DNA from: Alphaproteobacteria bacterium
GTDB taxonomy: Bacteria > Pseudomonadota > Alphaproteobacteria > GCA-2731375
NCBI GenBank assembly: GCA_030746635.1
Contig: JASLMH010000009.1
Span: 1-50,764 of the forward strand
Length of the DNA: 50,764 nucleotides
Direction of reading: 5' to 3'
Shown here: piece by piece, positions 1-50,764 of the stretch
Position numbering within the stretch: position 1 is the stretch's first letter
How the letters are laid out: each line of letters opens with the position of its first letter
Program-made: the position numbers and the translations under genes
The notes under the pieces: model-generated
Told to the model about the DNA's origin: nothing
What the model saw: only the letters and a program-made list of their open reading frames with translations
The model's database searches: none

Positions 1-1167
1 CATCAGGGCGAGCATGGGAAAGATCATCAAGATGTATCTGATCCGCGGCGCCTCGAAGGCCACGACCAGCACCAACAACCAGGCGACGACGGCGAACTTC
101 AAATCCCGTCTCTTGACGGCGAGGTAAAGCGACCAAAGCGCCGCGGCGGCGACGAAGGGGTGGGTCTGGAACAGGAACGTCGAAATCAGGCTCTCGCTCC
201 AGCCGCCGAGCGCCGGCACCTGATAGCTAAGAAGCAGACCGATCTGCCCGGCGATGACGTCGCCTCCCCACAGGACGACCGCCCCGACAAGCAGGCCCGT
301 ACCGAGGCAAATGACGCCGGCACGGCGGCCGACCGTTGCCGCGCCGCGATCGAGGTGGGCCACGAAAATGACCGGAACGACGCTGAGCATCAGCCAATTC
401 GTGTACTTGGACAGAGCCGCGATCGCGATCGCCGTCGCCGCCAGCAGCAGCCAGCCACCGCCGTGCCGCACGGCTTTGATCGTCGTGAACACGGCGAAGG
501 TCAGAAAAAACATCGTCGGCACATCGACCAGCATCAGGGGCACCTGCGTCAGCAGGTACGGCATGGCCAGCAGCAGCACAGCACCAAAGGTCCCGGTGCG
601 ATCGTTCCACAGCATCCGGCCAATCAGGTAGGTCAGGACAACGGTGCCGGAAAAGAACGACGTGGCGGCAACCTGGATGGCGATCCGCGACTCGCCCAGG
701 ACGCCGAGCACGAGGCCGTAGATGAACGGCACCAGGGGCAGGTCCGTCCAAGCCGGAATTTCGCGGCCCCACTGCTGCAAGAAATATCCGACGCCATGGA
801 GTTCGAGGGACTTGGCCTGCACGAAATACCGCGCCGCATCCACGTTGACCTCGGGGATCGGCCACAGGGCGGCGGCGGCGAGGAACGATCCGGCAAAAAG
901 CACGGCCGCGCGGAGGCGGGCCGGCAAACGGACCCGCGACAGGACCAAGCTGCCGGCGAGCGCCACCGCCAGGGCCAGAAAGAGCGGCCGGATGTCGATG
1001 CCGGCGAACGCCCATTGCCAACTGACCAGACTGTTGTCGTCGAGAGCACGGAAGATGTAGAGGACGAGGAACGCCGACAGCGTCAGCAGGGAAACCAGGC
1101 CCATCCGGAGCGTGTCGATTTCGCTGCCGGAACGCGATTCCTCCGCATCCACCGTTTCTATTGCCAC
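1..1167 (-). CDS. GT39/PMT-type membrane glycosyltransferase, C-terminus cut by window edge
   Basis: The frame stays open from a GTG at 1167 to the left edge (389 codons, no stop), so the C-terminus lies outside the window. The translation is strongly hydrophobic with about nine or more candidate membrane helices. It has a DLPLVPFIYG loop after the first helices and a LVDVPTMFF segment, a layout like ArnT/dolichyl-phosphate-mannose mannosyltransferase (PMT_2, GT39) proteins. Such enzymes move a sugar from a polyprenyl-phosphate donor onto lipid or protein on the outer face of the inner membrane; the substrate here is unknown. The GTG overlaps the last 10 nt of the DsrH-like gene and follows AAGGTGA, so the two genes look translationally coupled. 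The family call is from topology and short motifs only. Confidence 0.65.
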   Translation of the reverse strand, partial: MAIETVDAEESRSGSEIDTLRMGLVSLLTLSAFLVLYIFRALDDNSLVSWQWAFAGIDIRPLFLALAVALAGSLVLSRVRLPARLRAAVLFAGSFLAAAALWPIPEVNVDAARYFVQAKSLELHGVGYFLQQWGREIPAWTDLPLVPFIYGLVLGVLGESRIAIQVAATSFFSGTVVLTYLIGRMLWNDRTGTFGAVLLLAMPYLLTQVPLMLVDVPTMFFLTFAVFTTIKAVRHGGGWLLLAATAIAIAALSKYTNWLMLSVVPVIFVAHLDRGAATVGRRAGVICLGTGLLVGAVVLWGGDVIAGQIGLLLSYQVPALGGWSESLISTFLFQTHPFVAAAALWSLYLAVKRRDLKFAVVAWLLVLVVAFEAPRIRYILMIFPMLALM

Positions 1168-1331
1168 GAAATCACCTTATCGGAGTCGAATATTAGGTCT
1201 ATTATTTCGTCATAAGACAAATTTGTCTTGGAAAGGTCGATGATTTCCCTCCTATCTTCTTGTGCCATGGCATCTATTACTTCCGTGTACAAGGGTTCGT
1301 CGCCGTCGTTCAGGATGTGAAGTATTTTCAT
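1158..1331 (-). CDS. 57-aa DsrH/TusB-like sulfur-relay protein
   Basis: A 57-residue protein starting MKILHILND and ending DKVISWQ. The N-terminal beta strand (KILHIL) and the terminal V-x-W resemble the start and end of DsrH/TusB, subunits of the DsrEFH/TusBCD persulfide-relay complexes. At about 60% of normal TusB length it would be a minimal version. It has no cysteine, so it could only be structural. A longer in-frame start at 1382 exists, but its extension is arginine-rich and unlike the family; ATG 1331 fits better. It lies third among small DsrE-type genes and overlaps the glycosyltransferase start. Family assignment is tentative; that it is a real gene is supported by the coupling and by neighbours of similar type. 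Confidence 0.6.
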   Translation of the reverse strand: MKILHILNDGDEPLYTEVIDAMAQEDRREIIDLSKTNLSYDEIIDLIFDSDKVISWQ

Positions 1332-1413
1332 GACCGTGTCCGATCTTTTCGGCTCGGGGCGGCTGCGCCGGTCCGCTGGCATGGCGTTTCCCGGCCGTTG
1401 TCGTGGCCGGGTC

Positions 1414-1722
1414 CTACAGGACGATCATCCGAGCCGCCTGATGGTTCATCACCGCATTGTTCAATTGACTGCCGCCCTCGACCTCCGGCGGCAAGGTGTC
1501 GGTATCGATCTCGTGTTCCCGCGCACTGTGGTCGCAAAAACTCATCGAAACGCCGTCGGCCCCGGCCAGTGCCACGAACGAGTCGTCCCTCAGTAACCGG
1601 GTTCCGGAATCCATGACAAAAATCGTGACCTCATGCCCTTTGTTGACAGCCGCGGTGGTCAGCCCCAGAACGTGCGCCAGATGCCCGTCGGTGTTCACGA
1701 GGATTCCCAGTATCACGCCCAT
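1414..1722 (-). CDS. DsrE/DsrF-family protein, 102 aa
   Basis: Starts MGVILGILVNTDGHLAH, then GHEVTIFVMDSG and a single cysteine in a SFCDHSA segment, ending GSQLNNAVMNHQAARMIVL. Alternating beta strands and helices with a mid-protein Cys after an AGADGV turn are characteristic of the DsrE/DsrF-like (YchN-fold) family, which carries sulfur as a Cys persulfide or assembles into DsrEFH-like oligomers. ATG 1722 is preceded by GGAAGGGG very close to the start; an in-frame GTG two codons on is an alternative. It belongs to a run of minus-strand genes downstream of a YeeE/YedE transporter, which supports a role in sulfur handling in the cytoplasm. The exact partner and reaction cannot be read from sequence. 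Confidence 0.7.
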   Translation of the reverse strand: MGVILGILVNTDGHLAHVLGLTTAAVNKGHEVTIFVMDSGTRLLRDDSFVALAGADGVSMSFCDHSAREHEIDTDTLPPEVEGGSQLNNAVMNHQAARMIVL

Positions 1723-1959
1723 CCCCTTCCATTGACCACGGCAGAACCTGCGCTCACGCTCCATGCGGCCCCTCGCGACGAGGCGCGCGACCACACATTA
1801 TTCAGCGATTCCAGGCGCCCAAAGGGTGCGGAATGGCAAATTCTAAGCGCCGCGATCAGCGGTTGAAATGATGTAACTGCATCATGCCATGGATCGGCCT
1901 TCGGCACTGGCGAAGGGAGCAATTCGCGCCCGGAAGAGCCGCCGGAACGCTGCAGGGCG
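1723..1959. other. 237-nt gap inside the sulfur cluster
   Basis: No convincing coding frame on either strand. It separates two DsrE-type genes that are otherwise closely packed, so it may hold a separate promoter for the distal genes. A short palindrome-like stretch (ATGATGTAACTGCATCAT, 1868-1885) lies in the middle and could be an operator or a transcript hairpin. Nothing more can be supported. Confidence 0.35.
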
Positions 1960-2232
1960 TCAATAGCAGAGGACGTGGTCGTACTCGCGCAATTTGCGTC
2001 CGATATCGGCGGTCGGAGCGAACTCCAGATCGGTGTTGTCCTCGCGGTTCGAAAACACGTTGACATCCAACTCCTTGAGCAACTCGAGATGCTCGGCGGC
2101 GGGCCCGCTGTCCTGGATCTTCATGTCCAACACGTAAACGTCGACCTCGTCGTCCATCAGCGTCAGCCCCAGAGACATTCGAAAGGCCTCGTCGACGCGG
2201 CTGCGGACGATAACCGCGAGCCTCTTGACCAT
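1960..2232 (-). CDS. DsrE-like small protein, 90 aa
   Basis: Starts MVKRLAVIVRS, then DEAFRMSLGLTLMDDEVDVYVLD, an ELLKELDVNVFSN segment and ends EYDHVLCY. The pattern (beta strand, helix with a GL-x-L turn, beta strand ending in D, later helix and strand) matches the DsrE/TusD-like fold. The only cysteine is the penultimate residue, an unusual place that recalls the swinging-arm Cys of DsrC/TusE, although the fold is not DsrC. It starts 40 nt after the PAS-LuxR gene ends and is probably in the same transcript. Likely a cytoplasmic subunit of a small sulfur-relay complex with its two neighbours; this is inference. Confidence 0.65.
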   Translation of the reverse strand: MVKRLAVIVRSRVDEAFRMSLGLTLMDDEVDVYVLDMKIQDSGPAAEHLELLKELDVNVFSNREDNTDLEFAPTADIGRKLREYDHVLCY

Positions 2233-2272
2233 TGATGCGGCCTCCCTGAGTTCCCCTCGTTGCCGGTGCTGC

Positions 2273-2917
2273 CTAGATCAGGTTATGGCGATACGCGTAG
2301 GCAACGGTTTCGGCCTGGCTGTGCACCCCCAGTTTCGCTTGGATGTGCTGGATGTGGTTGCGCACGGTCACCAGACGGATACCCAACAGGTGGGATATCA
2401 CCGTGGCGGATTTGCCTTCCGCCAGCAACTCCAGGATTTCCTGCTGCCGCGGCGTCATCGGCGAAACGGTCCCGTTCCCGCCCCGGGCGCGCCCGCCGCC
2501 GTTGCTCCCGGACGGCGCCTCGGGCTGAGGGACCAGGTCCTCGATGGTGCTCTCGGCGTGGTCCCGGTGCAGGAGGTGGACGCAGGTCCACCGCTCATCG
2601 CCTTTGGAGGGCACCAAAATGATGCTCACCGACAGTTTCAACGTCTTGCCATTCGCGCCCCGCAATTGCAGCTTGAACGTCTTTGGCCCTTCCCCGCCGT
2701 CGATCACCCGCGAGACGCAACATTCCTTTTCGCAAAACCGGTCGCCAACCAGGGTCCTGCCCGCGAGGACGTCGTCGCAGGGGCGGCCGATGGCCTCCTC
2801 CGCGGGAATACCCAAAAGCTGGCCGCAGGCGGAATTCCAGAAGGTGATCCGCTGGTTGCCGTCGACGGCGAACACACCGTCCACGGTCTGGTGAAAAAAT
2901 TCAGCGATGCTGGGCAT
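2273..2917 (-). CDS. PAS domain / LuxR-type HTH transcriptional regulator
   Basis: 214 aa. Residues about 5-110 form a PAS domain (FHQTVDGVFAVDGNQRITFWN start; GxPAEEAIGR turn). A Gly/Arg-rich linker follows, then a C-terminal LuxR/FixJ helix-turn-helix (TPRQQEILELLAEGKS, then VTVRNHIQHIQAKLGVHSQ). The PAS domain carries a Cys pair in a CEKECC segment near residue 63, which could sense redox state or bind a metal or cofactor. It sits inside the sulfur cluster between the YeeE/YedE transporter and the DsrE-like genes, so it probably controls this operon in response to sulfur or redox conditions. ATG 2917 follows a GGGAAAGCAGG Shine-Dalgarno-like stretch. The ligand is unknown. Confidence 0.85.
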   Translation of the reverse strand: MPSIAEFFHQTVDGVFAVDGNQRITFWNSACGQLLGIPAEEAIGRPCDDVLAGRTLVGDRFCEKECCVSRVIDGGEGPKTFKLQLRGANGKTLKLSVSIILVPSKGDERWTCVHLLHRDHAESTIEDLVPQPEAPSGSNGGGRARGGNGTVSPMTPRQQEILELLAEGKSATVISHLLGIRLVTVRNHIQHIQAKLGVHSQAETVAYAYRHNLI

Positions 2918-3006
2918 GAATGCCTGCTTTCCCGGTTCGCCATTTCCCCTCTTTGGCCAACCGGCCGCCGGACCACACGGCGCGGGACAATACCGTTGAT
3001 CGCCGC

Positions 3007-4176
3007 TCAGTCATTGCGCTCGCCGAACATCGGACGCAACTGGATGCCGATCCAGTTGCCGGGGATGGCGCAGGCGATCCAGACCCAACCGTGCAGGCTG
3101 GCCGAAGCGAGGCCGCTGAAGAATGACCCGATATTGCAGCCGTAACCAAGGCGCGCGCCGTATCCCATCAACAGTCCGCTGACAACGGCCGAGACCAGGG
3201 GGCGTAGCGAGGTGATCGGTTTCGGAGACACTTTGCTGGCCAGCGACGCGGCGATCAGGGCACCGAGCAGGATGCCGATGTTGGTCACCGAGACGTCATC
3301 GGCCAGGACCGGGCGGGTCAGAGCCGCCAGCGAGTAGCCGTCGTTCCAGAACGGGCTGGTCGCTGGATCCCAGCCCAGGGCCACCGCCACCTTCGCGGCC
3401 CAAAGCGAAAAGCCCCAGGTAATCGACCAGGGATGGCCGGAGAGCAGCAAGGTCGCCCAATTCAACAACGCCAGCAGCCCGGCGCTCAACAGCAGCGGCC
3501 AGGGACCGCGCAACAGGTGCATCCAGTGAAATCCGTTTTCCCACCAGATCGATCGCTGGTTGCGGGCACCGGCGATCCTGAGCCCGAAATAGATCAGGAC
3601 CAGGGCGGCGAGCTGCATGGGCAGGGCGATTTCCCAGCCGAATTCACGGGCCAGCGACACTTTGCCGATGCCGGGCAGGCGGCTCCACCAGTCGAGGTCG
3701 AGGCTGCCCCAGAACGCGCCGGCACAGAAAAAGACCATAACCAGCACCATCCGCAGGTTGCCCCCACCGGCGGAAAAAAGGGTGCCCGAGGCGCAGCCAC
3801 CGCCGAGTTGCATGCCGATACCGAATACGAAGGCCCCGAGAGCCATCGAAATGCTGACCGGTGCGATCGCACCGCCGACGCCATGGCCGAAGGCACTCCC
3901 CTGCGCCAGGATCGGCGCGAACAGCAACATTGCCGCGGCCAGCATCAGCATCTGGGCGGTGATGCCCGACATATCTCCATGGACGATGACGCGACGGTAG
4001 GAGCCGGTGAAGCCGAACGAGGCGTGGTACAGCGAGACGCCCATCGCGATGCCGATCAGGAGAAGGCCCGCCTGCCGAACGTTCAGGCCGAAGGTATAGC
4101 CGAGCACACCCATTGTCATGACGACGGCGAGAGCAAGAACGGGGCGCTGGACGGGAGAAAGGGCGGCGGCGGTCAC
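3007..4176 (-). CDS. YeeE/YedE-family (TsuA-like) sulfur transporter, two repeats
   Basis: 389 aa with about ten membrane helices. Two half-repeats each carry the family cysteine motif: GGGCASGTLFSAGGG in the first half and GYGCNIGSFFSG in the second. In characterised YeeE/TsuA proteins these cysteines line a thiosulfate pathway across the inner membrane, so import of thiosulfate or another reduced sulfur compound is likely. The GTG at 4176 was chosen because AGGGGAG lies 8 nt upstream and the protein then starts close to the first helix; the 31-residue extension to 4269 is Arg-rich and non-family-like. It is first in a minus-strand series with the PAS-LuxR regulator and DsrE-like proteins, consistent with uptake followed by intracellular sulfur relay. 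Confidence 0.88.
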   Translation of the reverse strand: MTAAALSPVQRPVLALAVVMTMGVLGYTFGLNVRQAGLLLIGIAMGVSLYHASFGFTGSYRRVIVHGDMSGITAQMLMLAAAMLLFAPILAQGSAFGHGVGGAIAPVSISMALGAFVFGIGMQLGGGCASGTLFSAGGGNLRMVLVMVFFCAGAFWGSLDLDWWSRLPGIGKVSLAREFGWEIALPMQLAALVLIYFGLRIAGARNQRSIWWENGFHWMHLLRGPWPLLLSAGLLALLNWATLLLSGHPWSITWGFSLWAAKVAVALGWDPATSPFWNDGYSLAALTRPVLADDVSVTNIGILLGALIAASLASKVSPKPITSLRPLVSAVVSGLLMGYGARLGYGCNIGSFFSGLASASLHGWVWIACAIPGNWIGIQLRPMFGERND

Positions 4177-4427
4177 GGATCGGTCTCCCCTTTCGTCCCT
4201 GGGGTGACGACGTCGGCATGGACGGCTCGACCTACCCCCAATGTGGCCGGCCCGATCCAACTGGTCCACCTACCTTGCGAGACGTCCGGCTCTCGTATGT
4301 GCCCGGCTGATCTGGCCGAAGCGAAGCGTAGGCCATGGCGGCGGGTCGTGGCAAGATGGCCATGGCATCTCGTCCCAGCGATGGCGGCCCCGCGTCTTTT
4401 GGAATGGGGTCCGGGCCTAACCGGACG

Positions 4428-6053
4428 CTAATTCGATCTCTTGAAACTCAAAGATCCCACAATGTCGGCGGCATCGTTGAACTCTCGCCACGGATGGGCG
4501 GCGAGGTAAATCCACTTTCCTTCCCGAAAAACCGAGACCAGATGGGTCGTCAGGTCAAGACCCTGATAGCGCCATTTGAGCTCGGTTTTGTATGCCGGCG
4601 TTCCGTCGTCCAGAACGATCCGCCTGTTGCCGGCAACCGTGACGTCCTTGGCTAAAGCCTTGAGGAAACCGGCATATGTCCTTGGCCCCACGTCCGATAG
4701 CGCGACACCGGCGGGTATCTCGGCGACGCTGGCGCCAAATCGGACGCCGGATGGGGATTGCATCCGCATCACCTGGTTTGGCGTCGACAACGGCATCTTG
4801 CGGCTGCCGAACGGAACGCTGAATTTGAAACCAGGCGCCGCCGTTCTGAGAAACCCGCCGTCGCGAACAATCCCGTCCTCGGCCGACCTCCACATAATAT
4901 CTTCCACTGGCCCGATGGTCGTCTTCTTGACCAGTTCCCGCAGGCGCGCCTGTTGCGCCTGGTCCGCCGGCAATGCCGTTTCCGAGCGCGCCGCCGGGAT
5001 GATGTGTCGTGTCAGCAAGTCCCTGGGGACTTTGAATTTCGCGCCGTCCAGATCGCTGGTAAACACGGCGACCAGATTTTTCCGCGGCACCACGAAGATG
5101 AACTGGCCCCGGTAGCCGACGGCCATGTAGTAGCCGGAGGCATCGCGCCACCATTGATAGCCGTAATGATCAAACAGGGTGGCGTCGGTATGCCGCCTGG
5201 TCGACCTCTCGACCCAGGCTTCGGAGACAATCTGGCGGTCGGCCCATTTGCCCTTGTTCAGATAGAGCCAACCAAACTTGGCCATGTCGTGCGGCCTCAG
5301 CCACATTTCGCCATAACCGACGGATAGGCCCTTGGGCGATTCCGGCCAAGCCACATCGCTAATGCCAAGCGGGCCAAACAGGTGCTTGCGGGCATAGTCC
5401 AGGGCGGACGTCCCGGTTGCCTGCTGCAGGATCGCCGAAAGCAGAAACGAGACCCCATTGCAATAATCAAAAAGCCGGCCCGGTTCCCGGGCCATCGGCA
5501 GATCAAGGACATGTTGCGCCCAATCCGGACTTCGGCGCATTTCCCACAGACCGACCCATCGATGACGATAGCTGTCCTTGCAGTCGAAACCGGCGGTCAT
5601 GGTCAAAAGATGTTCCAGCGTCATGGACCGTTTGCGGGCATCCATGTTGGCGACGACCCGGCCGGGAAAGAAACCGGTCACCGGCTGGGTCACGCTTTCG
5701 ATTTCGCCCCGGTCCAGCGCGATGCCGATAAGCGCGGACATGAAGCTTTTGGTGTCCGAGTGAATGATGTGTTTCAGGCCCTTTTCAAAGGGAGAGAAAT
5801 AGCTGTCCAGCACGAGATAACCGTTGCGCACCACGGTGACGCTGTCGATGCGATATCTATACTCGTGTATTTCCGCCAACAGGTCGGCCAAGGGCTCGGC
5901 AGCCACGCCCTGATCTTCTGGAGAGGAATGGCGCCAACCATCGGTCGGCCAATAATCGGCCGACATCGCGGTCCCGGCGCGAAAATTTTGCAGGAGCAGA
6001 ATGAAAACAATCAGCACCGCGCCGATTGTTGGCTTGATCCGTGGGCTACGCAT
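4428..6053 (-). CDS. Exported serine hydrolase, class C beta-lactamase family
   Basis: 541 aa from the ATG at 6053, which has GGAGGAG just upstream; an alternative ATG at 6074 adds seven residues. An N-terminal hydrophobic segment (AVLIVFILLLQNF) is a signal peptide or membrane anchor. The catalytic SxxK motif is SDTK (about residues 99-102), and the YxN motif is YCN in LFDYCNGVSF. The fold is that of penicillin-binding-protein/esterase-like serine hydrolases (Beta-lactamase, PF00144) and not necessarily an antibiotic-resistance enzyme. About 150 residues after the core are poorly conserved-looking and may be a family-specific C-terminal domain. Substrate unknown; acts outside the cytoplasm. 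Confidence 0.85.
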   Translation of the reverse strand: MRSPRIKPTIGAVLIVFILLLQNFRAGTAMSADYWPTDGWRHSSPEDQGVAAEPLADLLAEIHEYRYRIDSVTVVRNGYLVLDSYFSPFEKGLKHIIHSDTKSFMSALIGIALDRGEIESVTQPVTGFFPGRVVANMDARKRSMTLEHLLTMTAGFDCKDSYRHRWVGLWEMRRSPDWAQHVLDLPMAREPGRLFDYCNGVSFLLSAILQQATGTSALDYARKHLFGPLGISDVAWPESPKGLSVGYGEMWLRPHDMAKFGWLYLNKGKWADRQIVSEAWVERSTRRHTDATLFDHYGYQWWRDASGYYMAVGYRGQFIFVVPRKNLVAVFTSDLDGAKFKVPRDLLTRHIIPAARSETALPADQAQQARLRELVKKTTIGPVEDIMWRSAEDGIVRDGGFLRTAAPGFKFSVPFGSRKMPLSTPNQVMRMQSPSGVRFGASVAEIPAGVALSDVGPRTYAGFLKALAKDVTVAGNRRIVLDDGTPAYKTELKWRYQGLDLTTHLVSVFREGKWIYLAAHPWREFNDAADIVGSLSFKRSN

Positions 6054-6386
6054 CGGCTCCTCCACTCCCGTCATTCGATCCGATGGACCTTCTTAGCTCA
6101 ATAGCGGCAGCCAATCGATCAATGGGGAGTTTGCGTTTTCATCGGGATCTTGACGAAGCCCATTTGGTTTGAAGTTGCGGTGGCGGCGATGGAGCGGTGC
6201 ATGAAACTCGATGCTCCCGACTTCGCCTTTGGGTCACTGAGTAGCGTCAGCCCGGCGGACCCTGCGTGGCAGCCATAACCGGAAAGCGGGCTGTCCGGAA
6301 GGCTGCCGAGGAGATCCATTCCAACGGCGGCGCAACCTAAAGTACGATCACCATGAATTCGTGGCTTGTCCAGGAAATGTCGGACC
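6054..6386. other. 333-nt intergenic region with a degenerate repeat copy
   Basis: Divergent promoter space between the serine hydrolase (minus) and the APH-type kinase (plus). No convincing gene. A minus-strand frame ending at 6119 is open but looks low-complexity and non-family-like. The region holds one copy of a degenerate repeat (6231-6273) that recurs in the gap after the kinase gene. Confidence 0.5.
6231..6273 (+). repeat. Degenerate intergenic repeat, copy 1
   Basis: This 43-nt stretch aligns without gaps to 7307-7349 with 34 identical positions by eye, sharing GGGTCA, AGCGTC and the 12-mer GGACCCTGCGTG. Both copies lie in non-coding gaps on either side of the APH-type kinase gene. 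It looks like a decayed dispersed intergenic element. Confidence 0.45.
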
Positions 6387-7199
6387 ATGGCAGCACTGTC
6401 GGAACTTGGACTAAGGATCGGGGTCGGGCGAACGGCGGAAGTGTTCGCTTTTGGCGACGACCGCGTAATCAAACTTTTCTTTCCCGACTTCCCCGAGACG
6501 TCCGTCCAAACTGAAGCCCGTGCCGGTGAACTGGTCGCAACGGCGGGCCTGCCGGCGCCGGGTTTCCACGGGCTCGTTGAAATCGACGACCGTCCGGGCA
6601 TCGTCTATGAACGATTGGAAGGCCGAACCATGCTGGAAGCGGTGCGCCGGCGGCCCCATGAGTTGCTCCGCCTAACCCGCCAGTTCGCGGCCCTGCATCG
6701 CCAACTACATCAATGCGAAATCCCCGAGCTCAGGTCGTATCGCGGCTCGCTCGCGAATCAAATTCAAAATGCCACCGGCTTGACCGGAGCGGACAAGGAC
6801 CGGCTGATCAATTGCTTGCGCGGTCTGCCACCAGATCGGCAGGTGGTCTGCCATGGCGACTTTCACCCCGACAATATCATGCTGACCCGCCGGGGACCGG
6901 TGGTGATCGACTGGATGACCGCCTGTTCCGGTGAGCCGGCGGCGGACGTCGCCCGTAGCCTCTTGCTGTTGGCCATCGGCACGCCCGTCGAAATGGACGC
7001 GCTGGCGCGGTTGATGACGGCGCTGGTGCGGCGTTTTTTCCGCCGTCGTTATCAAGCGCATTATTTTCGGGACTGCGATTTGACGCTGTCACAGGTACGG
7101 GCCTGGCTGCCTGTCATCGCCGCCGCCCGCTTGGCCGAAGGGATCGAGGATGAGACCGAGCAGCTGATAGCGTTGGCAAAAACCGTAATGGAATCCTGA
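6387..7199 (+). CDS. APH-family phosphotransferase (aminoglycoside/choline-kinase fold)
   Basis: 270 aa. It has a protein-kinase-like N-lobe (GVGRTAEVFAFGDDRVIKLF, nucleotide loop and Lys), then the catalytic loop CHGDFHPDNIM and the metal-binding VIDW motif, the signature of the APH superfamily (PF01636). It would transfer a phosphate from ATP to a small hydroxyl- or amino-compound in the cytoplasm; nothing indicates which. ATG 6387 is favoured over the upstream TTG at 6366 because it begins next to the first strand and has AGGAA upstream. It is flanked by two copies of a degenerate repeat and stands alone, with no obvious operon partner. Confidence 0.85.
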   Translation: MAALSELGLRIGVGRTAEVFAFGDDRVIKLFFPDFPETSVQTEARAGELVATAGLPAPGFHGLVEIDDRPGIVYERLEGRTMLEAVRRRPHELLRLTRQFAALHRQLHQCEIPELRSYRGSLANQIQNATGLTGADKDRLINCLRGLPPDRQVVCHGDFHPDNIMLTRRGPVVIDWMTACSGEPAADVARSLLLLAIGTPVEMDALARLMTALVRRFFRRRYQAHYFRDCDLTLSQVRAWLPVIAAARLAEGIEDETEQLIALAKTVMES

Positions 7200-7514
7200 A
7201 CGGCCACTTCGCAAGATTCGTTCGAGGTTGATTCCTTGAGACCGAGAAGAAACTGCCTTGAAGTTGTGGGCCGACCTTCCTGCCAATGGCCGCAACGACC
7301 GAAAAAGGGTCATTCAGCAGCGTCTGCCTGGAGGACCCTGCGTGACTGCTAGCAAAGGTGCGGCGGTCGTGACGTGCAACTTAACGGGCGCAAATCCGCT
7401 TCGCCTCCGACGGCGTGCGTCAACCGGATTGCCCGCCGACCGACGTTCGTGGCCAAATGCAGCCATCCCTAACAATCATGATAAGGGGGCAGATGTTCGG
7501 GGAGGCCGGCTGTC
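7200..7514. other. 315-nt intergenic region with the second repeat copy
   Basis: No supported gene; an 86-codon plus frame here has atypical composition for this genome and no domain. A stretch reading TGGCCGCAACGACCGAAAAA followed by GGGTCATTC (about 7287-7315) looks like a decayed intergenic relic and runs into repeat copy 2. The 3' end provides the ribosome site GGGGAGG for the DUF2332 gene. Confidence 0.45.
7307..7349 (+). repeat. Degenerate intergenic repeat, copy 2
   Basis: Partner of 6231-6273 (34 of 43 positions identical by eye, same orientation). Lies in the gap downstream of the APH-type kinase gene. Confidence 0.45.
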
Positions 7515-8501
7515 ATGAAACGATTGGATGACGACCTCGCGAAGCTGGCGCGGCGATATGCCCGTTTCGCTTCGGTGGAAGCCCGGGATTCCTCACCGAG
7601 TTACGAACGGCTGGCCAGGCAGGTGGCGCAATCCAATGAGCTTCTCGAGTTCATTGCGGCACTTCCCCCGGAACGACAGCAGCCGAACCTGTTCCTGGCG
7701 GCCCTCCGCGCCACGGGCGAGCTTCCCCACGGCAACGGTGCACTCGAGGAAATCATTCGCCTGAATGGTGAACGGGTGCGCCAGGTCATGCTGACGCACG
7801 CCACGCAAACCAACGAACCTTCACGCTGCGCGGTTCTGTTGCCCGCCCTGGCGACGTTGCCGCAGCCGCTCGCGCTATTGGAAGTCGGCGCTTCGGCCGG
7901 GCTTTGTCTGCTGCCGGATCGATATGCCTATGACTACGACGGCATCCGGATTTCCCCATCGGGCGAAGGGAATGCCCCGGCACCCGTGTTCCCTTGCACC
8001 GTCAATCGGCATACCCCGGTTCCGCAACGGAATATCGATGTCGCGTGGCGCGCGGGCCTCGACCTCAATCCACTCGACGTGCACGCCGCCGCCGACATGT
8101 CATGGTTGCGGACGCTTGTCTGGCCGGAACATCATGATCGTGCGAGCCGGTTGAATGCGGCGATCGAAGTTGCCCGGTCCGACCCGCCCCGGGTGGTCAA
8201 GGGCGATTTGCGCGGCGACCTGCCGGCGCTCGCCGCGACCGCGCCGAAGGAAGCGACCCTCGTCGTCTACCACACGGCGGTCCTGGGTTATCTGCGCGAA
8301 CAGGCCGATCGCAGCAACTTCGCCGCCATGGTTCGAGGGCTCGGCGCGGTCTGGATCAGCAATGAAGCACCCTTCGTGTTCCCGGAATTAGCCAAGAACG
8401 CGGCAGCCGCGCCATCGCCCGATATGTTCCTGCAAGCCGTCGACGGTGTTCCGGTGGCCTGGTCGGGACCGCACGGCCAATCCCTGCACTGGTTTGGATA
8501 A
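7515..8501 (+). CDS. DUF2332 family protein
   Basis: 328 aa. The overall pattern matches the DUF2332 family: an N-terminal helical region (RYARFASVEARDSSPSYERLA), a central LLEVGASAGLCLLPDRYAYDY segment, a later ATLVVYHTAVLGYL strand and a C-terminal WSGPHGQSLHWF end. The EVGASAGL segment resembles motif I of Rossmann-like methyltransferases, so a SAM-dependent activity is possible, but no function is established for the family. GGGGAGG lies 8 nt before ATG 7515. No operon partner: the next gene starts 125 nt downstream on the same strand. Confidence 0.8.
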   Translation: MKRLDDDLAKLARRYARFASVEARDSSPSYERLARQVAQSNELLEFIAALPPERQQPNLFLAALRATGELPHGNGALEEIIRLNGERVRQVMLTHATQTNEPSRCAVLLPALATLPQPLALLEVGASAGLCLLPDRYAYDYDGIRISPSGEGNAPAPVFPCTVNRHTPVPQRNIDVAWRAGLDLNPLDVHAAADMSWLRTLVWPEHHDRASRLNAAIEVARSDPPRVVKGDLRGDLPALAATAPKEATLVVYHTAVLGYLREQADRSNFAAMVRGLGAVWISNEAPFVFPELAKNAAAAPSPDMFLQAVDGVPVAWSGPHGQSLHWFG

Positions 8502-8626
8502 CGTGGGTCGATTCGACCTATAGTGTTTCGCAGTCGACGGACGAGGTCCGCGAAGGGTCATGGCGGGCGGTTCCCGGGCCGGCCGGTGCTTCCGGCGATT
8601 AACCTGGCAACGAAGGTAAGTGGCGT

Positions 8627-10573
8627 ATGACGCAGTATCCCGAGCTCTTTCGCCCCGGCCGGATCGGCGCGCTGGAAATACCCAACCGCATCGTCTTCGC
8701 CGCCACCTCCTCCGAGTTGGCCGATGGCGACGGCCTGGTCACCGACGACATGATCGCCTTCTACGCCGAGCGCGCCCGCGGCGGCACCGGCCTGATCGTG
8801 GTCGAGGCGACCTATGTGGAGCAGGCGGGCAAGCGCCTCAAGCACAACGCCATGCTGCACGACGATGGCTGCATCCCGGGCATGCGCAAGCTGGTCGCGG
8901 CGGTGCACGCGGCCGGCGCCCGCATCGCGGTGCAGCTGAACCACGGCGGCCGCGAGAGCATTCCCGAGGTCTCCGGCTCGCCGCCGCTGGCACCATCGCC
9001 GCTGCCATCGGGCTACACCGCCGTCGGCGCGGCGGTGGTACCGCGAGAGCTGACCCTGGCGGAGATCGAGCGCATCGTCGGGCGCTTCGCCGAGGCCGCG
9101 ATGCGGGCTCGCGAGGCCGGCTTCGATGCCGTCGAGATCCACGGCGCGCATGGCTATCTGGTCGGCCAGTTCCTCTCGCCGGCCTGCAACAAGCGGCAGG
9201 ACCGCTACGGCCACGACACGGCCGGCCGGGCCCGTTTCGGGGTCGAGCTGGTGGAGGCGATCAAGGCGCGGCTCGGCGCCGGCTTTCCGGTGATTTTCCG
9301 GATGAACGCACGCGATCACGTGCCCGGTGGCCTGGAGCTCGAGGAAGCGGTCGAGATCGCGGCCCTGTTCGAGGCCGCCGGCGCCGACGCCATCAGCGCC
9401 TCGGGCGGTCTGCACGCCTCGCGCCCCTACATGATCATTCCGGGCATGGCCATCGGGCACGGCTGTTATGCCGATTGCAGCGCCGCCATGCGTCAAAGGG
9501 TCGGCATTCCGGTGATGACCGTCGGCCGCATCAACACGCCGGAGATCGCCGAGGGCATCCTCGAACGGGCCGAGGCGGACTATATCTGCCTGAGCCGCCC
9601 GCTGATCGCCGATCCGTACTTCGCCGCCAAGGCGCGGGCGGGCGAGGCGGCGCGGATCGCCCCCTGCATCGCCTGCAACGAGTGCATCGCCACGGTTCAT
9701 CTGCACAAGGGGCTGGCCTGTACCGTCAACCCGATGGTCAGCCGCGAGCTGGAGTTGCAGCCGCTGCTGGCGCGGCGGCCGACGCCGAAGCGGCTGGCCG
9801 TCATCGGTGGCGGTGCCGCCGGCATGGCGGCGGCGATCACCGCCGCCGAGCGGGGCCACGCCGTGCACCTGTTCGAGAAACAAAGCCGCCTGGGCGGTCA
9901 GCTGACCCTGGCCCACCGACCGCCGCACCGCGAGGAGATCGAGCGGCTGCTGGACTATTTCCGCGCCGAAGTCGCCCGCCTCGATATCGAGGTGAGCCTC
10001 AATGCCAGCCCCTCTGCCGACGCCGTCCGTGCCCTCGGGGCGGATGCGCTGATCGTCGCCATCGGCGCCGAGCCGGTGCTGCCCAGCGTGCCCGGAGCCG
10101 AGCTGGCGCACGTCCTGCAGGGCTGGCGCGTGCTCGCCGGACTGGAAACGCCGGGCCCGAACTGCGTCGTGGTCGGCGGCGGGCTGGTCGGCGTCGAGGT
10201 CGCCGACATGCTGGCCGACGGGGGTCGCAAGGTCGTCCTGGTGGCGCGCTCCGAGCTCCTGAAAAAGGCGGTGCATGCCGACCGGGTCCACTACCTCGAT
10301 CGCGTGGACAGCTTCGGCATCGAGGTGATGTCCCACACGCAGGTCCTGGAGATCCGGCCCGGCGAGGTCGTGCTGGAGCCGGAGAACCGGCTGCGGCGAA
10401 CCCTGGGCGGCGTCGACAGCGTGATCTACTGCATGGGCTACCATCGGCGGGAAGCCGAGGCCGAGGGCTATCGAGACGTCGGCATCCCGGTGCACTACGT
10501 CGGTGACGTGCTCGGCTCGCGCAAGTTCTTCCAGGCGATCGAGGAGGGCACCCTGGCGGCTCTCGAGATCTAG
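8627..10573 (+). CDS. FadH/TMADH-like NADH:flavin oxidoreductase (OYE barrel + Fe-S + NAD(P) domain)
   Basis: 648 aa. Residues about 1-335 are an old-yellow-enzyme FMN barrel (RIGALEIPNRIVFA start; HGAHGYLVGQFLSP with downstream NKRQDRYG). Next comes a 4Fe-4S Cys cluster beginning CIACNEC (Cys 347, 350, 353, then a Cys 13 residues on). The last third is an FAD/NAD(P)-binding pair of Rossmann domains (AVIGGGAAGMAAA near 390; CVVVGGGLVGVEVADM near 520). This three-part architecture is shared by 2,4-dienoyl-CoA reductase and trimethylamine dehydrogenase. Electrons would flow NAD(P)H to FAD to 4Fe-4S to FMN to an unsaturated carbonyl substrate. The first Cys spacing is C-x2-C-x2-C, one residue shorter than in E. 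coli FadH. Substrate unknown. Confidence 0.9.
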   Translation: MTQYPELFRPGRIGALEIPNRIVFAATSSELADGDGLVTDDMIAFYAERARGGTGLIVVEATYVEQAGKRLKHNAMLHDDGCIPGMRKLVAAVHAAGARIAVQLNHGGRESIPEVSGSPPLAPSPLPSGYTAVGAAVVPRELTLAEIERIVGRFAEAAMRAREAGFDAVEIHGAHGYLVGQFLSPACNKRQDRYGHDTAGRARFGVELVEAIKARLGAGFPVIFRMNARDHVPGGLELEEAVEIAALFEAAGADAISASGGLHASRPYMIIPGMAIGHGCYADCSAAMRQRVGIPVMTVGRINTPEIAEGILERAEADYICLSRPLIADPYFAAKARAGEAARIAPCIACNECIATVHLHKGLACTVNPMVSRELELQPLLARRPTPKRLAVIGGGAAGMAAAITAAERGHAVHLFEKQSRLGGQLTLAHRPPHREEIERLLDYFRAEVARLDIEVSLNASPSADAVRALGADALIVAIGAEPVLPSVPGAELAHVLQGWRVLAGLETPGPNCVVVGGGLVGVEVADMLADGGRKVVLVARSELLKKAVHADRVHYLDRVDSFGIEVMSHTQVLEIRPGEVVLEPENRLRRTLGGVDSVIYCMGYHRREAEAEGYRDVGIPVHYVGDVLGSRKFFQAIEEGTLAALEI

Positions 10574-10828
10574 TGGGAGGAGTCCGACATATCGCGGCCA
10601 TTGCAGAAAACTTGACTCATGGACATGCTTCGAGACGGGCGCTCCGCGCCCTCCCCGGCATGAGGAGCACTTCAACCGGAGGAGAGCCGCCGGCGTGTCT
10701 CGAAGGACGCATGGGACAAGTCATGCCCTTCGCATCTTGGTATAAGGCGGACAAATAGTCGGCTTCGGGTCATCTTTCCCCGTTCGGGGAATTGACCGGC
10801 CATCGAAACCATGAGGAGTTATCGAACC
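10574..10828. other. 255-nt intergenic region
   Basis: Contains the palindromic repeat at 10624-10713 and, at 10776-10791, a compact hairpin (TTCCCC-GTTC-GGGGAA) 38 nt before the SDR start. The hairpin has no T-run, so it is not a standard terminator. The ribosome site of the SDR gene (GAGGAG) is at about 10811-10818. Confidence 0.5.
10624..10713. repeat. Alphaproteobacterial palindromic intergenic element
   Basis: The outer arms are TCGAGAC (10630-10636) and GTCTCGA (10697-10703), each extended by an imperfect CATGC/GCATG end. Inside the left arm is a perfect GGGCGC-tcc-GCGCCC hairpin (10637-10651). The words CTTCGAGACGGGCGC, CATGAGGAG and TCTCGAAGGAC are typical of a REP-like element found in many copies between genes of rhizobial and related genomes (recalled knowledge). 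It may act as an mRNA-stabilising or terminating structure after the FadH-like gene. Confidence 0.7.
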
Positions 10829-11593
10829 ATGAAACCCGTCTGCCTGGTAATTGGTGCCGGCGCCGGTATCGGCGGCAATGTCGGAAAGCGCTTCGCCCAA
10901 GAGGGCTATCACGCCGTCCTCTGTCGACGCACCGACCAGGAAGGCCTGAACGGCTTGGTGGCAAGCATCGAGAGCGACGGCGGGTCGGCGTCCGGCTTCC
11001 TGCTCAACGCCATCGACGCCGACAGCATCGAGGGGCGGGTGGCCGCCATCGAGGCCGATATCGGTCCGATCGAAGTCGTGGTTTTCAATCTGGGCGCCCA
11101 AATCGGTGACCGGGCGTTGGCGGACACCTCCTACAAGGCATTCGAGATGGGCTGGCGACTCGCCACCTTTGCCTTGTTTCGCGTCGCGTCGACCGTCTGC
11201 CCGCTGATGGAGGAACGTGGCAAGGGCACGATCCTGGTCACCTCGGCGACGGCGGCGGTGCGCGGGAACAGCGGCCAGCACTCCCATGCGGCGGCCATGG
11301 GCGGACGACGCATGCTGTGTCAGACCCTCAACGCGGAGTTCGGACCGAAAGGCATTCACATCGCCCATATCCTGATCGACGGCGCGGTGGATGCGCCCGA
11401 TACCTTGGGCAAGATGCTCGGCCCGGAGCGCTTCCAGCAGCTCAGGGAAACGCGCGGCCTGGAACATGATGGGCTGATGCTGCCGGCCAGGATCGCCGAT
11501 ACCTATTTCCACCTGGCCCAACAACATCGATCGACCTGGACCCACGAAATCGACATGCGGTCGTTTTCCGACATGCCGTGGTGGAACCACTAG
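10829..11593 (+). CDS. Atypical short-chain dehydrogenase (SDR) lacking the catalytic Tyr/Lys
   Basis: 254 aa. The N-terminal nucleotide-binding turn is GAGAGIGGNVGKRF, followed by an NLGAQ segment (NAG equivalent) and the catalytic Ser strand ILVTSATAAVRGNS. Where classical SDRs have YxxxK, this protein reads HAAAM, so both catalytic Tyr and Lys are missing. It retains an EFGPKGIHIAHILIDGAVD segment typical of a divergent SDR subgroup. It may bind NAD(P)(H) without classical oxidoreductase chemistry, or use other residues. ATG 10829 is preferred because GAGGAG lies 10 nt upstream; an ATG at 10811 would start inside that site. Stands alone between the palindromic element and an exosortase substrate. 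Confidence 0.8.
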   Translation: MKPVCLVIGAGAGIGGNVGKRFAQEGYHAVLCRRTDQEGLNGLVASIESDGGSASGFLLNAIDADSIEGRVAAIEADIGPIEVVVFNLGAQIGDRALADTSYKAFEMGWRLATFALFRVASTVCPLMEERGKGTILVTSATAAVRGNSGQHSHAAAMGGRRMLCQTLNAEFGPKGIHIAHILIDGAVDAPDTLGKMLGPERFQQLRETRGLEHDGLMLPARIADTYFHLAQQHRSTWTHEIDMRSFSDMPWWNH

Positions 11594-11690
11594 AAGTGAT
11601 CGCTCAGTAGGTTGTCCGCTCGATCCGAGCCGCCGGGACGCGCCGCCCGGCACCGCAACGACGTGGTGGTGGATGGCGAGGGCGTGGGCT

Positions 11691-11729
11691 GATATCGTGG
11701 AATAGAAACGCCGGTTTGAAGATATCGTG
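11691..11729. promoter_or_regulatory. Two direct repeats upstream of the exosortase-substrate gene
   Basis: GATATCGTG occurs at 11691-11699 and again at 11721-11729, exactly 30 bp apart (about three helical turns) and 60-100 nt before the start at 11792. Same-face tandem sites of this kind often bind an activator or repressor. The protein that would bind is unknown, and chance recurrence cannot be excluded. Confidence 0.3.
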
Positions 11730-11791
11730 TGCCGGGTGCAACGAGTGGCGTCGGTGGTGGGCTCGGTTCGAGTTGTAGGGGAGCGTCAGGA

Positions 11792-12406
11792 ATGAAAAGT
11801 CTGCGTTGGATCTGTTGTGTGATTTCGTTTTTTGCGTGGCAAAGTCCGGCCCACGCCGTGGTCATAGACTTTCTCAACATCAACAATGCCTTCGGCACCT
11901 TGGGCGTGCTGGGTCAGATCAACACCCGGACGAATCCCTATGGCGGCACCATGGAAATTGCGACGGGTATCAATCTGCAAACCGAGGCCGGCGCGGCGAC
12001 TGCGGGCGACCTGACCGTTACCGGCGGCGCGGGGTTCATCCTGAACTTCGCCCAGACCGTATCGTCGGTGCGGGTGCGCTTCAGTGACAACAAGGACCTC
12101 AATCAGCGGTATCTGAGGTCCTACGACACCAACATTACCTTCGCCGCGCCGATCCCGCCGGAAATCGGCCTGACCTCGCTGACGGTAACGAGTCCCACGC
12201 CGGGAGCGGGCAACGATTTCTTTGACCTGACGTTGAGCGATCCGACGATCCGTGCCGTCCGGGTCACCTCCGGTAGCGCCTACCATTGGGCGGTCAACGA
12301 AATCGAGTTCGATTTCGTGTCCATTCGCGAGCCCGCCACCTCGGCCCTATTCGGCCTCGGCCTGCTCGGCCTGGCGGCGGCAAGACGCGGACGACGGCCG
12401 GCCTGA
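11792..12406 (+). CDS. PEP-CTERM-type exosortase-sorted secreted protein
   Basis: 204 aa. A signal peptide (WICCVISFFAWQSPAHA) is followed by a beta-rich domain of about 160 residues with many Thr/Gly/Asn. The C-terminal sorting signal has three parts: REPATS, a hydrophobic helix (ALFGLGLLGLAAA) and a basic end (RRGRRPA). This is the PEP-CTERM architecture recognised by exosortase, which cleaves near the Pro motif and releases or anchors the protein at the surface, usually with exopolysaccharide. The motif is EPA rather than strict PEP. No exosortase gene is in the window. The ATG was chosen for the signal peptide that follows; upstream codons are not signal-like. Its stop is 8 nt from the end of the convergent PLP-enzyme gene. 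Confidence 0.8.
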   Translation: MKSLRWICCVISFFAWQSPAHAVVIDFLNINNAFGTLGVLGQINTRTNPYGGTMEIATGINLQTEAGAATAGDLTVTGGAGFILNFAQTVSSVRVRFSDNKDLNQRYLRSYDTNITFAAPIPPEIGLTSLTVTSPTPGAGNDFFDLTLSDPTIRAVRVTSGSAYHWAVNEIEFDFVSIREPATSALFGLGLLGLAAARRGRRPA

Positions 12407-12414
12407 TCCTCTGC

Positions 12415-13368
12415 CTACGGGCCGCCGTCCTTGTAGAGGTCCGTGCTCAAATACTTGAGGCCCGAATCGCACATCACCGTGACGACGGTCGCCTCCGGTC
12501 CGAGCCGCCTGGCGACCTTCAACGCGGCGACCAGGTTGCCGCCGGTGGAGGTGCCGGCGAACAGCGCGTCCGAGGGGGCCAGCCGCCGGGTCATCTGCTT
12601 GGCCTCGGCCGTCGAGACGGTGGCGATGTCATCGACCAGGCCCGGCGCCCACAACGGCACCACGAAGCCGGCGCCGATGCCCTCGATCTTGTGGGCGCCC
12701 GTCTCCCGGCCGGACAGCACGGCGGACTCGCTCGGCTCGACCGCGACGATTTGGATATCGGGGTTCCTTTCGCGCAGGCTCTCGGCCACGCCGCGCAACG
12801 ACGCCGCCGTGCCGACGCTCTGCACGAAGGCGTCGACCTTGCCTTCCGTCTGCCGCCAGATCTCGTCACCCATGGCCCGGTAGGCGATCAACTGATCGGC
12901 GTTATTGAGCTGATCCGTCCAGAACCCGGCCGTGCGTTGGCGGATCTGGCGCGCGGTCTCGATCATGTCGCGGATCAGCCCTTCGTCGATGCCGCCGTCG
13001 ACGCTGTCGACCAGGGTCAGCTCGGCGCCCAGGGCCCGCATATGGTCCCGCTTCTCGAGGCTGAACGCCTCCGAGGTCACCACATGCAGCGGATGGCCCT
13101 TTGCCCGACAGACCAAGGCCAGCGACACACCGGTGCTGCCGCCGGAATACTCGACGACCTCGCCGCCGTGTCGCAGCCGCCCGTCCGCCTCGGCCGCTTC
13201 GATCATGGCCAGGGCCGCCCGGTCCTTCATGCTGCCGGTCGGGTTCTCGCTCTCGATCTTCAGGAGGACGCGGGCGCCATCGCCGGGAACCAGGCCGCGC
13301 AACCGGATCAATGCTGTCGCCCCGATCCGCTCGAGGATCGATGCATGGATGGGTTCGTCGTGCGGCAT
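12415..13368 (-). CDS. Cysteine-synthase-family PLP-dependent enzyme
   Basis: 317 aa. It has the fold-type II PLP signature: ENPTGSMKDRAA with the Schiff-base Lys at about residue 48, EYSGGSTGVSLA (substrate loop), and a GTSTGGN phosphate-binding loop near the C-terminal third. This is close to O-acetylserine sulfhydrylase (CysK) or a related beta-replacing enzyme, which would make cysteine or a similar amino acid in the cytoplasm. There is no CBS domain, so it is not a typical cystathionine beta-synthase. ATG 13368 has GGAGG 8 nt upstream. It lies directly after the RBBP9-like gene on the same strand (23-nt gap), so the two are probably co-transcribed, divergent from the LysR gene. Confidence 0.88.
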   Translation of the reverse strand: MPHDEPIHASILERIGATALIRLRGLVPGDGARVLLKIESENPTGSMKDRAALAMIEAAEADGRLRHGGEVVEYSGGSTGVSLALVCRAKGHPLHVVTSEAFSLEKRDHMRALGAELTLVDSVDGGIDEGLIRDMIETARQIRQRTAGFWTDQLNNADQLIAYRAMGDEIWRQTEGKVDAFVQSVGTAASLRGVAESLRERNPDIQIVAVEPSESAVLSGRETGAHKIEGIGAGFVVPLWAPGLVDDIATVSTAEAKQMTRRLAPSDALFAGTSTGGNLVAALKVARRLGPEATVVTVMCDSGLKYLSTDLYKDGGP

Positions 13369-13391
13369 GGTGGGAACCTCCGGGAGGGCGG

Positions 13392-13973
13392 TCATGGTCG
13401 GGGCGGCACCTGCCGCCGCAGAAAATCGGCCAGAACGGCCAGCCCGCGCGGCCAGGGACCACAGCCGGTCTCGACCGAAATGTGGCCCATCGCCCCGACG
13501 CACAGGTAGTCGCTGCCCCAGCCGCGGGCGAAATGCCGCGCCCGTTCGGCGCTGACGAAGAAATCGTCGGTGCTGGCCACGACGATGCTCGGGAAGGGGA
13601 AGCGCGGCAGCGGCATGGGGGCGAACGGCTGCACCACTTCGAACCCCGGCCTTTCCTGGTCGACGTCGCCGGGCGCCACCAGCATCGCCGCCGCCACGGC
13701 CGGCATCGGACCGGCGATTTGTCCGCGCCGGCTCCGCTCCACCCAATGGGCGACCAGCACGCAACCCAGGCTATGGGCCACCAGGACAGCAGGTTTCCGG
13801 CAGGCCGCCAGGTAACGGTCCAATACCGACAGCCAGCCATCGAGGTCGGGGCGGTCCCAATTCGCCTGCTCGACCACCCTGCCATCGGCGACCTCGTGCC
13901 GCCACAGCGACTGCCAATGTCCCTCCGCCGGTGGGCCGATCCCCGGCACCATGAGAAAGCTGTATTGGTCCAT
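13392..13973 (-). CDS. RBBP9/YdeN-family alpha/beta hydrolase
   Basis: 193 aa, the usual size of the RBBP9-like (DUF1234, YdeN) serine hydrolases. It shows MVPGIGPPAEGHWQSLW at the N-terminus and the nucleophile elbow VAHSLGCVLV. The acid residue is in the VASTDDFF segment and the catalytic His in GAMGHIS. Substrates of bacterial members are mostly unknown. First of a two-gene unit with the PLP enzyme; the start codon faces the LysR gene across a short (about 95 nt) divergent promoter region, so that regulator is a likely controller. Confidence 0.85.
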   Translation of the reverse strand: MDQYSFLMVPGIGPPAEGHWQSLWRHEVADGRVVEQANWDRPDLDGWLSVLDRYLAACRKPAVLVAHSLGCVLVAHWVERSRRGQIAGPMPAVAAAMLVAPGDVDQERPGFEVVQPFAPMPLPRFPFPSIVVASTDDFFVSAERARHFARGWGSDYLCVGAMGHISVETGCGPWPRGLAVLADFLRRQVPPRP

Positions 13974-14021
13974 GCCGCCTCGTTTCGCCCCGCCGTCGCC
14001 GGCACCATTTCGGCCGCTACA

Positions 14022-14039
14022 ATTAATTGGTCAATAAAT
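14022..14039. promoter_or_regulatory. Possible LysR-type operator, overlapping an alternative LysR start
   Basis: ATTAATTG-gt-CAATAAAT is a near-perfect inverted repeat (7 of 8 positions) in the divergent region between the RBBP9-like hydrolase and the LysR gene. It is AT-rich and sits where an autoregulatory LysR site is expected. It overlaps an upstream ATG (14038), which favours the later start at 14068. Confidence 0.35.
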
Positions 14040-14067
14040 GAACCGAAAGACGTATGGTTGCGCCGCG

Positions 14068-14982
14068 ATGGTGCGAAATCGATCCATTAACTGGGATGAC
14101 CTGCGGGTCTTTCTGGCGGTCTTCCGATCGCGGTCCCTGCGCGGCGCCGCCCGCCTGCTGGGGCTCAATCATGCCACGGTGAACCGCCGGCTGCGCGCCC
14201 TGGAAGCCGGTCTCGGCAGCAAGCTGTTCGACCGGACACGGCACGGCTTCTTCCCGACCCAGGCGGGCGAGGACCTGCTCGACGGGGCGGAGCGGGTCGA
14301 GGACGAGCTGTTCAAGGTCCAGCGGGAACTTGCCGGACGCGATGCCGACCTCGACGGCGTCGTGAAGGTCAGCCTGCCCCATGCCGTCATGCGCGGCTTC
14401 CTGGCGGCCGATTTGTGTGCCTTCTCGCGGCGCTACCCGGGCATCGATCTCGACCTCGACCTGACGGATTTGTTCTCCGATCTGACCCGCCTGGAGGCGG
14501 ATGTCTCGATCCGCATGGCCCACGAGGTGACCGACGACGTGGTGGGCCGACGGTTGGTCCGGTATGCCAAGACGATCTACGCGGCCCCCGAAGTGGCGAA
14601 AACACTCGATCCGACGTCCGGCGTTCCCGATGAAGAGCGGATCTGGCTCGGCTGGCACGGCGGCGATGGCGATGTGTCCTGGGTCCGCGGCACCTCCTAT
14701 CCGCACCTGCCGGCGCGGCACAACCTGCCGAACCACGCCCTGCAGCTGGAAATGGCCCGGGCCGGCCTGGGACTGACCATGCTGCCCTGCTTTCTGGGGG
14801 ACCGGGAACCGGGCCTGGTCCGGGTGCCGGGTGCGGTACCGATGCCGGACCGCAGTATCTGGTTGTTGTTGCGCACCGATCTGCGCCGCATGGCCCGCGT
14901 CCGCGCCTTCGTCGACTTCATCGCCGCCGCCATCCTCGACCACCGGGATTTGCTGGAAGGACGGAGCCGGGACGACACTTAG
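14068..14982 (+). CDS. LysR-family transcriptional regulator
   Basis: 304 aa from ATG 14068; an alternative start at 14038 adds ten residues and overlaps a palindrome. The N-terminal winged helix-turn-helix reads INWDDLRVFLAV, RSLRGAARLLGLNHATVNRRLRALE, then GSKLFDRTRHGFFPTQAGE. A periplasmic-binding-like effector domain covers residues about 90-300. Members bind upstream of divergent genes and respond to a small co-inducer. The target here is probably the RBBP9-like hydrolase and PLP enzyme just upstream on the other strand. The effector is unknown. Confidence 0.88.
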   Translation: MVRNRSINWDDLRVFLAVFRSRSLRGAARLLGLNHATVNRRLRALEAGLGSKLFDRTRHGFFPTQAGEDLLDGAERVEDELFKVQRELAGRDADLDGVVKVSLPHAVMRGFLAADLCAFSRRYPGIDLDLDLTDLFSDLTRLEADVSIRMAHEVTDDVVGRRLVRYAKTIYAAPEVAKTLDPTSGVPDEERIWLGWHGGDGDVSWVRGTSYPHLPARHNLPNHALQLEMARAGLGLTMLPCFLGDREPGLVRVPGAVPMPDRSIWLLLRTDLRRMARVRAFVDFIAAAILDHRDLLEGRSRDDT

Positions 14983-15118
14983 TGGGCGCCTTTTTCCGAC
15001 CGCAATTCGCCGGGCGCATCCATCGGCGAGCCCGCTACCGTCGGAGACCTTTACACATTTTTGGCGAAATTCAGCGGCGCGTGATCGCTAAGTCATTGAT
15101 TTTGTTTGAATGGGAAAG

Positions 15119-15134
15119 TTGGCATGACTTTTGC
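15119..15134 (+). promoter_or_regulatory. Sigma-54 type (-24/-12) promoter
   Basis: TTGGCATGACTTTTGC fits the sigma-54 consensus TGGCAC-N5-TTGC: GG at -24 and GC at -12 with the required 10 nt between. It lies about 47 nt before the start of the TLDc exosortase substrate. RpoN with the PrsK/PrsR system is reported to drive PEP-CTERM genes in other proteobacteria (recalled knowledge), so the fit is biologically sensible. Upstream activator sites were not identified. Confidence 0.55.
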
Positions 15135-15180
15135 GTGTATAGGAATCGGGAAGGTATGCGAACGGGGAATGGAGGAAACC

Positions 15181-15960
15181 GTGCTTCGCAAGGCAAGTCT
15201 GGCGCTCTGCGCCGCCCTTATCATCGCCACGCCGGCCCGGGCGGGCAGCATCGTCGGCGGCAGTTCGATGCTCGGGGGCCCGGGGCTGGCCCAGTTGGAG
15301 GCCTGGTTGGGCCAGGGTCCGCTGACCCTCACCAATATCTTCACCAAGGGCGTCGACGGCAGCACCTCGACCGACTGGCACGCCGCCGTCGACCACCAGG
15401 GCGCCACCTTCAGCCTGCTGGAGATGGTCGCCTACGACCCAGAAGCGGATGCCAACGTCACCCAGATCATCGGCGGCTACAATCCGCGAAGCTGGGATGC
15501 CGCGACCAACGGCTGGGTGAGCACGCCGAACGATGCCGACCGCACGGCCTTCATCTTCAATCTGACCACGGGGGTTTTGCAACGGCAGTGCCTGTCCACC
15601 GACCCCACGGACTGCGGCAGGGACCTCGCCGATTACGGCGAATGGCAGACCTTCGATCACCTGGACTACGGGCCGAGCTTCGGCGGCGGTCAGGACATTC
15701 ACGTCAACGCCGACCTGGACGACGGCTTTTCCTATAATTACTCGTACGGCGTTCCAGGCAGCCCGCTGGCCGGCTACGGACAGCAAAACGGCCTCGACCC
15801 CAACCCGGGCAGCAGCGGCTGGATCGCCGTCGGGGCGCTGGAGACCTTCACCATCGCGCCATTCACCGGCGCGGTGCCGGCGCCGGGTGGGCCGGCGCTG
15901 TTCGCCCTGGGCCTGCTGGGCCTGGCCGTGGCGCGTCGGCGGGGACTGAATACCCTCTAA
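15181..15960 (+). CDS. TLDc-domain secreted protein with exosortase (VPAPG-type) sorting signal
   Basis: 259 aa from GTG 15181, preceded by GGAGG 5 nt upstream. A signal peptide (LRKASLALCAALIIATPARA) begins right at the start, so earlier Met codons are unlikely. The mature part has TLDc-like features: TDWHAAVDHQGATFSLLEM, IIGGYNPRSWD and TAFIFNL, where TLDc domains have similar W-H, GGY/SW and AFIF words. The C-terminus is a sorting signal: VPAPGGPALFALGLLGLAV then RRRG. TLDc domains fused to exosortase signals are known in bacteria, but their role outside the cell is not. It stands next to a sigma-54 promoter and is the second exosortase substrate in about 4 kb. Confidence 0.78.
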   Translation: MLRKASLALCAALIIATPARAGSIVGGSSMLGGPGLAQLEAWLGQGPLTLTNIFTKGVDGSTSTDWHAAVDHQGATFSLLEMVAYDPEADANVTQIIGGYNPRSWDAATNGWVSTPNDADRTAFIFNLTTGVLQRQCLSTDPTDCGRDLADYGEWQTFDHLDYGPSFGGGQDIHVNADLDDGFSYNYSYGVPGSPLAGYGQQNGLDPNPGSSGWIAVGALETFTIAPFTGAVPAPGGPALFALGLLGLAVARRRGLNTL

Positions 15961-16119
15961 ATCATCGGGCTGTTCGAAACGGCGGCGACTGTTTTGTGGC
16001 GCTGTCGATCGCCGGCGCCCATAAACACTGTCGACCTCGCGATCGTTCATTCTGGATCGCCGCGACGGATTGTGGAACATTTCAGATCCACCCGGCATGA
16101 ACGGAGGAAGGGCAAGAGA

Positions 16120-16977
16120 ATGAGCAACAGGGACAATCCGGCATTTCTGTTCGTCCATGGCGCCTGGCACGGCGCCTGGACCTGGAACAAGGTCATTCCA
16201 TTGCTGGCGCAGGCCGGTTATGCGTCCATCGCCATCGATCTGCCGCGGGACGGCTTGAATGCCAAGTTCCCGGCGGCGTTTCACCAGCGGCCGATCGACC
16301 CCGAGGCCTATGGAGGCGAGCCGTCGCCGATCGCCGCAAGCTCGCAGGACGATGCCAATGCGGCCGCCCTGGCGGCGCTGGACCAGGCGGCCGCCCTGGG
16401 CAACGGCAAGGTCGTCCTGGTCGGCCATTCCCTTGGCGGCACCACCATCACCCATGTCGCCGAGCAGGCGCCCGGGAAGCTGCACGCGGTGGTCTATCTG
16501 TCCGCCGTCTTGCTGCCCAACGGGGTGACGCCCGGCGAAATGCTGTTCAGCGAACCGATGAGCACCTCGCTGGTGCCGAGCCTGCTGCTGGCCGATCCGG
16601 AAGTCATCGGCGCCCTCCGCATCGACCCGCTGTCCAGCGACCCGGACTACGCGGCCACGGCGAAGCAGGCGTTCTATGCCGACGTGGACGACGCGACGGT
16701 CCGGGCGACCATGAAGCTGTTGAGCTGCGACGAGCCGGCATCCGTGTTGGGCGTTCCCTCACCGGTCACGGCGGAGAATTTCGGTTCGGTGTCGCGGCAC
16801 TACATCCGCCTGACCCAGGACCTGGCGGTGACGCTGGCGGCGCAGGATGCGGCGATCGCCGAGATCGACGCGGCCATGCCCAATCAGACCGTCGTCCACA
16901 CCATGGAACGGAGCCATTCGCCGTTCCTGTCCGATCCAGGGGGATTGGCGGACATCCTGGCCAAGACGGCGGCCTGA
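16120..16977 (+). CDS. Alpha/beta hydrolase (esterase/HNL-like)
   Basis: 285 aa. It has a HGAWHGAWTWNKVIPLL oxyanion region, a VLVGHSLGGTTITH nucleophile elbow, a cap region, and the catalytic His in MERSHSPFLSDP near the C-terminus. The HGAWHGAW start and HSPF end are typical of the plant hydroxynitrile-lyase/methylesterase-like bacterial hydrolases (Abhydrolase_6). ATG 16120 has GGAGGAAG 10 nt upstream; the ORF upstream of it has no family features. Substrate unknown. Directly downstream lies a cupin gene remnant on the opposite strand. Confidence 0.85.
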   Translation: MSNRDNPAFLFVHGAWHGAWTWNKVIPLLAQAGYASIAIDLPRDGLNAKFPAAFHQRPIDPEAYGGEPSPIAASSQDDANAAALAALDQAAALGNGKVVLVGHSLGGTTITHVAEQAPGKLHAVVYLSAVLLPNGVTPGEMLFSEPMSTSLVPSLLLADPEVIGALRIDPLSSDPDYAATAKQAFYADVDDATVRATMKLLSCDEPASVLGVPSPVTAENFGSVSRHYIRLTQDLAVTLAAQDAAIAEIDAAMPNQTVVHTMERSHSPFLSDPGGLADILAKTAA

Positions 16978-16998
16978 GGGTCGAAGGCGACCTAGGAC

Positions 16999-17124
16999 CT
17001 ACTCGTCGGCGTCGTAGTAGTAGTGCATTTCGAAGATGGTGCAGCCGCCGTCCGACTTGAACGGGCCGTGAAAGGCGCCGGGCGGGCGGCAGGCATAGGT
17101 GGGTGCGAGGAACTTCTCGCCGCC
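16999..17124 (-). pseudogene. Truncated remnant of a cupin gene (last 41 codons)
   Basis: Reads GGEKFLAPTYACRPPGAFHG... to YYYDADE and stop. It is about 92% identical by eye at DNA level to the 3' end of the intact cupin gene at 19173-19559, with nearly all protein positions preserved (Q/L and L/M changes). Upstream of 17124 similarity ends abruptly and no start or cupin N-terminus follows. Synonymous differences show it was once an independently evolving functional copy. The break marks one border of the shifted-composition insert. Confidence 0.8.
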
Positions 17125-17390
17125 TTCGCTGGCTCGCGTCGCCAAGTGGGCCGCTCTTGGCTATGTGTTGATTGAATATACCTACGCTCTACAATGTCAT
17201 TAGTTCGAAACAGCTACGAGATACCCAGTTACTGTTGTGCGGACCGACTAAATTTCTTCCCTAATTAGAGTTTTGAATCTACCATTCCGCATTAGAACCC
17301 AATCGCCTTGATATCCACAGACGAGGCGGTCGTGTAACCGAAAGTTGGTGCAAACACTTCTGTTCGGCGCCTTTCTACCGGAGTTTCCGC
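17125..17390. other. 266-nt AT-richer stretch at the insert border
   Basis: No coding frame with family features. Composition shifts visibly toward A/T compared with the flanking genes, beginning just after the cupin remnant. It probably includes the promoter for the lipoprotein gene. Confidence 0.4.
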
Positions 17391-18233
17391 ATGTGTTCGC
17401 CCCTGACGACCTCCACCACTTCAACATTTGCGCGGTCTGGATGGCGCGCCAAGCCATTCTTGAGTGTTGCAATTGTCGGGATCATGGCCTTTCTCTCGGC
17501 CTGCCAGATGAACGCAATGGACGCGATATACAACGCCGGTTTTCAACTAAACACGGCAACCGCCGCCGACGAATCACAAGGTGACGCCGACCACAAATAC
17601 GTGGATGTCAAAGATCCGTTCGCGGCCAAAGAGGAGGCCGATAAGCCCTCTGCAATCGTGATTGCCGGCGTCACTCTGACCCCGGTCTCCAACGCAAACC
17701 TGCCGCGGTCGGTTTTCGAGAGCTATTGGTACGCGGTAGACCGGCAAAACAAACAACTCATACCCACCGTGGATCCCGCAACTATCGGAGGCTCTTACCA
17801 ATGGACTGCCATTAACCGGGAGAATCCGGCCTATGTCGCCATCGGGATTCCACCTGGCGACTATATGCTTGGGGCAGGTTTGGGTTTCTACACGTTTGGA
17901 ATCCGAGCGATTACGAACATGCTGTCAGACGGCCACTTCAAAGATGCCGGCATGTCCATGACCAGAGGGATAAATCCTACCTGGGAACCGAAAGACGCAA
18001 AACTCAGCCGTCTTGATACGCCCTATTTCGTAGCAAGAGCTGGCGACGTCATATATTTGGGCGACTTGCATTTTGTTGCCCGACCTGCAGGTCCGGGCGG
18101 CGGACGCTACCCGAAGTTCTCGCTCTCCGAAGTCACCCAGAATCTGAATGGCGCCCGGACTTTCGTGCAAGAACACTATCCCGATCTGGCGGCCAAACTT
18201 TCATCACGCAACATTCAATGGCCAGACTGGTAG
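17391..18233 (+). CDS. Lipoprotein of unknown function
   Basis: 280 aa. After a short basic N-terminus, a hydrophobic stretch ends in the lipobox LSAC (AIVGIMAFLSACQMNAM), so it should be lipid-anchored. The mature protein has no domain I recognise. Visible segments are a beta-rich region (AIVIAGVTLTPV; NPAYVAIGIPPGDYMLGAG) and a C-terminal stretch YFVARAGDVIYLGDLHFV, which resembles structural beta-sheet proteins. Codon use is less G/C-biased than in the surrounding genes, consistent with acquisition. Paired with the following exported protein, whose start is 32 nt beyond this stop; the two may act together at the envelope. Confidence 0.65.
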   Translation: MCSPLTTSTTSTFARSGWRAKPFLSVAIVGIMAFLSACQMNAMDAIYNAGFQLNTATAADESQGDADHKYVDVKDPFAAKEEADKPSAIVIAGVTLTPVSNANLPRSVFESYWYAVDRQNKQLIPTVDPATIGGSYQWTAINRENPAYVAIGIPPGDYMLGAGLGFYTFGIRAITNMLSDGHFKDAGMSMTRGINPTWEPKDAKLSRLDTPYFVARAGDVIYLGDLHFVARPAGPGGGRYPKFSLSEVTQNLNGARTFVQEHYPDLAAKLSSRNIQWPDW

Positions 18234-18265
18234 GGTCATTCAGTCAGACGAGAGGCCTGACACAG

Positions 18266-19015
18266 ATGGTGAATTGTCTCCATCGGCTCACGTCGACCGC
18301 CGCCATCGCAATATCGATGCTGGTGTTTGCGACCGCAGGCGAGGCCAGAACAGCAAAGCCGATACCGTCGGATTTCCCGACCGATGAGCATCTCGATTGT
18401 GCCACTTTGGCCATTGAGTTCGAAGATGTCCGCTGGAAGGCTTTCGGGCTCTACCTGGAGGTGGATAAATCGACCCGCGGAAATGTAGCGTTCCTAGCCC
18501 TCGCCGTATTGGATCTGACGAGTCTAGCCGGCCTGCAAACGACTGACGCGGCGACGGAAGAACTGATCAGCTACCGTCAACGTTATGACAGACTGGTAAC
18601 GCTCCACGAGGCAAGGCGTTGTGCGGATGACATCGAGAGATTTCCGACCGCCAAGGATATGAAGATTTCCCTCGAAGCGGACAAGAAGATCGACGATGCC
18701 ACTCGGCTCGAGAAAATCAGGGCATACGGAGGTAAATGGATTGGTGAAGGCCGCCCTATCGCGCCGGGAAATCCGACTTCCACAAAAGAAGCTTGTCCCC
18801 CGTGGAATTTCAAGATCAGGGTTCGCAACCAATTCGTCTCTGGGTTTGCCACCGATGGCAAGGGACGCCGCATCGGCGTTGAAGGCACGGTCCGCATGAA
18901 CGGAAAACTATGGGAGGCCGTAATTGGCACCGCACCACTGTACGGCAGTCTGTGGCGGGGCATCTATCGAATGCAGTACTGCACGGGCCAGTATCAATGG
19001 CGCAAGCTCCAATAA
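18266..19015 (+). CDS. Exported protein of unknown function
   Basis: 249 aa from the ATG at 18266, which gives a clean signal peptide (LTSTAAIAISMLVFATAGEA); a longer reading starts at 18218 and overlaps the lipoprotein gene. The mature part carries four or so cysteines (for example in DCATLAIEF, RRCADDIERF, KEACPPWNF, QYCTGQ), suggesting disulfides in the periplasm. A C-terminal region with KIRVRNQFVSGFATD, GVEGTVRMNGKL and GSLWRGIYRMQYCTG looks beta-stranded and lipocalin/avidin-like in rhythm, but no family can be named. Composition shifted like the lipoprotein gene before it. Confidence 0.6.
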   Translation: MVNCLHRLTSTAAIAISMLVFATAGEARTAKPIPSDFPTDEHLDCATLAIEFEDVRWKAFGLYLEVDKSTRGNVAFLALAVLDLTSLAGLQTTDAATEELISYRQRYDRLVTLHEARRCADDIERFPTAKDMKISLEADKKIDDATRLEKIRAYGGKWIGEGRPIAPGNPTSTKEACPPWNFKIRVRNQFVSGFATDGKGRRIGVEGTVRMNGKLWEAVIGTAPLYGSLWRGIYRMQYCTGQYQWRKLQ

Positions 19016-19030
19016 CTCGAGATACTCAAG

Positions 19031-19171
19031 CTATTGGCGATACCGCCTGCCACTCAGCCGCGCGTTGAAATTAGTATTCAGGTCCAGCCGTTCGCGGGGC
19101 ATGGCTTCGTTCATATGCACGCCGGGACGATACTCCACGGCGACAATCCTACGTTTGACGTTGGCGCAAAG
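19031..19171 (-). pseudogene. Possible C-terminal fragment of an unidentified gene
   Basis: This minus-strand frame reads VKRRIVAVEYRPGVHMNEA then MPRERLDLNTNFNARLSG and ends RRYRQ-stop at 19031. Codons are more like the host genome than like the adjacent insert genes, and no start codon with a family N-terminus precedes it. It may be the decayed end of a gene broken when the insert arrived. I cannot name the family, and a chance open frame is possible. Confidence 0.25.
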
Positions 19172-19172
19172 C

Positions 19173-19559
19173 CTACTCGTCGGCGTCGTAGTAGTAGTGC
19201 AATTCGAATATCGTGCAGCCGCCGTCCGACTTGAACGGGCCGTGGAAGGCCCCGGGCGGGCGGCAGGCATAGGTCGGCGCCTGGAATTTCTCGCCGCCCT
19301 GGCCGTTCACGTCGTTGCCGACGATCAGGTCGCCCTCGACCAGGTAGACCTCCTCCCAGTGGTCGTGCACGAAGGGTTCGGTCGAATAGACGCCGGGCTC
19401 GATCCGTAGGAAGCGCGTGCGGCTGCCCGACTTGCCGACCTCGTCGAGGTCGCTTGTCAGGACCTTCTGCTTCATGCCGTCCGGATAGCCGGGCGGCGTC
19501 TCCCAGCCATCGGCCATGTCCAAGGGCAGGAATTCGATATGCGGCTTGCCTTTGCCCAT
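19173..19559 (-). CDS. Cupin-domain protein
   Basis: 128 aa. The cupin core is visible: VHDHWEEVYLVEGDLIVG (cupin motif 1 with His-x-His and Glu) and ACRPPGAFHGPFKSDGG (motif 2, PxGxxH), so a metal-binding beta barrel of the RmlC-like fold. The C-terminal tail HYYYDADE is distinctive and is shared with the remnant at 16999-17124. ATG 19559 has GGAGGGGAAAC immediately upstream; a start 33 nt earlier is less likely. Function is unknown; small cupins of this type often act as dioxygenases, isomerases or ligand sensors. The GST gene begins 111 nt away on the opposite strand. Confidence 0.85.
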   Translation of the reverse strand: MGKGKPHIEFLPLDMADGWETPPGYPDGMKQKVLTSDLDEVGKSGSRTRFLRIEPGVYSTEPFVHDHWEEVYLVEGDLIVGNDVNGQGGEKFQAPTYACRPPGAFHGPFKSDGGCTIFELHYYYDADE

Positions 19560-19669
19560 GTTTCCCCTCCAAATCAACCAATCACGCTGCAAAATGCGAC
19601 GGTCGCCGCCCGCGACGGCCGCCGCCCGCGCGACATCATAACGCCGTATGGCGACAAGGTGGATCGAGA

Positions 19670-20314
19670 ATGGCCTACAAACTGTACAATCGTGACGGCT
19701 CGGGCGGCTTCGTGGTCGAAGCGGCGCTGGCCCTGGCGGACGCCCCGTTCGAACTCGTCAAGCTGGACTCGACGCCCGGCACGCCCCTGCCGGCCGCTTT
19801 TCGCGAGATCAATCCCTGGGGCCAGGTGCCGGTGCTGCTGACGCCCGATGGCACCATGCTGACCGAGTCGGCCGCCATGCTGATCCATATCGCGGCCTGT
19901 TATCCGGACCGGGATCTGGCACCCCGCCCCGGGACCTCGGCCCACGGGAGGTTCCTGCGCTGGCTGGTGTTCATGAGCGTCAACCTCTACGAAAGCGTCC
20001 TGCGCAAGGGCTATCCCGAACGCTACACCACCGACGCCGCCGGCACCGCCGGCGTGTCCGAAGCCGGCGCAAAACGGCTGGCCGACGGCCTCGGCCTGAT
20101 CGAGAGCGAGCTTCGGCCGGATGGCTACGTGTTGGGCGAGACGATGTCCCTGGCCGATCTCTACCTGGCCATGTTGAACGCCTGGCACGGCGGCGGGCGC
20201 GGCCTGCCCCTGTGCGACGCGGTAACCCATCGGGTGGCGGCGCATCCAGTCATCGCCCCGATCTGGCAACGCAATTTCGATCAGCGGCTGCCGACAAAAT
20301 GGGGCCGAGCTTGA
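19670..20314 (+). CDS. Glutathione S-transferase family protein
   Basis: 214 aa. An N-terminal thioredoxin-like domain (residues 1-80) contains the glutathione-binding cis-Pro and Glu-Ser: NPWGQVPVLL, then MLTESAAMLIHIA. A helical C-terminal domain follows (residues 90-205) with the N-capping box region ETMSLADLYLAML. Bacterial GSTs of this kind conjugate or isomerise electrophiles, often in aromatic or xenobiotic catabolism; the substrate cannot be read. ATG 19670 starts right before the first beta strand (YKLYNRDGSGG). The stop is 6 nt from the convergent amidohydrolase stop. Confidence 0.85.
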   Translation: MAYKLYNRDGSGGFVVEAALALADAPFELVKLDSTPGTPLPAAFREINPWGQVPVLLTPDGTMLTESAAMLIHIAACYPDRDLAPRPGTSAHGRFLRWLVFMSVNLYESVLRKGYPERYTTDAAGTAGVSEAGAKRLADGLGLIESELRPDGYVLGETMSLADLYLAMLNAWHGGGRGLPLCDAVTHRVAAHPVIAPIWQRNFDQRLPTKWGRA

Positions 20315-20320
20315 AATGCG

Positions 20321-21463
20321 CTAATTGACCAGGCCGTAGAATTCGGCGGCGTTGTCGCAGGTGATCTTGCGCACCGCGTCCGCCGGCAGGTGGCCAAACT
20401 GTTCCTCGATGTATTTGCCCGATTCCGGCCAGACGCCATCGCCATGGGGATAGTCGGAACCCCACATCAGGGTCTCGACGCCGATATCGTCGACCAGTTT
20501 GGCGCCGATGGTGTCGAACTGGAAGGTGGCCTTGCATTGCCGCCGCCAATAGTCCGACGGCTTCATGGTCATCTCCAGGTCCTGGAAGCGGTCCTCCCAT
20601 TCGAAATCCATGCGGTCGAGGGCATAGGCGATCCAGCCGCAACCACTTTCGCCAAAGGCCACGCGCAGGCCGGGATGCCGCTCCAGGGCGCCGCCGGAGA
20701 TGATGGCGGCGATGATGTTGATCAGGTTCATCTGGAAACCGGAGACGACGGTAAAGAACGCCGCCCGGCGGGAGGGGCCGTCCAGCCTTGCCAGCATCGA
20801 CGGCGGCACCGCCGGGAAGGTGTGGAAGTGCAGCGGCAGGTCGACGTCTTCCACGGCCTGCCAAAGCGGCTCCCAGCAGGGGTCGAACATCGGCTCCATA
20901 TCCCAGGAGCAGGACAGCTCCAGGCCGCGCAGGCCGCTGTCCGCGACCCGATGGACTTCCGTCACCGCGGCATCGATATCGCCATAGGGCAAACAGGCCA
21001 GGCCCAATTGCTGTTCCGGGTAGTGCCTGCAGAAATCCGCCAGCCACTCGTTGTAGATGCGGAACATCTCCGTCGCCGCCTCGTGGTCGGCCAGCTTGGT
21101 GGCGGCGCCCAGGATGCCGTAGATCACTTCCGCGTCGACGCCGTCCCGCTGCATGTCCTTCAGGCGCAGATGCGGATCGCTGACCCGCCGGACATCGTTC
21201 CTGCCGTCCTCGTACAGGTTCGTGGCGGCCATCAGGTCGGCCCGGGCATGCTGACCCTTGACGTATTTGGCGCCGGCCGGACCGACACCGTTCTTCAGCC
21301 CGAACGAGGTGCCGTTCTTGGAGGTCCAATAGGGGCCGTCGGGACCGTCGGTGACATAAGGCATGCGCGACTTCATCGCCGGCGTCGCCTCGCTGGTAAA
21401 CAAATCCGGCGGCATCCAGCACAGATCCACGTGGCAGTCGGCTGAAATCCGGTGATATTCCAT
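20321..21463 (-). CDS. Amidohydrolase_2 (ACMSD-like) family metal-dependent hydrolase/decarboxylase
   Basis: 380 aa. The N-terminal metal motif is degenerate (ISADCHVDL, one His instead of HxH), then HFHTFPAV mid-protein and GSDYPHGDGVWPES with the late catalytic Asp. A CGWIAYALDRMDFEW segment and DNAAEFYGL end are typical of PF04909 proteins, which include decarboxylases of aromatic acids as well as hydrolases. ATG 21463 has AGGGGG about 10 nt upstream; the longer frame up to 21709 has no family features. Likely cytoplasmic and catabolic. No operon partner: converges with the GST gene and diverges from Sat/CysC. Confidence 0.85.
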   Translation of the reverse strand: MEYHRISADCHVDLCWMPPDLFTSEATPAMKSRMPYVTDGPDGPYWTSKNGTSFGLKNGVGPAGAKYVKGQHARADLMAATNLYEDGRNDVRRVSDPHLRLKDMQRDGVDAEVIYGILGAATKLADHEAATEMFRIYNEWLADFCRHYPEQQLGLACLPYGDIDAAVTEVHRVADSGLRGLELSCSWDMEPMFDPCWEPLWQAVEDVDLPLHFHTFPAVPPSMLARLDGPSRRAAFFTVVSGFQMNLINIIAAIISGGALERHPGLRVAFGESGCGWIAYALDRMDFEWEDRFQDLEMTMKPSDYWRRQCKATFQFDTIGAKLVDDIGVETLMWGSDYPHGDGVWPESGKYIEEQFGHLPADAVRKITCDNAAEFYGLVN

Positions 21464-21695
21464 GGCTTGAATTCCCCCTGTCGATCGCTTCCCCGCCAAA
21501 CCGCCAAACAGCACATCGGCACCTTGGGCCTGCTCTTTCAATAGCAGCGTTGCCTTCACTTGGGCAAACCGAACCGCCACGGACCGCCCGATGGGCAAGA
21601 GATTTCGCCGCGAAGTCGGATTAGCGCTTGACCCCGGCCGCCGCCATCGGCAGGTAGGGGCCCGACATCGGTCGGGCAGGGAGGTCGTGGCGTAG

Positions 21696-23408
21696 ATGGG
21701 CGCTTTCAAGGAGCCGCACGGCGGCGTTCTGAAGGAGCTGTACCTGGGCGAATCCGCCGCCGAGGCGGAGAAGCAGAAGGCCCTGGACTATCCGGTCTGG
21801 AACCTGAGCGAGCGGCAGCTTTGCGACATCGAGCTGATCCTGAACGGCGCCTTCTCGCCGCTGGAGGGTTTTCTCGGCCGCCAGGACTACGAGGCCGTGC
21901 TGGCCGACATGCGCCTGCCCACGGGCCTGTTGTGGCCGATCCCGATCACCCTGGATTGCACCGCCGACTTCGCCGAACAGATCGGCGAAGGCACCGCCAT
22001 TGCATTGCGTGATCGGGAAAGCATGCTGATCGCCACCATGGAGGTCAGCGACATCTGGACGCCCGACAAGGGCGCCGAGGCGGTGGCGGTCTACGGCACC
22101 GACGATGTCGCCCATCCGGGCGTCCATACCCTGATGAACGAGACCGGGCCGGTCTATCTGGGCGGCCGGCTGCGCGGGGTGGAGCCCTGCATGCACTACG
22201 ATTTCCGGCTGCTGCGGGACTCGCCGTCGGAGTTGCGCGGCCGCTTCCGCAAGCTCGGCTGGCGCAAGGTGGTGGCTTTCCAGACCCGCAAGCCGATGCA
22301 CCGGGCCCAGCAGGAACTGAGCTTCCGGGCCGCCCGCGCGGCCGAGGCCAACCTGCTGATCCATCCCTCCGTCGGCACCCCGGATCACGGCGATATCGAC
22401 CGCTTCACCCGGATCCGCTGTTACGAGCACATCCTCGAGCAATACCCCGAGCAGACCACCACCCTGAGCATCCTGAACCTGTCGCTGCGCCTGGCCGGCC
22501 CGCGCGAGGCGCTGTGGCACGGCATCGTGCGCAAGAACTTCGGCTGCACCCATTTCATCGTCGGTCCGGACCACGCCGCGCCCGATCCCGGCCCCGACGG
22601 CGAACGCTACTATCCGCCACTAGCCGCCCAGGAGCTGTTCGCCCAACACGAAGAGGAACTGGACATCACCATGGTGCCGTCGGGGGAGATGGTCTACGTC
22701 GACGACCGGGCCCAGCACCTGCCCCGCGACGAGGTCGCACCGGAGATGCAGGTCAGCACCCTGTCGGATGGGGAGTTCCGCCGCCGCCTGCGCGAGGGGC
22801 TGGAGGTGCCGGAGTGGTATTCCTATCCGGCGATCGTCGGCGAATTGGCCAAGGTCTTTCCGCCCCGCCACCATCAGGGCTTCACCCTGTTCTTCACCGG
22901 CCTGTCCAGCGCCGGCAAATCGACTATCGCCAATGCCCTGCTGATCAAGTTGTTGGAAAACGGCCACCGCAAGGTGACGCTGCTGGACGGCGACATCGTG
23001 CGCAAGAATTTGTCCAGCGAACTCGGCTTCTCCAAGGAACATCGGGATCTGAACATCCTGCGGATCGGCTATGTGGCCTCGGAGATCACCAAGAGCGGCG
23101 GCGTCGCCATCTGCGCGCCGATCGCCCCCTATCGCGCCACCCGGCGCCGGGTCCGTGACCTGGTCGAGGCCTATGGCGGCTTCATCGAGGTCTATGTCTC
23201 GACGTCGCTGGAGGTTTGCGAGAGCCGCGACCGCAAGGGCCTGTACGCCGCCGCCCGGGCCGGCACCGCCAAGGGTGTCACCGGCATCGACGATCCCTAC
23301 GAGGTGCCGGAATTGGCCGAGATGGAAATCGACACCCAGGAACTGTCCCCGGAACTGGCCGCTCACCGCATCCTGGTCAAGCTGGAGAGCCTGGGCTACA
23401 TCCGCTGA
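21696..23408 (+). CDS. Sat-CysC fusion: degenerate ATP sulfurylase domain plus APS kinase
   Basis: 570 aa, usual length and order for fused bacterial Sat/CysC. Residues about 1-390 align in pattern with ATP sulfurylase (LNGAFSPLEGFLGRQDYEAV; GPREALWHG), but the active site is altered. QTRNPxHRAH, the ATP/sulfate-binding and HxxH motif, reads QTRKPMHRAQ, and GRDHAGP reads GPDHAAP. Residues about 395-570 are APS kinase with an intact P-loop (GLSSAGKST), DGDIVRKNL, SKEHRDLNI and RDRKGLYAAARAG. APS kinase should phosphorylate APS to PAPS; the ATP sulfurylase half may be inactive, regulatory or changed in substrate. ATG 21696 lies 233 nt from the divergent amidohydrolase start. Followed by a twin-hairpin element. 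Confidence 0.88.
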   Translation: MGAFKEPHGGVLKELYLGESAAEAEKQKALDYPVWNLSERQLCDIELILNGAFSPLEGFLGRQDYEAVLADMRLPTGLLWPIPITLDCTADFAEQIGEGTAIALRDRESMLIATMEVSDIWTPDKGAEAVAVYGTDDVAHPGVHTLMNETGPVYLGGRLRGVEPCMHYDFRLLRDSPSELRGRFRKLGWRKVVAFQTRKPMHRAQQELSFRAARAAEANLLIHPSVGTPDHGDIDRFTRIRCYEHILEQYPEQTTTLSILNLSLRLAGPREALWHGIVRKNFGCTHFIVGPDHAAPDPGPDGERYYPPLAAQELFAQHEEELDITMVPSGEMVYVDDRAQHLPRDEVAPEMQVSTLSDGEFRRRLREGLEVPEWYSYPAIVGELAKVFPPRHHQGFTLFFTGLSSAGKSTIANALLIKLLENGHRKVTLLDGDIVRKNLSSELGFSKEHRDLNILRIGYVASEITKSGGVAICAPIAPYRATRRRVRDLVEAYGGFIEVYVSTSLEVCESRDRKGLYAAARAGTAKGVTGIDDPYEVPELAEMEIDTQELSPELAAHRILVKLESLGYIR

Positions 23409-23447
23409 GGGTTGGGGCATTTCAAGCAGGGCAGGGACGCCGACGAG

Positions 23448-23470
23448 ATGCCCGGGTCAAGCCCGGGCAT
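23448..23470. terminator. Palindromic hairpin 1 after Sat/CysC
   Basis: ATGCCCGGG-tcaag-CCCGGGCAT: perfect 9-bp stem, 5-nt loop. The sequence belongs to a repeated hairpin family seen between genes in many alphaproteobacteria (recalled knowledge). It lies between convergent genes (Sat/CysC and the F420-type oxidoreductase), so it may end or stabilise both transcripts; the T-run expected of a classical terminator is weak. Confidence 0.55.
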
Positions 23471-23504
23471 GACGTAAGTTCTTATATTTTAACGATAATT
23501 CGTC

Positions 23505-23527
23505 ATTGCCGGACTTGATCCGGCAAT
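23505..23527. terminator. Palindromic hairpin 2 at the convergent gene ends
   Basis: ATTGCCGGA-cttga-TCCGGCAAT: perfect 9-bp stem, 5-nt loop, 34 nt after hairpin 1 across an AT-rich spacer and in inverted orientation (TGACG and CGTCA face each other). Ends 4 nt before the stop of the F420-type oxidoreductase gene. Likely the same dispersed element class as hairpin 1. Confidence 0.55.
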
Positions 23528-23531
23528 CCAT

Positions 23532-24539
23532 TCACGACAGGTGCGGCACCACTTCCTCGGCGAACAGGGTCATCTGATCGAGCAGTTCTTCCACCGTGTT
23601 GACGGCGAAATAGAGGCCGAGCAGGTGGCCGACGCCGGCCGCCTTCAGGGCCAGGGCCTTGTCCACCACCTCGGCCGGAGTGCCGACCAGGTTGGCGTCG
23701 ACCATGGAGATGCCGGCTTGCTCCTTTAGGGTGGAGCGGGTCAGCGACACCAGATGCTTGTGCATCTGGCTGCGGCTGAAGCGTTCGACGGCGCGGTCGT
23801 GGTCGTGATCGACCAGGGCGATGTATTGCGGCGCCACCTCGATTTCGGCGAAGTCGCGGCCCTCGCCGTCGCACAGTTCGCGCAACTGGACGATATCGGC
23901 GGCGATGCGCCCTAGCGGCAGGCCGGCCGGCAGCCAGCCGTCGCCCAGCTTGGCGGTGCGCCGTAGCTGGTTGACGTTGTTGCCGCCGAAATAGACCGGC
24001 AGCTTGTCCTGCAGCGGCTTGGGGAACAATTCCACGTCCCGGAAGCGGTAGAATTGGCCCTCGAAACTGGCCCGGTCCTCGCTGAACAGGACCCGCAGGG
24101 CGCGCACGCCCTCCTCGACGATGTTGCCGCGATGGCGTCCATCGTCGGGCAGCAGGGCCTCGAACTCCTCGCGGTAGGCGCCGACGCCGACGCCCAACTC
24201 CAGCCGGCCGCCACTGAGGTGGTCCAGGGTGATCAACTGCTTGGCGGTGACGACGATGTCGCGGCGCATGGGCAGCACCAGGATGCCGGTGCCGAAACGC
24301 AGGGTTTCGGTTTGCGAGGCCAGCCAGGCATAGGTCAACAGGATCTCCCAGAACCGGGGCGGCCGGCCGAACTCCTCGCGCACATAGTGCTGCGTCGTCA
24401 TGTGGTCATTGCCCCAGATCGAATGGTAGCCCAGGGCCTCGGCGTGCCTGGCGATGGCCAACAGGGCCTCGGGCTCGGAAAACGGGATCGGGTAGGTAAG
24501 GCCCTCCATGCCGGTGGGAAAGCCGACGCTGACTTTCAT
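23532..24539 (-). CDS. LLM-class F420-dependent oxidoreductase (TIGR03619-like)
   Basis: 335 aa. A luciferase-like TIM-barrel start (MKVSVGFPTG), WGNDHMTTQHY, GTGILVLPMRR with DHLSGGRLELGVGVGAYREEF, then PVYFGGNN and GDGWLPAG are characteristic of the F420-dependent LLM family. It would move a hydride using F420H2 or FMNH2, often as a monooxygenase or dehydrogenase; the cofactor cannot be told from sequence alone. AAAGGAG 8 nt upstream supports ATG 24539. Last gene of a five-gene minus-strand operon beginning at 30849. F420 synthesis genes are not in the window. Confidence 0.85.
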   Translation of the reverse strand: MKVSVGFPTGMEGLTYPIPFSEPEALLAIARHAEALGYHSIWGNDHMTTQHYVREEFGRPPRFWEILLTYAWLASQTETLRFGTGILVLPMRRDIVVTAKQLITLDHLSGGRLELGVGVGAYREEFEALLPDDGRHRGNIVEEGVRALRVLFSEDRASFEGQFYRFRDVELFPKPLQDKLPVYFGGNNVNQLRRTAKLGDGWLPAGLPLGRIAADIVQLRELCDGEGRDFAEIEVAPQYIALVDHDHDRAVERFSRSQMHKHLVSLTRSTLKEQAGISMVDANLVGTPAEVVDKALALKAAGVGHLLGLYFAVNTVEELLDQMTLFAEEVVPHLS

Positions 24540-24552
24540 CGCGGTTGCTCCT

Positions 24553-25548
24553 TTACGCTTCGTCCAGGGCCGCCGCCAGGGTGGCGGCCAGCATATCCTC
24601 GCCCCGCACCCCGGCGATCACCACCTCGTCCAGGCCCGCCCGGCGGTAGGCCCGCAGACGCTCGCGCACCTGCCCAGGGGTGCCGCTGACGCAGTGGCGG
24701 GCGACCACCTCGTCGCTGACCAGGGCGGTGGCGCGGTCCCAGTCGCCGGCGGCGACGGCGTCGTAGACAGCCCCCTGGTCCATATCGGCGCCGCCCAGTC
24801 GCAGGTTCTCCCGATGGTGGGCGCCGCGCAGGATGAAGGCCAGCAGCCGTTTCAGGCGGGCATGGGCCCGGCCCTCGTCGGCATCGACGGAGGCGAAGAC
24901 CAGGCCGATGCGGCGCGGGCTGCGTCCCTGCGCGGCCTCGGCCACGGTGGCCAGGGATTGCCGGACGAATGCCACCGAGGTCGCCGCCGACAGCAGCACG
25001 CCGTCGGCCCGCCGGCCGGCCAGTCGCAGCATCCCGGGTCCGGTGGCGGCGAGCACGATGGGCACCGCCTGGGCTCCGGTTTCCAGGGCCCGGCCGCCGA
25101 CCTGGAAGCGTTCGCCCCGGTGCGCCACGGTCTCGCCGGCCAGCAGCGACCGGGCGATGTCGATGCTCTCCTCCAGGGTGGCCAGCGGCCGGGGCCGGGC
25201 GACGCCGGCGGCGTCCAGATCGCCGGGCGCGCCGGCGCCCAGACACAGGATCGTCCGGCCGGGGAAATGTTCGTTCAGGCTGGCCGCCGCCATGGTCGCC
25301 TGCACCGGGTGCACCACGTAGGGGCTGATCGCCATCAGGGCGCCGCCGATCCGTTCGGTGGCGGACAGCGCCATGGCCGCCTGCACCACCGGGTCGCGCT
25401 GAAACAGATGACAGGCCAGCCACAGGGTATCGGCGCCGCCGGTCTCGGCCCGGCGGGCCAGGCCCGGCAGCTCCGCCGCCCCCTCGCCGCCCTCGAAGGC
25501 GACACCCAGTCCCGAGTTGGATGGCAGGTGCGACCAACCGTCGGTCAT
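24553..25548 (-). CDS. LLM-class flavin-dependent oxidoreductase
   Basis: 331 aa. It has the LLM barrel pattern: a DTLWLACHLFQRDPVVQAAMALSATERI segment, ISPYVVHPVQATMAAASLNE, LGAGAPGDLDAAG and LAATGPGMLRLAGRRADGV. It differs clearly from the next gene, so the pair is not a recent duplication; two LLM enzymes may be consecutive steps or act on different intermediates. The start at 25548 falls 3 nt after the acyl-CoA synthetase stop, and no separate strong ribosome site is needed, which points to coupling. It lies inside the five-gene hyu-containing operon. Substrate unknown. Confidence 0.83.
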   Translation of the reverse strand: MTDGWSHLPSNSGLGVAFEGGEGAAELPGLARRAETGGADTLWLACHLFQRDPVVQAAMALSATERIGGALMAISPYVVHPVQATMAAASLNEHFPGRTILCLGAGAPGDLDAAGVARPRPLATLEESIDIARSLLAGETVAHRGERFQVGGRALETGAQAVPIVLAATGPGMLRLAGRRADGVLLSAATSVAFVRQSLATVAEAAQGRSPRRIGLVFASVDADEGRAHARLKRLLAFILRGAHHRENLRLGGADMDQGAVYDAVAAGDWDRATALVSDEVVARHCVSGTPGQVRERLRAYRRAGLDEVVIAGVRGEDMLAATLAAALDEA

Positions 25549-25551
25549 CGC

Positions 25552-27090
25552 CTAACCGCCGGCCAGCCGGGCGCGCAACTCCGGCTTGATGAACTTGCCC
25601 AGGGCGTTCTTCGGGATGTCGGGCAGAAATGTCACGGCATCGGGGCATTTGTAGTGGGCCAGGCGGTCGCGGCAGAAGGCGATCAACTCGTCCGCCGAGG
25701 CCTCGGCGCCTTCGTGCAGGGCGATGAAGGCATGCACCCGTTCGCCCCATTCGGCATCGGGCCGGCCGACCACGGCGGCCTCACGCACCGCATCGTGCCA
25801 GTACAGCACCTCCTCGACCTCGCGACCGGCGATGTTGGCGCCGCCACTGATGATGATGTCCTTCTTGCGGTCGACGATATAGAGGTAGCCGTCGCCGTCG
25901 AACCGGCCGACGTCGCCGGAATGGAGCCAGCCGTTCTTGATGGTCTCGGCCGTGCGTTCGGGCTCCCGCCAGTAGCCGGACATCAGCAGCGGCCCGCGGA
26001 AGACGATCTCGCCCGGCTCGCCCACCGGCACATCGACGCCGTCGTCGTCGATCACGCGGATTTCCGAACCGAACACCGGCCGGCCGCAGGAGGCCAACAG
26101 GCCGCCGTCGCCGGCCAGGGCCCGCTCGTGGTCGGCCTTGCCCAGCACCGTGGCCAGGGAGGAGACCTCGGTCATGCCGTAGCCCTGGATCAGGATCGGG
26201 CCGAATGTCTGGCGCAGCCGTTCCACCCGCTCGCGCGGCATCGGCGCCGAGCCGTAGCCGATGGTCCGCAGGCTGGAGAGATCGGCGTCGGCCAGGCCTG
26301 GGCTGTCCTGCACCCGGAACAGCATGGTCGGCACCAGGTGGCAATGGCTGATGCGCTCCCGCTGCACCCAATCGAGCCAGCCCTCGGCCGAGAAGCCCCG
26401 GGCGTCGGCCAGCACCACCGTCGCCCCGACCATCCAGGCCGGGATGTAGAACATGTTCATCGAGGCCACGGAATTGTGCGGGTAGACCATCAACAGGCGG
26501 CTGTCCTCGGCAATCTCGTAGTGCAGCACCGGAATCGGCGCGTGGATGGTCGATTGCCGCTGCTGGAACAGCACCCCCTTGGGCTCGCCGGTGCTGCCGG
26601 AGGTGTAGACGATCAGGAAATCGTCGTCGTCGACGATGTCGACGTCCGGTTCGCCGGCGCCGCCCTCGGCCAGCCAGCCCTCGAAATCGCTGTCGGCATC
26701 GGCCGGATCGATCAGGAACACCCGTTCCAGATCCGGGCAGTCGCCGGCCGTGGGCAGCTTGCCGGCGTACTCCCGGTCGATCAGCAGCACCCGGGCGCCG
26801 CTGTGGCGGAGGATCTGCGCCACCTCGCGCGGGGAGAGGCGGAAGTTGATCGGCACGTGCACGAAGCCGCCCTTGGCCGCGGTAGCCAGGGCCTCGACCG
26901 CTTCCACCGTGTTGTTGAGCAGCACCGCTACCCGGTCGCCCTTGGCCAGGCCCTGGCGGTACAGGCCGTGCACCTGTTGGTTCACCCGGGCATTGAACTC
27001 GGCGTAGCTGAGCCGCCGCTGGGCGGAGACCAGGGCGATGTTATCGCCCCGCCAATGGGCGTTGCGGTGGAGCCAGGCGGCGACGGTCAT
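25552..27090 (-). CDS. Class I adenylate-forming acyl-CoA synthetase/ligase
   Basis: 512 aa. It carries the AMP-binding motifs IVYTSGSTGEPKGV (P-loop), GYGMTE (A5), LHSGDVGRFDGDGYLYIVDRKKD (A7-A8) and the C-terminal Lys motif PKNALGKFIKPEL. It activates a carboxylic acid with ATP and forms a CoA thioester; this fits the catabolic operon (hyuA, hyuB upstream; two LLM enzymes downstream) by loading an acid product. ATG 27090 was chosen over an earlier start because the first 29 codons upstream are Arg/Thr-rich and have no family match; GGGAAG sits 9 nt upstream. The preceding hyuB stop is 19 nt away. The acid substrate is unknown. Confidence 0.88.
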   Translation of the reverse strand: MTVAAWLHRNAHWRGDNIALVSAQRRLSYAEFNARVNQQVHGLYRQGLAKGDRVAVLLNNTVEAVEALATAAKGGFVHVPINFRLSPREVAQILRHSGARVLLIDREYAGKLPTAGDCPDLERVFLIDPADADSDFEGWLAEGGAGEPDVDIVDDDDFLIVYTSGSTGEPKGVLFQQRQSTIHAPIPVLHYEIAEDSRLLMVYPHNSVASMNMFYIPAWMVGATVVLADARGFSAEGWLDWVQRERISHCHLVPTMLFRVQDSPGLADADLSSLRTIGYGSAPMPRERVERLRQTFGPILIQGYGMTEVSSLATVLGKADHERALAGDGGLLASCGRPVFGSEIRVIDDDGVDVPVGEPGEIVFRGPLLMSGYWREPERTAETIKNGWLHSGDVGRFDGDGYLYIVDRKKDIIISGGANIAGREVEEVLYWHDAVREAAVVGRPDAEWGERVHAFIALHEGAEASADELIAFCRDRLAHYKCPDAVTFLPDIPKNALGKFIKPELRARLAGG

Positions 27091-27109
27091 CGCTGCATCT
27101 TCCCGCCGC

Positions 27110-28780
27110 CTAGTCGTCGAAGCCGTAGTCTCGCCGGGCCGCCTCGGCGCTGATATAGCCGTCGCGGAGATCGGCACGAATGGCCTCGGCCTCGCGTTCC
27201 CCGGGCGGGCCGTAGCCGCCGGCGCCCGACAGGCGGAGGCTGACCACGTCGCCCCGGGCGATCGGCACCAGGCCCTTGGACGGCAGGGCGCGGGCGTTGC
27301 GGCCCGGGTTCAGAACGGTCTCGGCCGGGGCGCCCGGGGCGCCGCCGAACAGGCCGTAGGGGTAGAAGTCATGGCGATCGCCGAGAAGCGACAGGGTTGC
27401 CGACTCGGTACGCAGTTCGACGTCCTTGCGCAGGCCGCAGCCGCCGCGATAACGGCCGGCGCCGCCGGTATCCGGAATCAACTCCAGGCGCTGGATCAGC
27501 ACCGGATTGTGTGTTTCGTGCACCTCGACCGGGATGTTGGAGCAATTCATCACCGGGCACAGGGCTTCCGGTCCATCGCCACTCGCCCGGCCGCCATAGC
27601 CGGCCATGATGGCGTCGTACATGATGAACGGCTGGCCGGTGCGGTCGTCGACACCGCCGATGTTCGGGTTCGACCAGTGCGAGAAGGCGCCCATGGCCCG
27701 CTCGGGCATGGCCTTGGCCAGGGCGCCATTGATGGCGTCGAACATGCGCACCTGCAGCACGGCCCGGCCGCCGCTGGGCGCCGGGAAGCGGGGATTGAAG
27801 AAGCTGCCTTCCCGCGCCACCACCTTGATCGGTCGCATGTTGCCGGCGTTCTGCGGCCACAGGGCATCGCAGAACACCTTGATGGCGAACACCGAATAGG
27901 CCCGGGTGTAATTGAGGTAGCTGTTGATTGCCGCCGGCACCTGATCGGAGGAGCGGGAGAAATCGACGATGACGCCGCCCTCGCCATCGAAAGTAACGTC
28001 GACGGCCATGCGGATCGGCTCGGTATCCGGGCCGTAGTCGTCCATATAGTCCTCGAAGCCGTAGGTGCCGGCCGGCACCTTGGCGAGAGCCTCGCGCATG
28101 CTGGCTTCCGAGCGGTCGAGGATGATCTCGTAGGCGGCTTCGACGGTATCGACGCCATGGTCGCGGAACAATTGCTCCAGGCGCACGGCGGCGGCCCGGT
28201 TGGCGCTGTGCTGGGCCATCAGGTCGCCCCTCACCTTGTCCGGCAGGCGGACGTTGCCCAGCACCAGGCGCAGGATGTCCTCGTCCACCTCGCCGCCGCG
28301 CACGAACCGGATCGGCAGGATGCGCAGCCCTTCCTGGAACGCCTCGGTGACGCCGTGGACCTTTTGCGAGCCCGGCGCCGCGCCGCCCATGTCGGCCTGA
28401 TGGGCGGAATTGCAGACGAAGCCGATCAACCGCTCAGCCAGGAACACCGGCAGGATCTGGAAGGTATCGGGGAAGTGGCCGGAGCCGAGTTGCGAGTCGT
28501 TCAACAGGATGTCGTCGCCGGGGGAGAGGCTCTCGGCCGGGAAATAGTCCAGCGCCGCTTGCACCACGTAAGGGAACGAGCCGAGATGACCGGGGCTGAA
28601 CGGCCCTTGGGCGATCATCCGGCCCTGGGCGTCGAACACGGCGGTGGAGAAATCGTCGCCCTCGCGCACGCCCTCGGAAAAGGCGGTGTGGCGCAGGGTC
28701 ACCCCCAGTTCCTCGGCGATCGACAACAGCCCTTTCCAGATCACCGTCAGGGTGATGGGATCGATCTCGTCCCGTGTCAT
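27110..28780 (-). CDS. hyuB: Hydantoinase B/oxoprolinase-family subunit (first copy)
   Basis: 556 aa, usual HyuB length. The N-terminus DPITLTVIWKGLLSIAEELG is typical. Inner motifs include DILLNDSQLGSGHFPDTFQI, CNSAHQADMGGAAPG and SGAGGYGPPGERE at the C-terminus. HyuB pairs with HyuA to open cyclic amides such as hydantoins or 5-oxoproline with ATP. ATG 28780 overlaps the HyuA stop by one base (TGATG), indicating translational coupling. Substrate specificity cannot be read. Confidence 0.9.
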   Translation of the reverse strand: MTRDEIDPITLTVIWKGLLSIAEELGVTLRHTAFSEGVREGDDFSTAVFDAQGRMIAQGPFSPGHLGSFPYVVQAALDYFPAESLSPGDDILLNDSQLGSGHFPDTFQILPVFLAERLIGFVCNSAHQADMGGAAPGSQKVHGVTEAFQEGLRILPIRFVRGGEVDEDILRLVLGNVRLPDKVRGDLMAQHSANRAAAVRLEQLFRDHGVDTVEAAYEIILDRSEASMREALAKVPAGTYGFEDYMDDYGPDTEPIRMAVDVTFDGEGGVIVDFSRSSDQVPAAINSYLNYTRAYSVFAIKVFCDALWPQNAGNMRPIKVVAREGSFFNPRFPAPSGGRAVLQVRMFDAINGALAKAMPERAMGAFSHWSNPNIGGVDDRTGQPFIMYDAIMAGYGGRASGDGPEALCPVMNCSNIPVEVHETHNPVLIQRLELIPDTGGAGRYRGGCGLRKDVELRTESATLSLLGDRHDFYPYGLFGGAPGAPAETVLNPGRNARALPSKGLVPIARGDVVSLRLSGAGGYGPPGEREAEAIRADLRDGYISAEAARRDYGFDD

Positions 28781-30849
28781 CAATCGTCTCCTTGCCCGAT
28801 GTCGATAATGAGATGCCCGGCCCCGTCGATGGCGGCGCGGTCGCCCGGCAGTACGATGGCGGTGCAGTCTGGATCCTCGACGATCAAGGGACCGACGCCG
28901 CCGCCGTCCGCCGCCAGGGCGGCGCGGTTGCGGACCGGCACCTCGACATAGCCGTCCCGCTCCGGGAACCAGGCCGACCGCCGCCCGCGCCGGGCCACCT
29001 CGCCGGCGCCGAACAGCCAATGGTCGGCTTGCGGGTTGGGCAGGCTGGCGACCAGGGTCCAATCCACCCCTTCCACCGCCGCGCGATCGTCGCGGTAGCG
29101 GTGCTGGCGTTCATAGGCGTCATGGAAGGCAGCCGCCGCCAGGGCCGGGAAGGCGCCGTCGACCGGCCCGTCGGGCAGGTCCACGTGCACCTCGAAGCCC
29201 TGGCCGGCATAGCGCATCTGGGCGTAGCGCGACCAGCGGACCCCGGCCGCATCGCCGATCTGCGCCAGCTCGGCTTCCGCCCGTTGCCATAGGCCGTCGT
29301 AGACCTCCGCAATCGTTGGCGCCGCGCCGTCGTCCAGTCCCAGCACCCGGGTGGCGCCGACGTCGATGCGCGGTTCCGCCCGCAGCAGGCCGACGGCGGA
29401 GCCGACCCCGGCCGCCGCCGGCACGATCACCCGCGGCACGCCGATCGACCGGGCCAGCCGCGCCGCGTGCAACGGCCCGGCGCCGCCGAAGGCGACCAGG
29501 GCATAGCGGCGCGGGTCGCGGCCGCGCTCGACCGAGACCAGGCGCATGGCGTGTTCCATGTTCGAGGTGGCCACCAGGTGCACGCCCCAGGCCGCCTCGC
29601 CGGCCGACAGGTCGAGCGGCCGGCCGATCCGCTCGGCGATGCCGGCGGCCGCGCCGTCGCCGTCCAGGGGCAAGGCGCCGCCGTTGAAGTAGTCCGGGTC
29701 GATGTAGCCGAGCACCAGGTTGGCGTCGGTGACGGTCGGGCGGTCGCCGCCCTGGCCGTAGCAGATCGGCCCCGGCTCGGCGCCGGCGCTTTCCGGCCCG
29801 ACGCCGATCATGCCCATCTCGACGGCGGCGATGCTGCCGCCGCCGGCGCCGATCTCCAACAGTTCGATGGCGGGCACGCTGACCGGCAGGCCGCTGCCCT
29901 TGCGGTAGCGCACATGATCGACCTCGAACACCGGGGCGACGGCCGGCGTGCCGCCGTCGACGGCGCCGAGCTTGGCGGTGGTGCCGCCCATGTCGAAGGT
30001 GATCACGTGATCGGCGCCCAGGGCCTGGCCGATCTGGCTGGCCATCAGGACCCCGGCGGCGGGGCCGGATTCCAGGATCCGCACCGGGTAGCGCCGAGCC
30101 AGGGCCGGCGAGACCATGCCGCCGTTCGACTGCATCACCGATAATTCCCGCTTGAAGCCGCGCTCCTTCAGGGCGGTTTGCAAATGCCCCAGGTAGCGCT
30201 CGACCACCGGCCGGAGGTAAGCGTTGACCACAGTGGTGTTGGTCCGCTCGTACTCCCGGTATTTCGGCGAGATGTCCGAGGACAGGGAGACCGGCAGATC
30301 CGGTGCCCGGTCCCGGAAGCGGGCGGCGATGGCCCCTTCGTGGCCGGGATTGGCATAGGCGTGCAGCAGGGCGACCGCCACCGACTCCGCGCCGGCCGCC
30401 AGCACCGCGTCGATCGCGGCGTCCACCGAGGCCATGTCCAGCGCCTCGAGCACCGCGCCGTCGGCGCCCGTCCGCTCCGCCACCTCGAAGATGTTGCCGC
30501 GGTTGATCAGCGGCGTCGGCTTGTCGGCGTAGAGATCGTAGGTCTCGTAGCGTTTCTGCCGGCCGATGATCAGGATGTCGCGGAAACCCTTGGTGGTGAG
30601 CAGCGCCGTCGCCGCGCCCTTGCGTTCGATCACCGCGTTGGTGGCGACGGTGGTGGCGTGCAGGATCGCGGTGACCTCGGCGGCATCGATGGCATTTTCC
30701 GAAAACAGCGCCGCCAAGCCCGCCAGCACCCCCTCGGCCGGGTCGCCAGGCGTGCTGGAGATCTTCAGCGCCCGCACCCGGCCGCTGTCGCCGTCGTGCA
30801 GGACGCAATCGGTGAAGGTGCCGCCGATGTCGAAGGCGATGCGTAACAT
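28780..30849 (-). CDS. hyuA: Hydantoinase A/oxoprolinase-family subunit (first copy)
   Basis: 689 aa. It has the two actin-like ATPase phosphate motifs FDIGGTFTDCVLHDG (N-terminus) and [16 protein letters not shown], then GAGGGSIAAVEMG and the C-terminal [13 protein letters not shown]. The ATPase subunit of ATP-dependent cyclic amide hydrolases (N-methylhydantoinase/5-oxoprolinase type). First gene of a five-gene operon down to 23532. The upstream gap to the next minus-strand gene is 134 nt. A second, clearly separate hyuA lies at 45079. Confidence 0.9.
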   Translation of the reverse strand: MLRIAFDIGGTFTDCVLHDGDSGRVRALKISSTPGDPAEGVLAGLAALFSENAIDAAEVTAILHATTVATNAVIERKGAATALLTTKGFRDILIIGRQKRYETYDLYADKPTPLINRGNIFEVAERTGADGAVLEALDMASVDAAIDAVLAAGAESVAVALLHAYANPGHEGAIAARFRDRAPDLPVSLSSDISPKYREYERTNTTVVNAYLRPVVERYLGHLQTALKERGFKRELSVMQSNGGMVSPALARRYPVRILESGPAAGVLMASQIGQALGADHVITFDMGGTTAKLGAVDGGTPAVAPVFEVDHVRYRKGSGLPVSVPAIELLEIGAGGGSIAAVEMGMIGVGPESAGAEPGPICYGQGGDRPTVTDANLVLGYIDPDYFNGGALPLDGDGAAAGIAERIGRPLDLSAGEAAWGVHLVATSNMEHAMRLVSVERGRDPRRYALVAFGGAGPLHAARLARSIGVPRVIVPAAAGVGSAVGLLRAEPRIDVGATRVLGLDDGAAPTIAEVYDGLWQRAEAELAQIGDAAGVRWSRYAQMRYAGQGFEVHVDLPDGPVDGAFPALAAAAFHDAYERQHRYRDDRAAVEGVDWTLVASLPNPQADHWLFGAGEVARRGRRSAWFPERDGYVEVPVRNRAALAADGGGVGPLIVEDPDCTAIVLPGDRAAIDGAGHLIIDIGQGDD

Positions 30850-30983
30850 CCGCCGATGCTACCCGATGGCGCCTTCAGGGGAAAACGAAGGAAAGTTCCA
30901 TGTCGGATCGCTTTCGGACAGCTTTTCTGGTGTTCCTGTCCCCTCTCGGCACGGCTGGCGTCGCGGCCAGCCGGCCCGCCACG

Positions 30984-31421
30984 TCACCTCTCGGACGGCA
31001 ACACATAGCCCTCGGGCAGGCCGACCCAGGCCATCGCCTCACCCGAGCTTCTGGTCACCAAGATGTCGGATGCCACCTGCTGATCCGACTTGGCCATGTA
31101 GACCCGCATCAAACCGAAGCCGTGATCGTCGACGATGAGAATGGCGGTTTTGCGTCTGCCATGTACGGCGTCTCTCCGACTGATGGCGTCGCGAGCGGCG
31201 CCAATGTTGCTGGTCGACAAGGCCAGGTCGGCGGCCCGAAAATCGTACAGCCTGTTCATGCCCGGCCGCAGCTCCGGGTGGCTTCCCAGTGCGTCATAGT
31301 ATTCACGGAAAGCCGCCCCGGTCAGTTCATCGCGCCAGGTGACGACGATGACGCCGGTCTGCTTCTCGAACTCGACGACGTAAGGCATCTCGCCGCTCGC
31401 TGTCCCGACCATTGCGCCCAT
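30984..31421 (-). CDS. SpoIIAA/STAS-like hypothetical protein
   Basis: About 145 aa from the ATG at 31421; other in-frame ATGs lie nine nucleotides and further downstream, so the start is unsure. The VVEFEKQTGVIVVTWRDELTGAAFREYY segment followed by HPELRPGMNRLYDFRAADL resembles SpoIIAA-like (STAS/SEC14-fold) proteins common in proteobacteria. These are small cytoplasmic proteins of mostly unknown role. Divergent from the cyclase gene across about 180 nt and upstream of hyuA on the same strand, but a 134-nt gap makes co-transcription uncertain. Confidence 0.55.
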   Translation of the reverse strand: MGAMVGTASGEMPYVVEFEKQTGVIVVTWRDELTGAAFREYYDALGSHPELRPGMNRLYDFRAADLALSTSNIGAARDAISRRDAVHGRRKTAILIVDDHGFGLMRVYMAKSDQQVASDILVTRSSGEAMAWVGLPEGYVLPSER

Positions 31422-31603
31422 CCTAGCCGACCGGAGTTCGCCGCGAAAAGATTCGGCTGTTGGCGGTTTCCAGGTTCGCGCTATGCTCACGGCGTGCCGC
31501 TTCGGGCTCGCCTTTGCCGACAATCCGATCCGATCGTCCGCTTTATGAGACCCGACGTCGGCGCGCGCACGTTAACCATAAACCTATGTGGGGAGGACCT
31601 ACT

Positions 31604-32566
31604 GTGAAGGGCATATCGAAAGCAACAACCACGGCCTTGCTCGCCGGTGGCCTGATGTTGGTGGCCGGTTCGGCCTTGGCGGCGGACTGCAAACCGTCGA
31701 AATGGGGTGCCGACGACGAAATCGGTAGCGCCAACTACGTCACGCCGGCGCAGGTGATGGCGGCGACGAAGCTGGTCAAGAAGGGCGAAAGCCATGGCCT
31801 CGGCATCGTGGTCTATCCGGGCATGCCGGCATTCCCGCCGCGCTCGACCGCCTTGCAGATCGTCCAGCCGGGGCAACATAACGGCCGCAACCTGGCCCAG
31901 GACTTCGGCTGGGACGTGGTCTACAACGACGACCTGGCGCAGCTCTGGTTCGGCACCGGGCCGCAGATCGACGGCCTGGGCCATCTGGGCGAGGCCGGCG
32001 TGTACTACAACTGCAACAAGGCCGTCGACTTCATCCACATCACCGGCCTGAAGAAGCTCGGGACCCATGCCATTCCACCGATGGTCGGCCGCGGTGTGGT
32101 GGTCAACATGGCCAAGCATTTCGGCGTCGAGACCATGAAGGCCGGCCAGGTCATCGCCTCCGCCGACATCAAGGCGGCGGCCAATGCCCAGGGCGTCAGC
32201 TTCAAACAGGGCGACGTGATCCTGCTGCACACCGGCTGGACCGACGGCATGCTGGCCAGCGATCCGAAGGGCTGGGTCTCCGGCGAGCCGGGCATCAACA
32301 ACGAGGCCGCGGTCTATCTCGCCAGCCTCAATCCGATGGCGGTCGGGGCCGATACCTGGGGCGTCGAGGCGGTGCCCCCGCCGAAGGGCGACAAGGTCTT
32401 CTACGGCCACGTAACGCTGTTGAAGGAGAACGGCATCTACATCCTGGAGACCATGAATACCGGCCGCCTGGCCAAGGAAGGCGTGACGGAGTTCATGTTC
32501 GTGCTCGGCCAGGCCCGTATCAAGGGCGCCGTGCAGATGATCATCAATCCGGTGGCCATGTGGTAA
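31604..32566 (+). CDS. Exported cyclase-family (PF04199) protein
   Basis: 320 aa. GTG 31604 follows GGGGAGG 7 nt upstream; upstream codons are not family-like. A signal peptide (ALLAGGLMLVAGSALA) ends just before ADCKPSKWG, so it acts in the periplasm. GTGPQIDGLGHLGEAG takes the place of the HxGTHxDxPxH metal site of kynurenine formamidase-like cyclases. QGDVILLHTGWTDG matches the family core. Extracytoplasmic cyclase-family proteins hydrolyse or bind cyclic amides/esters, but no substrate is known here. Followed by a strong terminator; not part of the downstream DUF1538 operon. Confidence 0.82.
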   Translation: MKGISKATTTALLAGGLMLVAGSALAADCKPSKWGADDEIGSANYVTPAQVMAATKLVKKGESHGLGIVVYPGMPAFPPRSTALQIVQPGQHNGRNLAQDFGWDVVYNDDLAQLWFGTGPQIDGLGHLGEAGVYYNCNKAVDFIHITGLKKLGTHAIPPMVGRGVVVNMAKHFGVETMKAGQVIASADIKAAANAQGVSFKQGDVILLHTGWTDGMLASDPKGWVSGEPGINNEAAVYLASLNPMAVGADTWGVEAVPPPKGDKVFYGHVTLLKENGIYILETMNTGRLAKEGVTEFMFVLGQARIKGAVQMIINPVAMW

Positions 32567-32590
32567 TTCGGCAACCGGACACACCTATTC

Positions 32591-32618
32591 GGGGAGCGGC
32601 CCGCCGCTCCCCGTTTTT
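32591..32618 (+). terminator. Rho-independent terminator after the cyclase gene
   Basis: GGGGAGCGG-cccg-CCGCTCCCC (9-bp perfect stem) followed by GTTTTT. Ends the cyclase transcript and insulates the DUF1538 operon, which begins 170 nt downstream. Confidence 0.85.
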
Positions 32619-32787
32619 CTTGGTGTGCCAGGCATGGCGCACGGCGCGGCGCGCCTACTCGGACGATCCGACACGGCCCACGAGACGGGTCAATACTAAG
32701 GACCGTTGATAATATCGGCTAAAGTACCGCGGGCGGCGGCACCACTGGCCCCGGCCCATGGACTAGGTCAGGGGCTCCACCGCGGCG

Positions 32788-33534
32788 ATGCAGACCAACA
32801 TCATTCGCTTCCTCAGGCTGATCGTCGGATCGATCCGCGATCTGGCACCGATCGTCGCCGTGGTGGCCTTCTTCCAACTGGTCGTCCTGCAACAGCCGAT
32901 TCCCGATCTGGGCAACATCCTGGTCGGCGTGGTCTTCGTCCTGCTTGGCCTGACCCTGTTCATCCAGGGTTTGGAAATGGGCCTGTTCCCGGTCGGCGAG
33001 ACCATGGCCAACGCCTTCGCCCGCAAGGGCAGCCTGTTCTGGCTGCTGGCGTTCGCCTTCGCCCTGGGGTTCGGTACCACGGCGGCGGAACCGGCGCTGA
33101 TCGCTGTCGCGGCCGAGGCGGCGGAAGTGGCGGCGGCCGCCGGCGTGGTGGCCGATAGTAAGGACGCTCAGGACACCTATGCCTTCAGCCTGCGCCTGAC
33201 CGTCGCCATTTCGGTCGGCATCGCCCTGGTGATCGGGGTCTTCCGCATCCTCAAGGGCTGGCCGGTGCATTATTTAATCATCGGCGGCTACGTGCTGGTG
33301 GTGGCGATGACCATGATCGCGCCCAACGAGATCATCGGTATCGCCTACGATTCGGGCGGCGTCACCACCTCGACCATCACCGTGCCGCTGGTCACCGCCC
33401 TGGGCGTCGGCCTGGCGCAGACCATCCGCGAGCGCAACCCGCTGATCGACGGCTTCGGCCTGATCGCCTTCGCCAGCCTGACGCCGATGATTTTCGTCAT
33501 GGCCTTCGGCATCCTCTGGGACCTGGCGGGGTAG
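32788..33534 (+). CDS. DUF1538 membrane protein A
   Basis: 248 aa with about six to seven membrane helices. It contains the DUF1538 words [14 protein letters not shown] and, near the C-terminus, [22 protein letters not shown] with [14 protein letters not shown]. The next gene encodes a paralogous half with the same motifs, so the pair looks like a two-part transporter built of repeated units, as in other proteobacteria where the two are fused. The transported solute is unknown; nothing in the sequence indicates a pore ligand. First gene of a four-gene operon with a P-II-like and a CBS protein. Start at ATG 32788, no strong ribosome site. Confidence 0.8.
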
Positions 33535-33541
33535 GGCCGGG

Positions 33542-34330
33542 ATGCTGGATCTGCTGCTGCACCTGTTCTGGACCGGCCTGGGTACCGTGCGCGACGTGTT
33601 GCCCATCGTGCTGGTGATCTTCGGCTTCCAGTATCTGATCATCCGTCGGCCGATCGCCAATCTGCGCCGCATCGTCATCGGTTTCGTCTACGTGGTGATC
33701 GGCCTGACCTTTTTCCTGGTCGGCCTGGAACAGGCGCTGTTCCCGCTGGGCGAGCTGATGGCCGCGCAGCTGACCGATCCGGCCTTCATCCACGGCGCCG
33801 GCGCGGTGGTCGAGGGCGTGCGCTGGCAGGACTATTATTGGGTCTACATCTTCGCCGCCGCGATCGGCTTCTCGGCGACCATCGCCGAGCCGGCGCTGAT
33901 CGCCGTGGCGATCAAGGCCAACCAGGTCTCCGGCGGCGCCATCGGTGTCTGGGGCTTGCGTATCTCGGTCGCCATCGGCGTCGCCGTCGGCATCTCGCTG
34001 GGCGTCTTCCGTATCGTCACCGGCACACCGTTGCACTGGTACATCATGGTGGGGTACATCGTGGTGATCATTCAGACGGCTCGTTCGCAACGGACCATCA
34101 TTCCGTTGGCCTACGATTCGGGCGGCGTCACGACGTCGACGGTGACGGTCCCCCTGGTGACGGCCCTGGGATTGGGCCTGGCCACGGCGATCCCCGGTCG
34201 CAGCCCGTTGTTGGACGGATTTGGGCTGATCGCGTTCGCCAGTCTGTTTCCCATGATCTCGGTCATGGGCTATGCGCAGCTCGCTGCCTGGTGGCAGCGC
34301 CGCGCCAAAGTGCATGGGAGTGAGGAATGA
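33542..34330 (+). CDS. DUF1538 membrane protein B
   Basis: 262 aa, paralogue of the preceding gene ([48 protein letters not shown]) with about seven membrane helices. ATG 33542 is 8 nt after the partner stop. Its own stop overlaps the P-II-like start by 4 nt (ATGA). The shared EPAL and YDSGGVTTS motifs probably form the transport core at the interface of the two subunits. The close packing with a P-II-like gene parallels GlnK-AmtB and SbtB-SbtA arrangements, in which a P-II protein plugs or tunes the transporter. Confidence 0.8.
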   Translation: MLDLLLHLFWTGLGTVRDVLPIVLVIFGFQYLIIRRPIANLRRIVIGFVYVVIGLTFFLVGLEQALFPLGELMAAQLTDPAFIHGAGAVVEGVRWQDYYWVYIFAAAIGFSATIAEPALIAVAIKANQVSGGAIGVWGLRISVAIGVAVGISLGVFRIVTGTPLHWYIMVGYIVVIIQTARSQRTIIPLAYDSGGVTTSTVTVPLVTALGLGLATAIPGRSPLLDGFGLIAFASLFPMISVMGYAQLAAWWQRRAKVHGSEE

Positions 34331-34677
34331 AACTGAAGCTGATCATGGCGCTGGTCGACGACAGCGTGACGGACACCATCCTCGACGCGGCGCGCGAGGC
34401 GGGGGCCACCGGCGCCACCGTCATCACCTCGGCCCGCGGCGAGGGGCTGACGCCGGAAAAGACCTTCATGGGCCTCAATCTGGCCGGGCAGCGGGACCTC
34501 GTCATGTTCCTTGTCGTCGAGCAGCTGGCCCGCGATATCCTGGAGAAGATCGCCGTGGTCGGCCGCTTCAACGAGGACCCGGGCGCCGGCATCGCCTTCC
34601 AGGTCGGCATCGAGGATGCCGTCGGCTTGAAATCCCAACTCAATACCCTGCTACATGAGATCGAAGACGAGCTATGA
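34327..34677 (+). CDS. P-II-like signalling protein
   Basis: 116 aa, the normal P-II length. It has the ferredoxin-like P-II pattern: KLIMALVDDSVTDTILDAAREAGATGATVITSARG, then a T-loop-like GLTPEKTFMGLN and VEQLARDILEKI. The canonical uridylylated Tyr is absent, and the usual GRG is ARGEG, so it is not GlnB/GlnK but a P-II-like sensor. It probably binds nucleotides (ATP/ADP or cAMP) or another small molecule and controls the DUF1538 transporter. Overlaps genes on both sides by 4 nt (ATGA junctions), so coupled translation is very likely. Confidence 0.8.
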   Translation: MKLKLIMALVDDSVTDTILDAAREAGATGATVITSARGEGLTPEKTFMGLNLAGQRDLVMFLVVEQLARDILEKIAVVGRFNEDPGAGIAFQVGIEDAVGLKSQLNTLLHEIEDEL

Positions 34678-35096
34678 GCACACCCCCCCACATCAAAGTT
34701 AGCCAGGTGATGAACACGGAAGTGCACCTGATCGATCCGATGGCGACCATTCGCCAGGCCATGCGGCTGATGAGCGATAAGGGCGTCAGCTCCCTGGTCA
34801 TCGAACGGCGCGACGAGCAAGACGAGCTCGGGCTGATATCGGTCAAGGATATCGCCGGGAAGGTGATCGCCGAAAACCGTTCGCTGGACCGGGTCGACGT
34901 CTACGAGGTGCTGTCGAAGCCGGCCCTGAACCTGCCGGCCGAGATGGACATCCGCCACGGCGTCCGCCTACTCACCCGGTTCGGGGTATCGCGGGCCCTG
35001 GTGGTCGACCATGACCGCCAGCTGGTCGGCATCGTCACCCTGCGCGATCTGGTGCTCGCCTACGTCCATCACGAGGAAGGCGGCGTCGAGGCCTGA
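34674..35096 (+). CDS. CBS-domain pair protein
   Basis: 140 aa consisting almost wholly of two CBS motifs: VSQVMNTEVHLIDPMATIRQAM, SLVIER..ELGLISVKDIAGKVI, then LNLPAEMDIRHGVRLL, ALVVDHDRQLVGIVTLRDLVL. CBS pairs bind adenosine nucleotides and regulate channels and enzymes. With its P-II-like neighbour it suggests that energy state gates the DUF1538 transporter. ATG 34674 overlaps the P-II-like stop by 4 nt. The gene ends 15 nt before the convergent TrkA_C membrane protein. Confidence 0.85.
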   Translation: MSTPPHIKVSQVMNTEVHLIDPMATIRQAMRLMSDKGVSSLVIERRDEQDELGLISVKDIAGKVIAENRSLDRVDVYEVLSKPALNLPAEMDIRHGVRLLTRFGVSRALVVDHDRQLVGIVTLRDLVLAYVHHEEGGVEA

Positions 35097-35111
35097 GCCC
35101 GACGGCCCGGT

Positions 35112-35789
35112 CTACGCCGCCATCGCCTCCTCGAAGGCGTCATGGGCCGCTTCGCTGCCGTAGCAGAGGAGCACATCGCCCGGCGACAGGGTCAGGTCGT
35201 CTTCGACCTGCCGGAAATCGCGTGCCTTGCCGCCACGGACGGCCAACAGGGTCAGCGGGATATCGGCCATCGCCAGGCCATCGACGCGCCGCCCCCGCGC
35301 ACCGGCAAAGAGGTGCTCGGCAACGCTGAACCCGTCGTCCAATTGCAAGATGCGCTGATATTGGCGCCGGCCCAGCGAGGTCACGCGCTGCAGGATGTAT
35401 CCCATGGCGCCGCACATCAGCCGATCGAAGGTCTTGTTGGTCATGATGAACAAGGTCAGGCCAATGGCCGCCGCGATCGCGACGATTTGCAGAAGGATGG
35501 CGTCGGCGTCGCCGCCGGCATCGACGAAAGCCACGATGAACGTCGCGGCGACGGACACCAGTCCGAAATTGCCCAGAATCATCAGGGCGACCAGAACCCG
35601 CCTGCGGACGGGGTAGTTCACGATCATCTCGGATTCGTGGGTGGTGAACCCCGTTCCCGTCAGCGCCGATATGCACTGAAAGCGGGCGACGTTTTCGGGC
35701 AATCCGGTCAGGCGCATGGCGACGGCGGCGATCCGAACCACCGCGAAGGACAGGGCCAGCAACATCACGATGGTCAAGGCCGCCGCCAT
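35112..35789 (-). CDS. Membrane protein with pore-like TGTGFTT motif and TrkA_C domain
   Basis: 225 aa. At the N-terminus, two to four helices include SALTGTGFTTHES, which resembles the selectivity-filter loop of TrkH/KtrB-type potassium channels. The C-terminal part (from about residue 155) matches the TrkA_C (RCK_C) domain: DIPLTLLAVRGG..., VEDDLTLSPGDVLLCYGSE. This would make a tiny ligand-gated K+ channel-like subunit, possibly assembled as an oligomer. Last gene of the five-gene minus-strand operon, starting 6 nt after DUF5996. The function and the ion are unproven; the domain match is good. Confidence 0.7.
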   Translation of the reverse strand: MAAALTIVMLLALSFAVVRIAAVAMRLTGLPENVARFQCISALTGTGFTTHESEMIVNYPVRRRVLVALMILGNFGLVSVAATFIVAFVDAGGDADAILLQIVAIAAAIGLTLFIMTNKTFDRLMCGAMGYILQRVTSLGRRQYQRILQLDDGFSVAEHLFAGARGRRVDGLAMADIPLTLLAVRGGKARDFRQVEDDLTLSPGDVLLCYGSEAAHDAFEEAMAA

Positions 35790-35795
35790 CTTCCA

Positions 35796-36647
35796 TCAAG
35801 CTCCGAGTATCTCACGTCCCAGGGCGAAAGCGCCGCTGATGAACACCGGTAGCCTGGCCGCGATGCCGTCGAGTGACAGCACCTCCTCGGCCGTCGCAAT
35901 GGCGCCGACGAACCCTTCCGTGTGCCAATGCCCCGGCGCAAGTAGCACCGGCAGACTAGCGGGGTCCGGATGCGGCCAGGGATTGATGTAGAAATACGGT
36001 TGGTCATAGGCTCCATCGCCGGGCGACAGCCCGACGCCGATGCCTTTCGCGGATTCCGCATCGCCGGCTTCCAGGTCGACATAGGTGGCGATGTCGAAAT
36101 GATGTGGCCAGCAGCGCACCGGCCCCGGCGTCAGTTTCGCCTTGTCCGCCGCGAACGTCGACAACATACCATGGGCCAAGTCGAACCATGCCGCGAGAGC
36201 AGCCAGTCCGTTGGCCTCCTCGGCGGGACGGAAGCCATCAAGAGCTATGACCTCCGGCGGCAGCTCGTAGGGTATCGCCACGGTTGACGCCGGGTTCAGG
36301 CCGACCGCCTGGAGCCGAGCATCGAGCCAATTGGTCGCATCGTCCACTGAATGGCCATCGAGCGATAGGCTCGCGACCAGTTCGCTACCGCGCAGCAGGC
36401 TCAGGCGCAGCGGTGCCAGCGACAGCGCGACGACGAAGATGAAGGTCCCGCCGTCGGCCGCGACCGGCCGCGAGAGGAAGCGGCCTTCCCCGGCATCCCA
36501 GCCCAGGTTGGCCTGGCTGTCGTCGGGTTCGGCCGACAGGTTGGCACGGGCCGCCTGGGAAATCAGTTGCACCGCCTTGTGGGCGATCGTGCGCGCGCCG
36601 CTCAGGTCATGCGGCGGCTGGCGTCGGAGTTTCTCTTCCAGACTCAT
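35796..36647 (-). CDS. DUF5996 family protein
   Basis: 283 aa. It matches DUF5996 in the WPHHFDIATYVDLE segment and the PGHWHTEGFVGAI segment. No catalytic residues are assigned to the family; the paired His residues could bind a metal. AGGAG 9 nt upstream supports ATG 36647. It lies between the Rieske-ThDP fusion and the TrkA_C membrane protein with short gaps, so it is part of the operon. Confidence 0.7.
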   Translation of the reverse strand: MSLEEKLRRQPPHDLSGARTIAHKAVQLISQAARANLSAEPDDSQANLGWDAGEGRFLSRPVAADGGTFIFVVALSLAPLRLSLLRGSELVASLSLDGHSVDDATNWLDARLQAVGLNPASTVAIPYELPPEVIALDGFRPAEEANGLAALAAWFDLAHGMLSTFAADKAKLTPGPVRCWPHHFDIATYVDLEAGDAESAKGIGVGLSPGDGAYDQPYFYINPWPHPDPASLPVLLAPGHWHTEGFVGAIATAEEVLSLDGIAARLPVFISGAFALGREILGA

Positions 36648-36685
36648 GACGGCTGTCTCCTGTTGTATCGATACTTGCTAGGAAC

Positions 36686-38662
36686 TCAGACGAGCTCCGG
36701 ATCGGTGATCACCTCGACCAGGGCCGGGCCGTCGTGCCGCAGGGCCTCGGTGATCGCCCGATCGAGCCTGCCGGCTTCCGTCACCTTGCTGCCGTGGCCT
36801 TAGCAAAGGCGGGCAAAGGCGGCGAATGAGGGGTTGTGCAGATCGGTCGACCAGACCGGCCATTCGCCGGCCCGCTGCTCCTTGGAAATCTTGCCGAGTT
36901 CCGAATTGTTGAGCAGGATGTGGGTGATGTTCATGCCGTATTTGACGGCGGTGGTGAATTCCATCGGATATTGTCCGAAGCCGCCGTCGCCGGAGACCGA
37001 GATGACCTGGCGGCCGGCGAACTCCGCGAAATCCCGGGTCGCCGCCCAGGCCCCCATGGCGGCCGGAAAGCCGAAGCCGATCGATCCCAGATAACCCGAC
37101 ATCAACACCCGCTGTCCCTTGGTTTCGAAATAACGGCCGAAGGAATAGGTGTTGTTGCCGACGTCGACGGCGATGATCGCGTCGTCGTCGCACAGTCGGG
37201 ACAGGGCATCGAAGACCGCCGCCGAATGCACGCCCTGGCCGCGATCCTCGGACAGCCGGGTGCGTTTTTCGTCACGCCACATTTGCCAACGCACCGTCAA
37301 TTCTTCGAGTTGATCGTCCGCCTCGCCCGACCTGGCAAGGCGCGGCGAAATGGCCTGGCAGAAAGCGCCGATCTCGCCCCAGATCGGCAGCTGGACGGGG
37401 TGGAATTTCCCGAGCTGCATGCGCTCGAAATCCACCTGGATGATCGGCTTGCCCCGCTCGATCCCGGTGTGGTTGGCGAACGAGGTGCCGAGGGCGATGA
37501 TCAGATCGGCTTCGTTCATGAACCAACTGGCGATCGGCGTGCCGGAGCGGCCGAGCACGCCGGCGGCGTTCGGGTGGCCATCGGGAATCAGCCCCTTGCC
37601 CTTGAAGGTGGTCATTACCGGCGCCCCGAGCGTTTCGGCGAGCCTGATGACCGCTGGCCGTGCCGCCACCGCGCCGTGACCCATGACGACGATCGGGCGC
37701 TTGGCGCCGTTGATCAGGTCGACCGCTCGCTCCAGGTCGTTTTCGCTCGGGTAAACGACCGAACCGCCGGTCCGACCGTCAGGTCCGGCCGCCTTGGCAT
37801 CGTTCGGTATGGTTTGGACGTCGTCGGGAAAAATGAGATGGGCGACGTCGCGTTCGACGATGGCGGTCTTGCAGGCGAGCGAGGCAAGTTCGGCATGGTT
37901 GGAGGAGCCGAGCACCGGTTGCGAGAACCGGGCCACTGCGTGATAGGCGGATTTCAGGTCGATGTCCTGAAAGGCACCCGGTCTGAAGACCTGGGTTTGC
38001 ACCTGGCCGGTCAGCGCCAGGATCGGTGCCCGGTCGACCTTGGCGTCCCACATGCCGGTGAGCAGATTGGTCGCCCCCGGCCCGGCGATGGCCAGGCAGG
38101 CGGCCGGCCGTCCCGTCAACTTGCCGTAGGCCGAGGCGGCAAAGGCCGCGGCCCCTTCGTGGCGAACGCCGATGTAGTCGAGATCGCCCTTCGCCACCCG
38201 TAGACGAATGGCGTCGGCTAGCCCGAGATTCGAATGTCCGACCATGCCGAAAACACGCTTGAGGCCCCAATTGACCATGGTCTCGGCCATGACATCGGTG
38301 ACCGTGCGGGCACGGGACGGTTCGGCCTCGAGGCCGATGAAGATCTCGCCGTCGCGAATCTCCACAGGATAGAGTTTCTGCCCGGTATCCTCGTGGCCGC
38401 CCGGCGGCGCCCCGGTCAGCGGGTCGAAGTCCCAGCCGTGCCAGGGACAGCGGATCCAACATTTGCCGTCCACCCCACGCTCGATCGAGCCTTCGCCGAG
38501 CGGGCCGCCTTGGTGCGGGCAGTGGTTGCCCATGGCCGCCCAGCGGCCGTCGAAATGCGACAGGCAGATCGACACATTACGCGCCGTGACGGTCTTGACC
38601 CGCCCTTCGGGCAGATCGCTCTCGTGTCCGACACTGATCCAATCCAAGTTTTGTTCGTCCAT
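36686..38662 (-). pseudogene. Rieske-fused ThDP-dependent enzyme (pyruvate-oxidase-like) with an in-frame nonsense codon
   Basis: Reads 620 codons from ATG 38662 (GGGGA upstream) to TAA at 36802-36800, then continues in frame 37 more codons (GHGSKVTEAG..., ...GPALVEVITDPELV) to TGA 36688-36686. The tail is family-like (LCxGHG..VTEA..LDRAI), so a single G-to-T in a GAA-type codon would explain it. Residues 10-110 are a Rieske [2Fe-2S] domain (C48-x-H50, C72-x2-H75 in CPHQG and CPWHGW). The rest is a pyruvate-oxidase/acetolactate-synthase type enzyme with RHEGAAAFAA (activating Glu) and GDGGFGQYPMEF...NN ThDP/Mg motif. It probably oxidises a 2-oxo acid; the truncation may impair the ThDP domain. 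Third gene of the five-gene operon. Sequencing error or readthrough are possible. Confidence 0.8.
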
Positions 38663-38699
38663 TATCTTGTCCCCAAGTTCTGCCGTACGGCGCCGGAGC

Positions 38700-40310
38700 C
38701 TAGGCGACACCGCCAAAGGCGACGCCCGAAAGCTCGGCCATCTCCTTCTTCCAGGTCGTCAGGTCGTCGGCCGAGAATTTCGACAGGTGATCATGCCCGC
38801 AGGCCCGCGCCATCACCTGCATCAACTCGACGGACGCCTGGAAGAAGTTCTTCAACTGATGCGCCGACTTTTCGACCGCCAGCCGGCTGACCAGGTGCGG
38901 TTTCTGCGTGGCGATACCGACCGGGCAGTTGTTGGTGTGGCAGGCGCGCATGGCAATGCAGCCGATTGCCTGCATGGCGGCGTTGGACACCGCGATGGCG
39001 TCGGCACCCAGCGCCATCGCCTTGATGAAGTCGGCGGGCTTGCGCAGACCGCCGGTGATCACCAGGGTGACGTCCGACCGGCCGGACCGATCGAGGTGCC
39101 GCCGCGCCCGCGCCAGGGCCGGTATGGTCGGCACCGAGATATTGTCCCGAAAGATGACCGGCGCGGCGCCGGTGCCGCCGCCACGGCCGTCGAGGATGAT
39201 GTAATCGACGCCCACGTCCAGCGCCGCGTCGATGTCCCATTCGATGTGCTGCGCCGACAGTTTGTAGCCGATGGGAATACCGCCGGTGCGGTCGCGCACC
39301 TGATCCGCGAAATCGCGTATCTGGCTGGTATCGGTCCAGTCGGGGAACCGCGATGGCGAGATTGCCGGTTCGCCCGGGTTCAGGCCGCGCACCTCGGCGA
39401 TCTTTCCCTTGACCTTGGGGCCGGGCAGGTGGCCGCCGGTGCCGGTCTTGGCCCCCTGGCCGCCCTTGAAATGGAAGGCCTGGACCCGCTGCAACCTCTC
39501 CCAATCGAAGCCGAAACGGCCCGACGCCAATTCGTAGAAATAGCGCCCATTCTCCGCCTGTTCTTCCGGCAGCATGCCGCCCTCGCCCGAACAGATGCCG
39601 GTCCCGGCCAACTCGGCGCCCCGGGCCAGCGCCACCTTGGCCGGTTCCGACAGGGCGCCGAAGCTCATGTCCGAGACGAACAGTGGGATCTCCAGCCTGA
39701 GCGGCTTCGGCGCGTTCGGGCCGATGACGACCTCGGTGCCCACCGCCTCGTCATCCAGCAGCGGCGCCCTGTGCAACTGCGCCGTCAGCACCTGAATGTC
39801 ATCCCAATTCGGCAGTTCGGTGCGCGGCACACCCATGGCCGTGACCTGACCGTGGTGACCGGTCCGGCTCAGGCCATCGCGGGCATATTGCTGTATCAAG
39901 CCGTTGTGGGGCTCTTCCGCGGTGCCGTGTGCCGTGTCGGCGTACAGGCCGAGATAGGCATCTCGGTCGAACGGCTGCGGATGCGTTTCCGCCCAGGCGT
40001 TGATCTCGTCGGCGTCGACCAGCACCTCGCCGTCTTCGACCCAGGCGGTGAATTTGGGCAGCGCCTCGGCGTTGCTGTAGGCCGAGACCCCGGTATCGAG
40101 CCGGTAATCCCAGTAGTGGACCCCGCAGATCAAATTGTCGCCATCGACGAAGCCGTCGGCCATCAGCGCGCCCCGATGCAGGCAGCGGCCATAGAACACC
40201 GACACCACATCGTCCATGCGCACGACGACGAGATCGACCTCGCCCACCAGGGCGTATTGCGGCTGTCGGTCTTCGAGGGCGTCAAATTTCACGATTGCTG
40301 TTTTGTTCAT
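38700..40310 (-). CDS. Rieske-fused glutamate-synthase-like FMN enzyme
   Basis: 536 aa. An N-terminal Rieske domain (C43-x-H45 in CLHRG, C62-x2-H65 in CGVHYWDY) is fused to the FMN-binding synthase domain of GltB (GEGGMLPEEQ, GQGAKTGTGGHLPG, YIILDGRGGGTGAAP). The C-x5-C-x4-C 3Fe-4S motif (Cys 451, 457, 462) is present in GCIAMRACHTNNCPVG. The amidotransferase domain of true glutamate synthase is missing, as in archaeal-type and FMN-only relatives, so a glutamine-independent activity or another substrate is probable. Electron flow would join a 2Fe-2S, a 3Fe-4S and FMN. It lies 37 nt upstream of the Rieske-ThDP gene and 30 nt downstream of the antiporter in one operon. Confidence 0.85.
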   Translation of the reverse strand: MNKTAIVKFDALEDRQPQYALVGEVDLVVVRMDDVVSVFYGRCLHRGALMADGFVDGDNLICGVHYWDYRLDTGVSAYSNAEALPKFTAWVEDGEVLVDADEINAWAETHPQPFDRDAYLGLYADTAHGTAEEPHNGLIQQYARDGLSRTGHHGQVTAMGVPRTELPNWDDIQVLTAQLHRAPLLDDEAVGTEVVIGPNAPKPLRLEIPLFVSDMSFGALSEPAKVALARGAELAGTGICSGEGGMLPEEQAENGRYFYELASGRFGFDWERLQRVQAFHFKGGQGAKTGTGGHLPGPKVKGKIAEVRGLNPGEPAISPSRFPDWTDTSQIRDFADQVRDRTGGIPIGYKLSAQHIEWDIDAALDVGVDYIILDGRGGGTGAAPVIFRDNISVPTIPALARARRHLDRSGRSDVTLVITGGLRKPADFIKAMALGADAIAVSNAAMQAIGCIAMRACHTNNCPVGIATQKPHLVSRLAVEKSAHQLKNFFQASVELMQVMARACGHDHLSKFSADDLTTWKKEMAELSGVAFGGVA

Positions 40311-40340
40311 GTCGTTTCCCGATCCGGTGGTATTGCGAGA

Positions 40341-41594
40341 CTAGGTATCCGCGGTGGGCAAAGGTTTGGCCGAACTGGTGATCGCCCGGGTTTCCGGGCA
40401 AACGCCCATCGCCCCAACCCTGGCAGCGTACCAGTTGGCGCCGGGCCAGGCGCTCAAGCCGTGCAGCAGGGCGCTGATCCACACCGCGTTGACCGCCAGG
40501 GCGAGCACCGGCTCGGCCAGGTCGTGACCGACGGTCTTTAGGATAAGTAGTGCGAACAGGGCCGTGGCCAGTACGCGCGGTCCGAACCAGCCGAAAAACA
40601 GCCGCGTCAAGGGGGCTGCGTCGGTACCGATCAGCGCCAGCCAGATCGCCAGTGGCCGCACCACGAAAAGGCTGACCAGGATGATCGCCAGCATCGGCCA
40701 GGTGAGATGGTCCAGCGCCTGCGGCAGCAATGCCAGTCCCAACAGGAAGAACGCTCCCCAGGTGAGAAGCTGGCCCTCGCCCTCGGTGAACTCGTAGACG
40801 AACCTGCAGCGGCCCTTGACCACGTTGCCGAAGCACAGGCCGGCGACGAACGCCGCGATGAAGCCGTTGCCGCCGATGGCGTTGGCGCCGAGGTAGGCCG
40901 AGCCGGCCAGGGCGATGGCGCCGATCCCCTCGTAAGTGTCGGCCGTCAGGTCGCGCTCCTTCGCCTTGAGCAGGAGCACACCGCCGGCCAGGCCGGCGAC
41001 GATGCCGACCAGGGGCCCCAGCAGCAGTTGCCGGGCGCCGAACAAAAGCCAGTCGGTGCCGTCCTGCGCCATCGCCTGGGCGCTGAGGCTGGCGAACAGC
41101 AACACCGCCGGCAGCGCCAGCCCGTCGTTCAGGCCGCTTTCCACCGTCAGGGCGCGGCGCGGCCGGTCCGGCACCGCCGGGTTGCTGACTACCGCCTGCC
41201 CGAGCGCCGCATCGGTCGGCGCCAGGATCGCGGCCACCAAGGCCACCGCCGCCAGCGGCCAACCCGGCAGGAACGGCCAAGCCGCCAGCGTCCCCAGGGC
41301 GATCGACAGCGGCAGTCCGACCGCCAGCATCCGCACCGGCCAGACGTGACGTTGGCGCAGGGCGGCCAGGTCGATCTGGGCGGCGTCGAGAAACAACAAC
41401 AGGATCAGGGCGATCTCGGCCACCAGATGCAGGCTCGCCTCGGCCGCCTGATGCGGCAGCCAACCGGTTATCGACAACAGGAAGCCAAAGGCGATGAAGG
41501 CCATGGGCGCGGTGAGTACGGTCGAGGCCAGGCGCTTGGCAATCATCGCGAAGCCGACCGTGAACACCGCCGCGCTCAACAAACCCAATGTCAT
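40341..41594 (-). CDS. CPA1-type cation/proton antiporter (NhaP-like)
   Basis: 417 aa with about 12 membrane helices. It shows the antiporter core motifs LILLLFLDAAQID, ILAPTDAALGQAVV and VESGLNDGLALP (Asn-Asp pair in the transport site) plus IGGNGFIAAFVAGL. Na+(K+)/H+ exchange across the inner membrane is expected. The start at 41594 is chosen because GTG-GAG-CGG upstream supplies GGAG; an alternative GTG at 41609 adds five residues. First gene of the five-gene minus-strand operon, which ends in a TrkA_C membrane protein; this supports ion homeostasis linked to the redox enzymes in between. Divergent from the sigma factor gene. Confidence 0.85.
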   Translation of the reverse strand: MTLGLLSAAVFTVGFAMIAKRLASTVLTAPMAFIAFGFLLSITGWLPHQAAEASLHLVAEIALILLLFLDAAQIDLAALRQRHVWPVRMLAVGLPLSIALGTLAAWPFLPGWPLAAVALVAAILAPTDAALGQAVVSNPAVPDRPRRALTVESGLNDGLALPAVLLFASLSAQAMAQDGTDWLLFGARQLLLGPLVGIVAGLAGGVLLLKAKERDLTADTYEGIGAIALAGSAYLGANAIGGNGFIAAFVAGLCFGNVVKGRCRFVYEFTEGEGQLLTWGAFFLLGLALLPQALDHLTWPMLAIILVSLFVVRPLAIWLALIGTDAAPLTRLFFGWFGPRVLATALFALLILKTVGHDLAEPVLALAVNAVWISALLHGLSAWPGANWYAARVGAMGVCPETRAITSSAKPLPTADT

Positions 41595-41783
41595 TCGGTC
41601 CCGCTCCACCTTTGAAAGGCCCGGTCGGCCAGCCCTGGCCGTTCAATTGTCTGATGCACGAGACGGTGGTTAGGTTACGATGGTCAGGGGATTTGTCATG
41701 CGCGCTCGATTCACTTGGTGTCACGGTTACCTTGAACAGCATTGGCGAGATATGAGCGCATCGCCCCAGATAGCCGATCCGGT

Positions 41784-42377
41784 ATGAACCGTTCCCGGGA
41801 TGATGACGACCTGGCCGCTTTGCGCACCGGCGATCGGGTGGCGACGGAGCGTTTTGTCCGCGAACATGCGGCATGGATGTTGGCCGTGGCGCGTCGCATC
41901 CTGCGCGATCATGGACATGCCGAAGACGCGGTTCAGAACGCCTTTGCCGCTGTCTTCAAGAACCTGGAAAAATTCGACGGACGGTCGGCGCTGCGGACCT
42001 GGATGCACCGCATCGTCGTCAACGAGGCGTTGATGCTGCTGCGCAAGAGCCGGCGTGGTCGGGAGACCCCGATCGACGATTTGCTGCCGGATTTCGACGA
42101 CGCCGGTTGCCGCATCGAAGACAGATGGACGACGGTTGAAACGCCGGAATCCCTTCTCCAGCAAACCCAGACTCGGGCAAGAATCAGTGAACTCATTGAT
42201 CAATTGCCCGACAATTATCGTATCGTCCTAATGTTGCGCGACATCGAAGAACTATCCACCGCGGAAGTGGCGGAGCTGTTGGACATGAGCGAAACGAACG
42301 TCAAGGTGAGGCTGCATCGGGCAAGAGCCGCGTTGAAGAAGCTGCTCGAGCCACTGATCCGGGGGCAAGCGCTATGA
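41784..42377 (+). CDS. ECF-type RNA polymerase sigma factor
   Basis: 197 aa. Region 2 (FVREHAAWMLAVARRILRDHGHAEDAVQNAF) and region 4 (QLPDNYRIVLMLRDIEELSTAEVAELLDMSETNVKVRLHRARAALK) are intact, and there is no C-terminal extension. It directs RNA polymerase to a small regulon, usually held by the anti-sigma factor encoded next door. ATG 41784 is preferred to a TTG 42 nt upstream because it lies closer to region 2, though no strong ribosome site is visible. Its stop overlaps the anti-sigma start by 4 nt (ATGA). Confidence 0.9.
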   Translation: MNRSRDDDDLAALRTGDRVATERFVREHAAWMLAVARRILRDHGHAEDAVQNAFAAVFKNLEKFDGRSALRTWMHRIVVNEALMLLRKSRRGRETPIDDLLPDFDDAGCRIEDRWTTVETPESLLQQTQTRARISELIDQLPDNYRIVLMLRDIEELSTAEVAELLDMSETNVKVRLHRARAALKKLLEPLIRGQAL

Positions 42378-42679
42378 CGGTCCCGAAGAAGACGCTGATG
42401 CGCCGCCTGCATGGCGCCATGTTCAAGCTGCCGCTGATGATCACCTGCGAGGCGCTCGAGGATTTCATCCTCGCCTACCTGGAAGACGACCTGCCGCGCA
42501 AGCAACGCCTGGTGTTCGAGATGCACCTCAAGGTGTGTCGCGAATGCCGCGACTACCTGCGGGCCTATCGCGCCGCGATGGACCTGGCGAAGCAGGGCCT
42601 CGAGGCGGAGAGCCAGGTGCTGCCCGAGGAGGTCCCGCAGGACCTGATCGACGCCGTCGTGGCGGCGCGCGATGCCTGA
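42374..42679 (+). CDS. Zinc-finger anti-sigma factor
   Basis: 101 aa with the zf-HC2 motif FEMHLKVCRECRDYL (H-x3-C-x2-C) typical of ZAS anti-sigma proteins that bind an ECF sigma factor through a zinc-linked helix. No membrane helix is present, so it is a soluble, possibly redox-sensitive, anti-sigma. It starts inside the sigma stop (4-nt overlap), so it is almost surely the partner of the upstream sigma factor. The signal it senses is unknown. Confidence 0.85.
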   Translation: MTVPKKTLMRRLHGAMFKLPLMITCEALEDFILAYLEDDLPRKQRLVFEMHLKVCRECRDYLRAYRAAMDLAKQGLEAESQVLPEEVPQDLIDAVVAARDA

Positions 42680-42723
42680 CCGCTGACCGCCGCGCCATGA
42701 ACCGCCAGGGAGGACCCGACGCC

Positions 42724-43602
42724 ATGAACCCGACCAGCCGCCTGCGTCAGCTTCTCGCCGCCGAGGGACCGCTGTTGGTGCCTGGCGCCTACGACGGCGC
42801 CAGCGCCCGGGTAGTGCAGGCCCTGGGTCATCGGGCGGTCTATCTGACCGGCTTCGGCATGGAGGCATCGATGTTGGGCATGCCGGATATCGGCCTGGCC
42901 TCCCAGGCCGAGGTCGTCAGCCATGCCGGCCGCATCGCCGCCGCCGTGGACCTGCCGGTGATTTCGGACGCCGACACCGGCTATGGCGGCCTGATCAACG
43001 TCCACCGCACGATCCGCGACTTCGAGCGGGCCGGCATCGCCGGCGTCCATATCGAGGACCAGGCCCTGCCGAAGCGCTGCGGCGGCATGGCCGGCCGTCG
43101 TGTGGTGCCGGTGGCGGAGATGCTGGCGCGGCTGCGGGCGGCGCTGGCGGCCCGGCAGGACGCCGACTTCGTCATTATCGCCCGCACCGACGCCAAGGCC
43201 GAAGCCGGCCTCGACGGAGTCATCGAGCGGCTGAACGCCTATCTCGCCGCCGGTGCCGACCTGGCGATGATCGCCGAACCCTTCGAGGTCGAGGAGCTGC
43301 GGCGTTTGTGCGCCGAGGTCAGGGGACCGATCGCCATGGTCGGCGGCGTCCCGGAATGGCCCGAAAGCATGCTCGGCCGCGATGACCTGGCGGCATTGGG
43401 CGTCGAGCTCGTGCTCTATGCCGTCACCGGCCTGGCCGCGGCCCTGAAGGCGCAGATGGCGGTCTATGGCGAACTGCTCGAAACCGGCCGTCTCGGTCCC
43501 GGCAGCGCGGCCGCGATGCTGAGCCTGAAAGAGCTGAGCGAACTGATGGGCCTGGCCGAGTGGGACGGCATCGAGACCGCCGCCGCCGAGCCGCCCGCCT
43601 GA
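42724..43602 (+). CDS. Isocitrate lyase/PEP mutase superfamily enzyme
   Basis: 292 aa. It starts SRLRQLLAAEGPLLVPGAYDGASARVV, with SDADTGYGG (metal Asp), HIEDQALPKRCGG (active-site Lys-Arg-Cys-Gly loop) and IIARTDA. These are features of the PEP-mutase/ICL barrel family, which includes methylisocitrate lyase, oxaloacetate decarboxylase and carboxyvinyl-carboxyphosphonate mutase. The KRCG loop suggests C-C lyase activity; the substrate is not clear. Lies 44 nt after the anti-sigma gene with GGGAGG about 10 nt upstream of ATG 42724, so it may be in the ECF operon. Confidence 0.85.
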   Translation: MNPTSRLRQLLAAEGPLLVPGAYDGASARVVQALGHRAVYLTGFGMEASMLGMPDIGLASQAEVVSHAGRIAAAVDLPVISDADTGYGGLINVHRTIRDFERAGIAGVHIEDQALPKRCGGMAGRRVVPVAEMLARLRAALAARQDADFVIIARTDAKAEAGLDGVIERLNAYLAAGADLAMIAEPFEVEELRRLCAEVRGPIAMVGGVPEWPESMLGRDDLAALGVELVLYAVTGLAAALKAQMAVYGELLETGRLGPGSAAAMLSLKELSELMGLAEWDGIETAAAEPPA

Positions 43603-43645
43603 CGGCGGATCGGCAGCGGGTGGTTCAGCCAATCTCGATGATGCC

Positions 43646-44866
43646 CTAGCTTCGCTTGCCGATCAGGAAATAGGTTTTCATGTCCGCTTTGCCCTTGACC
43701 GCGATGACGCCGCGTTCCTCGCACTCGAACGCTGATTTCAGGTGCTGGTAGGTGCTTTCGGTCAACTGGATGCAGTCCTCGACACCATGCGATTCCATCC
43801 GGCTGGCGGTATTCACGGCATCACCCCAAAGATCGTAGGCGAATTTTCGCGCGCCAATGACGCCGGCGACGACCGGCCCGGTATTGATGCCGACCCGCAA
43901 GCTGAGCGGCACGCCGACTTCCTCGCTGATACGTTTGGCCTCGGCCCGCATGTCCAAGGCCAGACTGGCGGCGGCTTCGGCGTGATCGGGCCGTGGCTCC
44001 GGCAGGCCGGCGGCAACCATGTAGGCGTCCCCGATGGTCTTGATCTTTTCGAGCCCGTATCGCGCGGTCAGGTGATCGAAGGCGGAAAACACCCCATTCA
44101 ACAGCACCACCAATTGCTCCGGGTCTCTTTGCGCCGCCATTTCGGTGAAGCCGACGATATCCGCGAACAGGATCGTGACGTCATCATTGGCATTGGCGAT
44201 AACTTCGTCGCCCTCCTTCAGGCGCTCGGCGATGGGCGCCGGCAGGATGTTGAGCAGCAAGTTCTCCGATCTTTCATGCTCGCGCTGAAACGCCTTCACG
44301 AAGTAGAGCATGGTCAGGAAGATCGCCACCGAGGGACCGACGATGTTCATGGCGAAGAACAGCATCGAGATCTGCTGCGACAGCGGCGGGGCCAGCGGCT
44401 GAAACTGCTGATCGAGAGCCAGCGAGACGGCGAGGAGAACGAGGTAGGCGGCGAACCACCAAAGCGCCGCGCGCACGGTCTGAAACATCAGGGCGCAAAG
44501 AGGCGCCAGCATCGACCAGGTCATCAGAACGCCCGAAGCCGCAAAGCCGCCGAGGCTCCACTGCATGGCGATGGGATTCCACAGAATCATCAGGAAGAAG
44601 GGATAGAGAAGCAGGGCGAACCGCTTGGTGGCGAAAAAGACGCACAGCGCGGCCCCGATGACCAAGGTGAATCCGTAGGTGATGAACACCGTGATCGTGG
44701 GGCCGAGAATGGCCAGATACATCGTCCCCCAGACGATGCTGGCGAAGAAGCAGATGCCCGACAGCACCAGCAGCGTCACCTTGTTGCGGCGTTCTTCGAA
44801 ACTGTCGGTTTCGAGCGTGCCGACCCTTTCGACCCGGGCCCGGAGCTCGGAAAGCGTGCGCTTCAT
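43646..44866 (-). CDS. Membrane class III adenylate cyclase
   Basis: 406 aa. Six hydrophobic segments fill residues about 30-200. Then comes a class III cyclase domain with FADIVGF (metal Asp), KIKTIGDAYM (substrate Lys and second Asp), RVGINTGPVVAG and DLWGDAVNTASRM (adenine-binding Asp, transition-state Asn/Arg). Lys plus Asp at the base-recognition positions indicate ATP, so cAMP. ATG 44866 has GGGAGG 8 nt upstream. It lies alone on the minus strand, converging on the ICL-type gene. Confidence 0.9.
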   Translation of the reverse strand: MKRTLSELRARVERVGTLETDSFEERRNKVTLLVLSGICFFASIVWGTMYLAILGPTITVFITYGFTLVIGAALCVFFATKRFALLLYPFFLMILWNPIAMQWSLGGFAASGVLMTWSMLAPLCALMFQTVRAALWWFAAYLVLLAVSLALDQQFQPLAPPLSQQISMLFFAMNIVGPSVAIFLTMLYFVKAFQREHERSENLLLNILPAPIAERLKEGDEVIANANDDVTILFADIVGFTEMAAQRDPEQLVVLLNGVFSAFDHLTARYGLEKIKTIGDAYMVAAGLPEPRPDHAEAAASLALDMRAEAKRISEEVGVPLSLRVGINTGPVVAGVIGARKFAYDLWGDAVNTASRMESHGVEDCIQLTESTYQHLKSAFECEERGVIAVKGKADMKTYFLIGKRS

Positions 44867-45078
44867 CGGCCATGCCTCCCGCCAACCGGTGCCCCGAAGG
44901 TGATCGCCGGTACGTCACCGGTATGCTTGTTCGCCAGAATACGCCGACCGGGCATTCAAAGGGGCGAAATTATCGTTTCACGTGACGAGGGCCGGGTCTC
45001 ACTCTAGATGGGCGTCGTCGGCGCCCGAATGCTAGGCTGACCGGGCAACGCGCCCGTCAGTAGAGACCGGAGTCGTCG

Positions 45079-47163
45079 ATGGCCGGATCAGGATCCGCCG
45101 CTGCCCCGCAGATCGCCCTCGGCATCGACGTCGGCGGTACCTTCACCGACGTCATCGCCCTGGATCTGGCGGCCGGGCGCATCGTCGCCTCCTTCAAGCT
45201 GCCGACCACGCCCGACGACCCCTCGATCGCCGCCGTCACCGGCACCGAGCGTTACCTGGAGCGGACCGGGATGGGCGCCGGGGCCGTCTATCACGGCAGC
45301 ACCATCGGCACCAACACCCTGATCCAGAAGCGCGGCGCCCGCACCGCCCTGATCGCCACCGAGGGCTTTCGCGACATCCTGGCCCTGCGCCGGCAGGCCC
45401 GGCCCAGGCTCTACGACCTGGAACCAAGGATCTCGCCGCCCCTGGTGCCGCGCGAACGCCGCCTGGAGGCGCATGAGCGCATGACCCATGACGGCGGCGC
45501 TCTGACCCCTTTGGAACCGGCCGAGATCGAGCGCATCGTCGATGGCCTGCGGGCCGATGGGATCGAGGCGGTGGCGGTCTGCCTGCTGCACGCCTACGCC
45601 AATGACGGCCACGAACAGGCCCTGGGCGAGGCGATCCGGGCGGCACTGCCCGGGGTTTTCGTCTCGATCTCCTCCGACGTCACTTCCGAGTTCCGCGAGT
45701 ACGAACGGACCAGCACGGTCGTCGTCAACGCCTATATCGGCCCGACGGTGCGTGATTATCTGCTCCGCCTGGGCGGGGAATTGACGACACGCGGCATCCC
45801 GCGCCTGGCGGTGGTGAAGTCCAACGGCGGCCTGTCCTCGGCCGCCAACGCCGAACGCTATCCGGTGCACCTGATCGAATCCGGGCCCGCCGCCGGGGTG
45901 ATCGCCACCGCCGCCTTGGGCGCCGCCGAGGGCCTGGGCGAATTGATCGCCTTCGACATGGGCGGCACCACCGCCAAGGTCGGCGTCATCCAGCAGGGCC
46001 AACCCCGCCTGAGCACCGAGTTCCACGCCGATCGTTTCGTCGATGGCCGGGACGTCGGCGGCTATCCGATCAAGAGCCCGGTGATCGACCTGATCGAGAT
46101 CGGTTCGGGCGGCGGCTCGATCGCCTGGCTGGATCCGTTCGGGGTGTTGAAGGTGGGGCCGGAAAGCGCCGGCGCCGATCCCGGGCCCGCCTGCTATGGC
46201 CGCGGCGGTACGCGGCCGACGGTGACCGACGCCCATGTCGCCCTGGGGCATATCGGCGCAGACGGTTTCGGCAGCGAGGATCTCGAGATCCAGGTCGATC
46301 TGGCGCGCGGGGTGCTGGCGGAAGCGATCGCCCGGCCGCTCGGCTGGACGGTGGAACGGGCGGCCTGGGGCGTCCTGACCCTGGCCAATGCCAACATGGC
46401 CGAGGTGGTGCGGCTGGCCACCCTGCGCCGGGGCCTCGACCCGCGCGACTTCGCGTTGGTGGCGTTCGGCGGTGCCGGCCCCCTGCACGCGACGGAAATC
46501 GCCCGCGAGGTCGGCGTGCCGCGCCTGGTCATCCCGCCCTATCCCGGCCTGTTCAGCGCCATCGGCACCATGCTGGGCGACGTGCGCCACGATCTGGTGC
46601 AGACGCTATTGCGCCGCACCGGCGATTTGGATGGGGCCAGCCTGGAGGAAGGGTTTGCCCGCCTGGAGGCGCGGGCCCAGGCCCTGTTCGCCGAGGAGGA
46701 AGCCGCCGGCGCGCCGATCCTGGAACGCCACGCCGACCTGCGCTTCGAGGGCCAGATGTTTGAGAAGACCCTGCCGGTGGCGCGGAACAGGGCCGGAGAC
46801 GCGGACCTGGACGGCATCTTCCGGGCCGCCTATCGCGCCGACTACGGCTACGACCTGCCGGAGCAGCCGGTCGAGGTGGTGAACCTGCGCCTGGTCGCCC
46901 GCCGCCCGGTCCGGCAAGGCGGTTGGCCGGCGGCGGCGGAAGCCGAACGGGCGGCCGGCCCGGGCCGACGCCGCCGCACCATCCTGGCGGCGGACGGTAG
47001 TGGCCGGGAGGTCGAAGTGCTGCCGCGCTGGGCAATCGGCGAAGGCGAGGAACTCATGGGTCCGTTGATCATCGAGGATTTCGGCGCCACCATCCGGGTA
47101 CTGGACGGACAGCGCCTCGGCGCGCTTCAATCGGGGACCCTGGTGATCGAGGACGGCGAATGA
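45079..47163 (+). CDS. hyuA: Hydantoinase A/oxoprolinase-family subunit (second copy)
   Basis: 694 aa with the same motifs as the copy at 28780: [53 protein letters not shown]. Divergence between the two copies shows they are old paralogues. Its stop overlaps the hyuB start (ATGA). Next come hyuB and a DUF1445 gene, which suggests pyroglutamate or related cyclic amide metabolism. ATG 45079 has GGAG upstream. Confidence 0.9.
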
Positions 47164-48794
47164 CGACCGAGGACACCACGCGGCTGGAACTGGCCAGCGA
47201 TCCCGTCACCTTCGAGGTGGTGCGGGGCGGCCTGTACGCCATCTGCGAGGAAATGAAGTCGGTGATGACGCGGGCGGCCTTCTCGCCGCTGTTGAGCCTG
47301 TCCTCGGACCTCTCGTGCGCCCTGTTGGATCACGACGGCGACGTCGTCGCCCAGGGCAATGACATCCCCGTCCACCTGGGCGCCATGCCGTTCTCGGCCA
47401 AAGGCATTCTGCAACGCTTCCCGCTGGATAGCTGGCGGCCGGGCGATGCGGTGCTGTCGAACGATCCCTACTCGGGCGGCTCCCACCTGCCGGACATGAC
47501 CATCATTTCGCCGATCTTCGATGACGCCGGGGTGCTCGGCTTCGCCGCCAGCCGGGTGCACTGGCCGGACATCGGCGGCTCGGCGCCCGGCAGTTCGGCG
47601 GTCACCGACGAGATCGTCAAGGAGGGCCTGCGCATCCCACCGGTGCGGGTGATCCGCGATGGCGAGCTAGATCCCGGCGTTTCCACCCTGCTGTTCGCCA
47701 ACGTCCGGGTGGCGGATGATCGGATGGGTGATTTCCGGGCCCAGATCGCCTGCAACCAGCGGGGCGTCGACCGGGTCGGCGGCCTGATCGACCGCTACGG
47801 CGGCGGGGCGGTGCGGCGTATCCTGGCGGAAACCCAGGATTACAGCCAGCGCATGGTCGAACGGGCGCTGGCCGAACTGCCCGACGGCAGCTATCGGGCC
47901 AGCCAGCACCTGGACGGCGACGGCTATATCGAGGATCCAGGCAACGGCCCGCTGGTGCTGTCGGTCCGCATCGACAAGTCCGGCGCGGCGATCCGCTGCG
48001 ATTTCGCCGGCACCGGGCGGCAGACCCGCGGCCCCATCAACGCCCCGATCTCGGTCACCGCCTCGGCCTGCTATTACCTCGCCCTGGCCCTCTCGGGCGG
48101 CGACGTGCCGCCCAATTCCGGCGCCTACCGCCCGGTCGAGGTGGCCGCACCCGAGGGCAGCCTGGTCAACTGCGTCTATCCGGCGCCGGTGGTGTCCGGC
48201 AATACCGAGATGTCGAACCGGCTGATCGACCTGATGTTCGAGGCCCTGGCCCCGGCCATGGGGCGGCAGGCCATCGGCGGCAGCTACGGCACGGCGGGGG
48301 TGTTCGCGGTCGGCGGCCACGACCCGATCCGCGACCGCCCGTTCATCCACGTCGAGACCCTGGGCGGCGGCATGGGGGCGTCGCGGGCCGGCCCCGGCCT
48401 GGACGGCCATCGCACCCACATGGGCAACACCATGAACCTGCCGATCGAGGCCAGCGAGGCGGCCAGCCCGGTGCTGATCGAACGCTACGAACTGGTCGAC
48501 GGCAGCGGCGGCGGCGGCCGTTGGCCGGGCGGTCGGGGGGTGCGGCGGGTGCTGCGATCCCTGGCCGATGAGGTGAAATTCTCGCTGCTGTTCGAACGGG
48601 CGCTGCACCCGGCCCACGGTGCCCTGGGCGGCGAGCCGGGGCGGGTCGCCAGTTTCCGCCTGGAGCGGACCGACGGCGGCGGCGAACGGCTGTCGTCGAA
48701 GACCGAGGCGGGATCGCTGAATAGGGGCGACCGGCTGTTGATGGAAACCGCCGGCGGCGGCGGTTGGGGCGAAACCGATGCCGAAGACGCCTAG
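47160..48794 (+). CDS. hyuB: Hydantoinase B/oxoprolinase-family subunit (second copy)
   Basis: 544 aa. It starts TTRLELASDPVTFEVVRGGLY, with DAVLSNDPYSGGSHLPDMTI, GFAASRVHWPDIGGSAPGS and the C-terminal GGGGWGE. ATG 47160 overlaps the hyuA stop by 4 nt. The two subunits should form the ATP-dependent cyclic amide-cleaving enzyme. The following DUF1445 gene starts 51 nt downstream, probably in the same transcript. Confidence 0.9.
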   Translation: MTTEDTTRLELASDPVTFEVVRGGLYAICEEMKSVMTRAAFSPLLSLSSDLSCALLDHDGDVVAQGNDIPVHLGAMPFSAKGILQRFPLDSWRPGDAVLSNDPYSGGSHLPDMTIISPIFDDAGVLGFAASRVHWPDIGGSAPGSSAVTDEIVKEGLRIPPVRVIRDGELDPGVSTLLFANVRVADDRMGDFRAQIACNQRGVDRVGGLIDRYGGGAVRRILAETQDYSQRMVERALAELPDGSYRASQHLDGDGYIEDPGNGPLVLSVRIDKSGAAIRCDFAGTGRQTRGPINAPISVTASACYYLALALSGGDVPPNSGAYRPVEVAAPEGSLVNCVYPAPVVSGNTEMSNRLIDLMFEALAPAMGRQAIGGSYGTAGVFAVGGHDPIRDRPFIHVETLGGGMGASRAGPGLDGHRTHMGNTMNLPIEASEAASPVLIERYELVDGSGGGGRWPGGRGVRRVLRSLADEVKFSLLFERALHPAHGALGGEPGRVASFRLERTDGGGERLSSKTEAGSLNRGDRLLMETAGGGGWGETDAEDA

Positions 48795-48845
48795 ACTGCC
48801 ATCATTGGCCGGCGGCCGGCCGAGGATGTTCAAAGGAAAGCAGCC

Positions 48846-49691
48846 ATGACCCAGTTCAACCCCCTCGCCAACCATCCCGATCCCGGCTCGGTCCGGACCG
48901 GCCGGGATGCCCGGCTGCTGTTCCGCGATCCGGCCTCGACGCCGTTTCTGCAGACCACCGGCATGGCGCCCGGCTTCATGCAGGCCAGCCCGATCATCCT
49001 GCCGGGCGAGCTGGCCCTCGACTTCGCCACCTTCTGTCAGCGCAACCCGAAGCCCTGTCCCCTGGTCGCCACCTCCAACCGGGGCTCGCCGACCCTGCCG
49101 ACCCTGGGCGACGATTTGGACCTGCGCAGCGACCTGGGCGGCTACCGCATCTGGCGCCATGGCGAACTGGTCGAGGAAGTGACCGGGATCGGCGAATTGT
49201 GGCGCGACGATTTCGTCGGCTTCGCGGTCGGCTGTTCCTACTCCTTCGAGGACGCCCTGGTGCGCGACGGCATCGAGGTGCGGCACATCAGCCAGGGCGT
49301 CTGCGTGCCCATGTACATGACGAATGTGCCGCTGGAGCCGTCGGGGCCGTTCGCCGGCCGGATGTGCGTGACCATGCGGCCGATGACGCCCAGGGACGCC
49401 ATCCGCGCCATCGAGATAACCTCCCGCTTTCCCCTGACCCACGGCACGCCGGTGCATATCGGCGATCCCGGGCAGATCGGCATCGACGATCTGGAGACGC
49501 CGCTGGTCGGTGACCCGGTGGAGGTCAGGGAAGGCGAAATCTGCGTCTTCTGGGGCTGCAGCATCACGCCGCAATACGCCATGCTGCAGGCCAAGCCGGA
49601 GATCGCCATCACCCACAAGCCGGGCTGCCTGCTGATGACCGACGTGCCCTCGCGCGGCGACGCCATCGACCTGCCCAGCCTGGCGGCTTGA
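48846..49691 (+). CDS. DUF1445 putative hydro-lyase / D-glutamate-cyclase-like
   Basis: 281 aa. GFAVGCSYSFEDALV, GRMCVTMRPMTPRDAIRAI, EICVFWGCSITPQYA and ITHKPGCLLMTDVPS match the DUF1445 family. Mammalian relatives (DGLUCY) are D-glutamate cyclases, which form 5-oxo-D-proline; some bacterial members are annotated as hydro-lyases. Placed just after hyuAB, a cyclic-amide cleaving enzyme, so 5-oxoproline or a similar lactam may link them. AAGGAAAG upstream of ATG 48846. The substrate is inferred, not shown. Confidence 0.85.
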   Translation: MTQFNPLANHPDPGSVRTGRDARLLFRDPASTPFLQTTGMAPGFMQASPIILPGELALDFATFCQRNPKPCPLVATSNRGSPTLPTLGDDLDLRSDLGGYRIWRHGELVEEVTGIGELWRDDFVGFAVGCSYSFEDALVRDGIEVRHISQGVCVPMYMTNVPLEPSGPFAGRMCVTMRPMTPRDAIRAIEITSRFPLTHGTPVHIGDPGQIGIDDLETPLVGDPVEVREGEICVFWGCSITPQYAMLQAKPEIAITHKPGCLLMTDVPSRGDAIDLPSLAA

Positions 49692-49704
49692 GAGGACCCG
49701 CGGC

Positions 49705-50637
49705 ATGGCTGGGACCGACATTCACGAGCTGCCGATCGTCGACGCTCATCACCACTTCTTCAATCTGGGGCGGGTCCGCTATCCCTGGCTGACCGACCGG
49801 CCGGAGGACGATTTCCTGCTGGGCGACTACGAGGCCCTGAAACGGGATTATCTGCCGGCCGACTATGCCCGCGACGCCGCCGGGTTCAACATCGTCGCCC
49901 AGGTCCACGTCGAGGCCGAGGCCGATCACGAGAACCCGCTGGCCGAGACCGCCTGGCTGAGCGAGTTGAACCGGAGCGCCGGCGTGCCCCATGCCATCGT
50001 CGGCCATGCCTGGCTGCACCGCCGAAGCAGCGAGGCGGTGATCGCCGCCCAGGCCGCCAGTCCGCTGGTCCGCGGCATCCGTTCGAAGCCCATCACCGCG
50101 CCCAATGCCGGGGCCGGGCTGAGCCGCTGGGCCGGCACCATGGACGACCCGAACTGGCGGCGCGGCCTGACGCTGCTGGTCAAATACGACCTGAGTTGGG
50201 ATCTGCGGGTGCCCTTCTGGCATCTCGAGGAAGCGGCGGCGGTGATGGCGGCCAGCCCGAACCTGCGGGCGGTGGTCAACCATACCGGCCTGGCCTGGGA
50301 CCGCGGCGAAGACGGCCTGGCCCATTGGCGGCGCGGCATGGTGAAACTGGCGGCGCTGGACAATGTCTGGCTGAAGGTCTCGGAACTGGGCTTGAAATCA
50401 GCGCCCTGGGACTATGACGACAATCGCCGGGTGGTGCGCCAGGCCATCGAGTTGTTCGGCTTCGACCGCTGCATGTTCGCCTCCAACTTCCCCGTCGCCG
50501 GCCTGCGCATCGGCTATGCCGAGCAGATCGAGGCCATCGACCGCATGGTGGCGGACGCCAGCGAGGACGAACGCCGCTGGCTGTTCGCCGGCACGGCACG
50601 GGAATTCTACCGGCTCGGCGACGACACGGGCACCTGA
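49705..50637 (+). CDS. Amidohydrolase_2, sugar-lactonase-like
   Basis: 310 aa. It opens with the metal motif IVDAHHHFFNL and continues YPWLTDRPEDDFLLGDY, NIVAQVHVEA, AVVNHTGLAWDR and FGFDRCMFASNFPVAG near the end. These are features of PF04909 lactonases (L-fuconolactonase/rhamnonolactonase-like). It hydrolyses a lactone or related ester in the cytoplasm; the substrate is unknown. GAGAGGA lies 8 nt upstream of ATG 49705. It follows the DUF1445 gene after 13 nt and precedes the GST start by 13 nt, so it belongs to the same unit. Confidence 0.85.
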   Translation: MAGTDIHELPIVDAHHHFFNLGRVRYPWLTDRPEDDFLLGDYEALKRDYLPADYARDAAGFNIVAQVHVEAEADHENPLAETAWLSELNRSAGVPHAIVGHAWLHRRSSEAVIAAQAASPLVRGIRSKPITAPNAGAGLSRWAGTMDDPNWRRGLTLLVKYDLSWDLRVPFWHLEEAAAVMAASPNLRAVVNHTGLAWDRGEDGLAHWRRGMVKLAALDNVWLKVSELGLKSAPWDYDDNRRVVRQAIELFGFDRCMFASNFPVAGLRIGYAEQIEAIDRMVADASEDERRWLFAGTAREFYRLGDDTGT

Positions 50638-50650
50638 GTACCTAGCCCCC

Positions 50651-50764
50651 ATGGTGCGATTGATCGACAGCGACATCCGCACGCGCGAGGTCCTCGGCTG
50701 GCGGGGCCTGCATGTCTTTCACGGCCGGATGTCGTCCTGCTCGCAGAAGCTCCGGATCTTCCTC
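50651..50764 (+). CDS. Glutathione S-transferase, N-terminus only (cut by window edge)
   Basis: 38 codons from ATG 50651, open to the right edge. GLHVFHGRMSSCSQKLRIFL is the first beta strand and catalytic helix of the GST thioredoxin-like domain, with Ser/Cys at the active-site position (SSCSQK). It appears to be the next gene of the hyuAB/DUF1445/amidohydrolase unit. Confidence 0.7.
   Translation, partial: MVRLIDSDIRTREVLGWRGLHVFHGRMSSCSQKLRIFL

Follow-up and report, generated by a model that had tools for sequence, protein, structure and literature searches.

Short DsrE-, DsrF- and DsrH-like proteins encoded beside a PAS-LuxR regulator and a candidate operator in an alphaproteobacterial genome

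Three small genes near the beginning of the window, which is the whole 50,764-nucleotide stretch of DNA analysed here (contig C306, positions 1-50764, part of the 83%-complete, 5.08-Mb assembly G000), encode proteins of 90, 100 and 57 residues that we read as DsrF, DsrE and DsrH. With reasonable but not high confidence, they would form a short-subunit DsrEFH relay of the YTD or DsrEFH type II kind, which would be activated by a PAS-LuxR protein via a palindrome and would most likely feed DsrC. This reading is drawn from sequence, and several of the genomes compared are fragmentary assemblies.

All five open reading frames of the region lie on the minus strand and encode, in this order, a YeeE/YedE-family membrane protein of 389 residues (YeeE1, 3007-4176), a PAS-LuxR (GerE) regulator of 214 residues (2273-2917), the 90-residue DsrF/TusC-like protein (1960-2232), a DsrE/TusD protein annotated with 102 residues, and the 57-residue protein (1158-1331). 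The initial annotation described them as a five-gene operon; the genes and their order stand, but the cluster is longer, since it continues past position 1158 into a gene for a multi-membrane PMT_2 (glycosyltransferase-39-like) protein (1-1167, minus strand), recognised as an open reading frame with a homologue match. This gene starts near 1167, overlaps the stop of the 57-residue frame and runs off the contig, which cuts its 3' end. Its homologues hold the same position in relatives, and the one in L004 matches PF13231 with E=1.6e-9. By their conservation the three small frames are real genes and not chance ones, because all three recur in the same order, with about 45-55% identity, in distant genomes. 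Gene starts were assigned mechanically, except for DsrE, which probably begins at GTG 1716 (100 residues, 1414-1716) and not at ATG 1722 (102 residues), since the closest relative, L002, has no equivalent ATG and the proteins of other relatives in the group have 100 residues.

The DsrE/TusD subunit is the most readily recognised of the three. The 102-residue form matches the Pfam DsrE model just over the cut-off (E=1e-4). Profiles of the short E, F and H proteins were compared with canonical DsrE, DsrF and DsrH from dsr operons of the same and related genomes (L013-L032) and with E. coli TusD, TusC and TusB, with column-shuffled profiles as controls. The short E profile matches canonical DsrE/TusD with z of 16.7-19.4, and on this evidence the protein is a DsrE/TusD subunit. 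Cys63 of the 102-residue form, which is Cys61 of the 100-residue form, aligns with the sulfur-carrying, active-site cysteine of TusD and is the sole invariant cysteine of the short DsrE proteins (25/25 sequences); the conserved sulfur-binding DsrE cysteine that marks the DsrEFH type II / YTD systems is thus present. A sequence search of the PDB with the alignment of this protein gave no significant match. Across the sampled Pseudomonadota its profile finds matches with E of about 1e-3 to 2e-5, and every case read beyond the window is a canonical DsrE (19/20).

The short F profile matches DsrF/TusC only, with z of 8.1 when all short F sequences are used and 3.9 for the closest group alone, and does not match E or H, so the 90-residue protein is DsrF/TusC-like by profile. 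The 57-residue protein is kept in 11 relatives, and between groups the short H proteins match one another with z of 15.5; their comparison with canonical DsrH/TusB reaches only z of about 3, direct evidence that is weak, and the protein is probably a cut-down DsrH/TusB. The earlier description of three short DsrE/DsrH-like proteins is accordingly clear by profile for E and F (z of about 17 and 8) and less so for H. Neither the 90- nor the 57-residue protein matches a family in Pfam or NCBIfam, and a PDB sequence search with the 90-residue alignment gave no significant match. The top PDB match of the 57-residue protein, 8g9k (E=0.0023), is repetitive, none of its stretches being significant by itself, and was taken as a chance match. 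AlphaFold2 models built from four-row alignments are of low confidence for both proteins, with pLDDT of 50 for the 90-residue protein and of 67 for the 57-residue protein, which is modelled as beta-alpha-beta-alpha-beta; Foldseek with the latter model found no PDB match at E<=0.001.

As first annotated, the 57-residue protein has no cysteine and the 90-residue protein has a single one at its penultimate position, residue 89. This position is Pro, Ala, Ser or Asn in the rest of the family except in the closest relative, so the residue is not conserved and was rejected as a relay residue.

Relatives of the cluster extend it considerably. A scan with the 90-residue protein led to three genomes (L002, L003 and L004), and profile searches added L051, from the order of the L004 genome, and seven loci (L140-L146) from the class of the L003 genome. 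The window and 11 relatives belonging to its group each have the DsrE, DsrF and DsrH genes in one cluster, the assignment of H being weak. The order PAS-LuxR, F, E, H, PMT_2 is found in the window, L002, L003 and L140-L144, and these seven relatives continue past PMT_2 with a YeeE/YedE protein that has three cysteines (YeeE2) and then TusA. The order of all five annotated genes thus recurs in part, as the run from PAS-LuxR to H is present in seven other genomes and YeeE1 adjoins it in L002 only. In most relatives, as far as the stretches reach, genes for an FAD oxidoreductase, a B12-binding radical SAM protein, a radical SAM protein, a GT2 glycosyltransferase and a rhodanese come next, with the radical SAM and GT2 genes on the opposite strand. 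The rhodanese of L010 putatively begins with an export-signal-like stretch, as read from its sequence. L004 and L051 have the run F-E-H-PMT_2-YeeE2 without PAS-LuxR, and in L145 and L146 there is just a compact trio in the order E-F-H. More distant trios (L053-L060, L147-L154) adjoin YeeE/YedE, TusA and often rhodanese, with the order YeeE2-TusA-E-F in L147 and L149-L153. Some DsrE/DsrF-like pairs are placed among housekeeping genes (L057, L059, L061-L063).

In the window only YeeE1 adjoins the trio, and the contig stops short of where YeeE2-TusA would be expected; the gene order past position 1 is taken from the relatives. A YeeE2 query gave weak matches only, and no close match, in the 83%-complete G000 assembly. 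Neither the remaining 14 genomes of the window's order nor a sample of its class yielded a set of the window type, and a tblastn search of plasmids gave no match.

YeeE1 belongs to the Sulf_transp family (PF04143, E=1e-60) and carries both of the cysteine motifs that had been noted, GGGCASG and GYGCNIG. Aligned to E. coli TsuA, it has two of the conserved cysteines, the second (C128) and the third (C347), and is missing the first, with Gly where TsuA has Cys25. YeeE1 therefore has two of the three conserved cysteines of a TsuA-type thiosulfate transporter, and its NCBIfam TsuA scores fall short of the cut-offs. The relatives' YeeE2 has the full set of three, all of which are needed for the function of SoxT1B (PMC11582611). 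Because of the missing cysteine, the thiosulfate uptake first proposed for the transporter in the window is doubtful. YeeE1 is also the least conserved neighbour of the cluster, being adjacent to the trio only in the window and in L002.

The regulator matches GerE (2e-13) and PAS (2e-10) in Pfam, and the cysteine-rich character of its PAS domain was correctly noticed, as C31, C47, C62 and C66 are invariant in an alignment of eight homologues (8/8). An inverted repeat, ATGATGTAACTGCATCAT (1868-1885), lies upstream of E in the 237-bp gap that separates it from F; this 18-bp palindrome of the form ATGATG-N6-CATCAT is a candidate operator of the PAS-LuxR protein. Its arms recur in the corresponding gap in 8/8 clusters with PAS-LuxR and in 0/4 related clusters without it; the simple p-value of this co-occurrence, 1/495, is too optimistic because the clusters share ancestry. 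Across whole genomes, sites with at most one mismatch number one in G000, two in G395 and three in G396, which are genomes with PAS-LuxR, and none in G397 and G879, which are genomes without it. Five of these six sites are inside the cluster, and a reversed-pattern control gave no site in any of the five genomes. Four genomes (L009, L010, L140 and L143) have an additional copy upstream of GT2; rhodanese follows on its other side in three of them, and in the fourth that side is beyond the fetched stretch.

TATAAT-like hexamers peak exactly 22 nt downstream of 12 palindrome sites, where the mean number of matches to TATAAT is 3.58/6 versus 0.67-2.58 at other offsets, and the observed best-match mean is reached by 0/2000 shuffles. 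The window has the candidate -10 box TAGAAT at this distance (1840-1845, minus strand). With this offset, the palindrome would span about -52 to -35, where class II activators bind. The PAS-LuxR protein appears to switch on the cluster through this palindrome, and we infer that it binds there; co-occurrence and spacing do not prove which protein binds. The palindrome tied to PAS-LuxR clusters and its class II-like placement are new in this work, and our literature searches found no paper describing PAS-LuxR with YTD genes.

The genome that contains the window also has a canonical dsr operon. Contig C117 carries a partial dsrB, dsrE (119 residues), dsrH (100 residues), dsrC and further dsr-like genes, and the short trio is therefore, from gene content, a paralogue of a canonical set. 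The trio as the only DsrEFH of the genome was accordingly rejected, and the simplified persulfide relay of the initial annotation holds as to the sulfur-relay family but not as a cut-down sole relay. DsrA is detected in G395, G397 and G879. G396 has the cluster and six DsrC-family genes with no detectable DsrA, so delivery to the reverse dissimilatory sulfite reductase is not universal and the final sulfur acceptor may differ between hosts.

These observations fit a relay in which sulfane sulfur would be brought in by the transporter together with TusA, joined in relatives by the exported-looking rhodanese, and passed as a persulfide to Cys61 of DsrE. The F and H subunits would shape the complex without contributing an essential cysteine, and the acceptor of sulfur from DsrE would most likely be DsrC, which belongs to the genome's reverse dissimilatory sulfite reductase pathway. 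A putative internal promoter between F and E would drive the part of the cluster with E, H and PMT_2, and YeeE2 and TusA where they follow. PAS-LuxR would activate it by binding the palindrome, whose centre is near -43, and would also act on the GT2/rhodanese region of relatives, with the four-cysteine PAS domain possibly sensing a redox or sulfur signal.

The trio could instead feed the cluster's own biosynthesis of a sulfur-containing glycolipid or small molecule, and not sulfur oxidation, which is possible but less likely. The pathway would comprise the B12-binding radical SAM protein, the radical SAM/SPASM protein, GT2, PMT_2 and the FAD oxidoreductase. In several genomes, which represent at least two lineages, these genes keep synteny with the trio, the candidate operator recurs upstream of GT2/rhodanese, and the cluster of G396 exists without detected DsrA. 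However, G000, G395, G397 and G879 all carry dsr genes, the other branches of short trios adjoin only YeeE, TusA and rhodanese, and no enzyme of the cluster has a known sulfur-inserting role. A specific form of this reading, in which PAS-LuxR would switch, via the 18-bp operator, a dedicated sulfur delivery for a sulfur-containing glycosylated compound made by cobalamin radical SAM enzymes, is unlikely.

It is quite unlikely that the set is a sulfur-sensing branch, in which YeeE would import sulfane sulfur and the trio would present it to the PAS domain of the LuxR protein. The PAS domain with four invariant cysteines is indeed encoded directly upstream of the trio, and a precedent has been proposed for SoxT1B and SoxR-type repressors in Hyphomicrobium (PMC11582611), but trios without an adjoining PAS-LuxR exist (L004, L051, L145 and L146) and so large a cluster points to a role beyond sensing. 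That the 57- and 90-residue frames are unrelated small proteins beside a single DsrE-like one, as their lack of Pfam and NCBIfam matches and the weak z of the 57-residue protein might suggest, is highly improbable, since in many genomes the two recur in a trio with the DsrE-like gene and the 90-residue family matches the DsrF/TusC profile only.

A short-subunit relay of the type II kind is of interest since it is disputed whether DsrEFH type II serves oxidation or disproportionation, with sulfate reducers as the main source. Where Pseudomonadota have a regulated short trio in addition to canonical dsr genes, the two complexes become genetically separable, and through the candidate regulator and operator the sulfur species that triggers the system can be tested for directly.

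Canonical DsrEFH (type I) and E. coli TusBCD resemble the trio in subunit types, in the active DsrE cysteine and in the fold family as judged by profile comparison. They differ in length, with subunits of about 119, 133 and 100 residues in the dsr operons of the same and related genomes versus 100, 90 and 57 residues here, and the short trio is not next to dsrAB, lacks the DsrH Cys20 and is strongly similar in E only. The SoxT and TsuA(YeeE)-TsuB(YeeD) systems (PMC11582611, PMC11073785) share a YeeE-family transporter, a TusA-like partner, present here in relatives, and a nearby regulator; unlike them, the cluster has PAS-LuxR and not an ArsR-type repressor, includes a DsrEFH-like trio and has a YeeE1 without the first cysteine.

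The closest known systems are those of the YTD cluster, which work from 2026 identified as encoding DsrEFH type II (PMC13293266; PMC13047784). Shared features are three DsrE-superfamily subunits with one active-site cysteine in DsrE (Cys67 there, Cys61 here), adjoining YeeE/YedE and TusA (here in relatives), a DsrH-like subunit without Cys20, and F and H subunits of very low similarity to type I; the YeeE2-TusA-E-F order of L147 and L149-L153 is the YTD order of PMC9751629. In Electronema aureum, the type II proteins form a 1:1:1 heterotrimer or hexamer and exchange persulfide with TusA and DsrC (PMC13293266). Most published sets come from Desulfobacterota and Nitrospirota, whereas those described here are from Pseudomonadota, with the order F-E-H, an H subunit of 56-57 residues, PAS-LuxR with its palindrome, and attached PMT_2, radical-SAM and GT2 genes. 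DsrEFH type II was found in 985 genomes, some Pseudomonadota included, with an HMM cut-off of >80 bits for each subunit (PMC13293266), which would probably miss the 57-residue H; subunits as short as 56 residues are easily missed in surveys. In another survey, DsrE and the hypothetical proteins specific to YTD were confined to three other phyla (PMC12998232). The cluster is thus likely a short-subunit variant of DsrEFH type II / YTD, a recently recognised kind and not a new one, matched by gene layout and cysteine pattern.

A gene for a B12 radical SAM protein, one for a radical SAM/SPASM protein and one for a GT2 are conserved beside the sulfur genes in three stretches of relatives' genomes around the cluster, L009 (about 9740-14163), L010 (about 8693-13995) and L011 (about 13166-18237, all in reverse-complement coordinates), and L010 and L011 also carry an FAD oxidoreductase gene there. 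In G396, another genome with the cluster and the PAS-LuxR gene, an extra copy of the palindrome with one mismatch lies outside the cluster (G396:C1:442228-442245; position 10228 of stretch L116), directly upstream of a universal-stress-protein-like gene.

Other ORFs of the window were read by eye. The ORF at 21696-23408, which resembles a sulfate adenylyltransferase/APS kinase fusion, would be a second sulfur gene on this contig. Two adjoining ORFs (36800-38716 and 38700-40310) have Rieske-like N-termini joined to a thiamine-diphosphate-enzyme-like and a glutamate-synthase-like part, and two exported-looking proteins (11729-12406 and 15106-15960) have C-termini resembling PEP-CTERM sorting signals.

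Other loci (L057, L059 and L061-L063) hold a DsrE-like gene, with a VCAEAW motif, paired with a DsrF-like gene. The pair is surrounded by housekeeping genes that look like tgt, queA and those for anthranilate/p-aminobenzoate synthase.

Canonical dsr genes, namely a dsrB fragment, dsrE, dsrH and the genes of DsrC and a DsrK-like protein, are found in the window's own assembly (contig C117, stretch L098, about 4154-8415), and because of this gene content the organism probably oxidizes sulfur via the reverse dsr pathway.
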